DNA of 64,000 nt from Candidatus Symbiothrix dinenymphae (GTDB lineage Bacteria; Bacteroidota; Bacteroidia; Bacteroidales; Azobacteroidaceae), in assembly GCA_001417715.1 (NCBI GenBank), contig BBRT01000312.1, forward strand, positions 1 through 64,000, read 5' to 3'. Below the pieces are notes generated by a model. The model was given only the letters and a program-made list of their open reading frames with translations, was not told the DNA's origin and did not search any database. A program made the position numbers and the translations under genes. Below, piece by piece: positions 1-64,000 of this stretch. Position 1 is the first letter of the stretch. Every line of letters begins with the position of its first letter.

Positions 1-2
1 TT

Positions 3-419
3 TTTGAAAGCGAGCTAATAAGTCCTTATGCCACGCTTCAACCGAATGAAGAATATCACTATCATTTTCTATGGTTTGCCACTAATGTAGGAGCGGGAGA
101 AACGCAAATAAAGGATTGTTCCGAAGCCGGCATCATACTGTCTGACCTCCAAACAACGATTGTATCCGAAAATGACAAGCAAGTAGAGCTTCAATTATCA
201 GGCAAGTTTGGCGTCTTTTATCCCGGCCGGCTTGTGTTGCAAGCGCAAGATTCCGAAGGGAAAACGCTTGCCGAAGAAATCTTGCAACAGGAAGTGTCGC
301 CTTTGCAAGCAGTCCATTTGCAAAACAAGCAAGTCACAATTCCAACAACGACCTCTGCACTGAAGTTGCTCATACGACATCCGTCGCTGGCACAGGAAAA
401 AACATTGACAGGGATTTAG
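3..419 (+). CDS. Unknown protein, C-terminal part only
   Basis: An open frame enters from the left edge and ends at TAG 417-419, giving the last 138 residues. The visible part alternates short hydrophobic and polar stretches (for example LQLSGKFGVFYPGRLVLQAQ), which suggests beta-sandwich structure. It has no membrane segment or motif that I recognise. It is convergent with the minus-strand efflux operon and is followed by a strong hairpin. Its beta-rich style resembles the surface proteins at 54-64 kb, but I see no direct similarity. Family not recognised. Confidence 0.6.
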   Translation, partial: FESELISPYATLQPNEEYHYHFLWFATNVGAGETQIKDCSEAGIILSDLQTTIVSENDKQVELQLSGKFGVFYPGRLVLQAQDSEGKTLAEEILQQEVSPLQAVHLQNKQVTIPTTTSALKLLIRHPSLAQEKTLTGI

Positions 420-420
420 T

Positions 421-453
421 GCAACCGCACCAAATTTACGATGACCACCGACC
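421..453. repeat. 33-bp repeat, inverted copy at 53963-53994
   Basis: The 20 bases 421-440 are the perfect reverse complement of 53975-53994, and the following 13 bases match with a few mismatches. It lies directly after the stop codon of the left-edge gene. The copy near 54 kb lies between a MITE remnant and the surface-protein locus. Function unknown. Confidence 0.6.
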
Positions 454-462
454 TCATACAGG

Positions 463-496
463 TGGGGTGTCAAACAGATGAATGTTTGACACCCCA
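463..496. terminator. Bidirectional hairpin between convergent genes
   Basis: A perfect 13-bp stem (463-475 pairing with 484-496) encloses an 8-base loop. It sits between the stop at 419 (+) and the stop at 499 (-). There is no long T-run, so rho-independent activity is inferred only from the stem and its position. Confidence 0.7.
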
Positions 497-498
497 GC

Positions 499-792
499 TT
501 ACACCATCCCCTCTATCGCCCAAGTAAAGGCGTGCAGCCCTTGCAGCTCATAGCCCTTGTCGAGCGCGTGAATGCGCTCCAGCAGCGGTTGCACCTTGCT
601 GTCCTCCACCATGGTGAGGATGGCTCCGTTCATTGTGGGCCAGGCGTGGTCGCCGTAGTGCGGCTCGCCTTTTTCCGAGCCGCGCCCTTGCACTTCGTCC
701 CACATGGTGAAGCCACGGAGGCTCATGCGGTCTAATATCGTTATCAGCTCATCCTTGAATGCCTGATTGTATGTTATAAATACTGCTTTCAT
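499..792 (-). CDS. PII/CutA-like small protein of the RND efflux operon
   Basis: The 97-residue protein has no signal peptide. It begins with a beta strand (MKAVFITYNQ) followed by an amphipathic helix and a glycine-rich turn, as in the ferredoxin-like fold of PII/CutA-type proteins. It starts 5 bp after the RND pump gene, so it is the last gene of that operon. Small PII-like proteins are known next to CzcA-type pumps in other phyla. A sensor or regulatory role for the pump is inference. The family assignment rests on size, fold pattern and context. Confidence 0.5.
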   Translation of the reverse strand: MKAVFITYNQAFKDELITILDRMSLRGFTMWDEVQGRGSEKGEPHYGDHAWPTMNGAILTMVEDSKVQPLLERIHALDKGYELQGLHAFTWAIEGMV

Positions 793-797
793 ATCAT

Positions 798-3700
798 TTA
801 TTTATTAAGTGTTTTTGCATATTTTTTTCTTGCGCGTTTCACGCCGTTGCCGCCGAAGATGGAGTAGAGGGCTGGGACATATACCAGTGTTAGGATTGTT
901 GAGAATGTTAAGCCGAATACTACTACTATGCCCAGCGGTTGCCACATTTCGGAGCCGGAGCCGCGCGGGATTGCCATTGGAATCATGCCTAAGACGGTTG
1001 TGGCGGTGGTCATCAGGATGGGGCGCAGACGGCTGCGACCGGCGTCGATGATTGCCTTATCTACCGACATGCCGCGCTCTCGGTTGAGGTTGGCGTAGTC
1101 GATGAACACGATACCGTTTTTCACCACGATACCAATCAGCATCACGCAGCCAATCATACCCATCAAACTCATGGATTGTCCGCAAATCATCAAGCCCAAA
1201 TACACACCGGCAAACCCGAAGATGATGGACAGGACGATGATGAACGGATAGGAGAGCGACTCAAACTGCGCCGCCATCACGATATAGACGAGAAGCACGC
1301 AGAGAACCATCAGAAGTCCCAACGCCGCATTGGATTCCTGCTGGTCAACGATTGAACCACCGATGCCGATGCCGATTTCAGCAGGTATAGTGCCGTCTTT
1401 GCGCAGTGCATCAATGATTTTTTCCGCATCCGCCACCACTTCACTCAGAGCGGCTTCAAAGATGGAGCCTTGCACTTTATTGACACGCTGACGGTTTTGG
1501 CGGTCTATCTGCGGCAAGGTCGATTTTTCGACCACCGCCCCTAACTCCTTGACACGGATGGCATTGCCTCGTGAATTGTAAATCGTGATGTTTTCAATAT
1601 CTTCGACAGATTGACGGAAATGTTCTGCGTAGCGCACCACGATGTCATATTCATCGCCTTCTTCGCGGAATTTGGTGGTGAATGAGCCGTTGATGCGGTT
1701 GCGCACATAACTCGCTACTGTTGCGGAGTTTAGCCCGTTTTCTGCCAATTTTTCGCGGTCGAAATCAATTTGAAACTCGGTGCGATAGTCTTGCCGTGTG
1801 ATGTTCAAGTCCTTCAGCCCGTTCACGTCTGCCAGGCGGAGTTTAAGTTCCTGCGCAATCTTATCCGTCAAAGCCAAATCTTGACCATAAATTTCCACGT
1901 CCACCGTGCTGGAACCCATACCCATACCGCCATTACCACCCGGCGAGACGATATATTTATACAATTCGGGCATGTTGGACAAATCCTCGCGCAAGCCCTC
2001 CGATATTTCGTAGATGCTGCGTGTGCGTTCTTGCGGTTCGGTCGTGCGCAGGAAGAACGAAATCAGGTTTGTTGCATTGTTTTGCATGGATGCCCACGTG
2101 TTGTTTTCGTCCGCTTGCCCCACCGAAAATTGACGGGTAACCACCTCCGGATATTTTTCATTGATGATGTCGGTTATCTTGATGGCAGCCGCACGAGCCA
2201 CTTCCATTCGTGTTCCGGTTGGCAAATAAACGTCTAACTCAATCATACTGTTATCAGAAGAGGGCATAAAGTCGGACTCCACAATGTTGCATGCCGGAAC
2301 CATAATGACAACAACGGAGGTTGCTGCAATAAGGAACGTTGCCCAACGGTTGCGCACACAGGCATTCACCACGCGACCATACCACGCATCCAAGCGGTCG
2401 AGCGAGCGACCAATCGGCGCATACAGTCTGTCAAACGTCTTGCCTTGCGTATTTGTCAGTCGCAACACCTGCGAACAAAGCATCGGCGTGAGTGTCATAG
2501 CCGCAATCAGCGACACCGTTACCATGATGGTAACCATCCAGCCCAATTCGCCAAACATCACCCCTGCCATACCCGTAGCCAATGTCAAGGGGTAGAACAC
2601 TGCGATAATCGTCAGCGTGGAGGCGATAACCGCGACACCCACCTCATTGGTGCCGTGAATGGCTGCCTGCTTGGGCGTAGCACCTCTTTCGATGTGCTTG
2701 GTGATATTTTCCAACACCACAATCGTGTCGTCCACCACCAAACCAATCGCGATGGTCAAGGACGAGAGCGAAATAATGTTCAAACTGCCGCTTTTCGCCA
2801 TCAAATAGATGAACGACGCCACCAACGAAACGGGGATGGCAAGCACCACAATCGCTGTGGCACGCCAACGACCCAGGAAGAACATCACAACAAACATCAC
2901 AAACAGGAGTGCCAAAATAATCGTTTCAGCCAGCGAACTGATACTCCTCTTGATAAAATCGGATGTGTCCATCATCAAGGACAGCTTAACGTCCGGCGGC
3001 AATGTCTTTTGCAGTTCGGGCATCAACGCATTCACTTTATTGGCGATGGCAACCGAGTTTGACCCAGATTGCTTTTGCACCACAATCATAGCCCCTTTCA
3101 CTTCGTTGGTGTAGGATTCCTGAATACGGGTTTGAAGAGCATCTTTTATCGTTGCAACGTCTTTCAGATAGATATTTTGCCCGTTTTGGCTACCCAACAC
3201 CAAACTCAACAAGTCTTCGCTACGTTTCAATTCGCCTTCGATACGGAGCGAATAGGTGTTGGTTCCCACATCGAAACTACCCGCAGGCACGTTCAGGTTT
3301 TCCGTATTTATCACGTTGGCGATTTTTTCCACCGTGAGGTTGTACGCCTCCATCTTGTCGGGCGACACTTCCACCTGAATTTGCCGTTGCGGTGCACCGC
3401 CGATACTCACCGCCCCCACACCCGACACGCGGTTGAGCGGATTGGCAACTTTGTCGTCCAAAATCTTGTACAGCCCGTTCACACTTTCCGTTGCCGTAGC
3501 CGTGTACATGACCACAGGCATCATGTCGGTACTGAACTTGAAAATAATAGGGTTGCTCACATCGTCAGGAAGCGAATTTCGCACCATCTCAATCTTATCG
3601 CGCACGTCGTTGGTGGCAATGTCGATATTGGTGCCGTAATTGAACTCCAACGTCACGAGCGACATATTGTCCACCGACCGCGATGTGATTTTCTTCAAAT

Positions 3701-3926
3701 TTTCGCAACTGTTGAGCGTGTTCTCCATCGGACGGGTCACATTGGTCTCAATATCCGATGAACTTGCACCGGCATAAGCTGTGATGACCGTCAGAGAGTT
3801 AGTCTCAATCTCGGGGAACAAATCCACAGGCAAAGTCTGCAAGGAAAACAGCCCCATTATAGCAATGGCAACGAAGACCAGTGCCGTCATAATCGGTTTT
3901 TTAACCGCTGAAGAATATAAACTCAT
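798..3926 (-). CDS. RND efflux pump, inner-membrane subunit (AcrB/HAE1 type)
   Basis: This 1042-residue proton-driven exporter has the usual RND length. It has an N-terminal membrane helix (residues about 10-30), a large periplasmic loop, and a central helix bundle with the acidic motif GLVVDDTIVVLEN near residue 400, whose Asp pair carries protons in this family. A second periplasmic loop and C-terminal bundle follow. The QVEVSPDKMEAYNLTVEKI region is typical of the multidrug rather than the heavy-metal branch. Its gene follows the periplasmic adaptor at 4021-5043. No TolC-type gene lies beside it, so the outer-membrane partner must be encoded elsewhere. Substrate unknown. Confidence 0.93.
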   Translation of the reverse strand: MSLYSSAVKKPIMTALVFVAIAIMGLFSLQTLPVDLFPEIETNSLTVITAYAGASSSDIETNVTRPMENTLNSCENLKKITSRSVDNMSLVTLEFNYGTNIDIATNDVRDKIEMVRNSLPDDVSNPIIFKFSTDMMPVVMYTATATESVNGLYKILDDKVANPLNRVSGVGAVSIGGAPQRQIQVEVSPDKMEAYNLTVEKIANVINTENLNVPAGSFDVGTNTYSLRIEGELKRSEDLLSLVLGSQNGQNIYLKDVATIKDALQTRIQESYTNEVKGAMIVVQKQSGSNSVAIANKVNALMPELQKTLPPDVKLSLMMDTSDFIKRSISSLAETIILALLFVMFVVMFFLGRWRATAIVVLAIPVSLVASFIYLMAKSGSLNIISLSSLTIAIGLVVDDTIVVLENITKHIERGATPKQAAIHGTNEVGVAVIASTLTIIAVFYPLTLATGMAGVMFGELGWMVTIMVTVSLIAAMTLTPMLCSQVLRLTNTQGKTFDRLYAPIGRSLDRLDAWYGRVVNACVRNRWATFLIAATSVVVIMVPACNIVESDFMPSSDNSMIELDVYLPTGTRMEVARAAAIKITDIINEKYPEVVTRQFSVGQADENNTWASMQNNATNLISFFLRTTEPQERTRSIYEISEGLREDLSNMPELYKYIVSPGGNGGMGMGSSTVDVEIYGQDLALTDKIAQELKLRLADVNGLKDLNITRQDYRTEFQIDFDREKLAENGLNSATVASYVRNRINGSFTTKFREEGDEYDIVVRYAEHFRQSVEDIENITIYNSRGNAIRVKELGAVVEKSTLPQIDRQNRQRVNKVQGSIFEAALSEVVADAEKIIDALRKDGTIPAEIGIGIGGSIVDQQESNAALGLLMVLCVLLVYIVMAAQFESLSYPFIIVLSIIFGFAGVYLGLMICGQSMSLMGMIGCVMLIGIVVKNGIVFIDYANLNRERGMSVDKAIIDAGRSRLRPILMTTATTVLGMIPMAIPRGSGSEMWQPLGIVVVFGLTFSTILTLVYVPALYSIFGGNGVKRARKKYAKTLNK

Positions 3927-3946
3927 AATTTCTTTTAGTTATTGTT

Positions 3947-4013
3947 TGTCATGGCGGGCTTGACCCGCCATCCCCTGCTATACAAGGGATTGCGGGTCAA
4001 GCCCGCAATGACA
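3947..4013. repeat. Palindromic element, short full copy (67 bp)
   Basis: Two inverted arms, each itself a hairpin (GCGGG-CTTGA-CCCGC), flank a short centre. The left arm carries changes (GGCGGGC / CCGCCA) relative to the usual arm. The element fills the gap between the adaptor and pump genes of one operon, so it is probably transcribed between them. Confidence 0.9.
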
Positions 4014-4020
4014 GGTTGTT

Positions 4021-5043
4021 TTAATTGTGAATTATCTCTACGGGTGTGCCTTCGAGGAGGCGCGTTTGCCCTGCTGTTACTACTTCCTGACCGGGTGTGA
4101 TGCCGGATAGGATTTCATAATTGGTGTCGAGGCGTTGTCCCAATTCCACTTTTTGATAGTGCGCTTTGCCTCCGGCTACGGTATAGACGTATTTGTCGTT
4201 CGCGCCGGCCTGCTTTTGAACGGCACCATCGGGGATGACGATGCTTTCTTTGTTGCCGAAGTTCAGCGAGATGCGCGAATACATCCCCGGACGCACGCGC
4301 GAATTGCTGTTGTGAATCGCCACTTCCACGCCAAACGTGTGTGTAGCGGCATCAATGGTCGGATAAATCACGCTCACCCGTCCCGTAAACTCCTCATCGC
4401 CATACACATCCAACTTAATTGATACCGGCATACCGTGTTTCACTTTGGTGAAATCCGATTCGGACACATTAATAACAGCCTTCAGCGGATTAAGCTGCTG
4501 AACGGTCAGGATGGGCGTTTGAGCAAACACATTGCCGTTGTCGTAGTTGCGGGCGGTGATGACGCCGTAGATGGGGCTACGCAGCTGGGTGTTTGTTTCG
4601 ATGTTGTCAATCGCAGTTACGAGCATGTCAATCTGCGTTTTCAGTTGGTCAACCGTTTGTTGCGCGATGCCACCCACCGCCAACAGTTCGCTGTAGCGGT
4701 TGTAATCGCGCTGCAAGTTGGCTAACTGCGTCTTTTGCTGCTGCAAATTAGACGACTCCATCTGCACCAGCAGTTGGTCTTTCGCCACACGGTCGCCCAC
4801 TTCGACAAAGATTTTTTCGATGCGCCCCGGCGACAGCGGCGTAATTTGGTTGATGACTTCCGCCTGCACGTTGGCGGTGTAAGTCTGAATATCGGCAACT
4901 GTTTGCAGTTGCGCGATAGTCGTACTCACTTTCACTGTTTCAGGTGCCTCATCAGCACTTTCTACCTGCTTTTTCTTCCCGCACGATGCGAAAAGTGTCA
5001 AACCCACGAGGGCTGCAAGCGACAAATAATGACTTTTCTTCAT
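4021..5043 (-). CDS. RND efflux periplasmic adaptor lipoprotein (HlyD/MFP family)
   Basis: The 340-residue membrane-fusion protein should link the RND pump to an outer-membrane channel. The start is set at 5043 (MKKSHYLSLAALVG) because it begins a lipoprotein signal with lipobox LFASC; the frame upstream reads through a half copy of the dispersed repeat and the promoter. A lipoyl/barrel-sandwich hybrid surrounds a coiled-coil hairpin (about residues 90-150, QQQKTQLANLQRDYNRYSEL), followed by a beta-barrel and the conserved end RLLEGTPVEI. It is the first gene of the operon adaptor-pump-PII-like gene. Confidence 0.92.
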   Translation of the reverse strand: MKKSHYLSLAALVGLTLFASCGKKKQVESADEAPETVKVSTTIAQLQTVADIQTYTANVQAEVINQITPLSPGRIEKIFVEVGDRVAKDQLLVQMESSNLQQQKTQLANLQRDYNRYSELLAVGGIAQQTVDQLKTQIDMLVTAIDNIETNTQLRSPIYGVITARNYDNGNVFAQTPILTVQQLNPLKAVINVSESDFTKVKHGMPVSIKLDVYGDEEFTGRVSVIYPTIDAATHTFGVEVAIHNSNSRVRPGMYSRISLNFGNKESIVIPDGAVQKQAGANDKYVYTVAGGKAHYQKVELGQRLDTNYEILSGITPGQEVVTAGQTRLLEGTPVEIIHN

Positions 5044-5098
5044 TGTTTTATACCTTATTATATTGTTTGTTTTCAAATCATTCCGATTCCTTTCGAGA

Positions 5099-5125
5099 GA
5101 TTGCGGGTCAAGCCTGCAATGACAG
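5099..5125. repeat. Half copy of the palindromic element
   Basis: A single arm (GATTGCGGGTCAAGCCTGCA plus ATGACAG) lies in the leader of the RND operon, between its promoter and the adaptor start. One base differs from the consensus. Confidence 0.8.
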
Positions 5126-5143
5126 TCTTTCTGAAATCGGGTG

Positions 5144-5176
5144 CAAAGGTACAATAAAACTTTTGAAACTACCAAA
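5144..5176 (-). promoter_or_regulatory. Promoter of the RND efflux operon
   Basis: On the minus strand TTTG (5176-5173) is followed after 21 bases by TACCTTTG (5151-5144), matching the Bacteroidota -33/-7 consensus. The predicted leader to the start at 5043 is about 95 bases and contains the half repeat. Confidence 0.7.
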
Positions 5177-5290
5177 GTTTTCTGGTTTTATTTCTGTTAA
5201 AAATGTGTAAAATTTTATCAGGTTTTACCAAACATGCTGATTTATTGCATTTTTCTATAAAAAAGAAGCCGCTGTGTTGAAAATAATGTG

Positions 5291-5298
5291 TACTTTTG
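5291..5298 (+). promoter_or_regulatory. -7 box for the AlbA_2 regulator
   Basis: TACTTTTG matches TAnnTTTG and lies 19 bases upstream of the ATG at 5318. No clear -33 TTTG is visible. Confidence 0.6.
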
Positions 5299-5317
5299 CA
5301 ACTAAAAAATAAGAACG

Positions 5318-6970
5318 ATGCTTACAAACAACCAAGTAAAAATACTGCTCAGCGACATTGAAAATGAACGAGTTGAGCGCACGACATCAATAAAAGATAC
5401 TGATAAGTATGCGAGAGCCGTTTGTGCTTTTGCAAACGATTTGCCCAATAAGAAGCAGCCCGGTTACCTTTTCCTTGGTGCGTGTGATGATGGTACGTTG
5501 AGCGGATTAAAGGTTACGGATAAATTATTGCGTAACCTTGCCGGATTGCGTTCGGATGGAAATATTTTGCCGCAGCCTGCTCTGATGGTCTATAAATTAT
5601 CTTTCCCGGAGGGAGATATTGCGGTTGTGGAAGTGCTACCAAGTAAACACACGCCCGTTAAATATAAAGCAACGACCTACATTCGCATCGGAGCCAGACG
5701 GGGCGAAGCCAATGGGGAAGAAGAAAGAATCCTGCGCGAAAAGAGCACGATAAAAGAGCAAACTTTTGATACGATGCCCTGTTTGCAGACAACCATTGAT
5801 GATTTGGATTTGGTCTTGTTTAAAAACGACTATTTGCCCAATTTTGTAACAGAAAAGGTGTTAAAAGGGGATAGGAGAGATGTAAAGCAACAATTATCAT
5901 CTTTAAAACTGTTCGATACGACACATAATTGTCCTACCGTTGCCGGTTTATTATTGATAGGCAAAGACCCTGCGCACATTCTTTTTGGGGCTTATGTCCA
6001 ATATGTTAAGTTTGCCGGCAAAAATCGGGCATCTAAAATTTTGAACGAGCGTCAGTTTTCGGGAAATCTGCTGTCGATGTTGAAAGAGTTGGAAGCATTT
6101 ATCAAATACACCATTCAAACTCAACGTCCTGTGTTTGTGAGTGTTTTACGTGAAGAAATGCGCATCAATTATCCGTATGAAGCCCTCCGGGAGCTTGCGA
6201 TGAACATGATTATGCACCGAAACTATGAAACTAATTCTCCGGCAAAATTCTATGAATATCAAGATAGAATAGAGATAGATAATCCCGGCAATCTGTATGG
6301 CAAAGTGCGTCCGGATAATTTTCCGAATGAGAGCGACTATCGTAATCCGGTACTTGCAGAAGCAATGAAAACGCTCGGCTATGTCAATCGGTTCAGTCGA
6401 GGTATAAATATGGTGCAAGAGATTTTGGAAGAAAATAAAAATGGGTTAGCAACATTCTCTCTTGATGATATAACCACCTTTAAAGTGACGGTGGTGAATG
6501 CTGACCCTGAAGCAGAAAATGAAGCAGAAAACGAAAATGAAGCAGAAAATGAAGCAGAAAGTGAAGCAGAAAACGAAAATGAAGCAGAAAATGAAGCAGA
6601 AAGTGAAGCAGAAAATGAAAATGAAGCAGAAAATGAAGCAGAAAGTGAAGCAGAAAACGAAAATGAAGCAGAAAGTGAAGCAGAAAATGAAAATGAAGCA
6701 GAAAATGAAGCAGAAAGTGAAGCAGAAAATGAAAATGAAGCAGAAAATGAAGCAGAAAAATTAGCTACAAGACAGCAAAAAATAATAGATTTATTCAATA
6801 CAAATAATACCATTTCAAGAGAAGTTATCGCCAAACAATTGGGAGTGAGTGACTCTTCTGTTTATCGTGATATTAAGTCTCTTAAAGAGCAAGGCATTAT
6901 AGAGCGTATTGGAGGCGATAAAGGAGGTTATTGGAAAGTAAAAATACAAATAGAGGGCAAGTTCAATTAG
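5318..6970 (+). CDS. AlbA_2-domain / ATPase-like / HTH transcriptional regulator
   Basis: The 550-residue protein has an N-terminal AlbA_2 (Schlafen-AlbA) domain (about residues 10-140, with E-rich ENERVERTTS and GYLFLGACDDG). A middle region resembles the divergent HATPase of this family (about 280-390, YEALRELAMNMIMHRNY and RIEIDNPGNLYG). Next comes a Glu/Ala/Asn tandem-repeat linker (398-481), then a C-terminal DeoR-like winged helix (about 488-530, ISREVIAKQLGVSDSSVYRD). Such proteins are usually called putative DNA-binding regulators; ligand and targets are unknown. It is a single-gene unit with its own promoter. The long repeat linker is unusual for the family. Confidence 0.82.
   Translation: MLTNNQVKILLSDIENERVERTTSIKDTDKYARAVCAFANDLPNKKQPGYLFLGACDDGTLSGLKVTDKLLRNLAGLRSDGNILPQPALMVYKLSFPEGDIAVVEVLPSKHTPVKYKATTYIRIGARRGEANGEEERILREKSTIKEQTFDTMPCLQTTIDDLDLVLFKNDYLPNFVTEKVLKGDRRDVKQQLSSLKLFDTTHNCPTVAGLLLIGKDPAHILFGAYVQYVKFAGKNRASKILNERQFSGNLLSMLKELEAFIKYTIQTQRPVFVSVLREEMRINYPYEALRELAMNMIMHRNYETNSPAKFYEYQDRIEIDNPGNLYGKVRPDNFPNESDYRNPVLAEAMKTLGYVNRFSRGINMVQEILEENKNGLATFSLDDITTFKVTVVNADPEAENEAENENEAENEAESEAENENEAENEAESEAENENEAENEAESEAENENEAESEAENENEAENEAESEAENENEAENEAEKLATRQQKIIDLFNTNNTISREVIAKQLGVSDSSVYRDIKSLKEQGIIERIGGDKGGYWKVKIQIEGKFN
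6509..6759 (+). repeat. In-frame coding tandem repeat (EAENEAESEAENEN units)
   Basis: About six units of up to 42 bp encode Glu-Ala-Glu-Asn/Ser-rich sequence inside the regulator gene. All units are multiples of three, so gain or loss of units changes linker length without breaking the frame. The nucleotide repeats are nearly identical, as expected of a recently expanded slippage tract. Confidence 0.9.
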
Positions 6971-7039
6971 TAATTCAGCCAGCAATTCAACCTCAAGGTA
7001 AGTTCAATTAGTAATTGCTGTTACGAGCAACCTAAAAAA

Positions 7040-7071
7040 TTTGCGATTATGCATAATAAATCGTACCTTTG
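7040..7071 (+). promoter_or_regulatory. Promoter of the PAP2 phosphatase gene
   Basis: TTTG (7040-7043), 20 bases, then TACCTTTG (7064-7071), a full match to the Bacteroidota consensus. The ATG at 7098 is 26 bases downstream. Confidence 0.8.
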
Positions 7072-7097
7072 CGGCAGTTTCATAAAAAAACAACACA

Positions 7098-7769
7098 ATG
7101 TTAGAACAGGAATTGATATGGGAGCGCGGGTTATTTTTCTTTCTGAATGGGCATCACACCGAATTTTGGGATGGTTTTTTCAGGACAATGTCGGATAAGA
7201 TGGTTTGGGTGCCGTTTTATCTGTGTTTTTTGTTTGTTTTTGCTTACAAAAAACATTGGAAAGAAATTGTGCTGGTGCTGTTGGCTATCGCACTGACCAT
7301 CACGCTTTGCGACCAGATAGCATCGGGGCTTGCGAAACCGCTTGCGCAACGGTTTCGTCCAACGCATCACCCTGATTTTCAGGACTATGTGCAGATTGTG
7401 CGGGGGGATCGCGGGGGCTTGTTCGGCTTCTTTTCGTCGCATGCTTCCAATGCTTTTGGCTTTGCCGTTTTCGTCGCACTCGTGTTCAAAAACCGCTGGC
7501 TGACGGGCACGATGATACTATTTGCCTCTATCACAGCTTATTCGCGCATCTATCTGGGAGTCCACTTTGTGTCCGATGTGGTGGTGGGGGCATTGGTGGG
7601 CAGTGGGGTTGCTTGGCTGGTTTACAAAGCATACTCCGAATGTCGCCGCCGTTGGGTGCCTGTCACACAGCAATCCGTGTATTCAAAAAAGGAAATTCAG
7701 GGGTTGTGCATTGCCTATTACTATCTTATTCTGATAGTGTTGTTTATGTTCCATGTCCTCAAAGAGTAA
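7098..7769 (+). CDS. PAP2-family membrane phosphatase
   Basis: The 223-residue integral membrane protein carries the three acid-phosphatase motifs of the PAP2 superfamily: KPLAQRFRP (about residue 80), SSHASNAFG (about 113) and SRIYLGVHFVSD (about 150). These supply the Lys/Arg, Ser-His and Arg-His-Asp active site. Several hydrophobic helices surround them, placing the site on the outer face of the inner membrane. Likely substrates are undecaprenyl diphosphate or a related lipid phosphate; the sequence cannot decide. It has its own promoter and converges with the minus-strand sodium-pump genes. Confidence 0.9.
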   Translation: MLEQELIWERGLFFFLNGHHTEFWDGFFRTMSDKMVWVPFYLCFLFVFAYKKHWKEIVLVLLAIALTITLCDQIASGLAKPLAQRFRPTHHPDFQDYVQIVRGDRGGLFGFFSSHASNAFGFAVFVALVFKNRWLTGTMILFASITAYSRIYLGVHFVSDVVVGALVGSGVAWLVYKAYSECRRRWVPVTQQSVYSKKEIQGLCIAYYYLILIVLFMFHVLKE

Positions 7770-7774
7770 CCGGA

Positions 7775-7930
7775 TTATTCTGCTTCCGGCTTGTAGGGGA
7801 AGAATTTATCTACACCCACGATGATTGCCAAAAAGACCGCCATAAAGATGAACACGCCTGCAAGTCCAAGCCCCGTTATCTCTAATCCTTTTTGAAAATC
7901 TGCACTCTGTATGTTTTCTAATATATTCAT
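7775..7930 (-). CDS. Small gamma-type subunit of a sodium-pumping decarboxylase (OadG-like)
   Basis: The 51-residue protein begins MNILENIQSADFQKGLEITG, followed by one membrane helix (GLGLAGVFIFMAVFLAIIVG) and a short tail DKFFPYKPEAE. Size, single N-terminal helix and position directly after a beta subunit (19-bp gap) fit a minimal OadG/gamma subunit, which anchors the peripheral carboxyltransferase to the membrane pump. The soluble tail is much shorter than in classical OadG. The assignment is by context and topology. Confidence 0.65.
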   Translation of the reverse strand: MNILENIQSADFQKGLEITGLGLAGVFIFMAVFLAIIVGVDKFFPYKPEAE

Positions 7931-7949
7931 TTTATTCTATTTTTTAGAG

Positions 7950-9098
7950 TTATGCAAATAATGGAACTAACATCAATATCAATCCGCCGACGATGACCGA
8001 GCCGATTTGTCCGCCCACATTGGAACTGATGGCAGGCATCAACAGGTAATTGTTGGGGTCTTCCTTCAAGCCCATCCCGTGAATCACGCGCGCCGACATC
8101 GGGAATGCCGAGATGCCGCACGCCCCAACCATCGGGTTGATTTTGTTGCCGTCCTTGTAAAACAGGTTCAAAAATTTGGCAAACAGCACGCCGCCCGCTG
8201 TGTCAAAGACGAATGCAAAGACGCCCAAGCCAAGAATCATCAGTGTTTCCACGTTCACAAATTCGTTGGCGGTCATCGTGCTTGCTATGGTGATACCGAG
8301 CAAAATCGTTACGAGATTAGCCAACTCTTTTTGTGCCGTTTGCGACAGCGAATTGAGCACGCCGCATTCGCGAATCAGGTTGCCGAACATCAAAAAGCCT
8401 ATCAACGCCAAAGATGAAGGGGCAATTATTCCCGCCAAAATCGTAATAATAATAGGGAAAAGAATCAACGTCGTGCGCGACACTTTTTTGTTAGCATCGG
8501 TTTTCATACGAATCATACGTTCTTTTTTAGTGGTCAAAGCCCGAATTACCGGTGGCTGAATCAGCGGCACAAGCGACATATAGGAATACGCCGCCACCGT
8601 GATGGGTCCGAGCAACTGCGGTGCCAACTGCTGCGACACGATGATAGACGTAGGTCCGTCGGCAGCACCAATAATCCCGATACTCGCCGCTTCGGGCAAA
8701 CTAAATCCCACAGCCACAGCCAGCAACATGGTGATAAAAATACCCAACTGCGCCGCCGCACCAAACAGCAGCAAGGTCGGTTTCTGAAACATCGGCGAGA
8801 AATCAATCATCGCCCCGATGGCAACAAAAATCAGCAACGGAAACAGTTCCGTGTGAATACCGGCAGCTCGCAACACATCAAGCGCGCCCACAACCTCGTT
8901 TCCGGCAGGGTCTATCTGCGTGAGAGCCGCCGTAAATGGAATGTTTACCAAAATGGCACCAAACCCGATTGGCAAAAGCAAAGTGGGTTCATAGCCCTTC
9001 TTGATTGCCAGCCAAATCAATGTCAGCCCTACGGCGAGCATCACCAAATGTTTCCACGTCATAAATGCTATGGCGGGCACTAAAACTTCAAAATCCAT
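7950..9098 (-). CDS. Sodium-ion-translocating decarboxylase beta subunit (OadB/GcdB/MmdB family)
   Basis: The 382-residue polytopic membrane protein couples decarboxylation of carboxybiotin to Na+ export. Family signatures visible include GAMIDFSPM, the GIIGAADGPTSI loop, PPVIRALTTKKER and CGISAFPMSARV. It is a paralogue of 14795-16141 but lacks that protein's N-terminal signal extension. Only a gamma-like gene follows; no alpha subunit or biotin carrier lies nearby, so it may share those of the other operon or serve a carboxyltransferase encoded elsewhere. Confidence 0.9.
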   Translation of the reverse strand: MDFEVLVPAIAFMTWKHLVMLAVGLTLIWLAIKKGYEPTLLLPIGFGAILVNIPFTAALTQIDPAGNEVVGALDVLRAAGIHTELFPLLIFVAIGAMIDFSPMFQKPTLLLFGAAAQLGIFITMLLAVAVGFSLPEAASIGIIGAADGPTSIIVSQQLAPQLLGPITVAAYSYMSLVPLIQPPVIRALTTKKERMIRMKTDANKKVSRTTLILFPIIITILAGIIAPSSLALIGFLMFGNLIRECGVLNSLSQTAQKELANLVTILLGITIASTMTANEFVNVETLMILGLGVFAFVFDTAGGVLFAKFLNLFYKDGNKINPMVGACGISAFPMSARVIHGMGLKEDPNNYLLMPAISSNVGGQIGSVIVGGLILMLVPLFA

Positions 9099-9206
9099 AC
9101 TGCTTTTTATTTATAATGTTTATTTTTAAATTTCCCCATTTTTTTTCTTTCTCTTCGGCATCTTCACACCGATTATCTTGCCTATAATCGCTCACAAATT
9201 TGGCCG

Positions 9207-9239
9207 CAAAAGTACATATAAATTTTTATAATTTCCAAA
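9207..9239 (-). promoter_or_regulatory. Promoter of the beta/gamma pair
   Basis: On the minus strand TTTG (9239-9236), 21 bases, then TACTTTTG (9214-9207). The leader to the start at 9098 is about 100 bases. Confidence 0.7.
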
Positions 9240-9308
9240 TATCTCTGTTAAATTTTTCGGAAATTGTGAAAATTTTTAACAAATGGCTTGTGTAGGGCAG
9301 ACCGTGTT

Positions 9309-10574
9309 CTATTCCACCGCAACATCCCAAATCCCAACATTTCGTTCCAACTCAATCAATGCGGCAAAACTGTTGAAAACCGTTTCGATATAAGCCGTGC
9401 GGAGTTCGTCGTGGGTTTGTCGGGCTATCAGGACTTCCATGCGTGACGTTTCGCCGCGTTCGTAACTGTATATTTTTCCGTTGAGAATGGATAAGGCATT
9501 GTCCAACATGCCGGTTTCGTAGCGTTTCACCTGTTCGAGCAGTGACAAATATTGCCGCAGGCTTTGCATCACCGAAGTCTGCACTTCCAGTTCAGCCTGT
9601 TGGTAGTTCATCTCCGCTTGTTGTTTGCGAAATTCGGCGGCTCTGAGTGCGCCTTTGTTGGCATTGGAAAACTTCAAGGGAACGGTTACGCCTACTGTTA
9701 CGCCGCTGAACCTTGGGGCGGGGGCGATTTCGTTACGCACCTCCGTGTTGTAATTATAACCCAAAGCAATATCAAAATCCGGGTTGCGTTCGCGTTGGGT
9801 CACTTTCAATTCCTTGGAAGCGACATCCACATTTTTCAACGCGGCAGCCAAATCCGCCCGGTTTGCCACAGCCGTTTGCAAAAGTTGCCCGGTATCGAAA
9901 GTGCGTTCTTTGGTTTGCAGACTTCCGGTCGGATGGTAAATGACGTCTTTGTTGAAAACGCCCGTCCATAATCCAAGGGAAGAATGGGCATTGCATAATT
10001 CGGTATGCGCCTGAAGCAAGTCGTTGTACGCGATATCCGCTTCGAGTTTGCTTTGCACGGCGTCCACTTCCGTGATTTTGCCTGATTTGAAACGCATGCT
10101 GTCGGCTTCTGCCAAACGGCGAATGTTGCTGTACGAATTTTCTTTTACGCGATACAACTCCGATTGTTTCAACGATTCGAGGTAAGCCAGCGTAGCCTCT
10201 GCCCGCAAACGGTGGAAATAATCTTCCAGCAAAGCCTCGTTCAATGCCTTTTCACTTTTGGCAAGGTCGATGTTGGCGCCGCGTTTCCCAACGGAAAACG
10301 TTTTACTCAGTTCCACAGCCGCATAACGTCCCATTTGCATGGCGGCTTCGCTGTTGTCGCCGTATTCCACACTCAGCTGCGGGTCGTTGAATACCTTTGC
10401 CGCCTTGATGTTTGCCTCAGAAATGTTCACATTGAGTTTCTCGGCGGCATAACCGAGGTTCTGTTTGCCCACCTGTTCGATGTAGGTTTTATAATCAATA
10501 GTTTCTACATTCTGCGAATGCAGAGCAGAACTAATCAACAAACAATATACGATTATTATTTTATCTCTTCTCAT
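9309..10574 (-). CDS. Outer-membrane efflux channel (TolC/CusC family)
   Basis: The 421-residue protein has a signal peptide (IIIVYCLLISSALHSQ). Two long helical repeats are typical of TolC-family channels (about residues 30-200 and 230-400, with long coiled segments such as EMNYQQAELEVQTSV). Its start overlaps the end of the pump gene by 14 bp, so they are translated together. It should form the trimeric exit duct of the CusBA-like pump. The ending IELERNVGIWDV is usual for the Bacteroidota branch of this family. Confidence 0.88.
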   Translation of the reverse strand: MRRDKIIIVYCLLISSALHSQNVETIDYKTYIEQVGKQNLGYAAEKLNVNISEANIKAAKVFNDPQLSVEYGDNSEAAMQMGRYAAVELSKTFSVGKRGANIDLAKSEKALNEALLEDYFHRLRAEATLAYLESLKQSELYRVKENSYSNIRRLAEADSMRFKSGKITEVDAVQSKLEADIAYNDLLQAHTELCNAHSSLGLWTGVFNKDVIYHPTGSLQTKERTFDTGQLLQTAVANRADLAAALKNVDVASKELKVTQRERNPDFDIALGYNYNTEVRNEIAPAPRFSGVTVGVTVPLKFSNANKGALRAAEFRKQQAEMNYQQAELEVQTSVMQSLRQYLSLLEQVKRYETGMLDNALSILNGKIYSYERGETSRMEVLIARQTHDELRTAYIETVFNSFAALIELERNVGIWDVAVE

Positions 10575-13500
10575 ACCGTTTTTCTATTAAATAATACAAT
10601 GCCGGCAAAACATACAGCGTGATAACCGTAGCAAACAGCAAGCCATACACGATAACCGTTGCCAGCGGACGTTGCACATCCGAGCCGATGCCGGTGCTGA
10701 CGGATGCCGGCAAAAGTCCGAGCACCGCTACCGATGCCGTCATCAACACCGGGCGAAACCGGTGGCGAGTGCCGTCTATTACCGCTTCTTTCAATCCGTT
10801 TCCGCTTTCGCGCAGGTGGTTGATGTGCGAAATCATAATCACGCCGTTTTGTATCGCAACGCCAATCAGCGCAATAAATCCTACGGCGGACGACACATTG
10901 AGTGTCATGCCCCGCACGTTGAGCGCCAACATGCCGCCGAAAACCGCCAAGGGTACGACACACATCATCAAAGCCGCCTGACGGAATTTGCCGGTGGCTC
11001 CGAAGAGCAACAGCAGCATCACGCCCAAAGCCAGAGGAATAACGGCTCCCAAACGGTCGTAGGCGCGATTTTGATTTTCAAACTGCCCCGCCCATTTGAG
11101 CGTAAATTCGTTCCGGTTGAAATCAACGTCTTTTCGGATAGCATCGTTGGCTTTGTTCAGGAAACCGGTCAAATCGATGCCACGCAGATTGATGCGAATG
11201 GTCAGGTGCCGCTTGTTCATTTCGTGGGTAATCATGCTCGCGCCGGTAGTCATCTTGATGTCCGCCACTTGCGACAAGGGAATCTTCGCGCCCGATGCCG
11301 TGGTAAGCAGCAAACTGCCGATTTTCTCCGGCGAATTGCGGTGTTCTTCGCCGAAACGGCAAATCACATCGTAGCTTTTACTTCCGATATATATTTGGGA
11401 AATGGGCGCGCCGCCGATTGCCAACTCAATCAATTCGGTTACATCCGAAACATTCAGTCCGTATTGGGCGATGCGTTCGCGGTCGGCCACAATCTGCAAC
11501 TGCGGAAAAGGCGGTTCCTGCTCAATGGCGACATCGGCAGCACCCGGTATTTTTGTCAGCGCACTGACTATTTTATCGGCAATATGCCGCGTTTCGGCAA
11601 TGTTTTCTCCATATATTTTCAATGCCAAATCGCTGTGCGCACCGGCCACCATATCCATCACCATGTCGATAATCGGTTGAGAAAATCCTGCCGAATAACC
11701 CGGCATGGTAGCAATTTTTTCATTCATGGCTTCAATCAGTTGGGCTTTCGTCTTTCCACTTTTCCATGTGTTGTAGGGTTTCAGACCGACGCCGCATTCT
11801 ATGTGGGAAAGCGAAAATGCTTCCGCGCCTTCATCGTCACGTCCGACCTGCGTCATCACGTAGGAAACTTCGTCAAATTCTTTCAGGGTTTTCCGCAATT
11901 CTTCGCCCATTGTCTTCGATTTCTCGATGGAGATGCCCGCCGGAAGTTGTACCTGAATCCATATCGCCCCTTCGTCCAAAGGCGGAAGGAAATCTTTCCC
12001 GACCGTATAGCTCAAAACGCCTGCCGCGACAAGAATAACCAGCAACGCGCCGATTACTTTTTTGGGTTTTTCCAACAATAGAACCGTCTGCCGGTGGTAT
12101 TTTTCCGTCCATTTTTCCAACCAGGGATTTTTCTTTATTTTTTCGGGCTTCATATAAGCAAAAAACGCCAATCCCGGAATCAGGAACAGGGCGACCGCCA
12201 AAGCACCAAGCAAAGCGTATCCAACGGTATAAGCCATCGGCGTAAAAAGTTTTTTTTCAATGTGTTCAAAAGCGAACAAGGGTAAATAAGCCGTGATGAT
12301 AATAAGCGTTGAAAACAATATCGGACGGGCGACTTCCGTGGCGCGGTCGCGTATGGAATCTTCCGTCAGCATTTCCTCCGGATGGCTTTCCCGCTTTTTC
12401 AGAATGGTTTCCATCATCACAATGGCGCCATCGACGAGTATCCCGAAGTCAATCGCTCCCAGCGAAAGCAGGTTGGCGGGAATATCGGTAAAGTGCATCA
12501 GGATAAAAGCGATAAGCAGGGAGAAAGGAATGGTCAACGCAACGAGCAACGCGCCTCGCCAACTGCGGAGGAACAGAATCAGCACCAGAATAACCAAAAT
12601 CATTCCCTCCAGCAAGGTATGGGAAACTGTATGCAAGGTGGTGTTTACCAATTGTGTACGGTCCATAAACGGGTGGATATGCGTGCCGGGCGGCAGAATT
12701 TCGTTGTTGAGTTCGTCCACCGCTTTGTGCACTTCCGCCAACACCTGCGAAGGATTTTCGCCGCGAAGCATCTGTATAATTCCTTCTACGCCATCGGAAT
12801 AGTTCCGTTTGTCGTCGGTGAAACCCAAAACGCCCTTTCGTTCGAGGTTGCCGTATTTCAATTTCCCGATGTCATTCAGATATACCGGAACGCCATTGAC
12901 CGTTTTGATGACAATGCGCCCCAAGTCGTCAAGATTTTTTACCAAGCCGATGCCCCGTATCACGTAACTTAAATCGCCCTGACTCAGCAGACTTCCTCCG
13001 GCACTGATATTATTTTTCTCTATTTTTTCGGAAATATCGCCCAACGAAATGTCGTATTCTTCCATTTTATTCGGGTCAACTTCTATCTGATATTGCGTGG
13101 TAATCCCGCCATAATTGCTCACGTCCGCAATTCCGGTAATCTGTTTCAAACGCGGAATAATCACCCATTTATGCAAATCGGTTATTTCCCGTAAATCCAA
13201 GCGGTCGCTTTCGATGACGTATCGAAAAATCTCGCCGGTGGGCGAAGTCAGAGGATTGAGACCGGGCACGGCACCGTAAGGCAACTCCACATCCGTCAAT
13301 CGCTCCTGAACACGCTGACGCGCCCAATAATCTTCCACGCCATCGTCAAAAACCAGAATGACCGTGGAAAGTCCGAACGTGTTTTTACTCCGCATCACGT
13401 CTAAGCCCGGTATGCCGTTCATCGCCCGTTCGATGGGAATACTTATCTGCTGTTCAATCTCTTCCGCCGCCAAGCCCGGAATTTGCGTAACGATTTGCAC

Positions 13501-13638
13501 CGAGGTGTCTGCAATATCGGGATAAGCGTCAATCGCCAGTTTCGACCAGGAAAAATAGCCTACCAGCGCCAGAAAAATAAACAGCACGAGCATCAGTCCC
13601 CGCCGATGTATCGATGTAAAAATAATTTTCTTCAACAT
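10561..13638 (-). CDS. Heavy-metal-type RND pump (CusA/CzcA family)
   Basis: At 1025 residues it has the RND layout of two periplasmic loops and 12 membrane helices. Features of the heavy-metal branch are the N-terminal AIDAYPDIADTSVQIVTQIPGLAAEEIEQ stretch (broken here: key residues YPD and EEIE), GAIDFGILVDGAIVMMETI in helix 4 and the end GIGSDVQRPLATVIVYGL. The probable substrate is a monovalent or divalent metal ion. It follows the adaptor gene after 3 bp and overlaps the channel gene. Confidence 0.9.
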   Translation of the reverse strand: MLKKIIFTSIHRRGLMLVLFIFLALVGYFSWSKLAIDAYPDIADTSVQIVTQIPGLAAEEIEQQISIPIERAMNGIPGLDVMRSKNTFGLSTVILVFDDGVEDYWARQRVQERLTDVELPYGAVPGLNPLTSPTGEIFRYVIESDRLDLREITDLHKWVIIPRLKQITGIADVSNYGGITTQYQIEVDPNKMEEYDISLGDISEKIEKNNISAGGSLLSQGDLSYVIRGIGLVKNLDDLGRIVIKTVNGVPVYLNDIGKLKYGNLERKGVLGFTDDKRNYSDGVEGIIQMLRGENPSQVLAEVHKAVDELNNEILPPGTHIHPFMDRTQLVNTTLHTVSHTLLEGMILVILVLILFLRSWRGALLVALTIPFSLLIAFILMHFTDIPANLLSLGAIDFGILVDGAIVMMETILKKRESHPEEMLTEDSIRDRATEVARPILFSTLIIITAYLPLFAFEHIEKKLFTPMAYTVGYALLGALAVALFLIPGLAFFAYMKPEKIKKNPWLEKWTEKYHRQTVLLLEKPKKVIGALLVILVAAGVLSYTVGKDFLPPLDEGAIWIQVQLPAGISIEKSKTMGEELRKTLKEFDEVSYVMTQVGRDDEGAEAFSLSHIECGVGLKPYNTWKSGKTKAQLIEAMNEKIATMPGYSAGFSQPIIDMVMDMVAGAHSDLALKIYGENIAETRHIADKIVSALTKIPGAADVAIEQEPPFPQLQIVADRERIAQYGLNVSDVTELIELAIGGAPISQIYIGSKSYDVICRFGEEHRNSPEKIGSLLLTTASGAKIPLSQVADIKMTTGASMITHEMNKRHLTIRINLRGIDLTGFLNKANDAIRKDVDFNRNEFTLKWAGQFENQNRAYDRLGAVIPLALGVMLLLLFGATGKFRQAALMMCVVPLAVFGGMLALNVRGMTLNVSSAVGFIALIGVAIQNGVIMISHINHLRESGNGLKEAVIDGTRHRFRPVLMTASVAVLGLLPASVSTGIGSDVQRPLATVIVYGLLFATVITLYVLPALYYLIEKRYEKR

Positions 13639-13641
13639 GGC

Positions 13642-14751
13642 TTAACGGGCTTCAATAAAGTAAAATGCACCTTCCGCAACAATTTGTTCTCCGCTGTTTA
13701 TGCCGGAAAGGATAACGGTCTGTTTTTCATCGGAAGAAGCCACTGTTACACTTGTTTTCCGGAATTTATTGCCGCCTTCGCTCACAATCACGTAACGACC
13801 TTCTTCCTCCTGCAAAACAGCAGAATTGGGAATAATTACCGCCTGCGACGGCGTATTGATAAACTGCACAGTGCCGTACATAAACGGTTTTATCAAATGT
13901 TCGCAATTCTCACATTCGATGATGATTTCCAGCGAGCGGGTTTCTTCGTCGAGCAGTTCGCCGATATAATAAATTTTTCCGACAACCGGCGTGTCGGGCA
14001 ATGCCGACAAATTGATTTTTATATCCGCAATGTTGCGCATCAACGGAATGTCTTTTTCTTTGACATTTGCCTTGAGCCAGATTTTATCCAAATCGGCAAC
14101 AACCGCCAATGCCTCAGCATCTTCCTTTATGTACTGACCGATAACAATGTTGGATTTCACCACTTCACCGGCTATCGGAGAGCGCACAATCAAGGGTTGT
14201 CCGAGTATTGCTTTCTCCGGGTCGATTTGATAGACTTTCATAGCAGCCAGAGCGTTTTCGTATTCTTTCTTTTGGCGTTCGTAATTGACTTCGGCTTCTT
14301 CAAAATCCTTGGCTACACCGACTTTATGCGCCAGCAAATCGCGTTCGCGGTTCAGGTTTTTCAGGGTGAGTTCCATTTCCTGCTTCGCCTGAAAATAAGC
14401 CTTGCCGGTTTCAAAAAACGAGGGCGAACTGATTGCAAAAATGGGACTGCCCGGAGCCACTTTTTGTCCGAGTTTCACAAACGATTTGACGATGCGCCCC
14501 GCAAAAGGCGAAGCAATTTCGGCATAGTGGGAAGTGATGGCTTGCGCCACGCCGGAAGTGGTGAAAGTAGGCTGATAATCGCCGGTTTCCACAGGCTGTA
14601 TTCTGATGTTTTGCAACACGGGTGAATTGTCCGCCACGGTAATTTGATTCCCTTCGACGGAAAACGATTGGTTACCCGTATCATCCTTGCCGGAACGGTT
14701 TCCGCAAGCGCACAATGATAACAGGCATATAGATATGATTGCTTGTTTCAT
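13642..14751 (-). CDS. Heavy-metal RND adaptor lipoprotein (CusB/CzcB family)
   Basis: The 369-residue membrane-fusion protein has lipobox LSLCAC near residue 15. It has a barrel-sandwich hybrid (FAGRIVKSFVKLGQKVAPGS), a coiled-coil hairpin (about 110-170), a beta-barrel, and an IIIECENCEHLIKPFMYGTV stretch in which Cys-x-x-Cys could bind metal. It is the first gene of the three-gene operon adaptor-pump-channel. The end GEQIVAEGAFYFIEAR is typical of CzcB relatives. Confidence 0.88.
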   Translation of the reverse strand: MKQAIISICLLSLCACGNRSGKDDTGNQSFSVEGNQITVADNSPVLQNIRIQPVETGDYQPTFTTSGVAQAITSHYAEIASPFAGRIVKSFVKLGQKVAPGSPIFAISSPSFFETGKAYFQAKQEMELTLKNLNRERDLLAHKVGVAKDFEEAEVNYERQKKEYENALAAMKVYQIDPEKAILGQPLIVRSPIAGEVVKSNIVIGQYIKEDAEALAVVADLDKIWLKANVKEKDIPLMRNIADIKINLSALPDTPVVGKIYYIGELLDEETRSLEIIIECENCEHLIKPFMYGTVQFINTPSQAVIIPNSAVLQEEEGRYVIVSEGGNKFRKTSVTVASSDEKQTVILSGINSGEQIVAEGAFYFIEAR

Positions 14752-14772
14752 TAATTATGCAATAATTCGATG

Positions 14773-14780
14773 CAAAGGTA
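14773..14780 (-). promoter_or_regulatory. -7 box of the CusBAC-like operon
   Basis: TACCTTTG on the minus strand, 22 bases before the start at 14751. It lies between the end of mmdB (14795) and the adaptor, so the metal operon has its own promoter. I see no metal-sensor gene next to it. Confidence 0.6.
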
Positions 14781-14794
14781 ATCATAATTTTGAT

Positions 14795-16141
14795 TTACCC
14801 CAAGAAACTAAGCAACAGCCCCGCAGCCACTGCCGAACCAATCACGCCGGCTACATTAGGTCCCATCGCGTGCATCAGCAAGTAGTTAGAGCTATCATAC
14901 TGCTGCCCTACGGTTTGCGACACGCGCGCCGCCATTGGCACTGCCGACACGCCTGCCGAGCCAATCAGCGGGTTGATTTTGTCTTTGCTGAAAAGATTCA
15001 TAAATTTAGCCAAAAGCACACCGCCCGCCGTTCCACAACTAAAAGCAATCACTCCCAGAACAATAATATAGATGGTCTGCGGACTCAAAAAAGTTGCCGC
15101 AGTAGCCGTCGCACCAACGGTTGTCCCCAAAAAGATGGTAACGATATTCAGCAGTTCGTTTTGCACCGTTTTGCTTAAACGCTCTGCTACGCCACACTCT
15201 TTGAGCAAATTACCAAACATCAGACACCCGATTAAACTGGTTGCATCGGGCAAAATCAACGACACGATGGCAGTAATGACAATCGGAAACAGGATTTTTT
15301 CCTTTTTTGACACTATGCGCAATTGCTTCATTTTGATGCAACGTTCGTTCGGCGTTGTCAATGCCCGCATGATAGGTGGCTGAATGACAGGCACTAACGC
15401 CATATACGAATAGGCAGCCACCGCAATTGGTCCCAAAAGATGGGGTGCCAGTTTGGACGTCAAAAATATGGCAGTGGGACCGTCTGCACCACCGATAATA
15501 CCGATGCTTCCCGCCTCGTTGGGCAAAAACCCAAGCAGAATGGCACCAATAAAGGTAATAAAAATGCCAACTTGCGCTGCCGCACCCAGCAGAAGCGATT
15601 TAGGGTTGGCAATCAGTGGTCCAAAATCGGTCATTGCACCGATACCCACAAAAATCAGACAGGGGTATATCCCGAGTTTTACACCGAGATAGAGATAGTC
15701 GAGCAACCCTGCACCGTTTGTAAATTCGCCCCAATGAACGTGCCCGCCTGCAAAAAGTTCGGAGTGAAACATATTGGCACCCGGCAAATTGGTCAGCAGC
15801 ATACCAAAAGCAATTGGCAGTAGCAGCAGCGGCTCAAAGCCCTTTACAATAGCCAGATAGATTAAAATGCAGGCAATAATCAACATCACGAGCACTTGCC
15901 ACGTCATATTTAATATGCCCATTGTGCCGATAAAGTCCAGCAAACTCTGACCAACGGAAATGTCCTGCGAATAGTCGCGAGGCGCATTTGCAACAATGGT
16001 GGTTGGTTCGACCGGCGCAACACTCTGTGTAACATCCTGTGTTACAACATTTTGTAATGTGTTCTCTTGTGCAAAAACGCTACCGGCTGCCATAGAAAAC
16101 AGCACAACAACGGAAATTGCAAGTTTTTTTATTGATTTCAT
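14795..16141 (-). CDS. mmdB: Methylmalonyl-CoA decarboxylase, Na+-pumping beta subunit
   Basis: At 448 residues it is the membrane sodium channel subunit that decarboxylates carboxybiotin and exports Na+. An N-terminal signal-like segment ([15 protein letters not shown]) and a linker of about 45 residues precede the usual family core. That core contains [38 protein letters not shown] and [11 protein letters not shown]. It is the last gene of the mce-mmdA operon. The start at 16141 gives the signal sequence; an internal start would remove it. It is paralogous to 7950-9098. Confidence 0.92.
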
Positions 16142-16145
16142 TGAT

Positions 16146-16280
16146 TTATTTTTTAATATTTGTAATTTTCTGCCAGATATTCAGCACAAACACCAAAAAT
16201 GAAAGTATCATAAACACAATGCCAAAACCGAGTCCGACAATAATAAAGGTATTTCCCCAATTAATTTCTAAAAGTACCAT
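16146..16280 (-). CDS. Minimal gamma-type subunit (OadG-like), 44 aa
   Basis: The protein starts [16 protein letters not shown] and consists of one membrane helix ([21 protein letters not shown]) and a basic tail. It lies 4 bp before mmdB and 60 bp after the biotin carrier gene. Position and topology match a gamma subunit reduced to its anchor helix. Its soluble half may be supplied by the separate 88-residue protein at 16816-17082. Confidence 0.6.
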
Positions 16281-16340
16281 AATTTTATTTGTTACTGTTT
16301 ATTTTTTAATTTTTCAAATGGATTTAAACCTGCCATCGTC

Positions 16341-16787
16341 TTACCCGATTATAACGAGGTCTGCGCCTTCCAGCACCGTTTCGCCTTTGCTAACACAGAC
16401 GCCCTTAACCTCTCCGTCGCGGTCGGCATTGATGGCGTTTTCCATTTTCATGGCTTCCAAAATCAATAATTTTTGACCTTTTTTGACCGCATCGCCTACC
16501 TGGACATGGACGTCGAGGATGATGCCGGGCAGTGGCGACTTCAATGCCGTGTCGCCCGCCGAAATCGTGGATGCCGGCTTAGAAATCGGTGTCACAGGCT
16601 CCTGAACCGGGCGTTGCACCACCGGAGGTGCTGCTTTTTGTACCGGTGCCGGAGCCGCCGTTACCGGCGTTTCAAGTTGCACTTTGTACGATGTGCCGTT
16701 GACTTCCACGTCAGCCGTGCCTGACTCGGCGTTATTAACCACCACTCTGTAAACGTTTCCGTTTATCGTATATTTAAAACTCTTCAT
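16341..16787 (-). CDS. mmdC: Biotin carboxyl carrier protein of methylmalonyl-CoA decarboxylase
   Basis: The 148-residue protein has an N-terminal beta domain (FKYTINGNVYRVVV), an Ala/Pro/Val-rich swinging linker (about residues 42-72), and a C-terminal biotinyl domain with EAMKMEN. The biotinylated lysine is Lys114. It shuttles CO2 from the carboxyltransferase (mmdA) to the membrane subunit (mmdB). It sits between them in the operon. Confidence 0.92.
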   Translation of the reverse strand: MKSFKYTINGNVYRVVVNNAESGTADVEVNGTSYKVQLETPVTAAPAPVQKAAPPVVQRPVQEPVTPISKPASTISAGDTALKSPLPGIILDVHVQVGDAVKKGQKLLILEAMKMENAINADRDGEVKGVCVSKGETVLEGADLVIIG

Positions 16788-16815
16788 TGTAAAAATGTAT
16801 TTAAAATTATTTTTT

Positions 16816-17082
16816 TTACTTCCTTAAAGGTAACTCTCTCAATGTGTAAATTTTAGAGCTCCATGGCGAATAGGGGTTCGCTGCACTGTGGAAAGTCAAC
16901 ACATTGCTTTCCGCATCATGCCATTCGCAAGCCTCATGCAACGCCATCGCAATAGCAGCAGAAATTTCAGTCGGTTTCCCCGCAACGGTAGCCCCCGAAG
17001 CAGCACCCTGAACCTCATACAATGCCATCCCAATAGCAACAAACACCTCCGCACTATCCTTTTTTTTCCCAAATAATCCCAT
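16816..17082 (-). CDS. Small soluble subunit of the methylmalonyl-CoA decarboxylase operon
   Basis: The 88-residue protein starts MGLFGKKKDS and includes EISAAIAMALHEACEWHDAE, which resembles the soluble C-terminal helix (AAIAAALH-type) of OadG/delta subunits. It ends with SPWSSKIYTLRELPLRK. It lies between mmdA and the biotin carrier, as small conserved genes do in related Bacteroidales operons. An assembly or delta-like role is inferred from position and the helix pattern. Confidence 0.6.
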   Translation of the reverse strand: MGLFGKKKDSAEVFVAIGMALYEVQGAASGATVAGKPTEISAAIAMALHEACEWHDAESNVLTFHSAANPYSPWSSKIYTLRELPLRK

Positions 17083-17105
17083 AATCAGTAATTTTTAATT
17101 TTTAA

Positions 17106-18659
17106 TTATAAAGGAATATTATCGTGCTTTTTCGCCGGATTCACCTGCTTCTTGGTCGCCAACTGTTGCAACGCGCGAATGACGCGGAAGCGGGTGTTGC
17201 GCGGCTCAATCACATCGTCGATATAGCCGTATTTCGCTGCATTGTAAGGGTTTGCGAATACAAGGTTGTATTCGGCTTCTCTTTCTGTCAACACCTTTGC
17301 AGGGTCGTCCGATTCTTTGGCTTCCTTCGCATACAGCACTTCCACAGCACCTGCACCGCCCATTACGGCGATTTCGGCGGTAGGCCATGCGTAGTTCATA
17401 TCGCCACGCAACTGCTTGCAACTCATCACGATATGTGCGCCACCGTAGGATTTGCGCAGCGTTACTGTTACTTTGGGCACCGTCGCTTCGCCGTAGGCGT
17501 AGAGCAATTTGGCACCGTGAACAATCACGCCACCGTATTCCTGACCCGTTCCAGGAAGGAATCCCGGCACGTCCACCAGCGTCACGATGGGGATGTTGAA
17601 CGCATCGCAGAAGCGCACAAACCGCGCGGCTTTGCGGGAAGCGTTGATGTCCAGCACACCGGCGAGGGCTTTCGGCTGGTTGGCAACGATGCCCACCGAG
17701 TGCCCATTGAAGCGTGCAAAACCCACGATGATGTTTTTTGCATAGTCCGCATGGATTTCCAAAAATTCGCCGTCGTCAATAATTGCGCCAATCACTTCAT
17801 ACATATCATACGGCGTGTTGGGGCTTTCGGGAATAATCTCGTTCAACGAATCTGCCAAACGACCGACAGGGTCTTGAGTAGGCTTCACAGGCGTTTCTTC
17901 CAGATTGTTTTGTGGCAAGAAACTCAACAGGCATTGAACCAAACTGATGGCATCTTCTTCTTTCTCAACGGAGAAATGCGCCACGCCCGATTTTCTGGCG
18001 TGCACTTCGGCACCGCCCAACTGCTCCTGTGTTACCACCTCGTGGGTGACGGTTTCCACCACTTTCGGACCCGTAAGGAACATATAACTTGCACCCTGCA
18101 CCATGATGGTGAAGTCGGTGAGCGCGGGTGAATAAACCGCACCACCGGCACAAGGTCCCAAAATCGTCGAAATCTGCGGCACCACGCCCGAAGCGAGGAT
18201 GTTGCGCTGGAAAATCTCCGCATAGCCCGCCAGCGCGTTCACGCCTTCCTGGATGCGGGCACCGCCGGAGTCGTTCAAGCCGATGACCGGTGCGCCCATC
18301 TGCATCGCCAAATCCATGACTTTGCAGATTTTACGTGCCATCGTTTCGGACAGCGACCCGCCAATGACGGTGAAATCCTGCGCAAAAACGTAAGTCAAAC
18401 GACCGTTGATGGTGCCATAACCCGTAACCACGCCATCGCCGAGGAACTGTTTCTTTTCCATGCCGAAATTGTGGCTGCGGTGCTGCACAAACATATCCAA
18501 TTCCTCAAAACTGCCTTCGTCGAGCAGCATCGCAATGCGCTCACGGGCAGTGTATTTGCCCTGCGCGTGCTGTTTTTCGATGGCTTTTTCGCCACCACCG
18601 AGGCGGGCTTGTGTCCGCAACTCGATAAGTTCTTCTACCTTATTTGCCTGTGTACTCAT
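17106..18659 (-). CDS. mmdA: Methylmalonyl-CoA decarboxylase alpha (carboxyltransferase) subunit
   Basis: At 517 residues it is the acyl-CoA carboxyltransferase type that moves CO2 from methylmalonyl-CoA to biotin. It has the two crotonase-like halves with acyl-CoA binding loops: [14 protein letters not shown] (about residue 125), [16 protein letters not shown], and [17 protein letters not shown] followed by [11 protein letters not shown] in the C-terminal half. Length and ending match MmdA/PccB. It is the second gene of the operon, 13 bp after mce. Confidence 0.94.
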
Positions 18660-18672
18660 AATTTATATTATT

Positions 18673-19071
18673 CTATTGACATAATTCCGTTAAGACGCCG
18701 CCGGTTGATTTGGGGTGGAGGAAGGCTATTTTCAAGCCTTCGGCACCGCTTCGGGGGGCTTTGTCGATGAGCCGCACACCTTTTGGCTCTACTTCGGCTA
18801 AGGCTTTGGCTACGTCGGGGACGGCAAAAGCGATGTGGTGGATGCCCTCGCCGCGATTTTCGATAAATTTGGCGATGGTGGACTCTTCGGAGGTGGGTTC
18901 CAGCAGCTCTATCTTGGTCTGTCCGACCTTAAAGAATGCTGTTTTTACTTTCTGGTCTGCCACTTCCTCAATGTTGTAGCACTTCAGCCCCAATACTTGT
19001 TCGTAATAGGGAAGACTTTCGGCGATGCTCTTAACGGCGATTCCGAGATGTTCAATGTGTGAAATATCCAT
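18673..19071 (-). CDS. mce: Methylmalonyl-CoA epimerase
   Basis: The 132-residue vicinal-oxygen-chelate enzyme interconverts the (R) and (S) forms of methylmalonyl-CoA. Metal-binding residues lie in ISHIEHLGIAV (His), LLEPTSEES (Glu), EGIHHIAFAV (His) and the C-terminal region. The start at 19071 (MDISHIEHLG) is preferred over 19086 because homologues begin with this strand. It is the first gene of the propionate-forming operon, whose product feeds mmdA directly. Confidence 0.93.
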   Translation of the reverse strand: MDISHIEHLGIAVKSIAESLPYYEQVLGLKCYNIEEVADQKVKTAFFKVGQTKIELLEPTSEESTIAKFIENRGEGIHHIAFAVPDVAKALAEVEPKGVRLIDKAPRSGAEGLKIAFLHPKSTGGVLTELCQ

Positions 19072-19114
19072 AAATGTGTGTATCAAAAAATCAACAATTT
19101 CAATAATTCGGGCG

Positions 19115-19122
19115 CAAAGGTA
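19115..19122 (-). promoter_or_regulatory. -7 box of the mce-mmd operon
   Basis: TACCTTTG on the minus strand, 43 bases before the mce start. It is divergent from the transcarbamylase promoter, with about 40 bases between the two -7 boxes. Confidence 0.65.
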
Positions 19123-19164
19123 AGAAATAATTATGAATTATGGTTTTTTTTGCAAAAAAAATTA

Positions 19165-19172
19165 TACCTTTG
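19165..19172 (+). promoter_or_regulatory. -7 box of the transcarbamylase gene
   Basis: TACCTTTG lies 17 bases before the ATG at 19190. Its position excludes the upstream in-frame ATG at 19133 as the start. Confidence 0.65.
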
Positions 19173-19189
19173 TCGCTGATAAAATGAAT

Positions 19190-20140
19190 ATGAAGACATA
19201 TACTAATGTAAAAGATTTAGGCGACCTGAAAGCCGCCGTGAAAGAGGCTCTCGAAGTGAAGCAGAACCGCTTTGCCCACAAAGCACTCGGTGAAAACAAG
19301 ACACTGCTGATGGTGTTTTTCAATTCCAGCCTGCGCACCCGACTGAGCACTCAAAAAGCGGGTATGAACCTCGGTATGAACACAATGGTGCTCGATGTCA
19401 ATCAGGGCGCGTGGAAATTGGAAACCGAACGCGGCGTGGTGATGGACGGCGACAAATCGGAACACCTCTTGGAAGCCATTCCCGTGATGGGTTGCTATTG
19501 CGACATCATTGGCGTGCGCGCCTTTGCCACCTTTGAAAACAAGGCGGATGATTACAGCGAAAAAATCATCCAACAGTTCATCCAACACTCCGGCAAACCC
19601 GTTTTCAGCATGGAAGGTGCCACCACACACCCCTTACAGGCATTCGCCGACCTGATTACGATTGAGGAGCACAAGACCGTAGCACGCCCAAAAGTCGTTT
19701 TGACATGGGCACCGCACCCCAAAGCATTGCCGCAAGCCGTGCCCAATTCGTTTGCCGACTTTATGAACGAGGCTGATGTGGATTTCGTCATCACGCACCC
19801 CAAAGGCTACGAATTAGCCCCGCAGTTCGTGCGCGACGCCAAAGTGGAATACGACCAGGCGAAAGCCTTCGCCGGAGCCGATTTCATCTACGCCAAAAAC
19901 TGGTCAGCCTTCGCCGACCCCAATTACGGAAAAATCCTCAGCAAAGATACGTCATGGACGGTGGACACAGCCAAAATGAACTTGACAAACAACGCCAAAT
20001 TCATGCACTGCCTCCCCGTGCGCCGCAACATGATAGTGACCGACGACGTGATAGAAAGCCCCCAATCCATCGTAATTCAAGAAGCAGCCAACCGCGAAAT
20101 CTCGGCGCAAGTGGTGATTAAGCGGATGCTGGAGGGGTAA
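19190..20140 (+). CDS. argF': N-succinyl/N-acetyl-ornithine carbamoyltransferase (Bacteroidota type)
   Basis: The 316-residue enzyme carbamoylates an N-acylated ornithine in the Bacteroidota arginine pathway. It has the phosphate-binding motif FFNSSLRTRLSTQ (residues 43-55), HPLQAFADL, the HCLPVRR motif near the C-terminus and the family ending QSIVIQEAANREIS. The start at 19190 gives the same length and numbering as the Bacteroides fragilis succinyl enzyme as I remember it. At position 90, where that enzyme has Pro and the acetyl-type enzymes have Glu, this protein has Ser, so the acyl group is uncertain. Confidence 0.9.
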   Translation: MKTYTNVKDLGDLKAAVKEALEVKQNRFAHKALGENKTLLMVFFNSSLRTRLSTQKAGMNLGMNTMVLDVNQGAWKLETERGVVMDGDKSEHLLEAIPVMGCYCDIIGVRAFATFENKADDYSEKIIQQFIQHSGKPVFSMEGATTHPLQAFADLITIEEHKTVARPKVVLTWAPHPKALPQAVPNSFADFMNEADVDFVITHPKGYELAPQFVRDAKVEYDQAKAFAGADFIYAKNWSAFADPNYGKILSKDTSWTVDTAKMNLTNNAKFMHCLPVRRNMIVTDDVIESPQSIVIQEAANREISAQVVIKRMLEG

Positions 20141-20159
20141 GGTCAAGCCCGCAATGACA
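20141..20159. repeat. Half arm of the palindromic element
   Basis: GGTCAAGCCCGCAATGACA starts directly after the transcarbamylase stop codon. It also creates a spurious upstream ATG for the next gene. Confidence 0.75.
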
Positions 20160-20165
20160 AATTAT

Positions 20166-21191
20166 ATGAAGCAACTATTATTAGCATTCTTCCTGTTCCT
20201 GTCGGCAGCCACCGCTGCCGCACAGCAAACATTCCGCGCCATGTTCTACAATGTAGAAAATTTGTTCGACACATTGGATGAGGAGCACAAAAGCGACAAT
20301 GAGTTTTTGCCCGATGCTTCGCGGCATTGGGATAACTCGAAGTACTACAACAAGTTAAACAACCTTGCGAAAGTCATCACTTCGGTTGGCGAATGGAACA
20401 CACCTGCCCTCGTCGGGATGTGCGAGGTGGAAAACGACCGCACGATGCAGGATTTGACAAAACATTCGCTGCTCAAGCAGATGAAGTACCAATATGTGAT
20501 GACCGAATCGCCGGACATTCGCGGTATTGACAACGCGTTGCTCTATCAGCGCGACCAATTTAAGTACTTGTATCACAGAGGCATACGGGTAACTTTCCCC
20601 GACCGTCCGCGCTCCAAGACGCGCGACATTTTGCACGTTACCGGAATCGTGGCTACGGGCGACACGTTGGACGTGTTTGTGTGCCATTTCCCTTCGCGGC
20701 GCGGCGGGCAAACGCAGTCGGAACCGCTTCGGTTGCGAGTAGCATCCCTTTTGAGTGCCACTACGGATAGTCTGACAGCCGTTCGCACGAACGCGCATAT
20801 TCTCGTGATGGGTGATTTCAACGATGAGCCTTCCGACAAGTCCATGCAGTCGCTCACGCGCCTGCGCACCGGCAAAGCCGGTGCGGCATTGCATCTGCAC
20901 AACCTCTGGCTGCCGTTGGAGCGCACCGGCAAAATCGGCAGTTACAAATATGGCAAGCAGTGGAATTTTTTAGACCAGATGCTGGTGTCGGATAAATTGA
21001 TGTGTCAAGACTGCCCGTTTCACGTCAAACCGCAAAGCGCAACCATCTTTCAGGCAGATTTTTTGTTTGTGGAGGACAAAACGCAAGGTGGCATTCGCCC
21101 CAAAAAGACTTTTCACGGGCGCAAATATGAAGGCGGCTATAGCGACCACCTGCCAATTTATGTGGATTTTGAATTGAAAAAACAGTTGTAA
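20166..21191 (+). CDS. Exported endonuclease/exonuclease/phosphatase-family protein
   Basis: The 341-residue protein has a signal peptide (MKQLLLAFFLFLSAATAAAQ), so it should act in the periplasm or outside. Motifs of the EEP fold are visible: FYNVENLFD (Asn/Asp), MCEVENDR (catalytic Glu), MGDFNDEPSDK and YSDHLPIYVDF (final Asp-His). The start at 20166 is chosen because 20154 lies in a repeat arm. It begins 25 bp after the transcarbamylase and may be cotranscribed with it. The substrate may be a nucleic acid or a phosphoester. Confidence 0.88.
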   Translation: MKQLLLAFFLFLSAATAAAQQTFRAMFYNVENLFDTLDEEHKSDNEFLPDASRHWDNSKYYNKLNNLAKVITSVGEWNTPALVGMCEVENDRTMQDLTKHSLLKQMKYQYVMTESPDIRGIDNALLYQRDQFKYLYHRGIRVTFPDRPRSKTRDILHVTGIVATGDTLDVFVCHFPSRRGGQTQSEPLRLRVASLLSATTDSLTAVRTNAHILVMGDFNDEPSDKSMQSLTRLRTGKAGAALHLHNLWLPLERTGKIGSYKYGKQWNFLDQMLVSDKLMCQDCPFHVKPQSATIFQADFLFVEDKTQGGIRPKKTFHGRKYEGGYSDHLPIYVDFELKKQL

Positions 21192-21193
21192 TT

Positions 21194-22756
21194 TTAGACA
21201 CTTTTCATCTTGCAACTCACCTCTTTTTCTGAAAACGCCACTGCCAGCAATAAAACCCGGTTGGCACCCAGATATTTTTCGTAATATTTTCGGTCGTTGA
21301 TTTGCTTCATTGCCTCGTTCAGCATTGATGCGGCTTTCTTTTTGGCGGAATATTTGACTTCTGCCACTACGGTGAGTCCGGGTTGGTGCCATACGGCATC
21401 AATGCGCCCGATATTGGTCATTATCTCGCCTTGAATATCGAAGCCCAGCATACGCATCCAAGCCAAAAGGAGGGAGTGGTAATAACTTTCGTGTTTGATG
21501 TGCAATTTGTATGGAATGTTTGCAAGTAATATCCGCAGACTTTGCGAAAAACCCTCTGCATCGCAATTGCTAATTTGCTCCTGCATTTGTTCTCTGATGA
21601 TAGGCATTTCGTCAGCAGAATAGCCGGTGTAGGAACTCACCAAAAACGCGAGAAACGAATCATTCACTTCCTCATTGGGAATAGCCAATGTATATTTTGG
21701 CGGCTTCATGGGGATAAATTGTTTCGTTTTTACCGTTAAATAGCCGGTTTGAAACAAAATTTGAGTAAGCCCAATTTGATTGATGTCAAATCCAACAAAA
21801 CTTGTTTCGTCAACAGCCATTTCTCCCAACAGGGGCTTTATGTCGTTGCGTTCCCTTACCATGTTGATGAGAAATGTGGGCGACCCGCTTTCAAACCAAT
21901 AGTTGGAAATTGCGTTATTGAAGAACATCAACAAGGTGGAATATGGATTATATACCGAGGTTTTGCCATCCCACGAATAACCATCATACCATCTACGGAT
22001 ATGTTCCAGCAAAGTAGGCGTATCCATCTGATTCTGAGCCGCAAATTCTGCGATATACTCAACAAAATTAGTTTCCAATTCGGACTGCGTATAGCCGCAT
22101 ATTGTTGCAAAATTTGGATTCATCGAGATGTCCGTTAAGTTGTTCAACTCCGAAAAGATGGATACTTTTGAAAATTTGGAAACCCCTGTCAGGAAGACAA
22201 AACGCAAATGCTCATCGGTAGCTTTCAATACGCCAAAGAAACCCTTCAACACTTTGCGGTTGGCATCGGCAATGGGCAAATCCGTCAGATGGTCGATGAT
22301 GGGTTTGTCGTATTCATCAATCAAAACCACTACTTGCTGTCCGGTGTGTTTATGCACTTTGGTGATTAATTCGGCAAATCGGTCGGGAAGTTCCGGACTT
22401 TCAAGCACCACACCATGTTCTTCGGCCATATCGCGCATAAAAGAAAACAACGAGGAGCGCAACATCTCCGAATTATCGAAACTCTGTTTGGCAAAATCCA
22501 GCCTTATCACAGGAATTTTCTGCGTCCAATCCCACTTGTCATAGATGTACAGCCCCTCAAACAGCGATTTTTCACATCGAAAGAGCGCATCCATCGTACT
22601 AATCAACAGCGATTTGCCAAACCGTCGGGGGCGGGAAAGAAAATAAACGCTTCCACTTGTGATAAGATTGAAAATATCTTCAGTCTTATCAACATAAAGG
22701 CAATCTTGCTGCCTTAATTTCTTGAACGATTGCGTTCCTATCGGTAACCTCTTCAT
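21194..22756 (-). CDS. AAA-ATPase-like / PD-(D/E)XK nuclease-like protein (DUF1703 type)
   Basis: The 520-residue protein has an N-terminal AAA_ATPase-like domain (GTQSFKKLRQQDCLYVDKTE, then SRPRRFGKSL as a P-loop variant, and VVLIDEYDKP as Walker B). It also has a C-terminal PD-(D/E)XK-like domain (GRIDAVWHQPGLTVVAEVKY, with Asp and Glu-x-Lys). The family is abundant in Bacteroidota, often in many copies. Its role is unknown, with mobility or defence suggested. It converges with 20166-21191 at a 2-bp gap. Confidence 0.85.
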   Translation of the reverse strand: MKRLPIGTQSFKKLRQQDCLYVDKTEDIFNLITSGSVYFLSRPRRFGKSLLISTMDALFRCEKSLFEGLYIYDKWDWTQKIPVIRLDFAKQSFDNSEMLRSSLFSFMRDMAEEHGVVLESPELPDRFAELITKVHKHTGQQVVVLIDEYDKPIIDHLTDLPIADANRKVLKGFFGVLKATDEHLRFVFLTGVSKFSKVSIFSELNNLTDISMNPNFATICGYTQSELETNFVEYIAEFAAQNQMDTPTLLEHIRRWYDGYSWDGKTSVYNPYSTLLMFFNNAISNYWFESGSPTFLINMVRERNDIKPLLGEMAVDETSFVGFDINQIGLTQILFQTGYLTVKTKQFIPMKPPKYTLAIPNEEVNDSFLAFLVSSYTGYSADEMPIIREQMQEQISNCDAEGFSQSLRILLANIPYKLHIKHESYYHSLLLAWMRMLGFDIQGEIMTNIGRIDAVWHQPGLTVVAEVKYSAKKKAASMLNEAMKQINDRKYYEKYLGANRVLLLAVAFSEKEVSCKMKSV

Positions 22757-22779
22757 TGCAACTATTTATTTATTGGGTG

Positions 22780-22828
22780 CAAAGATAGGCAAATTTATTC
22801 AGATAGATAAATATTTTTCGTACCTTTG
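22780..22828. promoter_or_regulatory. Divergent promoters for the AAA-like and rhomboid genes
   Basis: On the minus strand TATCTTTG (22787-22780) serves the gene starting at 22756. On the plus strand TACCTTTG (22821-22828) serves the rhomboid gene at 22854. The two -7 boxes are 33 bases apart in an AT-rich spacer. Confidence 0.65.
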
Positions 22829-22853
22829 CGCCCGATATTTACATATTATATAG

Positions 22854-23486
22854 ATGGACTTTAATAATGGCGGTTTTTTGAACAATATCCCTCAGGTGAC
22901 CAAAAATCTTTTGCTCATCAATGGCATCATTTGGTTTGCCTGCTATCTGTTTGGTGGTCTGGGCTTTGAGTTGTCGCCAATTCTGGGCTTGCATTATGTG
23001 CAGGCGCACGACTTCCACATCTATCAACTTTTGACGTATATGTTTACGCATGAGCAGTTTGCGCACATCTTTTTCAATATGTTTGCGCTGTGGATGTTTG
23101 GCAGCATGATGGAAAATACGTGGGGACCGCAGCGATTTTTGATATTTTATTTGGCGTGTGGTGTTGGTGCCGGATTGACGCAGGAGGTGGTTGCTCACCT
23201 CCAAGTGGCTGATTTTCCGATGTATTACGATATGTATCCGGTGACGATTGGTGCATCCGGGGCTGTTTACGGGCTGCTTTTGGCGTTCGGGATGACTTTT
23301 CCCAATGCGCCGATGTATCTGATGTTTATTCCGATACCCATCAAGGCAAAGTGGCTGGTGATAGGCTATGGCGTGCTCGAATTTTTCTCCGGCATAGGCA
23401 TGAACGATAGTGTAGCGCATTTTGCCCATCTGGGAGGCATGCTATTTGGCATTTTGCTCATATTGTATTGGCGGCGAAAAAAATGA
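22854..23486 (+). CDS. Rhomboid-family intramembrane serine protease
   Basis: The 210-residue protein has six predicted membrane helices. Family signatures are HIFFNMFALW (His71, Asn75), the catalytic serine in TIGASGAVYG (Ser135), and the catalytic histidine in AHLGGMLFG (His192). It cleaves membrane proteins within the bilayer; the substrate is unknown. It overlaps the next gene by four bases (ATGA), so the two are translationally coupled. Confidence 0.92.
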   Translation: MDFNNGGFLNNIPQVTKNLLLINGIIWFACYLFGGLGFELSPILGLHYVQAHDFHIYQLLTYMFTHEQFAHIFFNMFALWMFGSMMENTWGPQRFLIFYLACGVGAGLTQEVVAHLQVADFPMYYDMYPVTIGASGAVYGLLLAFGMTFPNAPMYLMFIPIPIKAKWLVIGYGVLEFFSGIGMNDSVAHFAHLGGMLFGILLILYWRRKK

Positions 23487-24580
23487 AAAAGAGGATGAAA
23501 AAAGTGTTGGTTTTTTTGCGAAGTATCATGACGACGGTGGCTATTGTGTCGCTGCTACTCTTGATTGCTGCGTCTTTTTCTGACCGGATTTCGCCGCTTT
23601 CAACGGTGTTGTCGGCTTATTTGGGGCTGTTTTTTCCGTTCCTTTTGATATGGAACATCATTCTGCTCGTGCTTTGGCTGTTTTTTCAAAAATGGAAACA
23701 GGTTGCGATGTCTGTGGTGGGGTTACTGATTTGCAGTCTTGCCATTTACACCTATTTCCCGATTCATCGGCAGACGAAAGTGGTTCCACAAAATTGCATT
23801 AAAGTGCTGACATACAATGTAATGGAGTTTGAATGGCATAAACAACACACAGAGAAGAAACCCAACAAAATTTTGCAATATGTGGTGGAGCAAAACCCCG
23901 ATATTGTTTGTTTTCAGGAGTTTATGTTGGCCTATGACAAAAATTATCTGACCACAGACGATGTGATGCACGCCCTTGAGCACTTCTCTTACCACCACAT
24001 AGATACGGAAAGCAAGATTGCCGTTTTTTCCAAGTTTCCAATTGTGGAGGCGCAGAAAATTCCGGTCGAAACGGAACTCACCAACGGGGCTTTTATGGTG
24101 GAATTGAATGTGAATTGGCGGAGCGTGATGCTCATCAACAGCCATTTGGAATCCAACAAAATATCGGATGATGAGCGCGTGAAATTTAGCGATATGACCA
24201 AAGACCCCAACGCGCACAAAGTGAAACGCTTTTTTGAAAACACCCTTTTCAACCGCATGACACCGGCATTCAAATGGCGGGCGAAACAGGCTGATGTGAT
24301 TGCGGAGGTTATCAAAAATTCAAAGGACACGTATGTCATTGTATGTGGCGACTTTAACGACACGCCCATTTCCTACGCCCGCCACAAAATAAAAGGCGAT
24401 TTGGTCGATTCTTTCAATGAAAGCGGCTCCGGCATGGGGATAACTTTTAATGCGCATCACTTTTATTTTCGCATAGATTATATTTTTCACAGCAGCAATA
24501 TGAAATCCTATAATACAACTGTTGGCAAATTGCCCAATTCAGACCATTATCCGCTTGTGACGTATTTGCAAATGAATTAA
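23483..24580 (+). CDS. Membrane-anchored endonuclease/exonuclease/phosphatase-family protein
   Basis: The 365-residue protein has three N-terminal membrane helices (residues about 5-95) and an outward-facing EEP domain. Motifs are LTYNVMEFEW, VCFQEFMLAY (catalytic Glu), LINSHLESN, CGDFNDTPISY and the final SDHYPLVTYL. The start is set at 23483 because it gives a 4-bp ATGA overlap with the rhomboid stop. Close relatives are encoded next to rhomboid genes across Bacteroidota. Function unproved. Confidence 0.86.
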   Translation: MKKRMKKVLVFLRSIMTTVAIVSLLLLIAASFSDRISPLSTVLSAYLGLFFPFLLIWNIILLVLWLFFQKWKQVAMSVVGLLICSLAIYTYFPIHRQTKVVPQNCIKVLTYNVMEFEWHKQHTEKKPNKILQYVVEQNPDIVCFQEFMLAYDKNYLTTDDVMHALEHFSYHHIDTESKIAVFSKFPIVEAQKIPVETELTNGAFMVELNVNWRSVMLINSHLESNKISDDERVKFSDMTKDPNAHKVKRFFENTLFNRMTPAFKWRAKQADVIAEVIKNSKDTYVIVCGDFNDTPISYARHKIKGDLVDSFNESGSGMGITFNAHHFYFRIDYIFHSSNMKSYNTTVGKLPNSDHYPLVTYLQMN

Positions 24581-24602
24581 AAATTAAGAATATATATTAT
24601 AT

Positions 24603-25643
24603 ATGAAAGAAAAAATTTTAGTGACAGGCGGTGCAGGATACATCGGGTCACACACCACAGTTGAACTACAAAACGCAGGCTACGAGGTAGTTATCGTTGA
24701 CAACCTGTCTAATTCCAACGAAGAAGTCATTGATGGCATCACGCGCATCAGCGACACCCGCCCTGTATTTGAAAAGGTGGATTGCACCGACAAAGCAGCA
24801 ATGGATGGCGTGTTCCAAAAACACGTCGGCATCAAAGGCATCATCCACTTTGCAGCCAGCAAGGCAGTGGGCGAATCGGTGGAAAAGCCACTGCTCTACT
24901 ACCGCAACAACATTGTGTCGCTCGTCAATTTGCTGGAACTGATGCCCGCGCACAAAGTGGACGGCATCGTATTCTCCTCATCCTGTACGGTTTACGGACA
25001 GCCCAACCCCAAAGATTTGCCTGTGACGGAAACAGCTCCCATCCTGCCGGCGGCTTCGCCCTACGGCAACACGAAGCAAATCGACGAGGAAATTATCCGC
25101 GACACCATCCACGCAGGAGTGCCGTTCAAAAGTATCATCCTGCGCTATTTCAACCCGATTGGGGCACACCCAACGGCTGAAATCGGCGAGTTGCCCAACG
25201 GCGTGCCGCAAAATCTCATCCCTTTTCTCACGCAAACGGCGATAGGCATCCGCAAGGAATTGTCCGTATTCGGCAATGATTACAGCACCCCCGACGGCTC
25301 GTGTATCCGCGACTTCATCAATGTCGTGGACTTGGCAAAAGCCCATGTGATAGCCATAGAGCGCATGTTGAACAACAAATCAAAAGCCCCGCTGGAACAT
25401 TTCAACCTGGGCACCGGACGCGGCGTGTCGGTGCTGGAACTCATCAACGCCTTCGAAAAAGCCACCGGAGTGCCCGTGCCGCACAAAATAGTAGCCCGCC
25501 GCGAAGGTGACATCGAACAAATCTGGGCAAATCCGCACTACGCCAACGAGCTACTCGGCTGGAAAGCCACAGAAACGCTCGAAGACACACTGAAATCAGC
25601 ATGGAAGTGGCAGCAGAAGCTGCGTGAACGCGGGATAATGTAA
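24603..25643 (+). CDS. galE: UDP-glucose 4-epimerase
   Basis: The 346-residue short-chain dehydrogenase-type epimerase makes UDP-galactose for polysaccharide synthesis. It has the NAD-binding VTGGAGYIGSHT (residues 6-17), the catalytic Ser in FSSSCTVYG, the YxxxK pair in SPYGNTKQ, and the GSCIRDFINVVDLAKAHV and LGWKATETLEDTLKSAW signatures of GalE. It is 22 bp downstream of the previous gene. Confidence 0.95.
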   Translation: MKEKILVTGGAGYIGSHTTVELQNAGYEVVIVDNLSNSNEEVIDGITRISDTRPVFEKVDCTDKAAMDGVFQKHVGIKGIIHFAASKAVGESVEKPLLYYRNNIVSLVNLLELMPAHKVDGIVFSSSCTVYGQPNPKDLPVTETAPILPAASPYGNTKQIDEEIIRDTIHAGVPFKSIILRYFNPIGAHPTAEIGELPNGVPQNLIPFLTQTAIGIRKELSVFGNDYSTPDGSCIRDFINVVDLAKAHVIAIERMLNNKSKAPLEHFNLGTGRGVSVLELINAFEKATGVPVPHKIVARREGDIEQIWANPHYANELLGWKATETLEDTLKSAWKWQQKLRERGIM

Positions 25644-25653
25644 AAAAAAGACC

Positions 25654-25753
25654 TGTCATTGCGGGCTTGACCCGCAATCCCCTGAAAAGGAACCAAATGT
25701 TGGGCGACAGAGCGATGTGGAACAAGGGATTGCGGGTCAAGCCCGCAATGACA
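25654..25753. repeat. Palindromic element, full 100-bp copy
   Basis: Two 30-base inverted arms (each a TTGCGGG-CTTGA-CCCGCAA hairpin, ending in TGTCA outward) flank a 40-base centre. The element fills the gap after galE. It may act as a terminator or processing site between galE and the permease gene. Confidence 0.92.
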
Positions 25754-25768
25754 ATAAAGATAAAATGT

Positions 25769-26770
25769 ATGAATGCAAACTTTGACAAACAGATGCGGCA
25801 AGTTATTTTCCTGCTGGCGATTATCTTGCTGGCGGGGCTGATTATTGGGCAGTTGGCTTATTTTGTCAGCTCGTTTCTTGGCTCGGTTGCCATGTATGCG
25901 TTGTTGCGCACGCCGCACCGCTATTTGAGGCGCAGAGGATGGAATAACACGCTGGCTACAAGCACTTTAATGATTGCTACATTGCTGGCTTTCGTGCTGA
26001 TTTTGGGTGGATTTTCGGCTTTGGTCTATTCCACTGCGTCCAATTTTGATGTTCAAATGTTCAAAGTGGAGTTGCATAATCTGGGTGATTGGATTTTCGA
26101 CCGTTGGGGCTACAATATTTTCTCGCAAGACGTTGTGCAAAAGGGACTTGAACACATTGGAAAAATCGTCCCAAGCATCGTTTCAACTGCCGGAAGCGCG
26201 ATGACCAACCTCATCATGATGCTGTTTGTGCTCTATTTCATGTTGCAGGATTCCGAACCGATGGAGCGCGGACTCAGCGAATATCTCCCGTTTGACACCG
26301 CCACCAACCGCCAACTGAAAGCGGAGGGCAACAATATGATTTTGGCAAATGCCGTTGGTGTGCCGCTGATTATGGCTTTGCAAGTGATTTCGGCGGGCAT
26401 TGGCTATTGGCTCTTCAATGCGGGCAACCCCGTCATCTGGGGCATTCTGACAGGCTTCGTCGGGCTGATTCCGGTGGCAGGAACAGCCATTATGTGGCTA
26501 CCGCTGGCAATCAACCTGATACTGGGCGGCTCGGTGTGGAACGGCGTCGCGCTCATCATCTACGGTGCGCTGGTGGTCGCCAACATGGAGCGCGTGGTGC
26601 AACTGACTTTTCTGCGAAAAAAGGCAAACCTGTACCCCCTCGTCACGATTTTTGGCGTCATACTGGGGCTGCAAATTTTCGGCTTTTGGGGTGTCATTTT
26701 TGGCCCGCTACTACTCTCCACCTTCTTTTTCTCCGTAAAAGTCTATAAAAAGGAATACGGGAAGACATAA
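25769..26770 (+). CDS. AI-2E/PerM-family membrane permease
   Basis: The 333-residue protein has about eight membrane helices. N-terminal helix pairs (VIFLLAIILLAGLIIGQL) are followed by a periplasmic helical region, then the conserved GFVGLIPVAGTAIMWLPLAI and GVILGLQIFGFWGVIFGPLL motifs. The start at 25769 is chosen because the frame upstream reads through the palindromic element. Relatives export small molecules or sodium; the substrate here is unknown. Confidence 0.88.
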   Translation: MNANFDKQMRQVIFLLAIILLAGLIIGQLAYFVSSFLGSVAMYALLRTPHRYLRRRGWNNTLATSTLMIATLLAFVLILGGFSALVYSTASNFDVQMFKVELHNLGDWIFDRWGYNIFSQDVVQKGLEHIGKIVPSIVSTAGSAMTNLIMMLFVLYFMLQDSEPMERGLSEYLPFDTATNRQLKAEGNNMILANAVGVPLIMALQVISAGIGYWLFNAGNPVIWGILTGFVGLIPVAGTAIMWLPLAINLILGGSVWNGVALIIYGALVVANMERVVQLTFLRKKANLYPLVTIFGVILGLQIFGFWGVIFGPLLLSTFFFSVKVYKKEYGKT

Positions 26771-27005
26771 AATTTTGGTTCTCCCATCTCTCTGCCACCC
26801 CACGAGCAATGTCATTAAGTTAAGAAAATGAGGTAATGAGGTTGGGAGTGTGTTTGTATCTATTTGTCCCGCAGGGACAATGAGCGAAAGCCAAGTGCTA
26901 TGAATTGCGGATAATCATAACATTTTTTGTTATTATTCTTACTTCTGCGCCCGAATAATCAATAATAAAATCATACGAAAATCAAAGTTCAGACCAAGGC
27001 AACCC
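26771..27005. other. Intergenic gap between convergent genes
   Basis: No gene is visible. There is a small palindrome (TTGTCCCGCAGGGACAA, 26864-26880), related in style to sequences in the MITE-A element, and an AT-rich stretch with no clear promoter. Confidence 0.5.
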
Positions 27006-28583
27006 TCAAAGCACTGTAAATCGTTTGCTAATGGTCAAAGCAACTCCGCTGGTGCTTCTTCCAAAAAAATCACCATCATCGGCTCCCACAGACAGCTTAA
27101 TATCAAAGTCTTGCAACTTTTCCGGCTGATAAATCAAATCTAATCCGGAGGCGAATCCCGAATGAATTTCTTTGAATGGGAGGTCGTAACGCCCCCAGTT
27201 TTGTCCGCTCGTCAGCAGCAGGCGGTATTTGAACTCCGGCAAAAAATAGCCCTCTATGCCCAGATGATAGGCGATGAGGCGATTGCCTTTGAAATTAACC
27301 GCACCATCGGTGTTGTATTCGGGCGACAAAAAAAGCGGCGTTCCTAATGTTTTGCCGTAGTGGGACGGTCCTTGAGGATAGTCGCCATTGACGTAGTAAT
27401 TGTCTTTCCCATTGCCTTTTGCGATTTGGTCGTGATGCTCCGGGTGCTCCCCTTTGGGCGCAATGTCGAAATAGTAAAGAACCGTACCGCTCTGGTATTT
27501 TGTATATACAAATTCTGCCACAGCACCCGAAAGCAACGATTTTGTACGCGACTGCCACTCCACGCCAATCAAATTGTCGCTCCAATTGTAGAAAGTCATC
27601 CCCGAACCATCATCAAAAAAATGTTGGACATAGACACTTAATTGGCTGCTTTTGTCGGCGCGAGCTGTCCCTTTCGGGTCGTCATTGCGGGCTGTCCCCC
27701 CCGGAGTGTCATTGCGGGCTTGACCCGCAATCCCCCCCAACTTAATATCATACTTAAACAACCACGCGCCCCACTGCGACCCCGAAACGTATGGTTTGTC
27801 ATTCGCACTTGCCCCTTCACCACCCTCTTTGGCAAGCACCACGCGGACTAAATCTCCAATGCTTCGCGGCTGTTTAAACACCTCCCCATTGGTTTGATAG
27901 AGCGTGCCGCCCCATTGCGCAGCGTGAACCAAACCAAACATAAACTGCTGACGGTGTTTGTGTTGTATATCGCCAAAGCGAAAATAAATGGATTTGTTGT
28001 GTGACAAAACATCGGATGCAAATTTTTTCTGCGACGGGGCAAAATTGGATTCCAAATATTCGCTGTCCAAATATTTCCCCACAGCAAAATCGCCTTTTAT
28101 GAAAAAATTGCTTCGCGCGAAAGGAACCGGAATAAACTCATTGAACCCCATCTTAATCTGCGGAATAGGGCGAGCATTGTTGGAATTGACCATGTCACCG
28201 GAGCTTAAATGCGGATTCAGAAATGAAACATAATCTTCGCGCATACCAATATCCAAGCGGATTTTTTTCCAGTCGAGGCGACCGTATAACTGCTGGATGC
28301 GGTAGTTGTCCGCCGCCGAAAACTGTCCGCCAAGCCCGTCAATCCCTGCCTCAAACGACCAATCATCATTCAATTTTTGCTCATGAAACGCACCGGCTCG
28401 AAGATACAAATTGTTGTCATTCAGCGAGTTAATCCCCCAACTGTGATTGACCAACCAAAAAGGCATCTGCTCGCTCGAAAACGCGCCAAAAGCCGATGAT
28501 TGCACGGTGGTTTTCGTCTGCCCAAAACCGGACTGACTACATATATATATGTATAGAAGAAAAAATACAGTTTTTTGCCTCAT
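27006..28583 (-). CDS. Wzi-like outer-membrane beta-barrel (capsule assembly family)
   Basis: The 525-residue protein has a signal peptide (FFLLYIYICSQSGFGQ). Many amphipathic strands have aromatic edges (PFWLVNHSWGINSL, DDWSFEAGIDGLGG, LTISKRFTVL at the end), typical of the Bacteroidota Wzi-family barrel. About 30 residues (near 283-313, including IAGQARND) are encoded by copies of the palindromic repeat and are not part of the family fold. It follows a lipoprotein gene after 1 bp and rpsP before that, so the three form an operon. A link to surface polysaccharide is family knowledge only. Confidence 0.72.
   Translation of the reverse strand: MRQKTVFFLLYIYICSQSGFGQTKTTVQSSAFGAFSSEQMPFWLVNHSWGINSLNDNNLYLRAGAFHEQKLNDDWSFEAGIDGLGGQFSAADNYRIQQLYGRLDWKKIRLDIGMREDYVSFLNPHLSSGDMVNSNNARPIPQIKMGFNEFIPVPFARSNFFIKGDFAVGKYLDSEYLESNFAPSQKKFASDVLSHNKSIYFRFGDIQHKHRQQFMFGLVHAAQWGGTLYQTNGEVFKQPRSIGDLVRVVLAKEGGEGASANDKPYVSGSQWGAWLFKYDIKLGGIAGQARNDTPGGTARNDDPKGTARADKSSQLSVYVQHFFDDGSGMTFYNWSDNLIGVEWQSRTKSLLSGAVAEFVYTKYQSGTVLYYFDIAPKGEHPEHHDQIAKGNGKDNYYVNGDYPQGPSHYGKTLGTPLFLSPEYNTDGAVNFKGNRLIAYHLGIEGYFLPEFKYRLLLTSGQNWGRYDLPFKEIHSGFASGLDLIYQPEKLQDFDIKLSVGADDGDFFGRSTSGVALTISKRFTVL
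27655..27737. repeat. Palindromic element copies inside the Wzi-like gene
   Basis: A full arm (27707-27737) and at least one partial arm (27680-27700) lie in tandem within the coding region and keep the frame open. They encode repeated ARND-type peptides. The surrounding protein is otherwise continuous. Confidence 0.85.
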
Positions 28584-28584
28584 C

Positions 28585-29013
28585 TCAAAAATCTATGAAA
28601 TTGTACGTTATGCCATCCCGTTCCAAAACTAATTTTGAGGAGGTATGCTGCACGATATAAAAAATGGCTTTTTGCTCTCCACCACCCCACGGCGTTGTCT
28701 TATAGTCATAACTCTTGGCAAGCGAAATATGGACGGAGTCGCCATGCGAAAAACCAAAATAGCCCATCCACATATCCTGCATCCATGTCATCTCTCCATC
28801 AAACCGCGTGCAAGAAAATAGCGAGCCACGATGAAAATTAAAAAAAACAGTGTCCACTTGTTGAACCTCTCCCGATTGATTGTGCATCGTGCGCAATTTC
28901 CACATCCCATCAATATCAATATTGGGATAGTCGTGACCGGCACACGCCGCAAACAACACAACAAAGACAGCCACAGAAAAAAAATCCGTGACCATCCATT
29001 TAATCTGTTTCAT
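28585..29013 (-). CDS. Lipocalin-like lipoprotein
   Basis: The 142-residue protein has an N-terminal hydrophobic segment ending in lipobox LFAAC. A small beta-barrel pattern follows: IDGMWKLRTM at the first strand, VFFNFHRGSLFSC, and SSKLVLERDGITYNFIDF at the end. This resembles Bacteroidota lipocalin-like lipoproteins, whose ligands are unknown. An internal start (MVTDFFS) is also possible. It sits 15 bp after rpsP and 1 bp before the Wzi-like gene. Confidence 0.6.
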   Translation of the reverse strand: MKQIKWMVTDFFSVAVFVVLFAACAGHDYPNIDIDGMWKLRTMHNQSGEVQQVDTVFFNFHRGSLFSCTRFDGEMTWMQDMWMGYFGFSHGDSVHISLAKSYDYKTTPWGGGEQKAIFYIVQHTSSKLVLERDGITYNFIDF

Positions 29014-29028
29014 TCGGAGTGCAAATAA

Positions 29029-29784
29029 TTATTCGGCGGCCGGAGTTTCCTCTGCCGGAGTAGCCGGAGCTTCTTCCTCAACCGGAGCAGTAGCTTCTTC
29101 CTCAACCGGAGCAGTAGCCTCTTCCTCAAGCGGAGCAGCAACCTCTTCCTCAACCGGAGCCGGAATCTCTTCAACCACCGGAGCAGCAACCTCTTCTGCC
29201 GGAGCAGCCGTAGCCTCTTCCTCAACCGGAGCCTCAACCTCTTCAACAACCTCTTCAATCGGCGCAAGAGCCTCTTCTACCGCAGTTGCTTCTTTAGCCT
29301 CTTGCTTAGCCGCCGCCACTGCCACTTCGGCTTTTTTAGCGGCTACCGCATCTGCCTTGGCTTTGTTAGCGGCTTTTTCTGCCTCCAAAGCGGCTTTTGC
29401 GGCGGCTTTTTGTGCCTCACCCGCCTTGCCTAACTTGGCGTCGATGGCGGATACTTTGCCGTCCTTCCATGCTTGGAATTTCGTTTCAGCAGCTTCTTCG
29501 CTGAAAGCCCCTTTTGCCACGCCACCTAAGAGGTGTTTCTTCAAGAGCACCCCTTCGTCTGAAAGGATATTTCTCGCGGTATCGGTCGGTTGTGCACCCA
29601 CCGTCAACCAATACAAAGCTCGGTCAAAATCCAAATTTACTGTAGCCGGATCTGTGTTGGGATTATACGTCCCGAGCCGTTCGATAAACTTTCCATCCCG
29701 TGGAGCTCTGCTATCTGCGATCACGATGTGGTAAAACGCGTACCCCTTGCGACCATGTCTTTGCAATCTAATTTTAGTTGCCAT
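29029..29784 (-). CDS. rpsP: 30S ribosomal protein S16 with a long acidic C-terminal extension
   Basis: The first 80 or so residues are a normal S16 ([38 protein letters not shown]). Total length is 251, against about 80-90 in most bacteria. Bacteroidota S16 proteins are known to carry extensions. Here the added region has a Lys/Ala-rich helical part (about 125-175) and then about ten degenerate APVEEEA-type repeats. The repeats should form a negatively charged flexible tail on the small subunit. Confidence 0.93.
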
Positions 29785-29821
29785 TTTTGAAATAATTTTT
29801 AATTGTTTGCATTAGCGGGCG

Positions 29822-29829
29822 CAAAGGTA
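29822..29829 (-). promoter_or_regulatory. -7 box of the rpsP operon
   Basis: TACCTTTG on the minus strand, 37 bases before the rpsP start at 29784. Confidence 0.65.
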
Positions 29830-29871
29830 AGTAAAAAATATGAATTATGAATTATGTTTTGTGATTTTTTT

Positions 29872-32800
29872 TCATTTTTTCCCTGTCCCTTTCCGAAACA
29901 GCCCCCTGAAACTGCTTGCTGACCGCTTGTAGCTCAGCCCTATGCCCTGCGTCGTGGGGGCTTGCTCATAATATTGGCTGTTGGTTTCGTTGTAGGCTTT
30001 CAGGAAGATGCTGCGGGTGCGGGATAGTTTGTAAGCTATGTCGAAATCGCCGGTGAAGTTTTGCTGTTTGCTGGGGTCGTTGCTGTAACCTACTGTGCCA
30101 TTGACTATTAGGCGGTTGTCGAACAGTTGCGTGCTCACGTTTACGTCCATATCCACATTGTTGAAATCGTCTTTGCTGCGGAGGTCGGCACCTATCGACC
30201 AGTTATTGCCGAGGGCGTTGGAGAGGGCTTTGCTGAGTTGTCCGGTGGTCAGCGAAGCCAGCGAGGAGAGCACTTGACCGGAGGTGAAATTGTCCGTAAA
30301 ACTTGTGGCTTCCGTTTTTTGGACGGGTGTGAAACTGTTGAAAGTCAGCAGATAAGCCATTTCCATCACTTTCAGGTTGTCGGAGTAGAGCAACCCCTCC
30401 AATTTGCGGTTCACCTCGTCCGATTCGTTGGGCAATTTCACGTCGTAAGTCATTGACATCTTGTCCGTATTGCCCTGCACCGCGAGTTCGCAATTGACTG
30501 CCACCTTGGGATTGGCTACGAGATTGGCAAACGATGGGTCGAGGGTTTCCAAGTCGGCGCGGGTCTTGTAAATGGCTGTCATATCGAAAGTTGTGGCGAG
30601 TGGGTCGCCGTGAAAACCCAACTTGCTGCCGCTTTGGATGGCGAATGATTTGGGCACCATTTTGGCTACCGACACGGAGATGTTGCCGTTCTCCGCCTCG
30701 TAGTCGCCCGTCACATGCAGCGCGGCGGGTGCCATCATGTCGTAAGCCACGTTAATTGTGCCATTACCGGACATTTGCACCGCATCGCCCGTTGCCCGAT
30801 TGAGAACAACTCCCACCGTGAGTGCGGGGTCGGTATAAAACATGAATTGCGCTTTCAGAGGGAACGTGGTGGTGGCGGGGGCTTTGACTTTGACGGAATC
30901 AACCGTCTTCGTGAGTGGTTTGCCGGTCGAATCCACATAGATAATATTGTTGTAGCGTGCTGCCGTGCTTGCCGAATAGGGGATGTTGACCGTCACTTTG
31001 GAATTGTTGCCGTGCGTGACGGTGCCGGTCATCAGCCAGTCGTTTTTGCTCTTTTTGATGTTCATCAAGCCGTTGAGCCGCAGAGTGCCGTACAACAGGC
31101 TGTCGGTCTGCTTGGGATTGTTCAGCACTTGGAAGTCGCTCATAGTGAGGTTGATTTGCGGGTTGAGGTCGATAAACCAGTTGTGCGTAATCGTGCCGTT
31201 GGCAACCAGCGTGTGCCTGTTTTCATCGCGGACGGTCACTTTGTTCAGCGTGATAGCCTCCGGAGTGATTTGGATGGAGTCGTCGAGCGTATATTTGGTG
31301 TGGAGCATCGACACACCCACCTGTGCGCCATCAAAATAGACCATGCCATGCACTTGGGGCTTGCTCATGGTGCCCGAAAAGTTCAGTTTGGTCGCGATTT
31401 TGCCGTTCAAAGCGTAGAGCATATCGGCGGTGGCTTCGGAAAACCAGCTGAGTTCGATGTCCTGAATGTTTGCCGTCACCATCATGGAGTCTTTTTCTGG
31501 CAAAAGCACGCCGGAAACGACCGACGGCGTGGCACCTTCTTTGCCCAGATGGGCACGCACAAACACGCTGTTGCGTTCGCCGCTCATCCCGCTGGTCACG
31601 CGCAAATCGCCCAATTCTCTGCCCGCATACACAATATTTTTCACAGAAAATCCGCGCGACAGGATGAATGGTTTGGCGAGCAGTTGCCGCATCGTAATCC
31701 GCCCGTCAGCCAATCCTGACAGCGGAAATCCCATTTTCGCCGTATTGATAAGTGTGCGCAATTGAAACTGCGACACGTCAATCGTCAGGCTGTCGTCGCG
31801 CAAAGTGGATGCCGTGCCGTTGATTCGGACAGCCTCGGAGGGGCTTTCGGTCATATTGACGGTTAAATCCTGAATGGTGTAACGCCCGTTTTGCACCACC
31901 ACTTTCGCGGGGTTCACGGTAAACCAGGTGTCGTTGAAAACCCATATCGTGGGGTTGAGCGTGATATTCATGTCGGGAATGGTTTGTCCATCCTTTATAA
32001 TCAACTCAATATCAGCATCTAACGAGCCATCAAAAAAATAATTGCCGGCGTAGTTTTCAATATTGACAATGACGTGCGGAAAATCACCCACCTTAGTCAG
32101 CGAGAGCGACATTTGGATGGTGTCCGACCCGGCAAAGCGCGTGTAGGCACTCGCCGAAATCCGCATTTTGTCGCCCACATTACTGTATTTTCCCATGAAC
32201 AGAATGGAGTCGGGGATGCCTTGGGGCAAGTCCAAAAGGTCTGCCAGCGCGGTCAAGTGGCTCACATCCACATTAAAATGAATGCTCTCATCAAATGCGT
32301 CTTGCAACTCGGGCTGCCCCTCAGCGTCAGGAAAAAACATCGGAAAATTGGCTTTAAACACCTCCGCCAAGCCCGTGTAAGTAAATGTCCCATAGACAGT
32401 TGCGTTGATAAACGGCGAGGCAACATCCAACGTTTTGTACGCACTGTCCGCCTCCTGATACGTCAGATTAAGCGGCAAACGGGGGTCGCGACTGTCCACA
32501 TACAGCCACCTGTTTTCGCCCTTCAACTCCACCTCCGCATGAATTTGGGAATAGGCATATCCCTTATAATCAAACCGTTGCACATCCACTTCCGCCTCCG
32601 CATTAAAACCACCTTTGGGCGAATAACTACCTTTGGCGTGCAAATTCAAATCAGCCAATCCAAACCCAACATCCGGCATCAAAACCCCTACATCACAACG
32701 AGTTACGCCACCAACCGCATCAAACAGGGCAGCACCCGTCAATAAATCATACCCCCCTGCCCCATCCACAAGAAAATCCCCGATATTGCTCTGCAACAAC

Positions 32801-33942
32801 ACATTAAATGCAAAATCGGACAATGTACCGCTCGCACTACCCGCCAAGCTGATTGTATCCGGCAACGCCGAGATGTCATTGCGGGCTTGACCCGCAACCC
32901 CCTGAAACAACCCCTCAACTCCATTCACAACCAACTCCTTCAACTCCAACCGAACAGGCGAAGCCTCCAAATGCTCAAAATCCTGAATACGCCCACCAGC
33001 CCGCAAATAAACCTGCTCCCCATACTCCACCTGCAAAGCATCAAACACAATCTCAGGCAATGTCCCGCTGAAATTCCCCGAAAAAGTCAGCACCTCCGTC
33101 AAATCCCTGACCGCAGGCACCCACATTGCAATGTCGCGAAAATCAAGGTGCCCCATTAGCGACATTTGATATTCCGGCAGGGGATTGCGGGTCAAGCCCG
33201 CAATGACAGTGGGAGTGGCACCCGGTACCCGATAACCGGCACCCGGTAACTGGTAACTGGTAACTGGTAACTGAAGAACGGAATGTGGTAATTCCAGCAC
33301 AAAGTCATTGATTGTCAGTAGACGAGCATCCAAATTGGCTTGAAATTGCAGATTTTCCAGTTTCAATCCTCGACTTTCGGCGAATGACAGATGTTTCAAA
33401 TTCACATCCAAATTTTCGAGGTTGGTAGATTTTGCATCTATATTTGCCTGAAAATCAGTTAGATGTACAGCCAAAGAGTCCGCTGTGTAATTTATTCGCC
33501 CACCGTTCAGGGCGATGTTTCGCAGTTCAATCCGCAACGAAATTGCCGTTGTGTCTGAGGCATTGGGGGCAAAAGCATCAATGAGAAATTGGAAATTGTA
33601 GGTAGAATCACGCGGATTTTGAGCAATATTAACCACAAAATCATCCAAATCCACCGATGTAATCAGCAGGCGGCTGTTCAACATCTCCCAAATATCAAAA
33701 CTCGCCGAGAGTGAGGACGCGTATAACAAGGTATCTTGCTCAATATCTTCGACATACACCGCCTCCAATTGCAGCCGGTTGAACGAGCGAAACGTCAACT
33801 TGCCGATACTCATACGGTTATGCGTGGTAGCCATCACCGTTTGCAACGCAAAATCCTTAATCGTCTGCTGCACAGACGGCAACCACAGCGCACCATAAAG
33901 CAACCCCGCCAAACCAAGCAACACGGAGAAACTCCACAACAC
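29872..33942 (-). CDS. tamB: TamB-like translocation/assembly protein
   Basis: The 1356-residue protein has an N-terminal membrane helix (VLLGLAGLLYGALWL) and a very long repetitive beta structure, ending in the DUF490/TamB domain (about the last 350 residues, FDNRLIVNGTVGYSND and the end ITQGIGLSYKRS-like region). TamB bridges inner and outer membranes for outer-membrane assembly or lipid transport. The only start in frame is GTG at 33942, but the reading frame stays open 11 codons further up and encodes WNIIKKGLHI, which looks like the natural N-terminus. Two palindromic repeat copies and a short CTGGTAA repeat lie in frame inside. Confidence 0.87.
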   Translation of the reverse strand: MLWSFSVLLGLAGLLYGALWLPSVQQTIKDFALQTVMATTHNRMSIGKLTFRSFNRLQLEAVYVEDIEQDTLLYASSLSASFDIWEMLNSRLLITSVDLDDFVVNIAQNPRDSTYNFQFLIDAFAPNASDTTAISLRIELRNIALNGGRINYTADSLAVHLTDFQANIDAKSTNLENLDVNLKHLSFAESRGLKLENLQFQANLDARLLTINDFVLELPHSVLQLPVTSYQLPGAGYRVPGATPTVIAGLTRNPLPEYQMSLMGHLDFRDIAMWVPAVRDLTEVLTFSGNFSGTLPEIVFDALQVEYGEQVYLRAGGRIQDFEHLEASPVRLELKELVVNGVEGLFQGVAGQARNDISALPDTISLAGSASGTLSDFAFNVLLQSNIGDFLVDGAGGYDLLTGAALFDAVGGVTRCDVGVLMPDVGFGLADLNLHAKGSYSPKGGFNAEAEVDVQRFDYKGYAYSQIHAEVELKGENRWLYVDSRDPRLPLNLTYQEADSAYKTLDVASPFINATVYGTFTYTGLAEVFKANFPMFFPDAEGQPELQDAFDESIHFNVDVSHLTALADLLDLPQGIPDSILFMGKYSNVGDKMRISASAYTRFAGSDTIQMSLSLTKVGDFPHVIVNIENYAGNYFFDGSLDADIELIIKDGQTIPDMNITLNPTIWVFNDTWFTVNPAKVVVQNGRYTIQDLTVNMTESPSEAVRINGTASTLRDDSLTIDVSQFQLRTLINTAKMGFPLSGLADGRITMRQLLAKPFILSRGFSVKNIVYAGRELGDLRVTSGMSGERNSVFVRAHLGKEGATPSVVSGVLLPEKDSMMVTANIQDIELSWFSEATADMLYALNGKIATKLNFSGTMSKPQVHGMVYFDGAQVGVSMLHTKYTLDDSIQITPEAITLNKVTVRDENRHTLVANGTITHNWFIDLNPQINLTMSDFQVLNNPKQTDSLLYGTLRLNGLMNIKKSKNDWLMTGTVTHGNNSKVTVNIPYSASTAARYNNIIYVDSTGKPLTKTVDSVKVKAPATTTFPLKAQFMFYTDPALTVGVVLNRATGDAVQMSGNGTINVAYDMMAPAALHVTGDYEAENGNISVSVAKMVPKSFAIQSGSKLGFHGDPLATTFDMTAIYKTRADLETLDPSFANLVANPKVAVNCELAVQGNTDKMSMTYDVKLPNESDEVNRKLEGLLYSDNLKVMEMAYLLTFNSFTPVQKTEATSFTDNFTSGQVLSSLASLTTGQLSKALSNALGNNWSIGADLRSKDDFNNVDMDVNVSTQLFDNRLIVNGTVGYSNDPSKQQNFTGDFDIAYKLSRTRSIFLKAYNETNSQYYEQAPTTQGIGLSYKRSASSFRGLFRKGTGKK
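32874..32910. repeat. Palindromic element arm inside tamB (first)
   Basis: One arm (TGTCATTGCGGGCTTGACCC and on to CCCCTG) is read in frame on the minus strand as a GVAGQARND-type peptide. The frame is preserved. Confidence 0.88.
33178..33208. repeat. Palindromic element arm inside tamB (second)
   Basis: One inverted arm is read in frame on the minus strand as VIAGLTRNP. Next to it, 33222-33275 holds further short repeats (ACCCGGTA and ACTGGTA units) that encode SYQLPGAGYRVPG. Together they look like a 30-residue inserted loop. Confidence 0.88.
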
Positions 33943-33983
33943 TATATGTAACCCTTTTTTGATGATGTTCCAAAATTAGTGTG

Positions 33984-33991
33984 CAAATTTA
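33984..33991 (-). promoter_or_regulatory. Possible -7 box of tamB
   Basis: TAAATTTG on the minus strand matches TAnnTTTG, 41 bases before the GTG at 33942. No clear -33 box. Confidence 0.35.
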
Positions 33992-34006
33992 GTCATTTTT
34001 CCTTTT

Positions 34007-34034
34007 TGTCATTGCAGGCTTGACCCGCAATCCT
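34007..34034. repeat. Half palindromic element after rpoD
   Basis: One arm with a single change lies 7 bp beyond the rpoD stop codon, between rpoD and the tamB promoter region. Confidence 0.8.
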
Positions 34035-34040
34035 CGGCGT

Positions 34041-34901
34041 TTACCCTAAATAGCTTTTCAGCAGGCTGTTGTCATTTGTTTGTTTCAGGCGGCGGATGGC
34101 TTTTTCTTTGATTTGGCGGACTCGTTCGCGGGTTAAATCAAATTCATCGCCGATTTCTTCGAGTGTCATTTCCGGGCGACCGATGCCGAAAAACATATAT
34201 ATAATGTCGCGTTCGCGCTCGCCCAAAACGGATAAGGCACGAGCGATTTCGCGGGTGAGCGACTCGTTCATTAGCGCACGGTCGGCATAGGGGGCATCTT
34301 CGTTGACCAGCACATCCAGCAGACTGTTGTCTTCACCCTCCACAAACGGAGCATCCACCGAAATATGCCGCCCGGACACTTTCAGCGTGTCCGCAATTTT
34401 TTCCACCGGCAAATCCAACTCTTGCGCCAACTCCTCCGGCGATGGTTTGCGTTCGTGTTCCTGCTCAAATTTTGAAAACGCTTTGGTGATTTTGTTCAGC
34501 GACCCCACCTGGTTGAGTGGCAGGCGCACAATACGCGACTGCTCCGCCAAAGCCTGCAAAATCGACTGGCGAATCCACCACACGGCATACGAAATAAACT
34601 TAAAGCCGCGCGTTTCGTCAAACTTTTCAGCCGCCTTAATCAACCCCAAATTGCCTTCGTTGATTAAATCCGGCAGGCTAAGTCCCTGATTTTGATACTG
34701 TTTTGCTACGGAAACGACAAAACGCAAGTTGGCACGTGTCAACTTTTCCAACGCAGCACGGTCGCCACGTCGAATGGCTTGTGCCAATTCCACTTCTTCC
34801 TCCACAGTAATCAGGTCTTCGCGCCCGATTTCTTGAAGATACTTGTCTAACGAAGCACTTTCGCGATTCGTAATTGATTTTGTGATTTTTAACTGCCTCA
34901 T
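34041..34901 (-). CDS. rpoD: Primary sigma factor, Bacteroidota short type
   Basis: The 286-residue sigma-70 factor lacks region 1.1. It has region 1.2 ([15 protein letters not shown]), regions 2.1-2.4 ([47 protein letters not shown]), region 3 and region 4.2 ([19 protein letters not shown]). The start at 34901 ([15 protein letters not shown]) gives the exact length of the group and lies downstream of its promoter; the upstream frame is not used. It should recognise the TTTG / TAnnTTTG promoters seen throughout this window. Confidence 0.96.
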
Positions 34902-34937
34902 TTTCCTATACTTATATATATTGGGTGAAATCGGGCG

Positions 34938-34945
34938 CAAAGATA
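34938..34945 (-). promoter_or_regulatory. -7 box of rpoD
   Basis: TATCTTTG on the minus strand, 36 bases before the start at 34901. Confidence 0.6.
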
Positions 34946-34989
34946 CAAAAAAATTTTCACGTATCAATACATACTTGCGACATTTTTTT

Positions 34990-36108
34990 TCAATACCACT
35001 TAAACCACTTCAATCCGGCGGCGAAGCAGATGACGCCAAATGCGGAGAGGGCGATGGAGGGCGTGACGATTTCCATCCAGCCTGCGCCTTCGTTGAAAAT
35101 GCTGCGAATGCCATCCGTCAGTGCCGTCAGAGGCAATAATTTAATTGCGCCGATGCTCCATTCGGGGAAGTTGTGGTAACTAAAAAATATACCCGAAAGT
35201 ATCATCATGGGGAGTTGCACGGCATTTATCCACCCTGTGCCGACTTCCGTTTTCGAGGTGCGGCTCGAAATCAGCACGGCAACACCCGTAAACGCAACAT
35301 TGCCCGCCAAAAACAGTGTAAACAACGCCCCGATATTGCCCTGAATTTGAATATCGAACAGCAGCCAAACAGCCAAAAAGAGTATCGCAGCCTCAATAAT
35401 ATTCATCAGCGTGCGAACAAACATCATGGCTATCAGCAAGTTAGACTTCTTCATAGGCGTAGCCACCATGCGCCGCAGCAATTTCTGCGACCGCCGCTCA
35501 ATAATCGCATAACTGATGCCCCACATAATGGAACTCATCAAGCCGAATGCAATCAGTCCCGGAACCAAAAAATCAATGTAACGGGTACCCTGTAAGGTCA
35601 ATGGGCGAATGGATGCATCCGCCTTGTCCCTACCTGCCGCATCACCGGATATCGGCGACTTCACCAACTCCGACAATTTCATATACACCAACTGCGCCTG
35701 TGCGTTGTGCGGGTCGAAATGGTAGCGCAGGGTGCCGGCAGAATCCGTCACAATCACATCCGCCTCGCCGCGTTTGAGGGCAACAATCGCCGACTTCCAA
35801 TCATGGCGAATAAAAGAGAACTCACTGTCGCCCAATATGTTATCTGCAACTTTCCAGATGGAAACGGTCGCATCTTTCGGATTGGGCTGCGCATAAATAT
35901 CGAGCAAGGAGTCCAGTTCCGTGCGAGTTTCGTCCACCATCATCACTCGAAATTTTGACTCGGAACTTTGCGTAAAAGCCAGCCCCATGCCGATAGAGAG
36001 CAGCACGGGGAAGAGAATGCCCCAAAAAAGCACCTCCGGCTCGCGAATAACTTCCAGCCATTGCGTGATGGTCAGTTGATATAATTGATTGCGTTTTATT
36101 GATTTCAT
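34990..36108 (-). CDS. ABC-2 type transporter permease
   Basis: The 372-residue protein has one N-terminal membrane helix ([17 protein letters not shown]), an extracytoplasmic domain (about 45-170) and five C-terminal helices. The C-terminal part contains the ABC-2 signature ([26 protein letters not shown]). It is encoded after the ATPase 36246-36989 with a palindromic element between them. The pair is an exporter of unknown substrate; drug or polysaccharide export is typical. Confidence 0.88.
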
Positions 36109-36162
36109 TGTTTTTATATTGACTTCTTTTTATATTGACTTCTTTTTGTTCTTGTCTTCCTT

Positions 36163-36262
36163 TGTCATTGCGGGCTTGACCCGCAATCCCCTGTTCTACA
36201 TAGCCCTGTTGCCCAACATTCGTCTCCTTTGCAGGGGTTTGCGGGTCAAGCCCGCAATGACG
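36163..36262. repeat. Palindromic element, full 100-bp copy
   Basis: Two inverted arms flank a 40-base centre. The right arm contains the last codons and the stop of the ABC ATPase gene. Two adjoining copies of TATTGACTTCTTTTT (36118-36148) lie between it and the permease start. Confidence 0.92.
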
Positions 36263-36989
36263 TTTCCTCATATAATTTTTTCCCTGTCAAATTGATGAAT
36301 AATTCATCCAGATTGCGGGATTTTTCGTCCAACAAATCTTCTAATTTGCCTTCTCTCAATATTTTGCCTTCGTCGATGATGATGATGTGGTCGCTGCATA
36401 GCGATGAGGCTTCTTCCATGTAATGCGTTGTCAAAATCAAGGTCGTTTCGCCCTTGTCTTTCAACGATTTAAGGATGTTCCACAAATCCATCCGCGAGTG
36501 CGGGTCAAGTCCGGTCGTTGGTTCGTCCAAAAAGAGAATTTGCGGCTGGTTGAGCAGTGCCACAGCCAATGCCAGGCGTTGCTTTTGTCCGCCTGAGAGC
36601 GTGCCTGTCATGGATTTTTGCTTGCTCTGCAACCCTGTCTGTTCGATGACCTCATTCACCCGCTCATCGCCCAATTCAAAGAAAGCGGCAAAGAGGCGCA
36701 GGGTTTCATAAACGGTCAATTTCTCGGCAAAGCGGGTTTCTTGCAACGATAACCCGATGATAGTGCGGAGTTCGTGCTCGTGTTTTTGCCATGTTTTGCC
36801 CTGAATGAGAATTTCGCCGCTGTCAGGCTTTTTCAGTCCTTCCATCATCTCCACCAGCGTGGTTTTTCCCGCACCGTTGGGACCGAGCAACGCCACAAAC
36901 TGCCCCGCCGGTATTGCCAGCGAGATTCCGCGCACTGCTTTCACGTCCTTGAACGACTTCTCAACGTTTTTGACTTCTATCTGCAACAT
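36246..36989 (-). CDS. ABC transporter ATP-binding protein
   Basis: The 247-residue protein has Walker A GPNGAGKTT (about residue 36), signature LSGGQKQRL, Walker B ILFLDEPTTGLD and switch His in LILTTHYMEEA. It powers the permease at 34990-36108. The final residues (TSLRA) and the stop codon are supplied by an arm of the palindromic element, so the original C-terminus after FINLTGKKLYE has been replaced. Confidence 0.93.
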   Translation of the reverse strand: MLQIEVKNVEKSFKDVKAVRGISLAIPAGQFVALLGPNGAGKTTLVEMMEGLKKPDSGEILIQGKTWQKHEHELRTIIGLSLQETRFAEKLTVYETLRLFAAFFELGDERVNEVIEQTGLQSKQKSMTGTLSGGQKQRLALAVALLNQPQILFLDEPTTGLDPHSRMDLWNILKSLKDKGETTLILTTHYMEEASSLCSDHIIIIDEGKILREGKLEDLLDEKSRNLDELFINLTGKKLYEETSLRA

Positions 36990-37011
36990 ATTTTTTTAGG
37001 GGACTATGCCA

Positions 37012-37548
37012 TTATGGAGCGGCCTGAATGACTTGTAAGTAATATCGGAGTTGATTGGCAAGTTCGCGCACTTTCAGGCTCTCTTGCTGTAACTCGGGGA
37101 TGTCCGCAATCGAAAAATCATATTGCGGTATGTCATTTTTTTTCAGCCCCACTTTCATCTTGGCATTGGTATGCGCCAAAAGGTATTCTACCGAAAAATT
37201 GTGCTGCGCCGTGAGGTCTATCGCGGCATCATATTTTTCTTTTTTCAAATCGCTGACCATTTCTTTCAGCTTTTTTTGAAACAAATCGTCCGTCTCTTTG
37301 GCTGTGATAATGTTATAGCCCGTCCGAGAGTAGTCCTTTGCGTCATGTTTGCCTTGATACGCATAGACCGTCACCTTTTTATTCATTTTTTTCATGCTTT
37401 TGATGAAGGCGATTGCTTCCACCACATTTTGCGTGTCAAACAACACCAGCATGGTGTGAACGTCTTTCAAATTAAGAAATCGTTTCTCACGCATACCATT
37501 GTTCTTGTAATACTTACGTAATTGATGTCTCACCCAATATTTGTACAT
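37012..37548 (-). CDS. Conserved Bacteroidota protein, unknown function (DUF6913-like)
   Basis: The 178-residue soluble protein starts MYKYWVRHQLRKYYKNNGMR and contains DVHTMLVLFDTQN, KKVTVYAYQGKHD and DAAIDLTAQHNFSVEYLLAH. The alpha/beta pattern resembles half of a nucleotide- or sugar-binding Rossmann domain. It sits 4 bp after ligA and 22 bp before the ABC ATPase gene. I recognise it as a conserved uncharacterised family; function unknown. Confidence 0.75.
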   Translation of the reverse strand: MYKYWVRHQLRKYYKNNGMREKRFLNLKDVHTMLVLFDTQNVVEAIAFIKSMKKMNKKVTVYAYQGKHDAKDYSRTGYNIITAKETDDLFQKKLKEMVSDLKKEKYDAAIDLTAQHNFSVEYLLAHTNAKMKVGLKKNDIPQYDFSIADIPELQQESLKVRELANQLRYYLQVIQAAP

Positions 37549-37552
37549 ATTT

Positions 37553-39598
<2,046 letters not shown>

Positions 39599-39648
39599 TT
39601 ATTGCACAACAAATAAAGCAATTCCTACATTCCTAAATTTCTAAATTC

Positions 39649-41747
<2,099 letters not shown>

Positions 41748-41767
41748 TTACTTCTTCTAAGCGGCTG

Positions 41768-41775
41768 CAAAAGTA
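41768..41775 (-). promoter_or_regulatory. -7 box of eno
   Basis: TACTTTTG on the minus strand, about 87 bases before the enolase start. The leader contains the degenerate repeat arm. Confidence 0.6.
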
Positions 41776-41817
41776 ATAAATAATTATGAATTATGAGGTA
41801 AAAAATGATGATTTTTG

Positions 41818-42242
41818 GCTAAATCTTTTTCTCAGATGCTATTTTTTGCAGACGGTGTTTTGTCCCGCAGGGTGGGGTGTTAAAAAGATGGATGTTTTAT
41901 GAATATTGTTCGTTCATCATTTGTTTTTATCCCGTAGGGATTGTAGCTCGGTAGAAAATAGAATCGCCCCGCCCCCATTTCAGCATCCCGTAGGGATGCA
42001 ACCGATTGCGGATTATGTTGCATCCCTACGGGATGCGGGGAGAAGGAGAGGTATGATTTTCTACCGAGCTACAATCCCTACGGGATAAAAAACAGAACGC
42101 AAAAATTTCATCCGATTGTAATCTTTTTGACAACCCACCCTGCGGGACAATAAGAGCCGCACAGTTCTGTCCATAATGGGACTGCGCTCTGGGCAAGTCT
42201 GCGGGACTTGCAAAAAATAGCACCTGAAAAAAAGATTTAGCC
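41818..42242. mobile_element. MITE-A, long copy (425 bp)
   Basis: Terminal inverted repeats begin GGCTAAATC and end GATTTAGCC, extending about 34 bases with mismatches. The inside is a large palindrome built on ATCCCGTAGGGAT and TCTACCGAGCTACAATCCC motifs. No coding capacity is credible. It separates the nucleoside kinase gene from the eno promoter; its right end lies 7 bp from the kinase stop codon. Two shorter copies are at 48050 and 53598. Confidence 0.85.
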
Positions 42243-42249
42243 TTCTTCA

Positions 42250-43749
42250 CTATTCAAAGCTGCTGCCTCCTACAAACTCGCGCAACAGAGAAGTATTTGG
42301 CAACTGTTCGCGGTTTATGGGCATGAAATAATGCAGGAAATTTAGCAGGCGTTGGGCTGTTGGGCGTTCGGGGTGGTTGCTTGGGACGGCTTTTAGCAGG
42401 GGTTCTATGATTGGGCGGAGGGCTGCTAACTCGTATAGCATGGCTGAGTTGAACATTTGGTCGGCATTTTCCTGGTGGGGGAAAATCCATTTTTCCTCGC
42501 CTTTTCTCACGGACGCCCAGCGCGCGAGGGTTTCGGCTGCCGATACGCCGCGGAACCGGTGGTCGCGCACGATGCGGCGGACGAGGCGGTTGTCGGTGGT
42601 GGGGATGCAATTGTGACCATCCAATGCGATGGAGGTCAGTGCCGACACATATACCTTATAACTAATGTGTTCGGGCAGCGATTCGGTGAGTAGCGGATTC
42701 ATTGCGTGGATGCCTTCCATCACGAGAATGGAGTCGGGGCGCATCTGAATGGTGTTGCCGAGGTATTCGCGTTCGCCTTTTTGGAAATTATAGGTGGGGA
42801 GTGACACTTCTTCGCCTGCCAGGATTTGTTGCAAGTCGGTGTTAAACTTCTTTAAGTCAAGGGCGTAGATTGTTTCGTAGTCGTAATCGCCGTTTTCATC
42901 GCGGGGGGTGTCGGTGCGGTTCACAAAATAGTCGTCCATGGAGAGCATTATGGGGCGTAATGTTTTGGCATACAGTTGAATCTGCAAACGCTTGCAGAAA
43001 GTGGTTTTGCCGGACGAGGAGGGTCCTGAAATCAGGACTACGCGCACGCCTTTGGTGTTAAATCGGTCGGTGATTTCGTCTGCTATGTGCCCGATGGCGC
43101 GTTCTTGCAGCACTTCTGCCACTTTCACCATGGTTGGCATCTCGCCCTGTTTGTTTTTCACGTTCAGGTCGCCCACATTGGTCATTCCCATCGCTATTTC
43201 CCAGGCTATTTCCTTTTGGAAAACGTGCCGCATCTTGTCCTGTTGGATGTAGGGGTGCAAATGGTCGGGATTTTCGGGGTTGGGCACGCGCAGGATAAAG
43301 CCGTCGCTGTAGGGCATCAGGTCGAAGAGGTATATTTCGCCTGTTGTGGGTAGCAGGTCGTCGTAGAAGCAGTCGGCGTATCCATCCAATACATTATATA
43401 TAGTGGTGGGGTCGCCGACAGTTTCGAGCAGTAATGCCTTGTCGTGCATATCGTTAGCGCGGAAGAGGGTGATTACTTCATTGGTTGGTTTTTCGTGGAT
43501 TTCTATTGCCCCGTTGGCGTCTATCAGGGCTTGCATGCGGTGTTTGACGGCTTGAATGTCTTCTGCTGTTGCCAGATTGTTTTGCTCGTCTTTGAACAGT
43601 TGGCAATAGTAGCCTTTCGATACCGCGTGGTCGATATATACCTTGCCTTGGGGGAAGATGTCGTGGGAGGCTTTTGCGAGTAACATTCGCAGTGTGCGGA
43701 TGTATTTCCGCATTGTTGAGATGTCTTTGAGTTGCATTTTTTCCATCAT
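42250..43749 (-). CDS. Uridine kinase-like nucleoside kinase
   Basis: The 499-residue protein has an N-terminal region related to threonyl-tRNA synthetase editing domains (VYIDHAVSKGYYCQL, DLLPTTGEIYLFDLMPYSDG). A C-terminal P-loop kinase follows: ISGPSSSGKTTFCKRLQIQL near residue 295, MLSMDDYFVNR, VMEGIHAMNPLLT, RRIVRDHRFRG. It should phosphorylate a nucleoside with ATP. The start is placed at 43749 because the promoter overlaps further upstream; 43746 is equally possible. The family is common in Bacteroidota and Firmicutes. Confidence 0.88.
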   Translation of the reverse strand: MMEKMQLKDISTMRKYIRTLRMLLAKASHDIFPQGKVYIDHAVSKGYYCQLFKDEQNNLATAEDIQAVKHRMQALIDANGAIEIHEKPTNEVITLFRANDMHDKALLLETVGDPTTIYNVLDGYADCFYDDLLPTTGEIYLFDLMPYSDGFILRVPNPENPDHLHPYIQQDKMRHVFQKEIAWEIAMGMTNVGDLNVKNKQGEMPTMVKVAEVLQERAIGHIADEITDRFNTKGVRVVLISGPSSSGKTTFCKRLQIQLYAKTLRPIMLSMDDYFVNRTDTPRDENGDYDYETIYALDLKKFNTDLQQILAGEEVSLPTYNFQKGEREYLGNTIQMRPDSILVMEGIHAMNPLLTESLPEHISYKVYVSALTSIALDGHNCIPTTDNRLVRRIVRDHRFRGVSAAETLARWASVRKGEEKWIFPHQENADQMFNSAMLYELAALRPIIEPLLKAVPSNHPERPTAQRLLNFLHYFMPINREQLPNTSLLREFVGGSSFE

Positions 43750-43761
43750 GTTTTTTTCGTG

Positions 43762-43769
43762 CAAAGGTA
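43762..43769 (-). promoter_or_regulatory. -7 box of the nucleoside kinase gene
   Basis: TACCTTTG on the minus strand, 12 bases before the first ATG at 43749, implying a very short leader. Confidence 0.6.
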
Positions 43770-43840
43770 CGCTTTTTTGAATAAATAATGATTAACCGAA
43801 AAAAAATTGCAAAAAAACTTCGTTGTATTGTTTTTTTTTG

Positions 43841-43848
43841 TACTTTTG
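43841..43848 (+). promoter_or_regulatory. -7 box of the FKBP gene
   Basis: TACTTTTG, 40 bases before the ATG at 43889, preceded by a T-tract. Confidence 0.65.
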
Positions 43849-43888
43849 CACCCAAATTATTTATAAACAATTAAAAATTAAAATTCAG

Positions 43889-44779
43889 ATGAAAAAGTTA
43901 GTTAGTGTATCACTTTTTTCGGTAGCGGCAGGGCTGGGGATTACCCTTTTTTCCTGCAATGGACAGCCTAAGGCTGAGTTGAAAAATGACATTGATTCGC
44001 TGTCGTATGTGGCAGGTATCAATGTGACGCAGGGTTTGGAGCAGTATCTGAACCAGTTGGGTGTTGATTCTTCGTTGATGAAGGTTTTCGTGGCAAGTTT
44101 GCTCGAAGGTGCCAAAGTTGACAAGGATGACAAAAAGGCTGTGGCTAAGGCGACCGGTTTTCAAATCGGTCAGCAGATTTCGCAGCAGATGATTCCGAGC
44201 CTGGAAAGTCAATTTTTCGGCGGAGATTCTGCGTTGAAAATCAACAAAACGGACTTTTTGGCAGGTTTTGTTGGTGTTGCCACACACTCCGATTTGAAAA
44301 TTGCGCAGGAAGAGGCGCAGGGGTTGCAGGCGTCGCTTGTGTCCGGTATCAAATTGAAGGCGTTTGCGCCGGTGATTGCTGAAAACCGGAAGTATTTGGA
44401 CGACAACAAGTCCAATGCGGGTGTTGTGACAACCGAAAGCGGGTTGCAGTACAAGATTACAACTACCGGCAAAGGAGCTATCCCTACGGCTACCGATGTG
44501 GTGAAGGTTAATTATCATGGCACGACCATCACGGGTGAGGTGTTTGACAGTTCTATTGAAAGTGGCAAGCCGGCAGAGTTTCCGGTTAATGGCGTGATTC
44601 GCGGTTGGACGGAATTGCTGCAACTGTTGCCTGTCGGTTCCAAGGCTACTGCTTATATCCCTTACGACCTGGCTTATGGTGAGCAGGGAGCGGGTGGCAA
44701 AATCGGTCCGTATGCAACTCTTATCTTTGATATTGAGTTGATTGAGATTGTCAAGAAGGACGAGAAGAAGAAGAAATAA
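43889..44779 (+). CDS. FKBP-type peptidyl-prolyl isomerase lipoprotein
   Basis: The 296-residue protein has lipobox LFSC (MKKLVSVSLFSVAAGLG start). An N-terminal FKBP_N helical dimerisation domain (about 35-180, DSLSYVAGINVTQGLEQYL) is followed by an FKBP_C catalytic domain (about 190-290, VVKVNYHGTTITGEVFDSS, VIRGWTELLQLLPVGSKA, IPYDLAYGEQGAGGKIGPY). It acts as a folding catalyst in the periplasm. The upstream in-frame ATG at 43823 is within the promoter and not used. Confidence 0.92.
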   Translation: MKKLVSVSLFSVAAGLGITLFSCNGQPKAELKNDIDSLSYVAGINVTQGLEQYLNQLGVDSSLMKVFVASLLEGAKVDKDDKKAVAKATGFQIGQQISQQMIPSLESQFFGGDSALKINKTDFLAGFVGVATHSDLKIAQEEAQGLQASLVSGIKLKAFAPVIAENRKYLDDNKSNAGVVTTESGLQYKITTTGKGAIPTATDVVKVNYHGTTITGEVFDSSIESGKPAEFPVNGVIRGWTELLQLLPVGSKATAYIPYDLAYGEQGAGGKIGPYATLIFDIELIEIVKKDEKKKK

Positions 44780-44787
44780 ATGATGTT

Positions 44788-44813
44788 CAAGACGGGGATA
44801 TGTCCGCGTCTTG
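44788..44813 (+). terminator. Possible terminator hairpin after the FKBP gene
   Basis: CAAGACG and CGCGTCTTG can pair around a short loop directly after the stop codon, with no T-run. Weak. Confidence 0.35.
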
Positions 44814-44815
44814 GG

Positions 44816-44898
44816 TGTCGTTGCGGGCTTAACCCGCAATCCCCTGCCAAGTGAGTCGCTTCCGTAGGAGGGGATTGCGGGTCAAGCCCGTGATGACA
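44816..44898. repeat. Palindromic element, full copy (83 bp), plus a partial arm
   Basis: Two inverted arms flank a 25-base centre. A further partial arm (GGGCATGCCCGTAATGACA, 44911-44929) lies just before the Lrp-type start codon. Confidence 0.88.
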
Positions 44899-44936
44899 TT
44901 AAAAAAAACGGGGCATGCCCGTAATGACAAAATTTT

Positions 44937-45404
44937 ATGGATAAGTTGGATGCTTTGGACAGGCAGATTTTGGGGATTATCTCCCGGAATGCTCGGACGC
45001 CTTTTAAGGAGGTGGCTGAGGCTTGTGATGTTTCGCGGGCTGCTGTTCATCAGCGGGTGCAGAAGATGATAGAGATGCGGGTCATCGTGGGGTCGGGTTA
45101 TCAGGTGGATGCCAAGACTTTGGGGTATAGCACTTGCACTTATATCGGGGTGAAGCTGGAGCGCGGCTCAATGTATAAGGATGTGGTGCCGGAGTTTGAA
45201 AAAATCCCGGAGGTGGTGGAGTGCCATTTCACAACCGGTCCGTATACGATGCTTATTAAGTTGTATGCGCGGGATAATGAGCATCTGATGAAGTTGCTGA
45301 ATGGAATGATTCAAGAAATTCCCGGCGTGGTATCAACGGAGACGTTGATTTCGTTGCGAGAGAGTTTTAAGCGAGAAGTTCCAAGTTTAGAGTGTAGAGT
45401 GTAG
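44937..45404 (+). CDS. Lrp/AsnC-family transcriptional regulator
   Basis: The 155-residue protein has an N-terminal winged helix (LDRQILGIISRNARTPFKEVAE, SRAAVHQRVQKM) and a RAM ligand-binding domain (HFTTGPYTMLIKLYARDNEHL). It resembles Lrp-type regulators that sense amino acids. Its last residues (LECRV) come from short TAGAGTG repeats that continue to 45440. The start sits directly behind a palindromic element. The regulated genes are unknown. Confidence 0.92.
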   Translation: MDKLDALDRQILGIISRNARTPFKEVAEACDVSRAAVHQRVQKMIEMRVIVGSGYQVDAKTLGYSTCTYIGVKLERGSMYKDVVPEFEKIPEVVECHFTTGPYTMLIKLYARDNEHLMKLLNGMIQEIPGVVSTETLISLRESFKREVPSLECRV

Positions 45405-45451
45405 AGTGTAGTTATTAGAGTTTAGAGTTTAGTTATTAGGGATAAAAAGCC

Positions 45452-45551
45452 CGTCATTGCGGGCTTGACCCGCAATCTCCTGTCCTAAATCGCTCTGTAG
45501 CTCGGCATTCGGCTCCTTTTCAGGGGATTGCGGGTCAAGCCCGCAATGACG
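45452..45551. repeat. Palindromic element, full 100-bp copy
   Basis: Two inverted arms flank a 40-base centre, between the Lrp-type gene and the small-membrane-protein cluster. It is followed by two copies of CCCTGCATTTT. Confidence 0.92.
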
Positions 45552-45664
45552 GTTTACCCTGCATTTTACCCTGCATTTTGGAGCAAAGCGGCGGCTAAAA
45601 ACATAAATAATGTTAAATATTGGTTTTTTTTTGGATTATAGTTGTGGGAGTGAAAAAAAAGTAT

Positions 45665-45672
45665 TACCTTTG
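45665..45672 (+). promoter_or_regulatory. -7 box of the first small-membrane-protein cluster
   Basis: TACCTTTG lies 16 bases before the ATG at 45689. I see no other promoter before 46668, so the six small genes may be one transcript. Confidence 0.65.
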
Positions 45673-45688
45673 CACCCGAATTCGAGAA

Positions 45689-45904
45689 ATGAAGACAATG
45701 AAGAAGAATAAATATATGCAGGAGAAGTCCACATGGCAGTTGGCCGGGGGAGTAGCAATAGACCTCGGTAAACTTTCATTCGCCAGTTTAGTGTTGGGGA
45801 CGGTGGTAAAAACGGGGGCAAGTAATATTGCGCTTATTGTTTGCGGTCTGATTTTATGTTCTGCTTCTATTGCGCTTGGTATTTATATAGTTAATAAAAA
45901 ATAA
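45689..45904 (+). CDS. Small two-helix membrane protein (family M70), copy 1
   Basis: The 71-residue protein starts MKTMKKNKYMQEKSTWQLAG. It has motif DLGKLSFASLVLGT followed by a second helix (ALIVCGLILCSASIALGIYIV) and a basic end. The D-[LV]-[GA]-K-x core recurs at 46179, 48388 and 48866. Each family member is followed closely by a gene for a 34-41-residue one-helix protein. It resembles small uncharacterised Bacteroidales membrane proteins (DUF6722-like; recalled, not checked). The start at 45689 lies downstream of the promoter. Function unknown. Confidence 0.7.
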   Translation: MKTMKKNKYMQEKSTWQLAGGVAIDLGKLSFASLVLGTVVKTGASNIALIVCGLILCSASIALGIYIVNKK

Positions 45905-45908
45905 AAAG

Positions 45909-46025
45909 ATGAACGATCAATATGTATTGCTTATTATGATGTTTATTGTTTTCGCCGGTTTTGTTACTTGGGGCTTGATAGCCAAGCATAACGAAATGAA
46001 ACAGGCGGAAGAAGATATTTTATAA
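45909..46025 (+). CDS. Small one-helix membrane protein, 38 aa
   Basis: The sequence MNDQYVLLIMMFIVFAGFVT followed by WGLIAK and a charged tail EEDIL forms one membrane helix with a cytoplasmic charged end. It starts 4 bp after the M70 gene. Confidence 0.6.
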   Translation: MNDQYVLLIMMFIVFAGFVTWGLIAKHNEMKQAEEDIL

Positions 46026-46039
46026 ATAATATAAACAAA

Positions 46040-46165
46040 ATGGAACTACAATATATAGTAATTATTGCAGAGTATGCTACCGGAGCCATTCTTGTCGGGA
46101 TGGGATTTTGGGCAATTCATAGAGATAAGAGAAAAGCGGCGAAAAGAAGAGAATTAAGGAATTAA
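46040..46165 (+). CDS. Small one-helix membrane protein, 41 aa
   Basis: The sequence MELQYIVIIAEYATGAILVG followed by MGFWAIHRDKRKAAKRR has one helix and a strongly basic tail. It resembles the product of 46394-46519 (shared Q-Y-x-V/I-x-I-A start and KAAK tail). Confidence 0.6.
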   Translation: MELQYIVIIAEYATGAILVGMGFWAIHRDKRKAAKRRELRN

Positions 46166-46178
46166 GATAATTAAGAAA

Positions 46179-46388
46179 ATGAAAGTGAATAAATATATGC
46201 AGAAGAAGTCTAAATCGCAGATGTGGGGTGAGGTTTTGGTTGACCTTGGTAAACTTACATTTGGTGGTGTGGTGCTGGGGGCTATATTACGGACTGATAC
46301 GGGTGATGCCAAACTGATTGTAGGGGGAATAGTTTTTTGTTTTATACTTGTTGAGTGGGGAGTTTCTAAAATTCATAAAAATCAGTAA
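46179..46388 (+). CDS. Small two-helix membrane protein (family M70), copy 2
   Basis: The 69-residue protein starts MKVNKYMQKKSKSQMWGEVL and continues VDLGKLTFGGVVLGAI, closely similar to copy 1 over its length, with a second helix (LIVGGIVFCFILVEWGV). Copies 1 and 2 with their partner genes look like a tandem duplication of a three-gene unit. Confidence 0.7.
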   Translation: MKVNKYMQKKSKSQMWGEVLVDLGKLTFGGVVLGAILRTDTGDAKLIVGGIVFCFILVEWGVSKIHKNQ

Positions 46389-46393
46389 AAAAG

Positions 46394-46519
46394 ATGGAAT
46401 ATCAATATAAAATACTTATAGCAATGTATGCTTTTGGTGCCGCTCTTATTGCTTACGCCGAATGGGATATTTGGCGGGATGAGCGTAAGGCGGCGAAAGA
46501 AGATAATTTAGGGAATTAA
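46394..46519 (+). CDS. Small one-helix membrane protein, 41 aa
   Basis: The sequence MEYQYKILIAMYAFGAALIA is followed by a charged tail (WRDERKAAKEDNLGN). It is paralogous to 46040-46165 and lies 5 bp after an M70 gene. Confidence 0.6.
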   Translation: MEYQYKILIAMYAFGAALIAYAEWDIWRDERKAAKEDNLGN

Positions 46520-46542
46520 GATAATGAAGAAAATAGAAAAAG

Positions 46543-46668
46543 ATGAGTTATACATATCAGGTAGTTATTGCGTGGTTTAGCACGATTTTTGTTCTCTTGG
46601 GTATTTTCCTTGGGGCAATGCATTGGGAACAGAAAATTGATGCACGACTGGAAGAGGAGGAGGAGTGA
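46543..46668 (+). CDS. Small one-helix membrane protein with acidic tail, 41 aa
   Basis: The sequence MSYTYQVVIAWFSTIFVLLG is followed by IFLGAMHWEQKIDARLEEEEE: one helix and an acidic end, unlike the basic tails of its neighbours. It ends the duplicated cluster. Confidence 0.6.
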   Translation: MSYTYQVVIAWFSTIFVLLGIFLGAMHWEQKIDARLEEEEE

Positions 46669-46720
46669 AGTTATGAATTTGATTGTCAATTTATTATAAA
46701 TTTAAATAGTTAAAAAAAGT

Positions 46721-47164
46721 ATGAAGAAAATTAGTTATGTTGCCCTTGTGGCGATGATGGTAGGAGGATTGACATTCTCTTGCAAAAAAGAAACCCCAGC
46801 CCCTGTGGTCGAAGAAGATCCACCTGTGGTTGAAAAAGTAGCTCCGACTCCGGCAGCGCCCGCGCCCGCAGCAGTGGAAGAACCGGTAGCGCCTGCTAAG
46901 AAAGAAGCTCCTGCTAAGAAGGATGACTCCGCTGATAAAAAAGCTGCTGCGGAAAAAGTTGCTGCTGAGCAAGCTGCTGCGGAAAAAGCTGCTGCGGAAA
47001 AAGCAGCTGCTGACAAAGCCGCTGCGGAAAAGGCAGCTGCTGACGCTGCAGTTGCTGATACTCCGGAAGGAAGAAAAGCTGCCGCTAAAGCAAAAAAGGC
47101 TGCAGACGAAGAAGCTGCGAAAGCTGCTAAGAAAGCTGCCAAACAAGCAGCTGCTGGTCAGTAA
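46721..47164 (+). CDS. Alanine/lysine/proline-rich lipoprotein
   Basis: The 147-residue protein has lipobox LTFSC (residue about 21). An acidic Pro/Val region (residues 25-60) is followed by about 80 residues of AAAEKAAA-type repeats that should form a long helix. It has the look of a periplasmic spacer or cell-wall-interacting lipoprotein. Composition is very biased, so similarity searches would be misleading. It precedes another small lipoprotein gene by 40 bp. Confidence 0.7.
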   Translation: MKKISYVALVAMMVGGLTFSCKKETPAPVVEEDPPVVEKVAPTPAAPAPAAVEEPVAPAKKEAPAKKDDSADKKAAAEKVAAEQAAAEKAAAEKAAADKAAAEKAAADAAVADTPEGRKAAAKAKKAADEEAAKAAKKAAKQAAAGQ

Positions 47165-47203
47165 AATTATTAAATTAGTAAATATAAATTTTTAAAAAAA
47201 GTT

Positions 47204-47599
47204 ATGAAAAAGAATTTGTTTAGTGTTATGATGATGGCTGTTGTAGCCACAATGTCTTTTGTTTCCTGTTCTGATGACACAGCAAACATGACAGATGATG
47301 AACTTAAAGCTGCTATTGTAAAAAAGATTAATTACAGTGGCACGGAGGACGGAGATGATGTTACTTTAAACATGGGGTCAAGTGGTGACTATCTGTTGAA
47401 GTACACAGACGAGGATCTCAACTTAAACAAGACGGACAGCGCGTACTTTTCAAAAGGAACGTGGGCTGTTGTTAATAGTGTCTTGTCTTTGACTCAGACT
47501 AGCCCCAAAGCAGCATCGTTTTCTGGCACGATTGGAGACGAAGGTAAAAGCCTGACTCTGACAATCGGTACACTTTCGTTCGTATTCCCAAAGAATTAA
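47204..47599 (+). CDS. Small lipoprotein, lipocalin-like pattern
   Basis: The 131-residue protein has lipobox SFVSC (residue about 22). A mature part of alternating short beta strands follows (GDYLLKYTDEDLNL, GTWAVVNSVLSLTQT, SLTLTIGTLSFVF at the end), resembling Bacteroidota lipocalin-like lipoproteins. Function unknown. It is the last gene before the cassette array. Confidence 0.6.
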   Translation: MKKNLFSVMMMAVVATMSFVSCSDDTANMTDDELKAAIVKKINYSGTEDGDDVTLNMGSSGDYLLKYTDEDLNLNKTDSAYFSKGTWAVVNSVLSLTQTSPKAASFSGTIGDEGKSLTLTIGTLSFVFPKN

Positions 47600-47634
47600 G
47601 TAATCCTTCGAAAGGGCAAACAACAATCCAAGCG

Positions 47635-47701
47635 AGTGGAGCGAGTGAATCGTAGCCACTTTCTTTTTTTTTTGTTGATTGGGAAAAAAGTTGTAACTTT
47701 G
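47635..47701 (+). promoter_or_regulatory. Cassette 1: terminator hairpin plus promoter
   Basis: AGTGG...CCACT (47635-47660) with internal GCGA/TCG pairing forms a hairpin followed by a T-run. Then TTTG (47671-47674), 19 bases, and TAACTTTG (47694-47701) follow. This terminator-promoter block recurs nearly unchanged at the head of about ten cassettes. Confidence 0.8.
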
Positions 47702-47745
47702 CAGCGGGAAAATAAGTACAAAATTATAAATTTTAATTCATTGTT

Positions 47746-47916
47746 ATGGAAAAGGTAGTAATAGAAATGTCCGGTAGGGAATACCAAAAATTTTTGGCTT
47801 ACAAAAAGGCTGACCAAGTGGTCAAAGGTTTCAAAAGGGGGCTAAAAGAGGTTAGAGAAGCAAAAGAGGGAAAACGAGTACTTAAATCAGCCTATCAATT
47901 AGCGAATGAACTTTAA
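47746..47916 (+). CDS. Antitoxin of a RelE-type pair (56 aa)
   Basis: The 56-residue protein begins MEKVVIEMSGREYQKFLAYK and is followed, with an 11-bp overlap, by a RelE/HigB-like toxin start. Size, charge and overlap are typical of small type II antitoxins. Exact family unknown. Confidence 0.65.
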   Translation: MEKVVIEMSGREYQKFLAYKKADQVVKGFKRGLKEVREAKEGKRVLKSAYQLANEL

Positions 47917-48055
47917 TGTAACCCCTGAATTTGACCGTGCTTTAAAGAAATTAGGGAAGAAATATCATTCTCTAAAAAGTGATTATCTTGCGTTTTTGTC
48001 TGAATTAGAACAAAATCCAACGCTGGGCGATGAGATATTGCCTCATTGTGGCTAA
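47906..48055 (+). pseudogene. RelE-like toxin truncated by MITE-A
   Basis: The frame MNFNVTPEFDRALKKLGKKY, then LKSDYLAFLSELEQNPTLGD, is the N-terminal half of a Bacteroidota RelE-family toxin (full length about 110 residues). It ends at residue 49 inside the terminal repeat of MITE-A, which begins at 48050. The C-terminal catalytic part is missing, so the toxin is probably dead and its antitoxin is left alone. Confidence 0.75.
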
Positions 48056-48327
48056 ATCTTTTTTTCAGGTGCTATTATTTCGCAAACGGTGTTTTATCCC
48101 GTAGGGACAAATATACATAGCCTTTTATCCCGTAGGGATTATAGCTCGGTAGAAAAGCCAATCCTCACCTCCACCCTGCATCCCGTAGGGATGCAACCGT
48201 TTGCGGATGATGTTGCATCCCTACGGGATGCAGGAATGGGGGAGGCGTTCCATTTCTACCGAGCTATAATCCCTACGGGATAAAACACCGTTTGCGAAAT
48301 AATAGCACCTGAAAAAAAGATTTAGCC
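48050..48327. mobile_element. MITE-A, 278-bp copy (second)
   Basis: Terminal inverted repeats GGCTAAATC / GATTTAGCC flank a near-perfect palindrome with CCCGTAGGGA motifs. It differs from the copy at 53598-53875 at only about three positions and lies in the same orientation. It interrupts the RelE-like toxin gene and has removed the left half of the next cassette's terminator hairpin. Confidence 0.88.
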
Positions 48328-48339
48328 CACTTCTTTTTT

Positions 48340-48370
48340 TTTGTTGATTGGGAAAAAAGTTGTAACTTTG
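48340..48370 (+). promoter_or_regulatory. Cassette 2 promoter
   Basis: TTTG (48340-48343), 19 bases, TAACTTTG (48363-48370). The upstream hairpin is interrupted by MITE-A. Confidence 0.78.
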
Positions 48371-48387
48371 CAGAAAATTACAATAAT

Positions 48388-48594
48388 ATGATTTTCAAAT
48401 TAGACAAGATAAGTGATATGTTTATTGATGTGGCGAAGTATGTGCTCACCGCAGTCATCATATCATCGTTTATGAATGATGTTTCAGACAATATCTATTG
48501 GGTTGCCTTAGGCATAATCGCGAGTGCTTTGGGGCTTAGTGTATTATGTGCATTTTTATATGAACGTTTTAAAAAGAAAGGAAAGGAGGAATAA
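48388..48594 (+). CDS. Small two-helix membrane protein (family M70), copy 3
   Basis: The 68-residue protein starts MIFKLDKISDMFIDVAKYVL and continues TAVIISSF, with a second helix (ALGIIASALGLSVLCAFLY) and a basic end KKKGKEE. It shares the D-V-A-K core with 48866. A decayed copy is at 50927. It is the first gene of cassette 2, with a partner one-helix gene 2 bp downstream. Confidence 0.72.
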   Translation: MIFKLDKISDMFIDVAKYVLTAVIISSFMNDVSDNIYWVALGIIASALGLSVLCAFLYERFKKKGKEE

Positions 48595-48596
48595 TT

Positions 48597-48704
48597 ATGA
48601 AAGGGATGTTATTTGGATTATTGGCGATGTGTATGGTAGCAGCCATGGCACTTATCTACGCAGGGATTGAAATCATCCGCGAGAAGAGGCGTCATAAAGC
48701 GTAG
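48597..48704 (+). CDS. Small one-helix membrane protein, 35 aa
   Basis: The sequence MKGMLFGLLAMCMVAAMALI is followed by a basic tail EIIREKRRHKA. It is the partner of the M70 protein in cassette 2, and its start overlaps the region just after that stop codon. It is nearly the same as the remnant at 51019. Confidence 0.65.
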   Translation: MKGMLFGLLAMCMVAAMALIYAGIEIIREKRRHKA

Positions 48705-48744
48705 CAATTGCCGTTTTGTTAATTTAGGAATTTAGGAATTTAGG

Positions 48745-48833
48745 AATGTAGAAAATTAGGAATATTTTCTACATTTCTAAATTTCTGCATTTCTACATTT
48801 TTTTTGTTGTTTGGGATAAATGTTGTAACTTTG
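48745..48833 (+). promoter_or_regulatory. Cassette 3: hairpin plus promoter
   Basis: An 11-bp stem (AATGTAGAAAA 48745-48755 with 48765-48775) precedes repeats of CTACATTTCTAAATTTC type. Then TTTG (48803-48806), 19 bases, TAACTTTG (48826-48833). Confidence 0.75.
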
Positions 48834-48865
48834 CGGGGTGAATAAATAAACAAATCAATGAATCA

Positions 48866-49081
48866 ATGAAAAAGAAGAAAGAGAACTATTGGAAAAAAAT
48901 CTGTGCCGAAACCGGCAAGTGGGTTGTGGATGTGGCAAAATACGTGGCTACGGCGGTTATTATAACCTCAAGTTTCGTAGAAATGTCAACCGAGTTGAAA
49001 TTATTTTACGGTTGCATAGCAACGGCAGTAATGCTTATCGTAGGAATGTGTTTATTAATAATGGGAAAGGAGGATAAATAA
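48866..49081 (+). CDS. Small two-helix membrane protein (family M70), copy 4
   Basis: The 71-residue protein starts MKKKKENYWKKICAETGKWV and continues VDVAKYVATAVIITSSF. The second helix is CIATAVMLIVGMCLLIMG, ending KEDK. It has the basic N-terminus and D-V-A-K core of the family. It is the first gene of cassette 3. Confidence 0.72.
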   Translation: MKKKKENYWKKICAETGKWVVDVAKYVATAVIITSSFVEMSTELKLFYGCIATAVMLIVGMCLLIMGKEDK

Positions 49082-49082
49082 A

Positions 49083-49208
49083 ATGGATTTGTATTATGTT
49101 GCAATGACCGGTCTTATGGTCTTTACGCTTGTGATTGGCGGCGTGTGCTTGTTTTTTGAGCGCAGAGAGCGCAAGGAAAATGAGAAATTGATGGCGGCTG
49201 ATGAGTAG
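49083..49208 (+). CDS. Small one-helix membrane protein, 41 aa
   Basis: The sequence MDLYYVAMTGLMVFTLVIGG, then VCLFFERRERKENEKLMAADE, forms one helix and a charged tail. It lies 1 bp after the M70 gene and completes the pair in cassette 3. Confidence 0.65.
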   Translation: MDLYYVAMTGLMVFTLVIGGVCLFFERRERKENEKLMAADE

Positions 49209-49231
49209 TTGAGAGTGGCGCGAGAGAATCG

Positions 49232-49586
49232 TAGCCACTTTCCAGGGTTAACACATTAAAATTTGCCCGTATGCTACGGCGTTACCCCGTATGGGGTACA
49301 ATTTTGATAACCCCGTACAAGCGATAGCGCAGTGCGGGGTAGATGGCACCACCTCCTCCCAGCAACCCCGTAGTGGGTTGAACTCTTTGTGGACATGCCA
49401 TTTACTGAAAAGAGGTTTTGGCAAGACGAAAAAATTCAACCCACTACGGGGTTGCAAAGAAGAAGAGGTGCCTTACCCCGCACTGCGCTTCGCTTGTACG
49501 GGGTTATCAAAATTGTACCCCATACGGGGTAGATTAAAGACCGACCTTACGGTCTTTTTTAATGCGTTGACCCTGTAGCCACTTTC
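49232..49586. mobile_element. MITE-B (333 bp) with an 11-bp target duplication
   Basis: The element spans 49243-49575. It has terminal inverted repeats CAGGGTTAACACATTAAAA / TTTTAATGCGTTGACCCTG (2 mismatches in 19) and long internal inverted arms with CCCCGTA motifs. It is flanked by exact copies of TAGCCACTTTC (49232-49242 and 49576-49586), showing insertion into the cassette 4 terminator sequence. An internal AAAGACCG...CGGTCTTT-T hairpin (49536-49560) is a rho-independent terminator. No protein is credible inside. Confidence 0.9.
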
Positions 49587-49592
49587 TTTTTT

Positions 49593-49623
49593 TTTGTTGC
49601 TTGGGAAAAAAGTTGTAACTTTG
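49593..49623 (+). promoter_or_regulatory. Cassette 4 promoter
   Basis: TTTG (49593-49596), 19 bases, TAACTTTG (49616-49623), just downstream of MITE-B. Confidence 0.78.
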
Positions 49624-49654
49624 CAGCGGGAAAATAAAAATAAATAAAAATAAA

Positions 49655-49846
49655 ATGAAAACAATGACATTATCATTTGATGCAACCAATTCATTGGCAA
49701 ACAGCATCATACAGTTAATCAAAGAGGTCGGCATCTTCCATATAACGGAAGAAAAGTCACCTTACAATCCTGAATTTGTAAAAAAAATTCAAGCGAGTCG
49801 GCATAGTAAAGGCGTTGTGCTTAAAACCGACGATTTATGGAAGTAG
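49655..49846 (+). CDS. Antitoxin of a YoeB/Txe-type pair
   Basis: The 63-residue protein begins MKTMTLSFDATNSLANSIIQ and ends KGVVLKTDDLWK. Its start overlaps the toxin by 10 bp at the end. The size and polar C-terminus fit an antitoxin whose tail binds the toxin. Confidence 0.7.
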   Translation: MKTMTLSFDATNSLANSIIQLIKEVGIFHITEEKSPYNPEFVKKIQASRHSKGVVLKTDDLWK

Positions 49847-50097
49847 AATATAAAGAAGCGGCATTAGCGGATTTGGATTTTTGGCGAAAAAGTGGAAATA
49901 CAAAAGTGCAAGCAAAAATTACCGCACTCATTGATGACATTTGTGAGCATCCATTTATAGGAATTGGCAAACCGGAGCCTTTAAAATACGAATTAGCAGG
50001 GCTTTGGAGTCGAAGAATTACGCGAGGGCATCGTCTTATTTATGAAATCTACAATGGAAAATTGTTCATCATTTCGATGAAAGGTCATTATGATTGA
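49837..50097 (+). CDS. YoeB/Txe-family mRNA interferase toxin
   Basis: The 86-residue toxin has motifs of the family: ALADLDFWRKSGNTK near the start, KPEPLKYELAGLWSRRITRG with the Trp-Ser-Arg-Arg strand, HRLIYEI and the C-terminal KGHYD. It should cleave mRNA on the ribosome. It overlaps its antitoxin gene by 10 bp and appears intact. Confidence 0.85.
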   Translation: MEVEYKEAALADLDFWRKSGNTKVQAKITALIDDICEHPFIGIGKPEPLKYELAGLWSRRITRGHRLIYEIYNGKLFIISMKGHYD

Positions 50098-50117
50098 CAA
50101 TTTTCGGTTTTTTTTTG

Positions 50118-50148
50118 TTTGGTTGTTGGGGATTTTGTTGTAACTTTG
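50118..50148 (+). promoter_or_regulatory. Cassette 5 promoter
   Basis: TTTG (50118-50121), 19 bases, TAACTTTG (50141-50148). The spacer differs most from the other cassettes. Confidence 0.72.
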
Positions 50149-50192
50149 CGGCGGGAAAATAAGTACAAAATTATAAATTTAAATTCATTGTT

Positions 50193-50381
50193 ATGGAAAC
50201 TAAAATTAAAAAAGAGAGAAAGCGTGAACCTACAGTATGGCACTATGTGGGTGGCAAAAAGATTGGTAAGGCAACCTTTCCACCGCCGTCAGGCAACAAA
50301 ACGCCGGCTGCGATTTGGCGGCAAGCGCATCCGGGCGTGCAGGTATTGGAGATTTTGGACATGAGAGCAGTAATGAAGTAG
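50193..50381 (+). CDS. Antitoxin-like partner of a PIN toxin (WHYVGG family)
   Basis: The 62-residue basic protein has WHYVGGKKIGKATFPPPSG and the end EILDMRAVMK. It precedes a PIN gene by 22 bp. A start-less copy with the same core and end is at 53092-53244, also before a PIN remnant, so the two proteins travel together. Confidence 0.65.
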   Translation: METKIKKERKREPTVWHYVGGKKIGKATFPPPSGNKTPAAIWRQAHPGVQVLEILDMRAVMK

Positions 50382-50403
50382 TAACCTATCAAATTATTTT
50401 CTT

Positions 50404-50823
50404 ATGACCAGAACAAGGTACCTTGTAGATACCCACATAGCCATATTTTTGATGAATGGGTCAAATGAATTGGAGAAAAAGATTCGAGAATTTCTCGAAG
50501 ATTGCAACAATTTGGTGTATGTCAGTACCATTTCCGTGCAGGAAATGTTGTATTTGCAGAAACAAAACAAGTTGAAGTCCATTTGGAAAAGCCCCGAAGA
50601 CATTTTGAAAAGTATTGAAACAAATAATTTTCAACTTTTGCCGGTGAAAAAAGAGCATCTTGCGACGTTTGCAGGGCTTTCTACGCCTCCGGATCATCAC
50701 GACCCGAATGACCACATGCTTATTTCGCAGGCTATTACGGAGAAGATGTGTATGGTTAGTTCCGACAAGCAGTTTCGGAATTATTCTGATAAGCAGTTTG
50801 ATTTGTTTTTCAATCATCGGTGA
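50404..50823 (+). CDS. PIN-domain (VapC-like) ribonuclease toxin
   Basis: The 139-residue protein has RYLVDTHIAIFLM with the first catalytic Asp. A Glu region follows, then DHHDPNDHMLISQAITE and CMVSSDKQF with the remaining acidic residues. These fit the metal-binding PIN nuclease set. It appears intact and is paired with 50193-50381. Confidence 0.85.
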   Translation: MTRTRYLVDTHIAIFLMNGSNELEKKIREFLEDCNNLVYVSTISVQEMLYLQKQNKLKSIWKSPEDILKSIETNNFQLLPVKKEHLATFAGLSTPPDHHDPNDHMLISQAITEKMCMVSSDKQFRNYSDKQFDLFFNHR

Positions 50824-50844
50824 GATTTTTTCTTCAAAAAGAGC

Positions 50845-50909
50845 GTGGAGCGAGTGAATTGTTGCCACTTTCTTTTTTTTTGTTGATTGGGAAAAAAGTT
50901 GTAACTTTG
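50845..50909 (+). promoter_or_regulatory. Cassette 6: terminator hairpin plus promoter
   Basis: A GTGG/CCAC hairpin (50845-50868) with T-run, TTTG (50879-50882), 19 bases, TAACTTTG (50902-50909). Confidence 0.78.
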
Positions 50910-50926
50910 CGGAAAATTACAATAAT

Positions 50927-51127
50927 ATGATTTTCAAATTAGACAAGATAAGTGATATGTTTATTGATGTGGCGAAGTATGTGCTCACCGCTTAAGAAGA
51001 AAGGAAAGGAGGATAAATTATGAAAGGGATGTTATTTGGTGGGCTAATAATGCTCATGATAGTAGTCATGGTGCTTATTGACGTTTGGATTGAAATCATC
51101 CGCGAGAAGAGGCGTCATAAAGCGTAG
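50927..51127 (+). pseudogene. Decayed copy of the cassette 2 membrane-protein pair
   Basis: The first gene starts exactly as 48388 (MIFKLDKISDMFIDVAKYVL) but stops after 22 residues at 50995, because about 120 bases present in the intact copy are deleted. The second gene (from 51019) retains the start MKGMLFG and tail EIIREKRRHKA of its relative at 48597; whether its frame is fully intact is uncertain to me. Confidence 0.7.
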
Positions 51128-51159
51128 CAGTCGCCGTTTTGTTAATTTAGGAATTTAGG

Positions 51160-51247
51160 AATGTAGAAAATTAGGAATATTTTCTACATTTCTAAATTTC
51201 TGCATTTCTACATTTTTTTGTTGTTTGGGAAAAAAGTTGTAACTTTG
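51160..51247 (+). promoter_or_regulatory. Cassette 7: hairpin plus promoter
   Basis: An 11-bp stem (51160-51170 with 51180-51190), CTACATTTC-type repeats, TTTG (51217-51220), 19 bases, TAACTTTG (51240-51247). Nearly the same as the block before cassette 3. Confidence 0.76.
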
Positions 51248-51278
51248 CGGCAGGAAAGTAAAATAAAAAAATAAAGTT

Positions 51279-51497
51279 ATGAATACAGCATTACAAACAG
51301 TTTTTTTAGGCATTCCACCCACAGATATGCCATTTATACAGAAACTGGCAAAAGAAAAAGGGTGGCAAACTAACGACAAGGAGTCGTTGCTGGACAAATA
51401 TATCCGTTCGCGCCCTACGAACGTGAATTTGACAGACGAAGAAATAATGGAAGAAGTGCGGGCTGTACGCTATGGCAAAGTTGAAAGTCATAATTGA
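51279..51497 (+). CDS. Antitoxin of a PIN-type pair
   Basis: The 72-residue protein ends TDEEIMEEVRAVRYGKVESHN, with the E-E-V-x-x-V-R-x-x-x motif common in antitoxins of COG1569 PIN toxins. It overlaps the toxin remnant by 26 bp. Confidence 0.7.
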   Translation: MNTALQTVFLGIPPTDMPFIQKLAKEKGWQTNDKESLLDKYIRSRPTNVNLTDEEIMEEVRAVRYGKVESHN

Positions 51498-51672
51498 TAC
51501 CAATCTTTGGGTGTCATTTGTCATGTATTTGTTATCTTTGGCTGACACGATTTCGGCGAACTACATCATTACCGGCGATAAAGATTTATTGGTGTTGAAG
51601 CATCACAACCAAACCCCAATAATTACCTACACAGAATTTATGACTATTCTTGGAACAATATGCGAAGCATAA
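51472..51672 (+). CDS. Internally deleted PIN-domain toxin (66 aa)
   Basis: The start MAKLKVIIDTNLWVSFVM and the end ANYIITGDKDLLVLKHHNQT with PIITYTEFMTIL match the two ends of a COG1569-type PIN protein of about 140 residues. About 70 central residues are absent with the frame kept. Without the middle acidic residue it is probably inactive, though it could still bind the antitoxin. Confidence 0.7.
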   Translation: MAKLKVIIDTNLWVSFVMYLLSLADTISANYIITGDKDLLVLKHHNQTPIITYTEFMTILGTICEA

Positions 51673-51696
51673 AATCTTTGTTCGCAAAAGCGAGGG

Positions 51697-51757
51697 GAGC
51701 GAGTGAATCGTAGCCACTTTCTTTTTTTTGTTGTTTGGGATAAAAGTTGTAACTTTG
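51697..51757 (+). promoter_or_regulatory. Cassette 8: terminator hairpin plus promoter
   Basis: A GCGA/TCG-containing hairpin, T-run, TTTG (51727-51730), 19 bases, TAACTTTG (51750-51757). Confidence 0.77.
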
Positions 51758-51784
51758 CGGCGGGAATAAAAAGATATAAAAAAA

Positions 51785-51994
51785 ATGACACAAGAGAAAT
51801 TAATAAAAGAGGTGCAGCAAATACATGACCCGCAAGCGATTGCGGCATTGTATTCTTACGCATTTTTCATAAACAAAGGGATTAGTTCTTTCCCTGAGAA
51901 AAAGAATCCATTCCGTAATCTGACACACTACCATTCTGAGCATTCGTCGGAGGATGTTATAAACGAACTTAGGCAAGAGAGGGCTTTAATATGA
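51785..51994 (+). CDS. VapB-like antitoxin
   Basis: The 69-residue protein MTQEKLIKEVQQIHDPQAIA... ends INELRQERALI and overlaps the toxin start by 4 bp (ATGA). No DNA-binding motif that I recognise. Assignment is by partner. Confidence 0.65.
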   Translation: MTQEKLIKEVQQIHDPQAIAALYSYAFFINKGISSFPEKKNPFRNLTHYHSEHSSEDVINELRQERALI

Positions 51995-52398
51995 TTGCAT
52001 ATTTTGACTCATCTGCTATTGTTAAACTCCTTCTTGATGAAAAAGAATCGTTAGTTTTGGAAGAAGCCGTTGCACAAATGTGGGAACAAGGCTACCGTAT
52101 TGTTTCTTCATATCTGGCGGAAACAGAGGTGCGTCGAGCGGTTCAAAAACTGGGTATTTCTCAAAAGGCTGTTACTATCCTGCTTGATAAATTTGAACTG
52201 ATTCCGATTGAATATGCACACTACAAAAAGGCGGGTATGCTTGACATCAGCAGCGGTGAGTTTTTAAGAAGTCAGGATGCCATCCATGTTGTTGTAGCCG
52301 AATCTTTTGCATCAGATATTTTTGTGACGTATGATAAACGACAAGCCGTTGCTGCGGTCGCACGTTCGTTGTCGGTGGTCTCTCCCGGGATAGACTAA
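51991..52398 (+). CDS. VapC-like PIN-domain toxin
   Basis: The 135-residue protein has MIAYFDSSAIVKLLLDEKES with the first catalytic Asp, SYLAETEVRRAV with the Glu, and SQDAIHVVVAESFASDIFV with YDKRQ containing the last acidic residues. All four PIN acids seem present, so it is probably active. A different subfamily from 50404-50823. Confidence 0.85.
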   Translation: MIAYFDSSAIVKLLLDEKESLVLEEAVAQMWEQGYRIVSSYLAETEVRRAVQKLGISQKAVTILLDKFELIPIEYAHYKKAGMLDISSGEFLRSQDAIHVVVAESFASDIFVTYDKRQAVAAVARSLSVVSPGID

Positions 52399-52411
52399 TT
52401 TTCTTCAATCA

Positions 52412-52472
52412 AAGCGAGTGAATCGTAGCCACTTTCTTTTTTTTGTTGTTTGGGAAAAAAGTTGTAACTTTG
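52412..52472 (+). promoter_or_regulatory. Cassette 9: terminator hairpin plus promoter
   Basis: GCGAGTGAATCG... hairpin and T-run, TTTG (52442-52445), 19 bases, TAACTTTG (52465-52472). Confidence 0.77.
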
Positions 52473-52510
52473 CGGAAAATTACATGGGTGTATAATGAAA
52501 GGAGAAAAAA

Positions 52511-52801
52511 GTGAATAAAAAGTTTGAGTTTGATGAAGCAAAAAGTGCTGCGAATAAAGCTAAACACGGTATAGACTTCGTTGAAGCTCAATCTTTGTGG
52601 GAGGATCCCAATTTAATTGAAGTTCCTGCAAATTATGAGTATGAGGATAGATTCCTTGATACAGGTTGGATTGCAACGGCAAACATTTCCGGACACATTT
52701 ATACGGCAGTAATTACATACAGGAACTCTAATATTCGGATTATTTCGGTTCGTCGTGCTCATAAAAATGAAGAAAAAAGATATGAAGACAACAAAAATTG
52801 A
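52511..52801 (+). CDS. brnT: BrnT-family ribonuclease toxin
   Basis: The 96-residue protein has the BrnT pattern FEFDEAKSAANKAKHGIDFV, then EDRFLDTGWIATANISGHIY, and the end NIRIISVRRAHKNEEKRY. It starts with GTG at 52511; the nearby ATG at 52496 is out of frame and ends quickly. It overlaps its antitoxin gene, with toxin first as is usual for BrnTA. Confidence 0.88.
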   Translation: MNKKFEFDEAKSAANKAKHGIDFVEAQSLWEDPNLIEVPANYEYEDRFLDTGWIATANISGHIYTAVITYRNSNIRIISVRRAHKNEEKRYEDNKN

Positions 52802-53003
52802 AGACATTGACAAGCTATTCGATGCAGGCAAGGACATTTCCGCCTACTTTGATGAAACATTTGCCCACCATCCAAATTGGGACCACATCTATGTTGAATT
52901 TCCGCCGGAGGAAAAGATACAAGTGGTTCAAGCAGCAAAAAGGACAGGCGTGCCAATAACAACGTTTGTCCGCAGAGCAGTAGCAGAAGCAATTAGAAAT
53001 TGA
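52782..53003 (+). CDS. brnA: BrnA-family antitoxin
   Basis: The 73-residue protein begins MKTTKIEDIDKLFDAGKDIS and carries a ribbon-helix-helix-like C-terminus (VPITTFVRRAVAEAIRN). It overlaps brnT by 20 bp with the start chosen at 52782; 52767 is possible. It should bind BrnT and repress the promoter of cassette 9. Confidence 0.82.
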   Translation: MKTTKIEDIDKLFDAGKDISAYFDETFAHHPNWDHIYVEFPPEEKIQVVQAAKRTGVPITTFVRRAVAEAIRN

Positions 53004-53074
53004 AAAATGTAGAAATTTTTCGGCATTTCTAAATTTCCACATTTTTGGGTGGTTGTTTGGGGGTTTTGTTGTTG

Positions 53075-53082
53075 TAGCTTTG
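53075..53082 (+). promoter_or_regulatory. Cassette 10: degenerate promoter
   Basis: TAGCTTTG, one base off the cassette consensus, with GTTG (53052-53055) at 19 bases upstream. A CATTTCTAAATTTCCAC repeat precedes it. Confidence 0.55.
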
Positions 53083-53091
53083 CGGGCGAGA

Positions 53092-53244
53092 ATAAGAAAG
53101 CGCACATCATGGCACTATGTGGGTGGTGTAAAGGTTGGTCCGGTTATTGCTGCACCATCAGGTAAGAAACGACCTCGCCCATGGCTAAAAGACCATCCGG
53201 AGGGAGCATTTGAGATTGTGGACATGAGAGCAGTGCTGAAGTAG
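53092..53244 (+). pseudogene. WHYVGG-type antitoxin without start codon
   Basis: The frame RKRTSWHYVGGVKVGPVIAA with the end EIVDMRAVLK is a relative of 50193-50381. No ATG, GTG or TTG lies between the promoter and the conserved part. It is probably not translated, unless from ATA. Confidence 0.6.
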
Positions 53245-53268
53245 TAATCTATAAATTAGCTTTTTTTT

Positions 53269-53494
53269 ATGAACCGATACCTCTTAGATACCAATGTAGC
53301 CATATACTATATGACAGGTTCGAATGAATCTTCAGACTTATGCACGGTTAGCTGTGCCGAAGGTGCATAATGACCCGAATGACCATATCCTTATTTCGCA
53401 GGCGATTACAGAAAAGCTGTGCATGGTAAGTTCGGATAAGCAGTTTGCAAAATATACTTCGCAAAAATTGCAGTTACTGTTTAATCATCGGTGA
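53269..53494 (+). pseudogene. PIN toxin remnant
   Basis: MNRYLLDTNVAIYYMTGSNE matches the start of 50404-50823, and HNDPNDHILISQAITEKLC with the end LLFNHR matches its tail. The centre is deleted and the frame is shifted near 53370, so two fragments remain. With 53092-53244 it is a decayed copy of cassette 5. Confidence 0.8.
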
Positions 53495-53597
53495 AATAAT
53501 CATTTTCTCAATCTATGCGACCTCATTTTTACCTAATTTTCTTAACAAAACCACCTCAGTAGCAAAACGTTACACACCATCCCCCAACCTCATTACC

Positions 53598-53875
53598 GGC
53601 TAAATCTTTTTTTCAGGTGCTATTATTTCGCAAACGGTGTTTTATCCCGTAGGGACAAATATACATAGCCTTTTATCCCGTAGGGATTATAGCTCGGTAG
53701 AAAAGCCAATCCTCACCTCCACCCTGCATCCCGTAGGGATGCAACCGTTTGCGGATAATGTTGCATCCCTACGGGATGCAGGAATGGGGGAGGCATTCCA
53801 TTTCTACCGAGCTATAATCCCTACGGGATAAAACACCGTTTGCGAAATAATAGCACCTGAAAAAAAAATTTAGCC
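53598..53875. mobile_element. MITE-A, 278-bp copy (third)
   Basis: Nearly identical to 48050-48327 and in the same orientation, with the GGCTAAATC / GATTTAGCC ends. It lies inside a remnant of a longer copy, whose right half continues at 53876. Together with the copy at 48050 it brackets cassettes 2-10. Confidence 0.88.
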
Positions 53876-53966
53876 TCTACCGAGCTGCAATCCCTACGGG
53901 ATAAAAAACAGAACGCAAAAATTTCACCCGATTGTAATCTTTTTGACAACCCACCATGCAGGGTAG
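53876..53966. mobile_element. Remnant of a long MITE-A
   Basis: TCTACCGAGCTGCAATCCCT and the following bases match the right half of the 425-bp copy (around 42058-42150) closely. The terminal GATTTAGCC end is absent, so this is a broken copy next to which or into which the 278-bp copy inserted. Confidence 0.75.
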
Positions 53967-53994
53967 TTGGTCACCGTAAATTTGGTGCGGTTGC
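53963..53994. repeat. Inverted copy of the 421-453 repeat
   Basis: Perfect reverse complement of 421-440 over 20 bases and a weaker match beyond. Confidence 0.6.
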
Positions 53995-54200
53995 CCTGTT
54001 ATTTATCTAAAATATCAACAAATTACCAACAATTTTTCGTGCAAATTGTTGAAAAAAAATTAAAATTTATATAGGATATTAACAACTTATCAATAGTGTT
54101 TTCGTGAAATTGTTGAAAAAAAAATAAAGGAATGCTTGTTTATTTGGAACTTTATGCAGTACTTTGCCGCGTGAAAAGAATATAAAATAAAATTTGTGAC
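53995..54200 (+). promoter_or_regulatory. AT-rich leader of the surface-protein locus
   Basis: Two direct repeats of TTTTCGTG(CA)AAATTGTTGAAAAAAAA type (about 54036-54060 and 54099-54122) lie upstream of a weak -7 box TACTTTG (54160-54166). The ATG at 54201 is 34 bases downstream. The repeats could be regulator-binding sites. Confidence 0.45.
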
Positions 54201-56786
54201 ATGAAAGTCAGGAAAACACATCGGCTAATAGTTACGCTTCTCATCGCCTGTTCATCGCTGACAGGCTTTGGGCAGAAGTATCCTGTTTATGTTTCAACGC
54301 AACTTACACCGCCTTATTCGCTTTCTTTGTCAGATTATGCCGCATTGGGGTCGCAAAAATTGGTGGTTACCATTCAGGTTACGGATGTGACAGTTACCAA
54401 TTTACCGGTTCGTTTGCATCTCAAGTTGGAAACAATGACCGGCGTGACCATCGAAACTGTTCCAAATATCACCACGCTACCGATTTACCTGACCGGCGGG
54501 GAAGCCCGTATGCTTTTTGGAAACGACCTCGCCGACTATTTCAATATCAACAATCTGACTTTCAAGGGCTACACTAAGGAAGCCTATCACCGCACCGGAC
54601 AATTGCCCGAAGGACGTTACCGCTTTTCGGTGGAAGCGCGGCATGTCATGACCGGACGACCGATTTCCAATCAAGGAGCAGCCATCGCGTGGATTGCACT
54701 GGGCAAGCCGCCCGAACTGAAAACGCCGGAAGAGAATGTCGAGATGGGGCAAATTCAGGGGATGCCGCTCACTTTTTCGTGGCATCCGTCCAATGTGGGT
54801 GCTTCCGGCGTTAGTGTGCAGTATAAGTTTGAGCTGTGGGAGATGCGCGTTCCGGGCATCAGTCCTTATGTGGTAGCAGCCTCTATGCCATCGTTTTACA
54901 CCACTACGCAGTCGCATAACACGCTGATTATCAACCCGGCGGAGCATTTTTTTGAGCCGGGCATGACGTATGCCTGGCGGGTGACGGCTTCCGATGTGTT
55001 TGGCAATATTTCGTTTGCTCAGGGTGGGCATAGCCTTATTCGCACGTTTACTTACCAATGCAAATGCGACCCTGTGAGCAATGTGAAGATTGAGCGGACG
55101 GGGCAAAAAGCTACGCTCAGGTGGCAGGCAGCCGCCAATCACACCGCGTTTAAGGTGGAGATGGCTAATCCGGTGTCCGGCTATTCAAAACTGCATGAGA
55201 ACATCTATAACAATCAATTCACAACCGGCACAATGGACGCCGGAAAAACTTATCAACTGCGCGTGCAGGCTATTTGCAATGCTAATGAGAAAAATCCAAG
55301 TCCTTTTTCCGGTTGGCAGTCGGTGACGGTGCCTGTGCCGCCGAAAGTGGAGGATTTTTGTCCTGATTGTGTGTGTGGTGCGGAAAACAAGCCGCTCCCG
55401 ATTACTAAGGCGCCGCTTCGCACTGATTTACAAAAAGGAGACACCCTGATAGACCCGCGTGATGGAGGCAGTCGTTACATTCTGCAATCGGCTACGGCAC
55501 AGGGAGATGGCACATATAAAGGCTTGTTTCTCTTTTGGATAGAAATATGGAATGCAAAGATACTCTGCGAATACACAGACTTGACTGTAAACACTGATAA
55601 CCAGATACTTAGGATGAACTGGAAAAGTGTTGCCAATCCGCACGCTCTGCTGGATGTGGAGGCCGCAAAAGCCGAGATTGAGAAAGTGGCGGAGGCTATA
55701 CATACGCTGACGGAGGAGGATGAGAAGCCGAACAGTGTAAATACTACAAATAGCGTTTTGCCTCAAGATGACGTTCCTGTGCCTTTTGCAATGCCGGAAA
55801 ATCCGGTTGCGGATATTAGTACGCCCGGAATAGTGGTGATTACGGATGAAAATGGCGAAAATCCGCACACCGTGGAAATGCCTAAAAATGAAGATGGCAC
55901 AACGAAATTGCCTGCGGCGATACAAGACAAAGCAGGTAAAACCTACCAAGTTGATAAGCAGGGAAATGTAACGCAAACAGAAAATGTTGCACAAGAAAAG
56001 GCTAATTATGCTACACCCAAAGAAATCACTGTTACAGAAGAAGAAATCGAACAGTTTAAAAATCAAATCATTAAGGAATTAGTAGAAGATATAAAGTCAA
56101 AAATAGATATAAATGCTTATAGTGGAACAAATAAAAAATATTTGGAAGGAGCAATTAAGAATACTGAGTTTATTATCAAAAATACTAATTTCGTTACTTA
56201 TTCATGGTTAGGTGCGACAGGATGGTATGCCGATGGCAAATTATACATAATGTATACCGGTAATGAAACAATTGGTGATGTGAAGGTCACATTATTTCAT
56301 GAATATCTTCATTGTATTAATTACTTATACAAGATCTTTCCTTATCGCTATATTGATGAAGAAAAACGTTTTTATTTTACAAAAGAAGATGATTGTTATT
56401 CTTTTAAAAAACCAACAATTGAAAAGATATATAATATTTTTCAGTCTACACTCAATAACAGATTACTTAGTGAGGATTGGGATGATGAATACATTAATTT
56501 AACAGAAAAACAGAAACAAGAAGTTTTGGCATATAAAGAAAAAAACAAAGATGAATATGATAAAGAAGAATGTAAGTCGGGAACATATACGCCGTCCAAT
56601 TATTATAGAGATGAATTGGATGTATATGAAATATGCTTCAAATTAGATGGAATACTATTTGATATGTCAGAAATAAAAAAATCATTATATAGAAACAATG
56701 TTTCTAATTATGAAATGTACAAAAAATTAAGTATAGATTATGAAAGTAAAAACAATATAAATGAAATGGGTTATGAAACGAAGTAA
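54201..56786 (+). CDS. Exported beta-rich protein with C-terminal HExxH module (candidate polymorphic toxin)
   Basis: The 861-residue protein starts with a signal peptide (MKVRKTHRLIVTLLIACSSL). Residues about 25-280 (KYPVYVSTQLTPPYSLSLSD; YRFSVEARHVMTGRPISNQG; TYAWRVTASDVFGNIS) match my memory of the TANFOR-type domain found in large Bacteroidota surface proteins. Fibronectin-III-like strands follow (about 285-400), then a variable linker (about 510-600), then an AT-rich C-terminal module whose HEYLH at 700-704 fits the HExxH zinc-peptidase motif. Two small exported proteins follow, overlapping its end. The toxin role is inference; it could instead be a surface peptidase. Confidence 0.7.
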   Translation: MKVRKTHRLIVTLLIACSSLTGFGQKYPVYVSTQLTPPYSLSLSDYAALGSQKLVVTIQVTDVTVTNLPVRLHLKLETMTGVTIETVPNITTLPIYLTGGEARMLFGNDLADYFNINNLTFKGYTKEAYHRTGQLPEGRYRFSVEARHVMTGRPISNQGAAIAWIALGKPPELKTPEENVEMGQIQGMPLTFSWHPSNVGASGVSVQYKFELWEMRVPGISPYVVAASMPSFYTTTQSHNTLIINPAEHFFEPGMTYAWRVTASDVFGNISFAQGGHSLIRTFTYQCKCDPVSNVKIERTGQKATLRWQAAANHTAFKVEMANPVSGYSKLHENIYNNQFTTGTMDAGKTYQLRVQAICNANEKNPSPFSGWQSVTVPVPPKVEDFCPDCVCGAENKPLPITKAPLRTDLQKGDTLIDPRDGGSRYILQSATAQGDGTYKGLFLFWIEIWNAKILCEYTDLTVNTDNQILRMNWKSVANPHALLDVEAAKAEIEKVAEAIHTLTEEDEKPNSVNTTNSVLPQDDVPVPFAMPENPVADISTPGIVVITDENGENPHTVEMPKNEDGTTKLPAAIQDKAGKTYQVDKQGNVTQTENVAQEKANYATPKEITVTEEEIEQFKNQIIKELVEDIKSKIDINAYSGTNKKYLEGAIKNTEFIIKNTNFVTYSWLGATGWYADGKLYIMYTGNETIGDVKVTLFHEYLHCINYLYKIFPYRYIDEEKRFYFTKEDDCYSFKKPTIEKIYNIFQSTLNNRLLSEDWDDEYINLTEKQKQEVLAYKEKNKDEYDKEECKSGTYTPSNYYRDELDVYEICFKLDGILFDMSEIKKSLYRNNVSNYEMYKKLSIDYESKNNINEMGYETK

Positions 56787-57294
56787 AATTATCTTTATTG
56801 CTATTTTTAGTAATGTGTTGGCAGTTTATGCAAACACGGAACAGTCATCAGATACGATAGACGTAGCGAAACTGGTTGATGTGAGAATTGCTCAAAGTGA
56901 AGAAAAACAATATGTAGTAAAATTGTTTATTCACAATCCACAGTCTGATTCGATTTTCTTAAGAGCAATGTTTCATATTGATGATCCATCAAGGCTATCA
57001 CATATTTTAATATATCATTGTGAATATCAGGCGGATGTAGATTCTGTTATTTGTGATTGGCATTCTCTTTCCGGTGAAGCAGATCCATCACTTACATTCA
57101 TTGAGCATGCAAAAGGGAAAGTATTTATACCGGCTAAAAGCACAGTTTCCTTTGAAATCCCTATATGGGGAAACTATGTAGAATCAGAAATATATTTGAA
57201 AGTACAATTACTATTTGTATATAACGATAGATCTTATGTTTACAAAAATACTACAAACAGAATTTTTGTTGAACGTAAAAAGAAATCGAAATGA
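56761..57294 (+). CDS. Exported small protein, candidate immunity protein 1
   Basis: The 177-residue protein has an N-terminal signal (KRSKIIFIAIFSNVLAVYA). The mature part is a predicted beta sandwich with HCEYQADVDSVICDWHSLSG and FEIPIWGNYVESEIYLKV. It overlaps the toxin-candidate gene by 26 bp and the next gene by 4 bp. The next gene encodes a paralogue. The position fits a periplasmic protector against the peptidase module; function not shown. A start at 56773 is also possible. Confidence 0.6.
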   Translation: MKWVMKRSKIIFIAIFSNVLAVYANTEQSSDTIDVAKLVDVRIAQSEEKQYVVKLFIHNPQSDSIFLRAMFHIDDPSRLSHILIYHCEYQADVDSVICDWHSLSGEADPSLTFIEHAKGKVFIPAKSTVSFEIPIWGNYVESEIYLKVQLLFVYNDRSYVYKNTTNRIFVERKKKSK

Positions 57295-57869
57295 AAAAGG
57301 TTATGAAAAATAAAATGTCAATTGCAATGTTATGTTGCCTATTTACTATCAATGTAAATGCAACGGTAGAAGACTCCATTCAGTCTTTGGATGCTTTAGA
57401 TGTACACTTAGATAGAGGAGTGGATACTCTAAACAAGGTAAATTTAGTTATTCAAAATTTATTGGATGATAGTATTAATATTTATTCAAATTTTTACATT
57501 GATGAATATTACAAAGCATCCCGTATATGGATATACAGTTGTAAATATTCCATTGAAAAAGATTCTTTGGTTTGTGATTGGGGATATTCTCAAGATGATT
57601 TGAATCCTTATATTTTAAAAGTTAGTGAAGAAAAAGGAACTGATATACCTCCAAAAGGGAAAATATCATTAGAAATACCATTGCATAAAGATTATGATAA
57701 GTCTGAAATATATCTTGATGTGAGAATTTTATATCAAATTAATAATGTTGATGAAACTCAAAATGTTTCAAAAATAACGAATAGAGTATATTTTGAGTGG
57801 ACAATGTCCAAATTGGAAAAGCGTCAAATGGAGCAAATACAAAAGTGGAAAGAAGAGGAAAATAATTAA
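57291..57869 (+). CDS. Exported small protein, candidate immunity protein 2
   Basis: The 192-residue paralogue of the preceding protein begins MKKVMKNKMSIAMLCCLF. It shares the S-C-K-Y-S-I-E-K-D-S-L-V-C-D-W-type block and the LEIPLHKDYDKSEIYLDV block. It has a signal peptide and a lysine-rich tail. It overlaps the previous gene by 4 bp (ATGA). Tandem duplication may have widened protection or replaced a lost partner. Confidence 0.6.
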   Translation: MKKVMKNKMSIAMLCCLFTINVNATVEDSIQSLDALDVHLDRGVDTLNKVNLVIQNLLDDSINIYSNFYIDEYYKASRIWIYSCKYSIEKDSLVCDWGYSQDDLNPYILKVSEEKGTDIPPKGKISLEIPLHKDYDKSEIYLDVRILYQINNVDETQNVSKITNRVYFEWTMSKLEKRQMEQIQKWKEEENN

Positions 57870-57880
57870 AATAAAGCACA

Positions 57881-59929
57881 ATGAAAAAGTTACAATTGTT
57901 ACTATTGTTTGCAGGAATGACAACAGCTCATGCCCAAGCCAACGGCGGTGTGATGCTCCTATGCCGCCCCACGCAGCAAGATTCCATCCTGCTGCGCTGG
58001 GCACCCACAGACAAGCAAACTTGGGATTTAGGCAATAGATACGGCTATGTAGTAGAACGTTACACCCTGTTGCGTAATGGTAAACTTTTGGAGGATAGGG
58101 AGTTGCAGCGGCTCACTCCGGAGCCGCAAACACCGGCTCCGGCGGCAGAGTGGGAGCCTTACGAAGATGACAAATATGTGTCTATTGCGGCGGAGTGTAT
58201 TTTTGGGGAGTCGCCGGCAATGCCGCTCGCCGGTCCCTCCGCCATTGCCCAAAAGTATAAGGAAGAGCAAAACCGCTTTTCGATGGCTTTGTTTGCTGCC
58301 GACCAGTCTGTTTTGACGGCGCGGCTTTCGGGCTTGTTTGCGGTGGATAAAACCGCGTTGGCGGATGAAAAATACTTGTACAAAATCTACATTGCTGCGC
58401 CTGACAGCTTGACTGTGGATACCGCTTTTGCTTTTACCGGTTTGTCCGAATATCAAGCCTTGCCGCAGCCGATTGATTTGACTGCGCGTTGGGAGAATAA
58501 AAAGGTGCAACTGTCTTGGAACATCTTGTATTTGAACCACATATATAATAGTTACGTGGTGGAAAAGTCGCAGGACGGGAAGCAATATACTCCCATCAGC
58601 GAAAATGCCACTGTGCAGGCTGTCGATGAAGGCACTACGCCGGAATATGCCTACCGCTCCGATTCGCTGCCGGACAACCGCTCGAAGTGGTATTATCGTG
58701 TCAGAGGCATTAATGCGTTCGGTGAGTTGGGACCTCCGAGCGATTCTGTGGTGGGGCGCGGACGCATCCCTATCACCTTTGCGCCGATAATTTCAAATAA
58801 GGAAGTGATTGATAACAAGCGAGTTAGTCTTACTTGGGAATACCCCGACACACTGAATGAATCCATTACAGGCTTTCGCCTCTACCGCTCGTCCAAACCG
58901 ACCGGCACAAAAGAGAAAATTTACGAAAGCAAAAAGCCCAAAGAACGTGTGTACATCGACCCACAGCCCAACTTAACCAATTATTATGTGTTGTCTGTGT
59001 TTGATGACGAAACGGAGAAATTTTCGCCCCAAACGTATGCCGAATTGCTCGACAGCATCCCACCGGCTGCTCCACGCGGGCTTGCGGGCGTTATTGACAG
59101 CACCGGCATCGTTCGTCTGACGTGGGACAGGAATAAGGACAAAGACATCAACGGCTACCGCGTTTACCGCAGCAGTCGCCCTGATTTTGAGTTTATTCTC
59201 GTCACGTCCGCCATGATAGCCGACACCTTTTTTACAGATTCTATCAATCTGAAAACCCTGACCAAGCAGGTCTATTATTGCCTTCGGGCAGAAGATTTGC
59301 GACTTAATCAATCGGCATTGAGTGCTGTTTTGGAGTTGAAGCGTCCGGACATTATTCCTCCCGTATCGCCTGAGATTCAAAGCGTTGCAGAAAAGAAAAA
59401 TGCTTTTGTAATAACATGGTTCAACAGTTCCAGCGATGATGTGGTGCGGCATCATGTTTACAGAAAAGAAGCAACCGACACGACTTTTCAACTCTTGACA
59501 AGCATCGAAAAACGCCCAAAGAAAGCCCTCGAAAAGCAATCAATCTATCAAGACAATAGTGTGCAGGCAGGGGAAACATATATCTATCAAGTGCAAGCCG
59601 AAGATGATAGCGGGCTGTTTTCCAAACCGTCCTCTCCGGTGCAGCGAAAGGCTCCCGGCGAAAAAAGCGATGAAATCACATTGAAAAAGCAGGAAACCGA
59701 TGGCGAAGTAACACTAACATGGACGGTCAAATCTAAAAAACGGGTGGAGCGGATTTTGATTTACAAACAATTTGGAAATGAGGCAATTAGGATGCACGAT
59801 AGCACAACTGAGAGCATTTTTAAAGACATGGTAAACGCATCTGAACAAACACTGCATTATCGGATAAAAGCCCTTTATGATGATGGGCGATATTCAGTAT
59901 TAAGCAATGAGGTAAAGATAACACGATAA
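57881..59929 (+). CDS. Exported multi-fibronectin-III protein
   Basis: The 682-residue protein has a signal peptide (MKKLQLLLLFAGMTTAHAQ). About five fibronectin-III repeats follow from residue 190, each with a W or Y core and GYRVYRSSRPDFEF-type strands (ITGFRLYRSSKP; GYRVYRSSRP; HHVYRKEATD). It has no membrane anchor, so it should lie in the periplasm or at the surface. Its gene is 11 bp after the immunity-candidate pair. In related Bacteroidota clusters such proteins accompany the large TANFOR-type gene (recollection, not checked). Confidence 0.78.
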   Translation: MKKLQLLLLFAGMTTAHAQANGGVMLLCRPTQQDSILLRWAPTDKQTWDLGNRYGYVVERYTLLRNGKLLEDRELQRLTPEPQTPAPAAEWEPYEDDKYVSIAAECIFGESPAMPLAGPSAIAQKYKEEQNRFSMALFAADQSVLTARLSGLFAVDKTALADEKYLYKIYIAAPDSLTVDTAFAFTGLSEYQALPQPIDLTARWENKKVQLSWNILYLNHIYNSYVVEKSQDGKQYTPISENATVQAVDEGTTPEYAYRSDSLPDNRSKWYYRVRGINAFGELGPPSDSVVGRGRIPITFAPIISNKEVIDNKRVSLTWEYPDTLNESITGFRLYRSSKPTGTKEKIYESKKPKERVYIDPQPNLTNYYVLSVFDDETEKFSPQTYAELLDSIPPAAPRGLAGVIDSTGIVRLTWDRNKDKDINGYRVYRSSRPDFEFILVTSAMIADTFFTDSINLKTLTKQVYYCLRAEDLRLNQSALSAVLELKRPDIIPPVSPEIQSVAEKKNAFVITWFNSSSDDVVRHHVYRKEATDTTFQLLTSIEKRPKKALEKQSIYQDNSVQAGETYIYQVQAEDDSGLFSKPSSPVQRKAPGEKSDEITLKKQETDGEVTLTWTVKSKKRVERILIYKQFGNEAIRMHDSTTESIFKDMVNASEQTLHYRIKALYDDGRYSVLSNEVKITR

Positions 59930-59933
59930 AAGG

Positions 59934-61589
59934 ATGAAAAAGAGCGCAATAGCAATTTTCGAGGTACTGTCTTTTGTGGTTCATGCAACCGCACAGGACA
60001 TTGAGGCGGTGCTCAACGCGCCCCTTCTCACCGCGAACGGTGGTGTCACGCTCAACCAAATTGCGACTATTACGCCCGGCGATTCCACGGCAACCAACCC
60101 TTATTCGCTCTTTGTGGCGGGAAACCTCAATCTGAACTTTTTTGGTGTGGTCGATATTCCGTTGTCCTTTGCCTACACCAATCAGGAATTGAGCAAAGAT
60201 GCCTCGCTGCCGTTCAATCGGTTTTCCATTTCGCCGTCCTACAAGTGGGTGAAAGTGTATGCAGGCTATACCTCCATGCAGTTTTCGCCCTATTCGCTTG
60301 CCGGTCACGAACTGTTTGGCGGCGGTTTTGAACTCACGCCGGATAATGGCTTCAAAATCAGTGCCTTGTATGGCAGACTAAAAGAAGCCTCACCCGGCAT
60401 TGATGGCATTGAACCAACCTACAAGCGGATGGGCGGCGGTTTTGATGTGGAATACAAGGGCAAGCAGTATGATGTAGGGGTTAATTTATTTGCGGCGCAG
60501 GACGACCCTTCGTCCGCCCCATTTGATAGGGACAGCATCGTTCTCATACCGCAAGAAAATCTTACAGGCAGTGTGAAAGCCAATGTGGATGTAATGGAAA
60601 ACCTGCGTTTGGGGGCGGAATACGGATTCAGTGCTTTAAATCAGTCTTTGTTTCACGCCGTCAAAACGAACTTTACATACTCACGTTGGGGCAGTTCCAT
60701 CGGTGCCACTTATGAGCGGGTCGCACCCAACTATGCCACATTAGGTGCCTATTATATGACGAATGATTATGAAAACATTACGGGAAATTTTGCCACCGCC
60801 ATTAAGAAACTGAATGTTGCGTTAAACGTTGGGTATCAGCAAGATAATTTAGACAAGCAAAAAAGCAATTCCACCTCACGCATGATTTATTCGTTGGATT
60901 TGTCGTCCAATGTGAATGAAAAACTGAGTTTGGGGCTTAATCTGTCGAACCAGCAATCGTACATTTTTGTTAACGATGTGTATTCGCAAGTGACTCAAAC
61001 GAACGAGTTTCAAAACCTTGATACGCTGAATGTTACGCAGTTGAATTACACGGCGGCAATAAACGGTTCCTACACTTTGCAAAGCACAAAAGAGCAACGT
61101 CAGAGTGTCAGTTGCAACTTTATGTACCAAAAATCGGCGGAGGCGCAACAATACTCTGATTTTGCGGGGAATGACATTTACAACACCTCCGTGTCGTATC
61201 AGTTTTCGTTGGTACCGTTGAAATTGAACACCTCCTTTTCGGTAAACCACAATTACAATCAAATGCCGCAAGATATGTATTCGCAGGCAATGACCTATAA
61301 TTTATCGCTGCAAAAGGTTTTTTTTGAGGAGTTGCAAACCGGTTTGACGGCTACATACAGCAATATGGGCAACCAGACGGGAAATTTGTCGAATGTGGTA
61401 AACCTCCGTTTGAATGCGGGCTACCAATTGGCAAAAAGGCACAGTTTCAATTTCAGCCTGAGCATGCTGCACAGTGAAGCCGCAAGCAAAACGCGATTGC
61501 AATATGCCGCCAATCTGTCGTACAGTTACGCCTTCAACGTGACCGTCAGCCGGAAAGACAAAAAAATCAAGCTGGATGCCAATTTTTAG
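59934..61589 (+). CDS. Predicted outer-membrane beta-barrel protein
   Basis: The 551-residue protein has a signal peptide (AIAIFEVLSFVVHATAQ). Many amphipathic strands alternate with turns (GNLNLNFFGVVDIPLSFAYT, VKVYAGYTSMQFSPYSLAGH, SYQFSLVPLKLNTSFSVNHN), and the last strand ends KKIKLDANF with a C-terminal Phe, as in outer-membrane barrels. It starts 4 bp after the fibronectin-III gene. It is the best candidate for the outer-membrane anchor or export pore of this locus. Confidence 0.75.
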   Translation: MKKSAIAIFEVLSFVVHATAQDIEAVLNAPLLTANGGVTLNQIATITPGDSTATNPYSLFVAGNLNLNFFGVVDIPLSFAYTNQELSKDASLPFNRFSISPSYKWVKVYAGYTSMQFSPYSLAGHELFGGGFELTPDNGFKISALYGRLKEASPGIDGIEPTYKRMGGGFDVEYKGKQYDVGVNLFAAQDDPSSAPFDRDSIVLIPQENLTGSVKANVDVMENLRLGAEYGFSALNQSLFHAVKTNFTYSRWGSSIGATYERVAPNYATLGAYYMTNDYENITGNFATAIKKLNVALNVGYQQDNLDKQKSNSTSRMIYSLDLSSNVNEKLSLGLNLSNQQSYIFVNDVYSQVTQTNEFQNLDTLNVTQLNYTAAINGSYTLQSTKEQRQSVSCNFMYQKSAEAQQYSDFAGNDIYNTSVSYQFSLVPLKLNTSFSVNHNYNQMPQDMYSQAMTYNLSLQKVFFEELQTGLTATYSNMGNQTGNLSNVVNLRLNAGYQLAKRHSFNFSLSMLHSEAASKTRLQYAANLSYSYAFNVTVSRKDKKIKLDANF

Positions 61590-61611
61590 GGCTACAGATA
61601 GCCTCAGAGTT

Positions 61612-61681
61612 GATGATAACAAAACGATAACAAAATGATAACAAAAAGATATGAAAATGATAACAAAAAGATAACAAAAAA
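61612..61681. repeat. Short GATAACAAAA repeats
   Basis: Five imperfect copies of GATAACAAAA lie between the barrel gene and the promoter at 61684. They could be slippage-prone or regulator-binding sequence. Confidence 0.6.
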
Positions 61682-61683
61682 TG

Positions 61684-61715
61684 TTTGGTGGTGTGGAAAA
61701 AGACCTCTACTTTTG
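61684..61715 (+). promoter_or_regulatory. Promoter of the large terminal gene
   Basis: TTTG (61684-61687), 20 bases, TACTTTTG (61708-61715), a full consensus match. The leader of about 90 bases contains a half palindromic element. Confidence 0.78.
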
Positions 61716-61742
61716 CCGCCGTTATTTAGTTATGAGTTAAGG

Positions 61743-61772
61743 TGTCATTGCGGGCTTGACCCGCAATCCCCT
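61743..61772. repeat. Half palindromic element in a leader
   Basis: One arm (TGTCATTGCGGGCTTGACCC onward) lies between the promoter and the start at 61812 and would fold in the mRNA leader. Confidence 0.85.
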
Positions 61773-61811
61773 ACTAAAAAAAGAAATTATGTGTTACAAA
61801 AATATATACAG

Positions 61812-64000
61812 ATGAATATGAAGACGAAAATTTACATTATCGGGTTGCTTTTGAGTTTTGCTCTTGTTTCTGTTCAGGGGCAAGACCGGTTTGATTTGTC
61901 CCAAATTGACCACATTTTGCCGGACGACCAAAAAAAGTGTGATGCTGCCTTTGTTGTGGCGGATGCGGTGGAGAAATCGGGGGCTTATATTGAAACTTTG
62001 TCCGATTTGTTTGCGGATGGCATTGTGCCTTTGCCGGTGGGTATCAAAAAAGGGGGTTATGAGTTAATCATACAGCGGGTTGAATATGGTGCGGACCATC
62101 CCAATCCTAAAATCTATGCCACCTGCGCGTTTAAATTCAAAGATACGGGACAAAAAGTGGCTTTTGAGGGCGAAGCGGTATTAACCGGAAAATATGGCGT
62201 TGAAACACAGGGCAAATTGAGCTTAATCGCCCCCGTGCGGCGCGACATCGGCAAGCAATCCACGCTCGTAGTGCGCGAAGGCACCTCCGTGAGTTTCGAC
62301 TGCAACGGCATCCAGGAGTTTGATGCCAAAATGCTGTGGGTGGTTACTTCCGAAATGATTATTCCGGTGGATGCGCAGGGCAATGCGACCGGCGGGCAGT
62401 TGCAGGTGCCGTTTGAGATGCACGGGACGGATTTTGATAACTATGTGGCGTCGTTGAACATCAATCAGTCGTTCATGTTTAAGGGGCTGAAAGATATTGT
62501 GTTTACGCTCAAAGGGGCTACGCTTGACCAGAGCGATACGGAGACTTCCTCGATGATTAAGTTTCCGACCGATTACCTTTACCAAGCCGGAAGCGACTAT
62601 ATGAATATGTGGCGCGGGATTGCTGTGTCGGAGGCATCGGTCACATTGCCGTCCGCGTTCAAAAAACCGGGCGGGAGCGAGCGAATTACCATCCAACTCA
62701 AAGAGGTATTGTTTGACGAGAATGGCTTTTCGGGCACCGGTTCGGCAACAAACATTATGGACAACGCAGCCCTCAACCCGCTGGCATTCGACCTCTCACT
62801 AAACGATTTTTCGCTGGGGCTTTTCAAAAACAGCATTTCGTTTTTGAGCTTTGATGGCTATGTTAATATTCCCCCGCTCGGTACAAATTCGCTTGTCCAC
62901 TACACCGGCGCATTCAATCCTCTCCTTGACGAGTATGAATTGAAAGCAAAATTGACCGGTCCCTCCGACTTTCCGCTGTTTGGGGCAGGTACAATCACGT
63001 TTAACGACCTCACCACGGTTAGCATTGCTTTGAAGAACGGCGGTGTGTATCCCACCATTGATGCGTCGGGTGTGCTAACCGTGAAGGCACCATTAGGCGG
63101 CGCAGATGCCCCCGTAGGATTAACCATTCCTGACATCAATTTTGAGAACCTGATTATCAGCCGCGAGAGTCCTTATGTGCAGATTGGTAGCATCAGTACC
63201 ACCGGACCGGCACAGGCAAGGTTGGCGGCTTTCGAGTTGGAAATCAGCGATATACATGATTTCAAAATCCCGACCGGCATCGGCTTGTTGTTTGAAACCA
63301 AGGTGGCTTTGAGCGACCAGTTCGGTGCAGATGCCAATATACGACTCCATGGCGATTGTGAGCATTGGAAATTCGATAAAGTGGAGGTTGAAAAGGCGCA
63401 TGTGGATTTCAAATCCGGTGCGTACAGCATCGTGGGCGATGTTATCTTCAAAAACGGCGACCCTGTCTATGGCGATGGTTTCAGCGGCAAAGTCAAATTG
63501 TCATTGGTGGATAAATTCGAGTTTGATGCGGTGGCTGTTTTTGGCAAAAAAGATGATTACAAGTATTTTCTGGCAGATGTATTTTATGAGATGAGCCCAC
63601 CGCAAGGCATTCTCGTGCCGCCGGTATTGAATTTCTACGGCTTCGGCGGCGGGCTGTATCGCCGTATGCAGCAATCGTCCAAAGCTCCGGCTACTGCTCA
63701 GGCGGGTGCCGATTTGGATTTTGCCAAATCGCTGTCGGGCATCAACTATTTGCCGGACAAAAATGTGGGACTGGGTATGATGGCGAGCACCAAATTTGCC
63801 CTAAAAGCCTCTTCCAATGCGTTCAATGCCAAAGTGGGCTTTGAAATGCAATTCAATAGAAACGGTGGATTAAATTTTGTGCAGTTTCGCGGCGATGCAG
63901 CGTTTATGCAGTCACCGGATGCGTGGGGCAAACTTTCTGACAATATAGCCGCCAAAATTAAGGAAGTGGAAAGAAACGCAAATTCCGGTGCGGCAAAGGT
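61812..64000 (+). CDS. Very large exported protein, N-terminal part
   Basis: The frame is open to the window end (729 codons seen) and starts MNMKTKIYIIGLLLSFALVS with a signal peptide. It is beta-rich with repeating T-I-x-F-N-D / L-F-x-G strand patterns (FPLFGAGTITFNDLTTVSIA, GADANIRLHGDCEHWKFDKV) and a recurring YVNIPPLGTNSL-like loop. No motif recognised. The style resembles large proteins next to TANFOR-type genes. A start at 61818 is possible. The C-terminal end, which may carry another effector module, lies outside. Confidence 0.75.
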   Translation, partial: MNMKTKIYIIGLLLSFALVSVQGQDRFDLSQIDHILPDDQKKCDAAFVVADAVEKSGAYIETLSDLFADGIVPLPVGIKKGGYELIIQRVEYGADHPNPKIYATCAFKFKDTGQKVAFEGEAVLTGKYGVETQGKLSLIAPVRRDIGKQSTLVVREGTSVSFDCNGIQEFDAKMLWVVTSEMIIPVDAQGNATGGQLQVPFEMHGTDFDNYVASLNINQSFMFKGLKDIVFTLKGATLDQSDTETSSMIKFPTDYLYQAGSDYMNMWRGIAVSEASVTLPSAFKKPGGSERITIQLKEVLFDENGFSGTGSATNIMDNAALNPLAFDLSLNDFSLGLFKNSISFLSFDGYVNIPPLGTNSLVHYTGAFNPLLDEYELKAKLTGPSDFPLFGAGTITFNDLTTVSIALKNGGVYPTIDASGVLTVKAPLGGADAPVGLTIPDINFENLIISRESPYVQIGSISTTGPAQARLAAFELEISDIHDFKIPTGIGLLFETKVALSDQFGADANIRLHGDCEHWKFDKVEVEKAHVDFKSGAYSIVGDVIFKNGDPVYGDGFSGKVKLSLVDKFEFDAVAVFGKKDDYKYFLADVFYEMSPPQGILVPPVLNFYGFGGGLYRRMQQSSKAPATAQAGADLDFAKSLSGINYLPDKNVGLGMMASTKFALKASSNAFNAKVGFEMQFNRNGGLNFVQFRGDAAFMQSPDAWGKLSDNIAAKIKEVERNANSGAAK

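Follow-up and report, generated by a model that had tools for sequence, protein, structure and literature searches.

REPs were named as extragenic elements, and among them the REPINs are inverted pairs of hairpin arms of the GTAG type that form a genomic population and are mobilised by RAYT (Y1) transposases. Palindromic elements that sit in frame inside genes are best known from Rickettsia (PMC10969869), where nearly half of the first-described elements are reported to lie within ORFs (PMC10969869, PMC3767692). A third line of work concerns the CGTC-tagged REPs, which Di Nocera et al. (2013, PMC3733652) describe from five phyla, Bacteroidetes among them; in their account the superfamily takes in the Rickettsia elements RPE-4 and RPE-6, and its family 2 is defined by an 8-bp stem and a 5-nt loop.

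The repeat described here, from a 64-kb stretch of DNA that was analysed as a whole (the window) and from the genome around it, has the anatomy of this known CGTC kind. What is unusual is its abundance within genes.

Anatomy of the repeat and its copies in the window

The arm, TGTCATTGCGGGCTTGACCCGCAATCCCC, folds on an 8-bp stem (ATTGCGGG/CCCGCAAT) with A-T pairs at the first two positions, and its loop, CTTGA, has 5 nt; CGTC-tagged REPs have stems of 8-9 bp, loops of 4-5 nt and a CGTC, TGTC or CCTC tag. An unpaired terminal tag, here TGTC or CGTC, is present in nearly all of the listed arms, the exceptions being L093 8054, L104 6666, L110 14496 and L105 6812. The tail is mostly CCCCTG or near it and not CCA; the repeat here departs from a consensus and breaks no strict rule, as the source gives CCA for most tails (PMC3733652). 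Arms occur singly or as inverted pairs with the tags outward, a full pair measuring 100 nt in this species, and of 36 pairs of neighbouring arms less than 160 nt apart, 27 are inverted with tags outward, 2 are inverted the opposite way and 7 lie on the same strand. By tag, stem and loop, the repeat fits CGTC family 2, as far as that family is described in PMC3733652.

At up to 6 mismatches, the 29-nt arm has 6 matches in the window vs none in each of 10 dinucleotide-model shuffles. Half-sites number 17, grouped in about 12 places, which is in line with the "about 14" copies that had been counted in an earlier, sequence-only reading of this DNA. The copies that lie outside the two genes treated below are as follows:

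25654..25753, unstranded: intact arm pair, 100 nt, tags outward; the right arm runs into the start of ORF 25697-26770 as called automatically
36163..36262, unstranded: intact 100-nt arm pair; the right arm overlaps ORF 36246-36989 in part, at its called end
45452..45551, unstranded: intact 100-nt arm pair, intergenic
44816..44898, unstranded: shortened arm pair, 55-nt offset, intergenic
3947..4013, unstranded: shortened arm pair, 39-nt offset, one arm being the variant CATGGCGGG
5096..5124, minus strand: single arm, core with 1 mismatch
20141..20159, minus strand: half arm directly after ORF 19133-20140
34007..34035, plus strand: single arm, intergenic, near the 5' end of tamB
61743..61771, plus strand: single arm, intergenic

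Copies inside the Wzi-like gene and tamB

Two genes of the window carry the repeat within their coding sequence:

27006..28583, minus strand: host gene 1, capsule assembly protein Wzi-like (PF14052), 525 aa
27681..27735, unstranded: copy within the Wzi-like gene, made of a half arm (27681-27693) and a full arm (27707-27735), reading IAGQARNDTPGGTARND on the gene strand
29872..33942, minus strand: host gene 2, TamB (PF04357), 1356 aa, called with a GTG start
33180..33208, minus strand: arm at tamB site 1, exact 29 nt, reading VIAGLTRNP
32874..32902, plus strand: arm at tamB site 2, reading VAGQARND; core 32877-32898 with 1 mismatch

The sequence-only reading had placed the arm in the Wzi-like gene and at two positions of tamB, with the frame kept, and both points are confirmed: the Wzi-like ORF contains one full copy (the exact 29-nt arm at 27707-27735, plus strand) with partial copies, tamB contains two, and both ORFs stay open across the inserts, the Wzi peptide being GIAGQARND. 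A further decayed unit, picked out by eye at about 27655-27680, is possible in the Wzi-like gene. The sequence, the position and the open frame of these copies are direct observations; that the inserts are translated we infer from them.

Is the extra peptide absent from orthologues, as had been expected? For Wzi, 17 loci were aligned, one truncated and one with a wrong ORF being excluded, and the insert is missing from 14 of the 14 usable relatives other than G005. The expectation fails in G005, the nearest relative, which keeps a short remnant, GGGGATTGCGGGTCAAG, at the Wzi site and has decayed arms at both TamB sites (judged by eye in the alignment). In G010, the region of TamB site 1 holds a different repeat family, CGTC-1 like. 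At TamB site 2 the local length is equal in G005, G010 and other nearer relatives and shorter in several others; as aligned, this site is no net insertion relative to the nearer relatives.

Abundance in the genome and in the genus

The genome that holds the window (G000) is a 3.52-Mb draft in 346 contigs, across which the pattern has 377 matches, vs 0 for the reversed pattern. A count of genic and intergenic copies, as the sequence-only reading had proposed, was run on a 730-kb sample, centred on listed copies and not random: of 136 copies, 76 lie wholly in predicted genes, 54 are intergenic and 6 are partial, a share that exceeds the impression given by the window and that may be inflated, because the caller is hexamer-based and called 91% of bases coding. 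Among the ORFs called at copies, some short ones (31-92 aa) are probably spurious. A strict filter, demanding an ORF of at least 150 codons and a coding signal on both flanks, leaves 55 copies within 43 genes of the sample. The host proteins include IleRS, AlaRS, ClpX, DnaX, MurG and SecDF, and repeats in frame within such genes would be expected to place short peptides in many proteins, essential ones included.

The genomes of the genus range from 1.0 to 5.4 Mb. Some, such as G000, G006 and G010, are rich in copies, and G008, G024 and G026 have none. Under the loose rule, the genic, intergenic and partial copies number 21/4/0 in G005, 20/13/1 in G058, 13/3/1 in G010 and 17/42/2 in G006, so that the first three are mostly intragenic and G006 is not (17 of 61 sampled copies in genes). 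Outgroups of other families gave no strict copy, either in G102 (33 examined of 48 counted) or in G056 (14 of 38). The difference between G000 and the outgroups, 55/136 vs 0/47 strict copies, has a Fisher p of ~4e-9, with outgroup contigs that are shorter.

Host genes and their orthologues

Alignments show orthologues without the insert for a PAD_porph-family deiminase, MurG, LpxB and others, and the solved IleRS 8c8w has a 13-residue gap opposite the IleRS insert. A few of the relatives' MurG matches hold a stop. In AlaRS, neither the core (up to 5 mismatches) nor the peptide CGLDPQ occurs in any of 80 named relatives' loci, and the net length change is about +1. The nearest AlaRS with a named source is that of 'Bacteroidia bacterium MS502-62' (78%). 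Because the net gain is often less than one arm (AlaRS, TamB site 2), some cases resemble replacement more than insertion. The sites are empty in most examined relatives, with remnants in the nearest, and sister species show different repeat families in the same regions. These absences and remnants are seen directly in the alignments, those of Wzi, the PAD_porph deiminase, MurG, LpxB and IleRS supporting a reading as insertion; a placement in loops we would only infer.

Could the peptides have belonged to the host proteins from early on, the repeat being DNA copied out of genes? Inserts common to sister species would suit such an origin, since in both G000 and G005 the insert has one and the same position in ClpX (93% identity), and likewise in a GDP-mannose 4,6-dehydratase-like protein (89%), and so would AlaRS and TamB site 2, which show no net length change. 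Yet the same DNA lies in unrelated proteins, read in either orientation and in four frames altogether, not all of which can be ancestral, and it is missing from the relatives just mentioned (Wzi, 14/14 besides G005; AlaRS, 0/80). Empty outgroup sites for several hosts refute the idea case by case, and we regard it as extremely improbable.

It is also very unlikely that the hosts are not working genes and that the intragenic copies are an artefact, whether of pseudogenes, of joins in the assembly or of genes called across repeats. The draft state of the assembly, the short called ORFs at copies and the stop in a few MurG matches would all agree with this; against it, the strict set requires long ORFs with coding signal on either side, the ORFs of IleRS, AlaRS, ClpX, MurG and DnaX are open and have the expected domain matches, the ClpX and dehydratase-like inserts recur in two separate genomes, and the outgroups have 0/47 strict copies, albeit on shorter contigs.

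Reading frames and decay

It had been claimed that all reading frames of the arm are open, which would ease insertion in frame. This is so for 4 of the 6 frames of a single arm, the other 2 meeting TGA, and the openness of the pair is more relevant: on either strand, an intact 100-nt pair can mostly be read through in one frame, frame 0 being open in 30/34 readings and the other frames in 12/34 and 0/34. Among strict copies, frame 0 (CHCGLDPQS / GIAGQARND) is used 46 times in G000 and the other used frame 9 times; elsewhere the ratio is 16:0 in G005, 8:3 in G006 and 8:7 in G058. At least part of this bias is explained by stops that the other frame meets in the spacer. As a proof of protein-level selection, the bias was set aside, being weakened by these stops and by G058.

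In the 55 strict intragenic copies of G000, 38 stem pairs are changed, 28 broken and 0 compensated; in the 54 intergenic copies, the numbers are 20, 11 and 5. Across 91 strict copies from four genomes, 14 of 57 changes are synonymous vs about 4.4 of 26 expected from the 54 intergenic G000 copies, and this share gives no clear signal of purifying selection on the insert peptide.

These data bear on whether copies are retained for a useful peptide or mRNA hairpin, that is, as a flexible linker, a translational pause or an RNA stability element. The frame bias of G000, G005 and G006 points that way, as does the fact that several species are hit in the same regions; but the bias stems partly from the spacer and is lacking in G058, the synonymous share is without clear purifying selection, genic stems are broken without compensation, and the host proteins are of diverse function. 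Selection of this kind appears improbable. The missing maintenance of the stems is a direct observation, and we read the intragenic copies, whose stems break uncompensated and whose peptide lacks clear conservation, as tolerated insertions and not as selected modules; tolerance would then be the cause of their retention.

Spread and proposed explanation

With regard to a mobiliser, the Y1_Tnp domain (PF01797, RAYT-type) has no match in G000 or G058, whereas G004 has 12 matches and 8 repeat copies. Such genes are also present in the copy-rich G005, G006 and G010. With no clear association seen, a RAYT link was set aside, although it may hold in the species that have such genes. The repeat is no RAYT-mobilised REPIN either, its tag being TGTC/CGTC and not GTAG and G000 being without Y1_Tnp. 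The 100-nt unit has no match in 50,697 phage records or in 72,556 plasmid records, and 19 pairs inspected by eye gave no consistent target-site duplication.

The explanation that we hold very probable is that a CGTC REP has multiplied in this Bacteroidales genus, landing in genes and between them, and that the survivors within genes are tolerated and decaying. The repeat would have spread within the genus through some mobiliser and entered genes as well as intergenic DNA. As one frame of the 100-nt pair usually runs without a stop on either strand, a landing in frame would add up to about 33 codons, and a single arm about 10. Copies in variable regions and linkers would survive, even in essential proteins, the others presumably being purged. 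Among the survivors, decay is like that of unconstrained sequence, with hairpins breaking, peptides drifting and adjacent residues being trimmed, and some arms are in-frame tandem duplicates.

A broader proposal can be put forward only tentatively: this REP population would have become mainly intragenic and coding-tolerant, with a 100-nt unit that can be read through in one frame on either strand and with the majority of sampled copies in predicted genes in four of five species (G000, G005, G010 and G058; not G006). Successive REP families would return to regions of essential proteins that had been seeded before, and would thereby go on supplying new protein sequence.

A fifth of one Bacteroidales genome holds dozens of proteins predicted to carry inserts. 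Together with the empty, occupied and decayed states in sister species and with outgroup samples free of strict copies, they form a natural experiment on the tolerance of proteins for foreign peptides, and the same system bears on the spread of CGTC REPs without a known transposase.

Comparison with known systems

With REPINs the repeat shares the inverted arm pairs, and it differs in having no GTAG tag and, in G000, no Y1_Tnp match. The likeness to CGTC-tagged REPs, as PMC3733652 describes them, extends to the TGTC/CGTC tag, the 8-bp stem starting with AT, the 5-nt loop, the occurrence of inverted pairs, which in that account are mostly of an orientation termed HH, the intragenic copies in several species and the lack of a dedicated transposase, which here holds, for Y1_Tnp, in G000 and G058 only. 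In that account most copies are intergenic and most tails CCA (PMC3733652), whereas here 76/136 sampled copies lie in predicted genes and CCCCTG tails prevail.

The parallel with Rickettsia drawn in the sequence-only reading was right, and closer than claimed, since the CGTC superfamily includes RPE-4 and RPE-6 (PMC3733652), a tie through the shared superfamily. The hosts differ: those of the Rickettsia elements are obligate intracellular alphaproteobacteria (R. japonica has 1.28 Mb), whereas the present genus belongs to the Bacteroidales and spans 1.0-5.4 Mb. RPE-1 to RPE-3 are likewise in-frame palindromes (PMC10969869, PMC3767692), longer at ~150 bp (PMC10969869) and likened here by description. 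As in the present genus, short palindromes of Rickettsia, RPE-4 and RPE-6 among them being of the CGTC type, are described as lying in frame within genes unrelated to each other, with an ATGAC motif, and different groups of them occur near the same place in orthologues (PMC3733652). Judged from the alignments, the repeat appears to work as the Rickettsia elements do: it is inserted in frame, in unrelated ORFs, and is absent from most of the orthologues examined.

The Repeat in the Window

The arm TGTCATTGCGGGCTTGACCCGCAATCCCC, whole or partial, occurs at ∼12 places in the window, and no match to it was found in 10 shuffled windows at up to 6 mismatches. The sequence-only reading described a palindromic repeat lying in frame within the Wzi-like gene and tamB, as the Rickettsia elements do, and the three genic places are indeed there:

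27707-27735, intragenic arm in the Wzi-like gene, with a half arm also at 27681
32874-32902, intragenic arm in tamB (site 2)
33180-33208, intragenic arm in tamB (site 1)

The window belongs to contig C312 of the draft assembly of this genome (G000; 3.52 Mb, 346 contigs, 91% complete), whose named AlaRS relatives suggest a member of the Bacteroidales. Here, the intact unit spans 100 nt and consists of two arms with their tags outward; 17 of the 19 listed pairs have exactly this length. Folded as single-stranded DNA, the pair at 25654 reaches -38.8 kcal/mol versus a shuffle mean of -13.7. The pairs listed for the congener G006 have different offsets, e.g., 63 or 89. Lone arms at four fetched loci (L100:3401, L095:7839, L105:6812, and L091:9518) bear a second tag in place of the tail (core then GAC...) and form a near-perfect short palindrome; they are probably pairs minus the spacer and one hairpin. 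Some intact pairs (L083:12181, L087:9965, and others) have inverted or shared flanks past the tags, e.g., TTCAGCCCGAAC, which suggests that the unit is longer in some members of the family.

The window holds other features as well:

5318-6970, ORF in which a long tandem repeat of 12/18 nt occupies 6466-6831
29029-29784 (-), ORF presumably resembling ribosomal protein S16, its translation having a long Ala/Glu/Pro-rich C-terminal extension
41924-42091, 48050-48327, and 53598-53875, second long inverted-repeat family, GCATCCCGTAGGGATGC..., of which two 278-nt copies are 99% identical
47640-52475, a 63-nt block that ends in GTTGTAACTTTGC and is present nine times, at spacings of 339-790 nt

A small called ORF starts within ∼110 nt after eight of the nine 63-nt blocks, and the array looks like several small genes in a row, with a putative promoter for each.

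Intragenic Copies in the Genome

The core has 377 matches in the whole genome at up to 3 mismatches, and its reversed control none. The sample, 730 kb once a 5-kb overlap was removed, was centered on repeat copies: it combined the window with 37 stretches surrounding the copies listed first. Genes were called with an in-house hexamer model (coding fraction 0.91). Counting genic against intergenic copies, as the earlier reading had proposed, gave 76 wholly in predicted genes, 54 intergenic, and 6 across an edge among the 136 sampled, no two of which share an identical context. Because part of the 76 fall in short or doubtful ORFs, strict filters were added (ORF of at least 150 codons, at least 25 codons between the copy and each ORF end, coding signal to both sides of the copy), and 55 copies in 43 genes passed; retraining the gene caller left the numbers unchanged. 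If the sample ratio holds, the genome would contain ∼150 strict intragenic copies in ∼120 genes.

A Pfam scan covered 38 proteins, namely 36 of the sample's insert-bearing proteins, Wzi, and TamB, and 3 of them lacked a match. The hosts include IleRS, AlaRS, DnaX, a UvrD-type helicase, SecDF, YidC, MurG, LpxB, QueA, RsmF, a glutamate synthase, and a NADH dehydrogenase subunit; in ClpX, the insert is placed between the zinc finger and the AAA domain. A single ORF (L107:7472-8227) has RnpA and YidD domains with a copy in between, as if the element had joined two adjacent genes. Three related large genes (L100:6629-9115, L117:10024-12489, and L117:12560-14989) have the insert GIAGQARND at the same site, so that this family probably duplicated after the insertion; the two that were scanned gave no Pfam match.

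Orthologues and Sister Species

Are the inserts absent from orthologues, as had been expected? For Wzi, the peptide is missing from 14 of 14 usable relatives other than the congener G005, and VIAGLTRNP of TamB site 1 occurs in 0 of 22 aligned relatives (29 relatives' loci fetched). The expectation fails in G005, where Wzi has a short in-frame remnant retaining ∼17 nt of the arm and both TamB sites show, by eye, a decayed arm, and at TamB site 2, whose local length equals that of nearer relatives, several others being shorter. The Wzi alignment used 17 of the 20 fetched loci (L061-L080): L061 is the genome's own copy, L079 and L080 were left out, and one truncated and one wrong ORF were dropped. 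At TamB site 1, the congener G010 has a pair of another type, CGTC-1 (CHSRAGGNP...SRLRGND).

In a PAD_porph-family deiminase, G000 and G010 carry an insert at site 1, which is empty in the remaining 13 of the 14 aligned relatives, and site 2 is occupied in G000 only, with a deletion there in G005 and G010. In MurG, G000, G002, G005, and G006 have an insert in the first region, which the remaining 11 of 14 aligned relatives lack; the region is unaligned against the solved structure 3s2u. An 849-aa protein of G000 has the full 33-residue unit CHCGLDPQSPEKEPNVGQQSDVGQGIAGQARND, found in 0 of 6 aligned relatives, and the IleRS insert corresponds to a 13-residue gap in 8c8w. For AlaRS, neither core nor peptide occurs in 80 named relatives; the net length change is only ∼+1 and the solved cytoplasmic enzyme 5knn aligns there without a gap, and therefore native residues were replaced or trimmed.

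The same procedure found 21 of 25 copies genic (16 strict) in G005 and 20 of 34 (15 strict) in G058. In G010, from stretches centered on CGTC-1 copies, 19 of 29 CGTC-1 copies are genic (16 strict) and 13 of 17 of the CGTC-2 type (5 strict); in G006, 17 of 61 are genic (11 strict). In two genomes from other families, the loose rule counted 6 of 33 (G102) and 3 of 14 (G056) as genic and the strict rule none of 47, a less powerful control with stretches of 1.7-12.5 kb and a caller trained on shorter ORFs.

Repeat types also alternate within a region. The ClpX linker holds CGTC-2 in G000 and G005 and CGTC-1 in G010, and DnaX holds CGTC-2 twice in G000 and a different repeat, encoding VGATLAVA, in G010. 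This third G010 family (L307, L297) encodes the peptide in DnaX and RsmF regions where sister species hold REPs; a third such host is, we assume, a GcvP-like protein. The gene with CGTC-2 in G005 and both types in G010 is presumably a TrmH/SpoU-like methyltransferase.

Reading Frame and Decay

In intact pairs, frame 0 is open in 30 of 34 readings and the other frames in 12 and 0 of 34. With shuffled pairs, each frame is open in ∼0.45 of readings, and the overall openness is thus not unusual; it is concentrated in one frame of both strands because the repeat is inverted. This frame-0 openness explains much of the frame bias of strict copies in G000 (46:9), a bias not common to G058 (8:7). Arms also grow in tandem in frame, as in LpxB (RHCGLD four times) and MurG.

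The likeliest course is that a mobile REP lands in many places and that the survivors are those landings that are in frame within a tolerant region; once inserted, the copies decay. Changed stem pairs are compensated in 0 of 38 cases in strict intragenic copies versus 5 of 20 in intergenic ones, the latter figure perhaps partly due to one variant arm. The synonymous share of changes in the inserts (14/57 versus ∼4.4/26 expected) is not a clear signal of selection.

Comparison with Known Systems

In tag, stem, loop, and inverted pairing, the repeat agrees with the CGTC-tagged REPs described in PMC3733652, family 2 being the nearest; its tail departs from the CCA with which those REPs usually end. 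According to the same paper, these REPs are without a dedicated transposase, and the finding that G000 has no Y1_Tnp domain, the only transposase family searched for, is consistent with this. Among the congeners, Y1_Tnp does not simply track copy number: G058 has 96 copies and zero matches, and 12 matches accompany only 8 copies in G004, but the copy-rich G005, G006, and G010 all have some.

Among open-licence papers, judged mostly from listings, nothing on CGTC REPs within genes of Bacteroidales was found except that PMC3733652 mentions Bacteroidetes. That paper also records intragenic copies in several species and places the Rickettsia elements RPE-4 and RPE-6 in the CGTC-tagged superfamily. 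Different RPE groups at one Rickettsia locus are reported in PMC3767692; the repeat types swapped between species in this genus, where different groups likewise occupy the same region, thus have a precedent.
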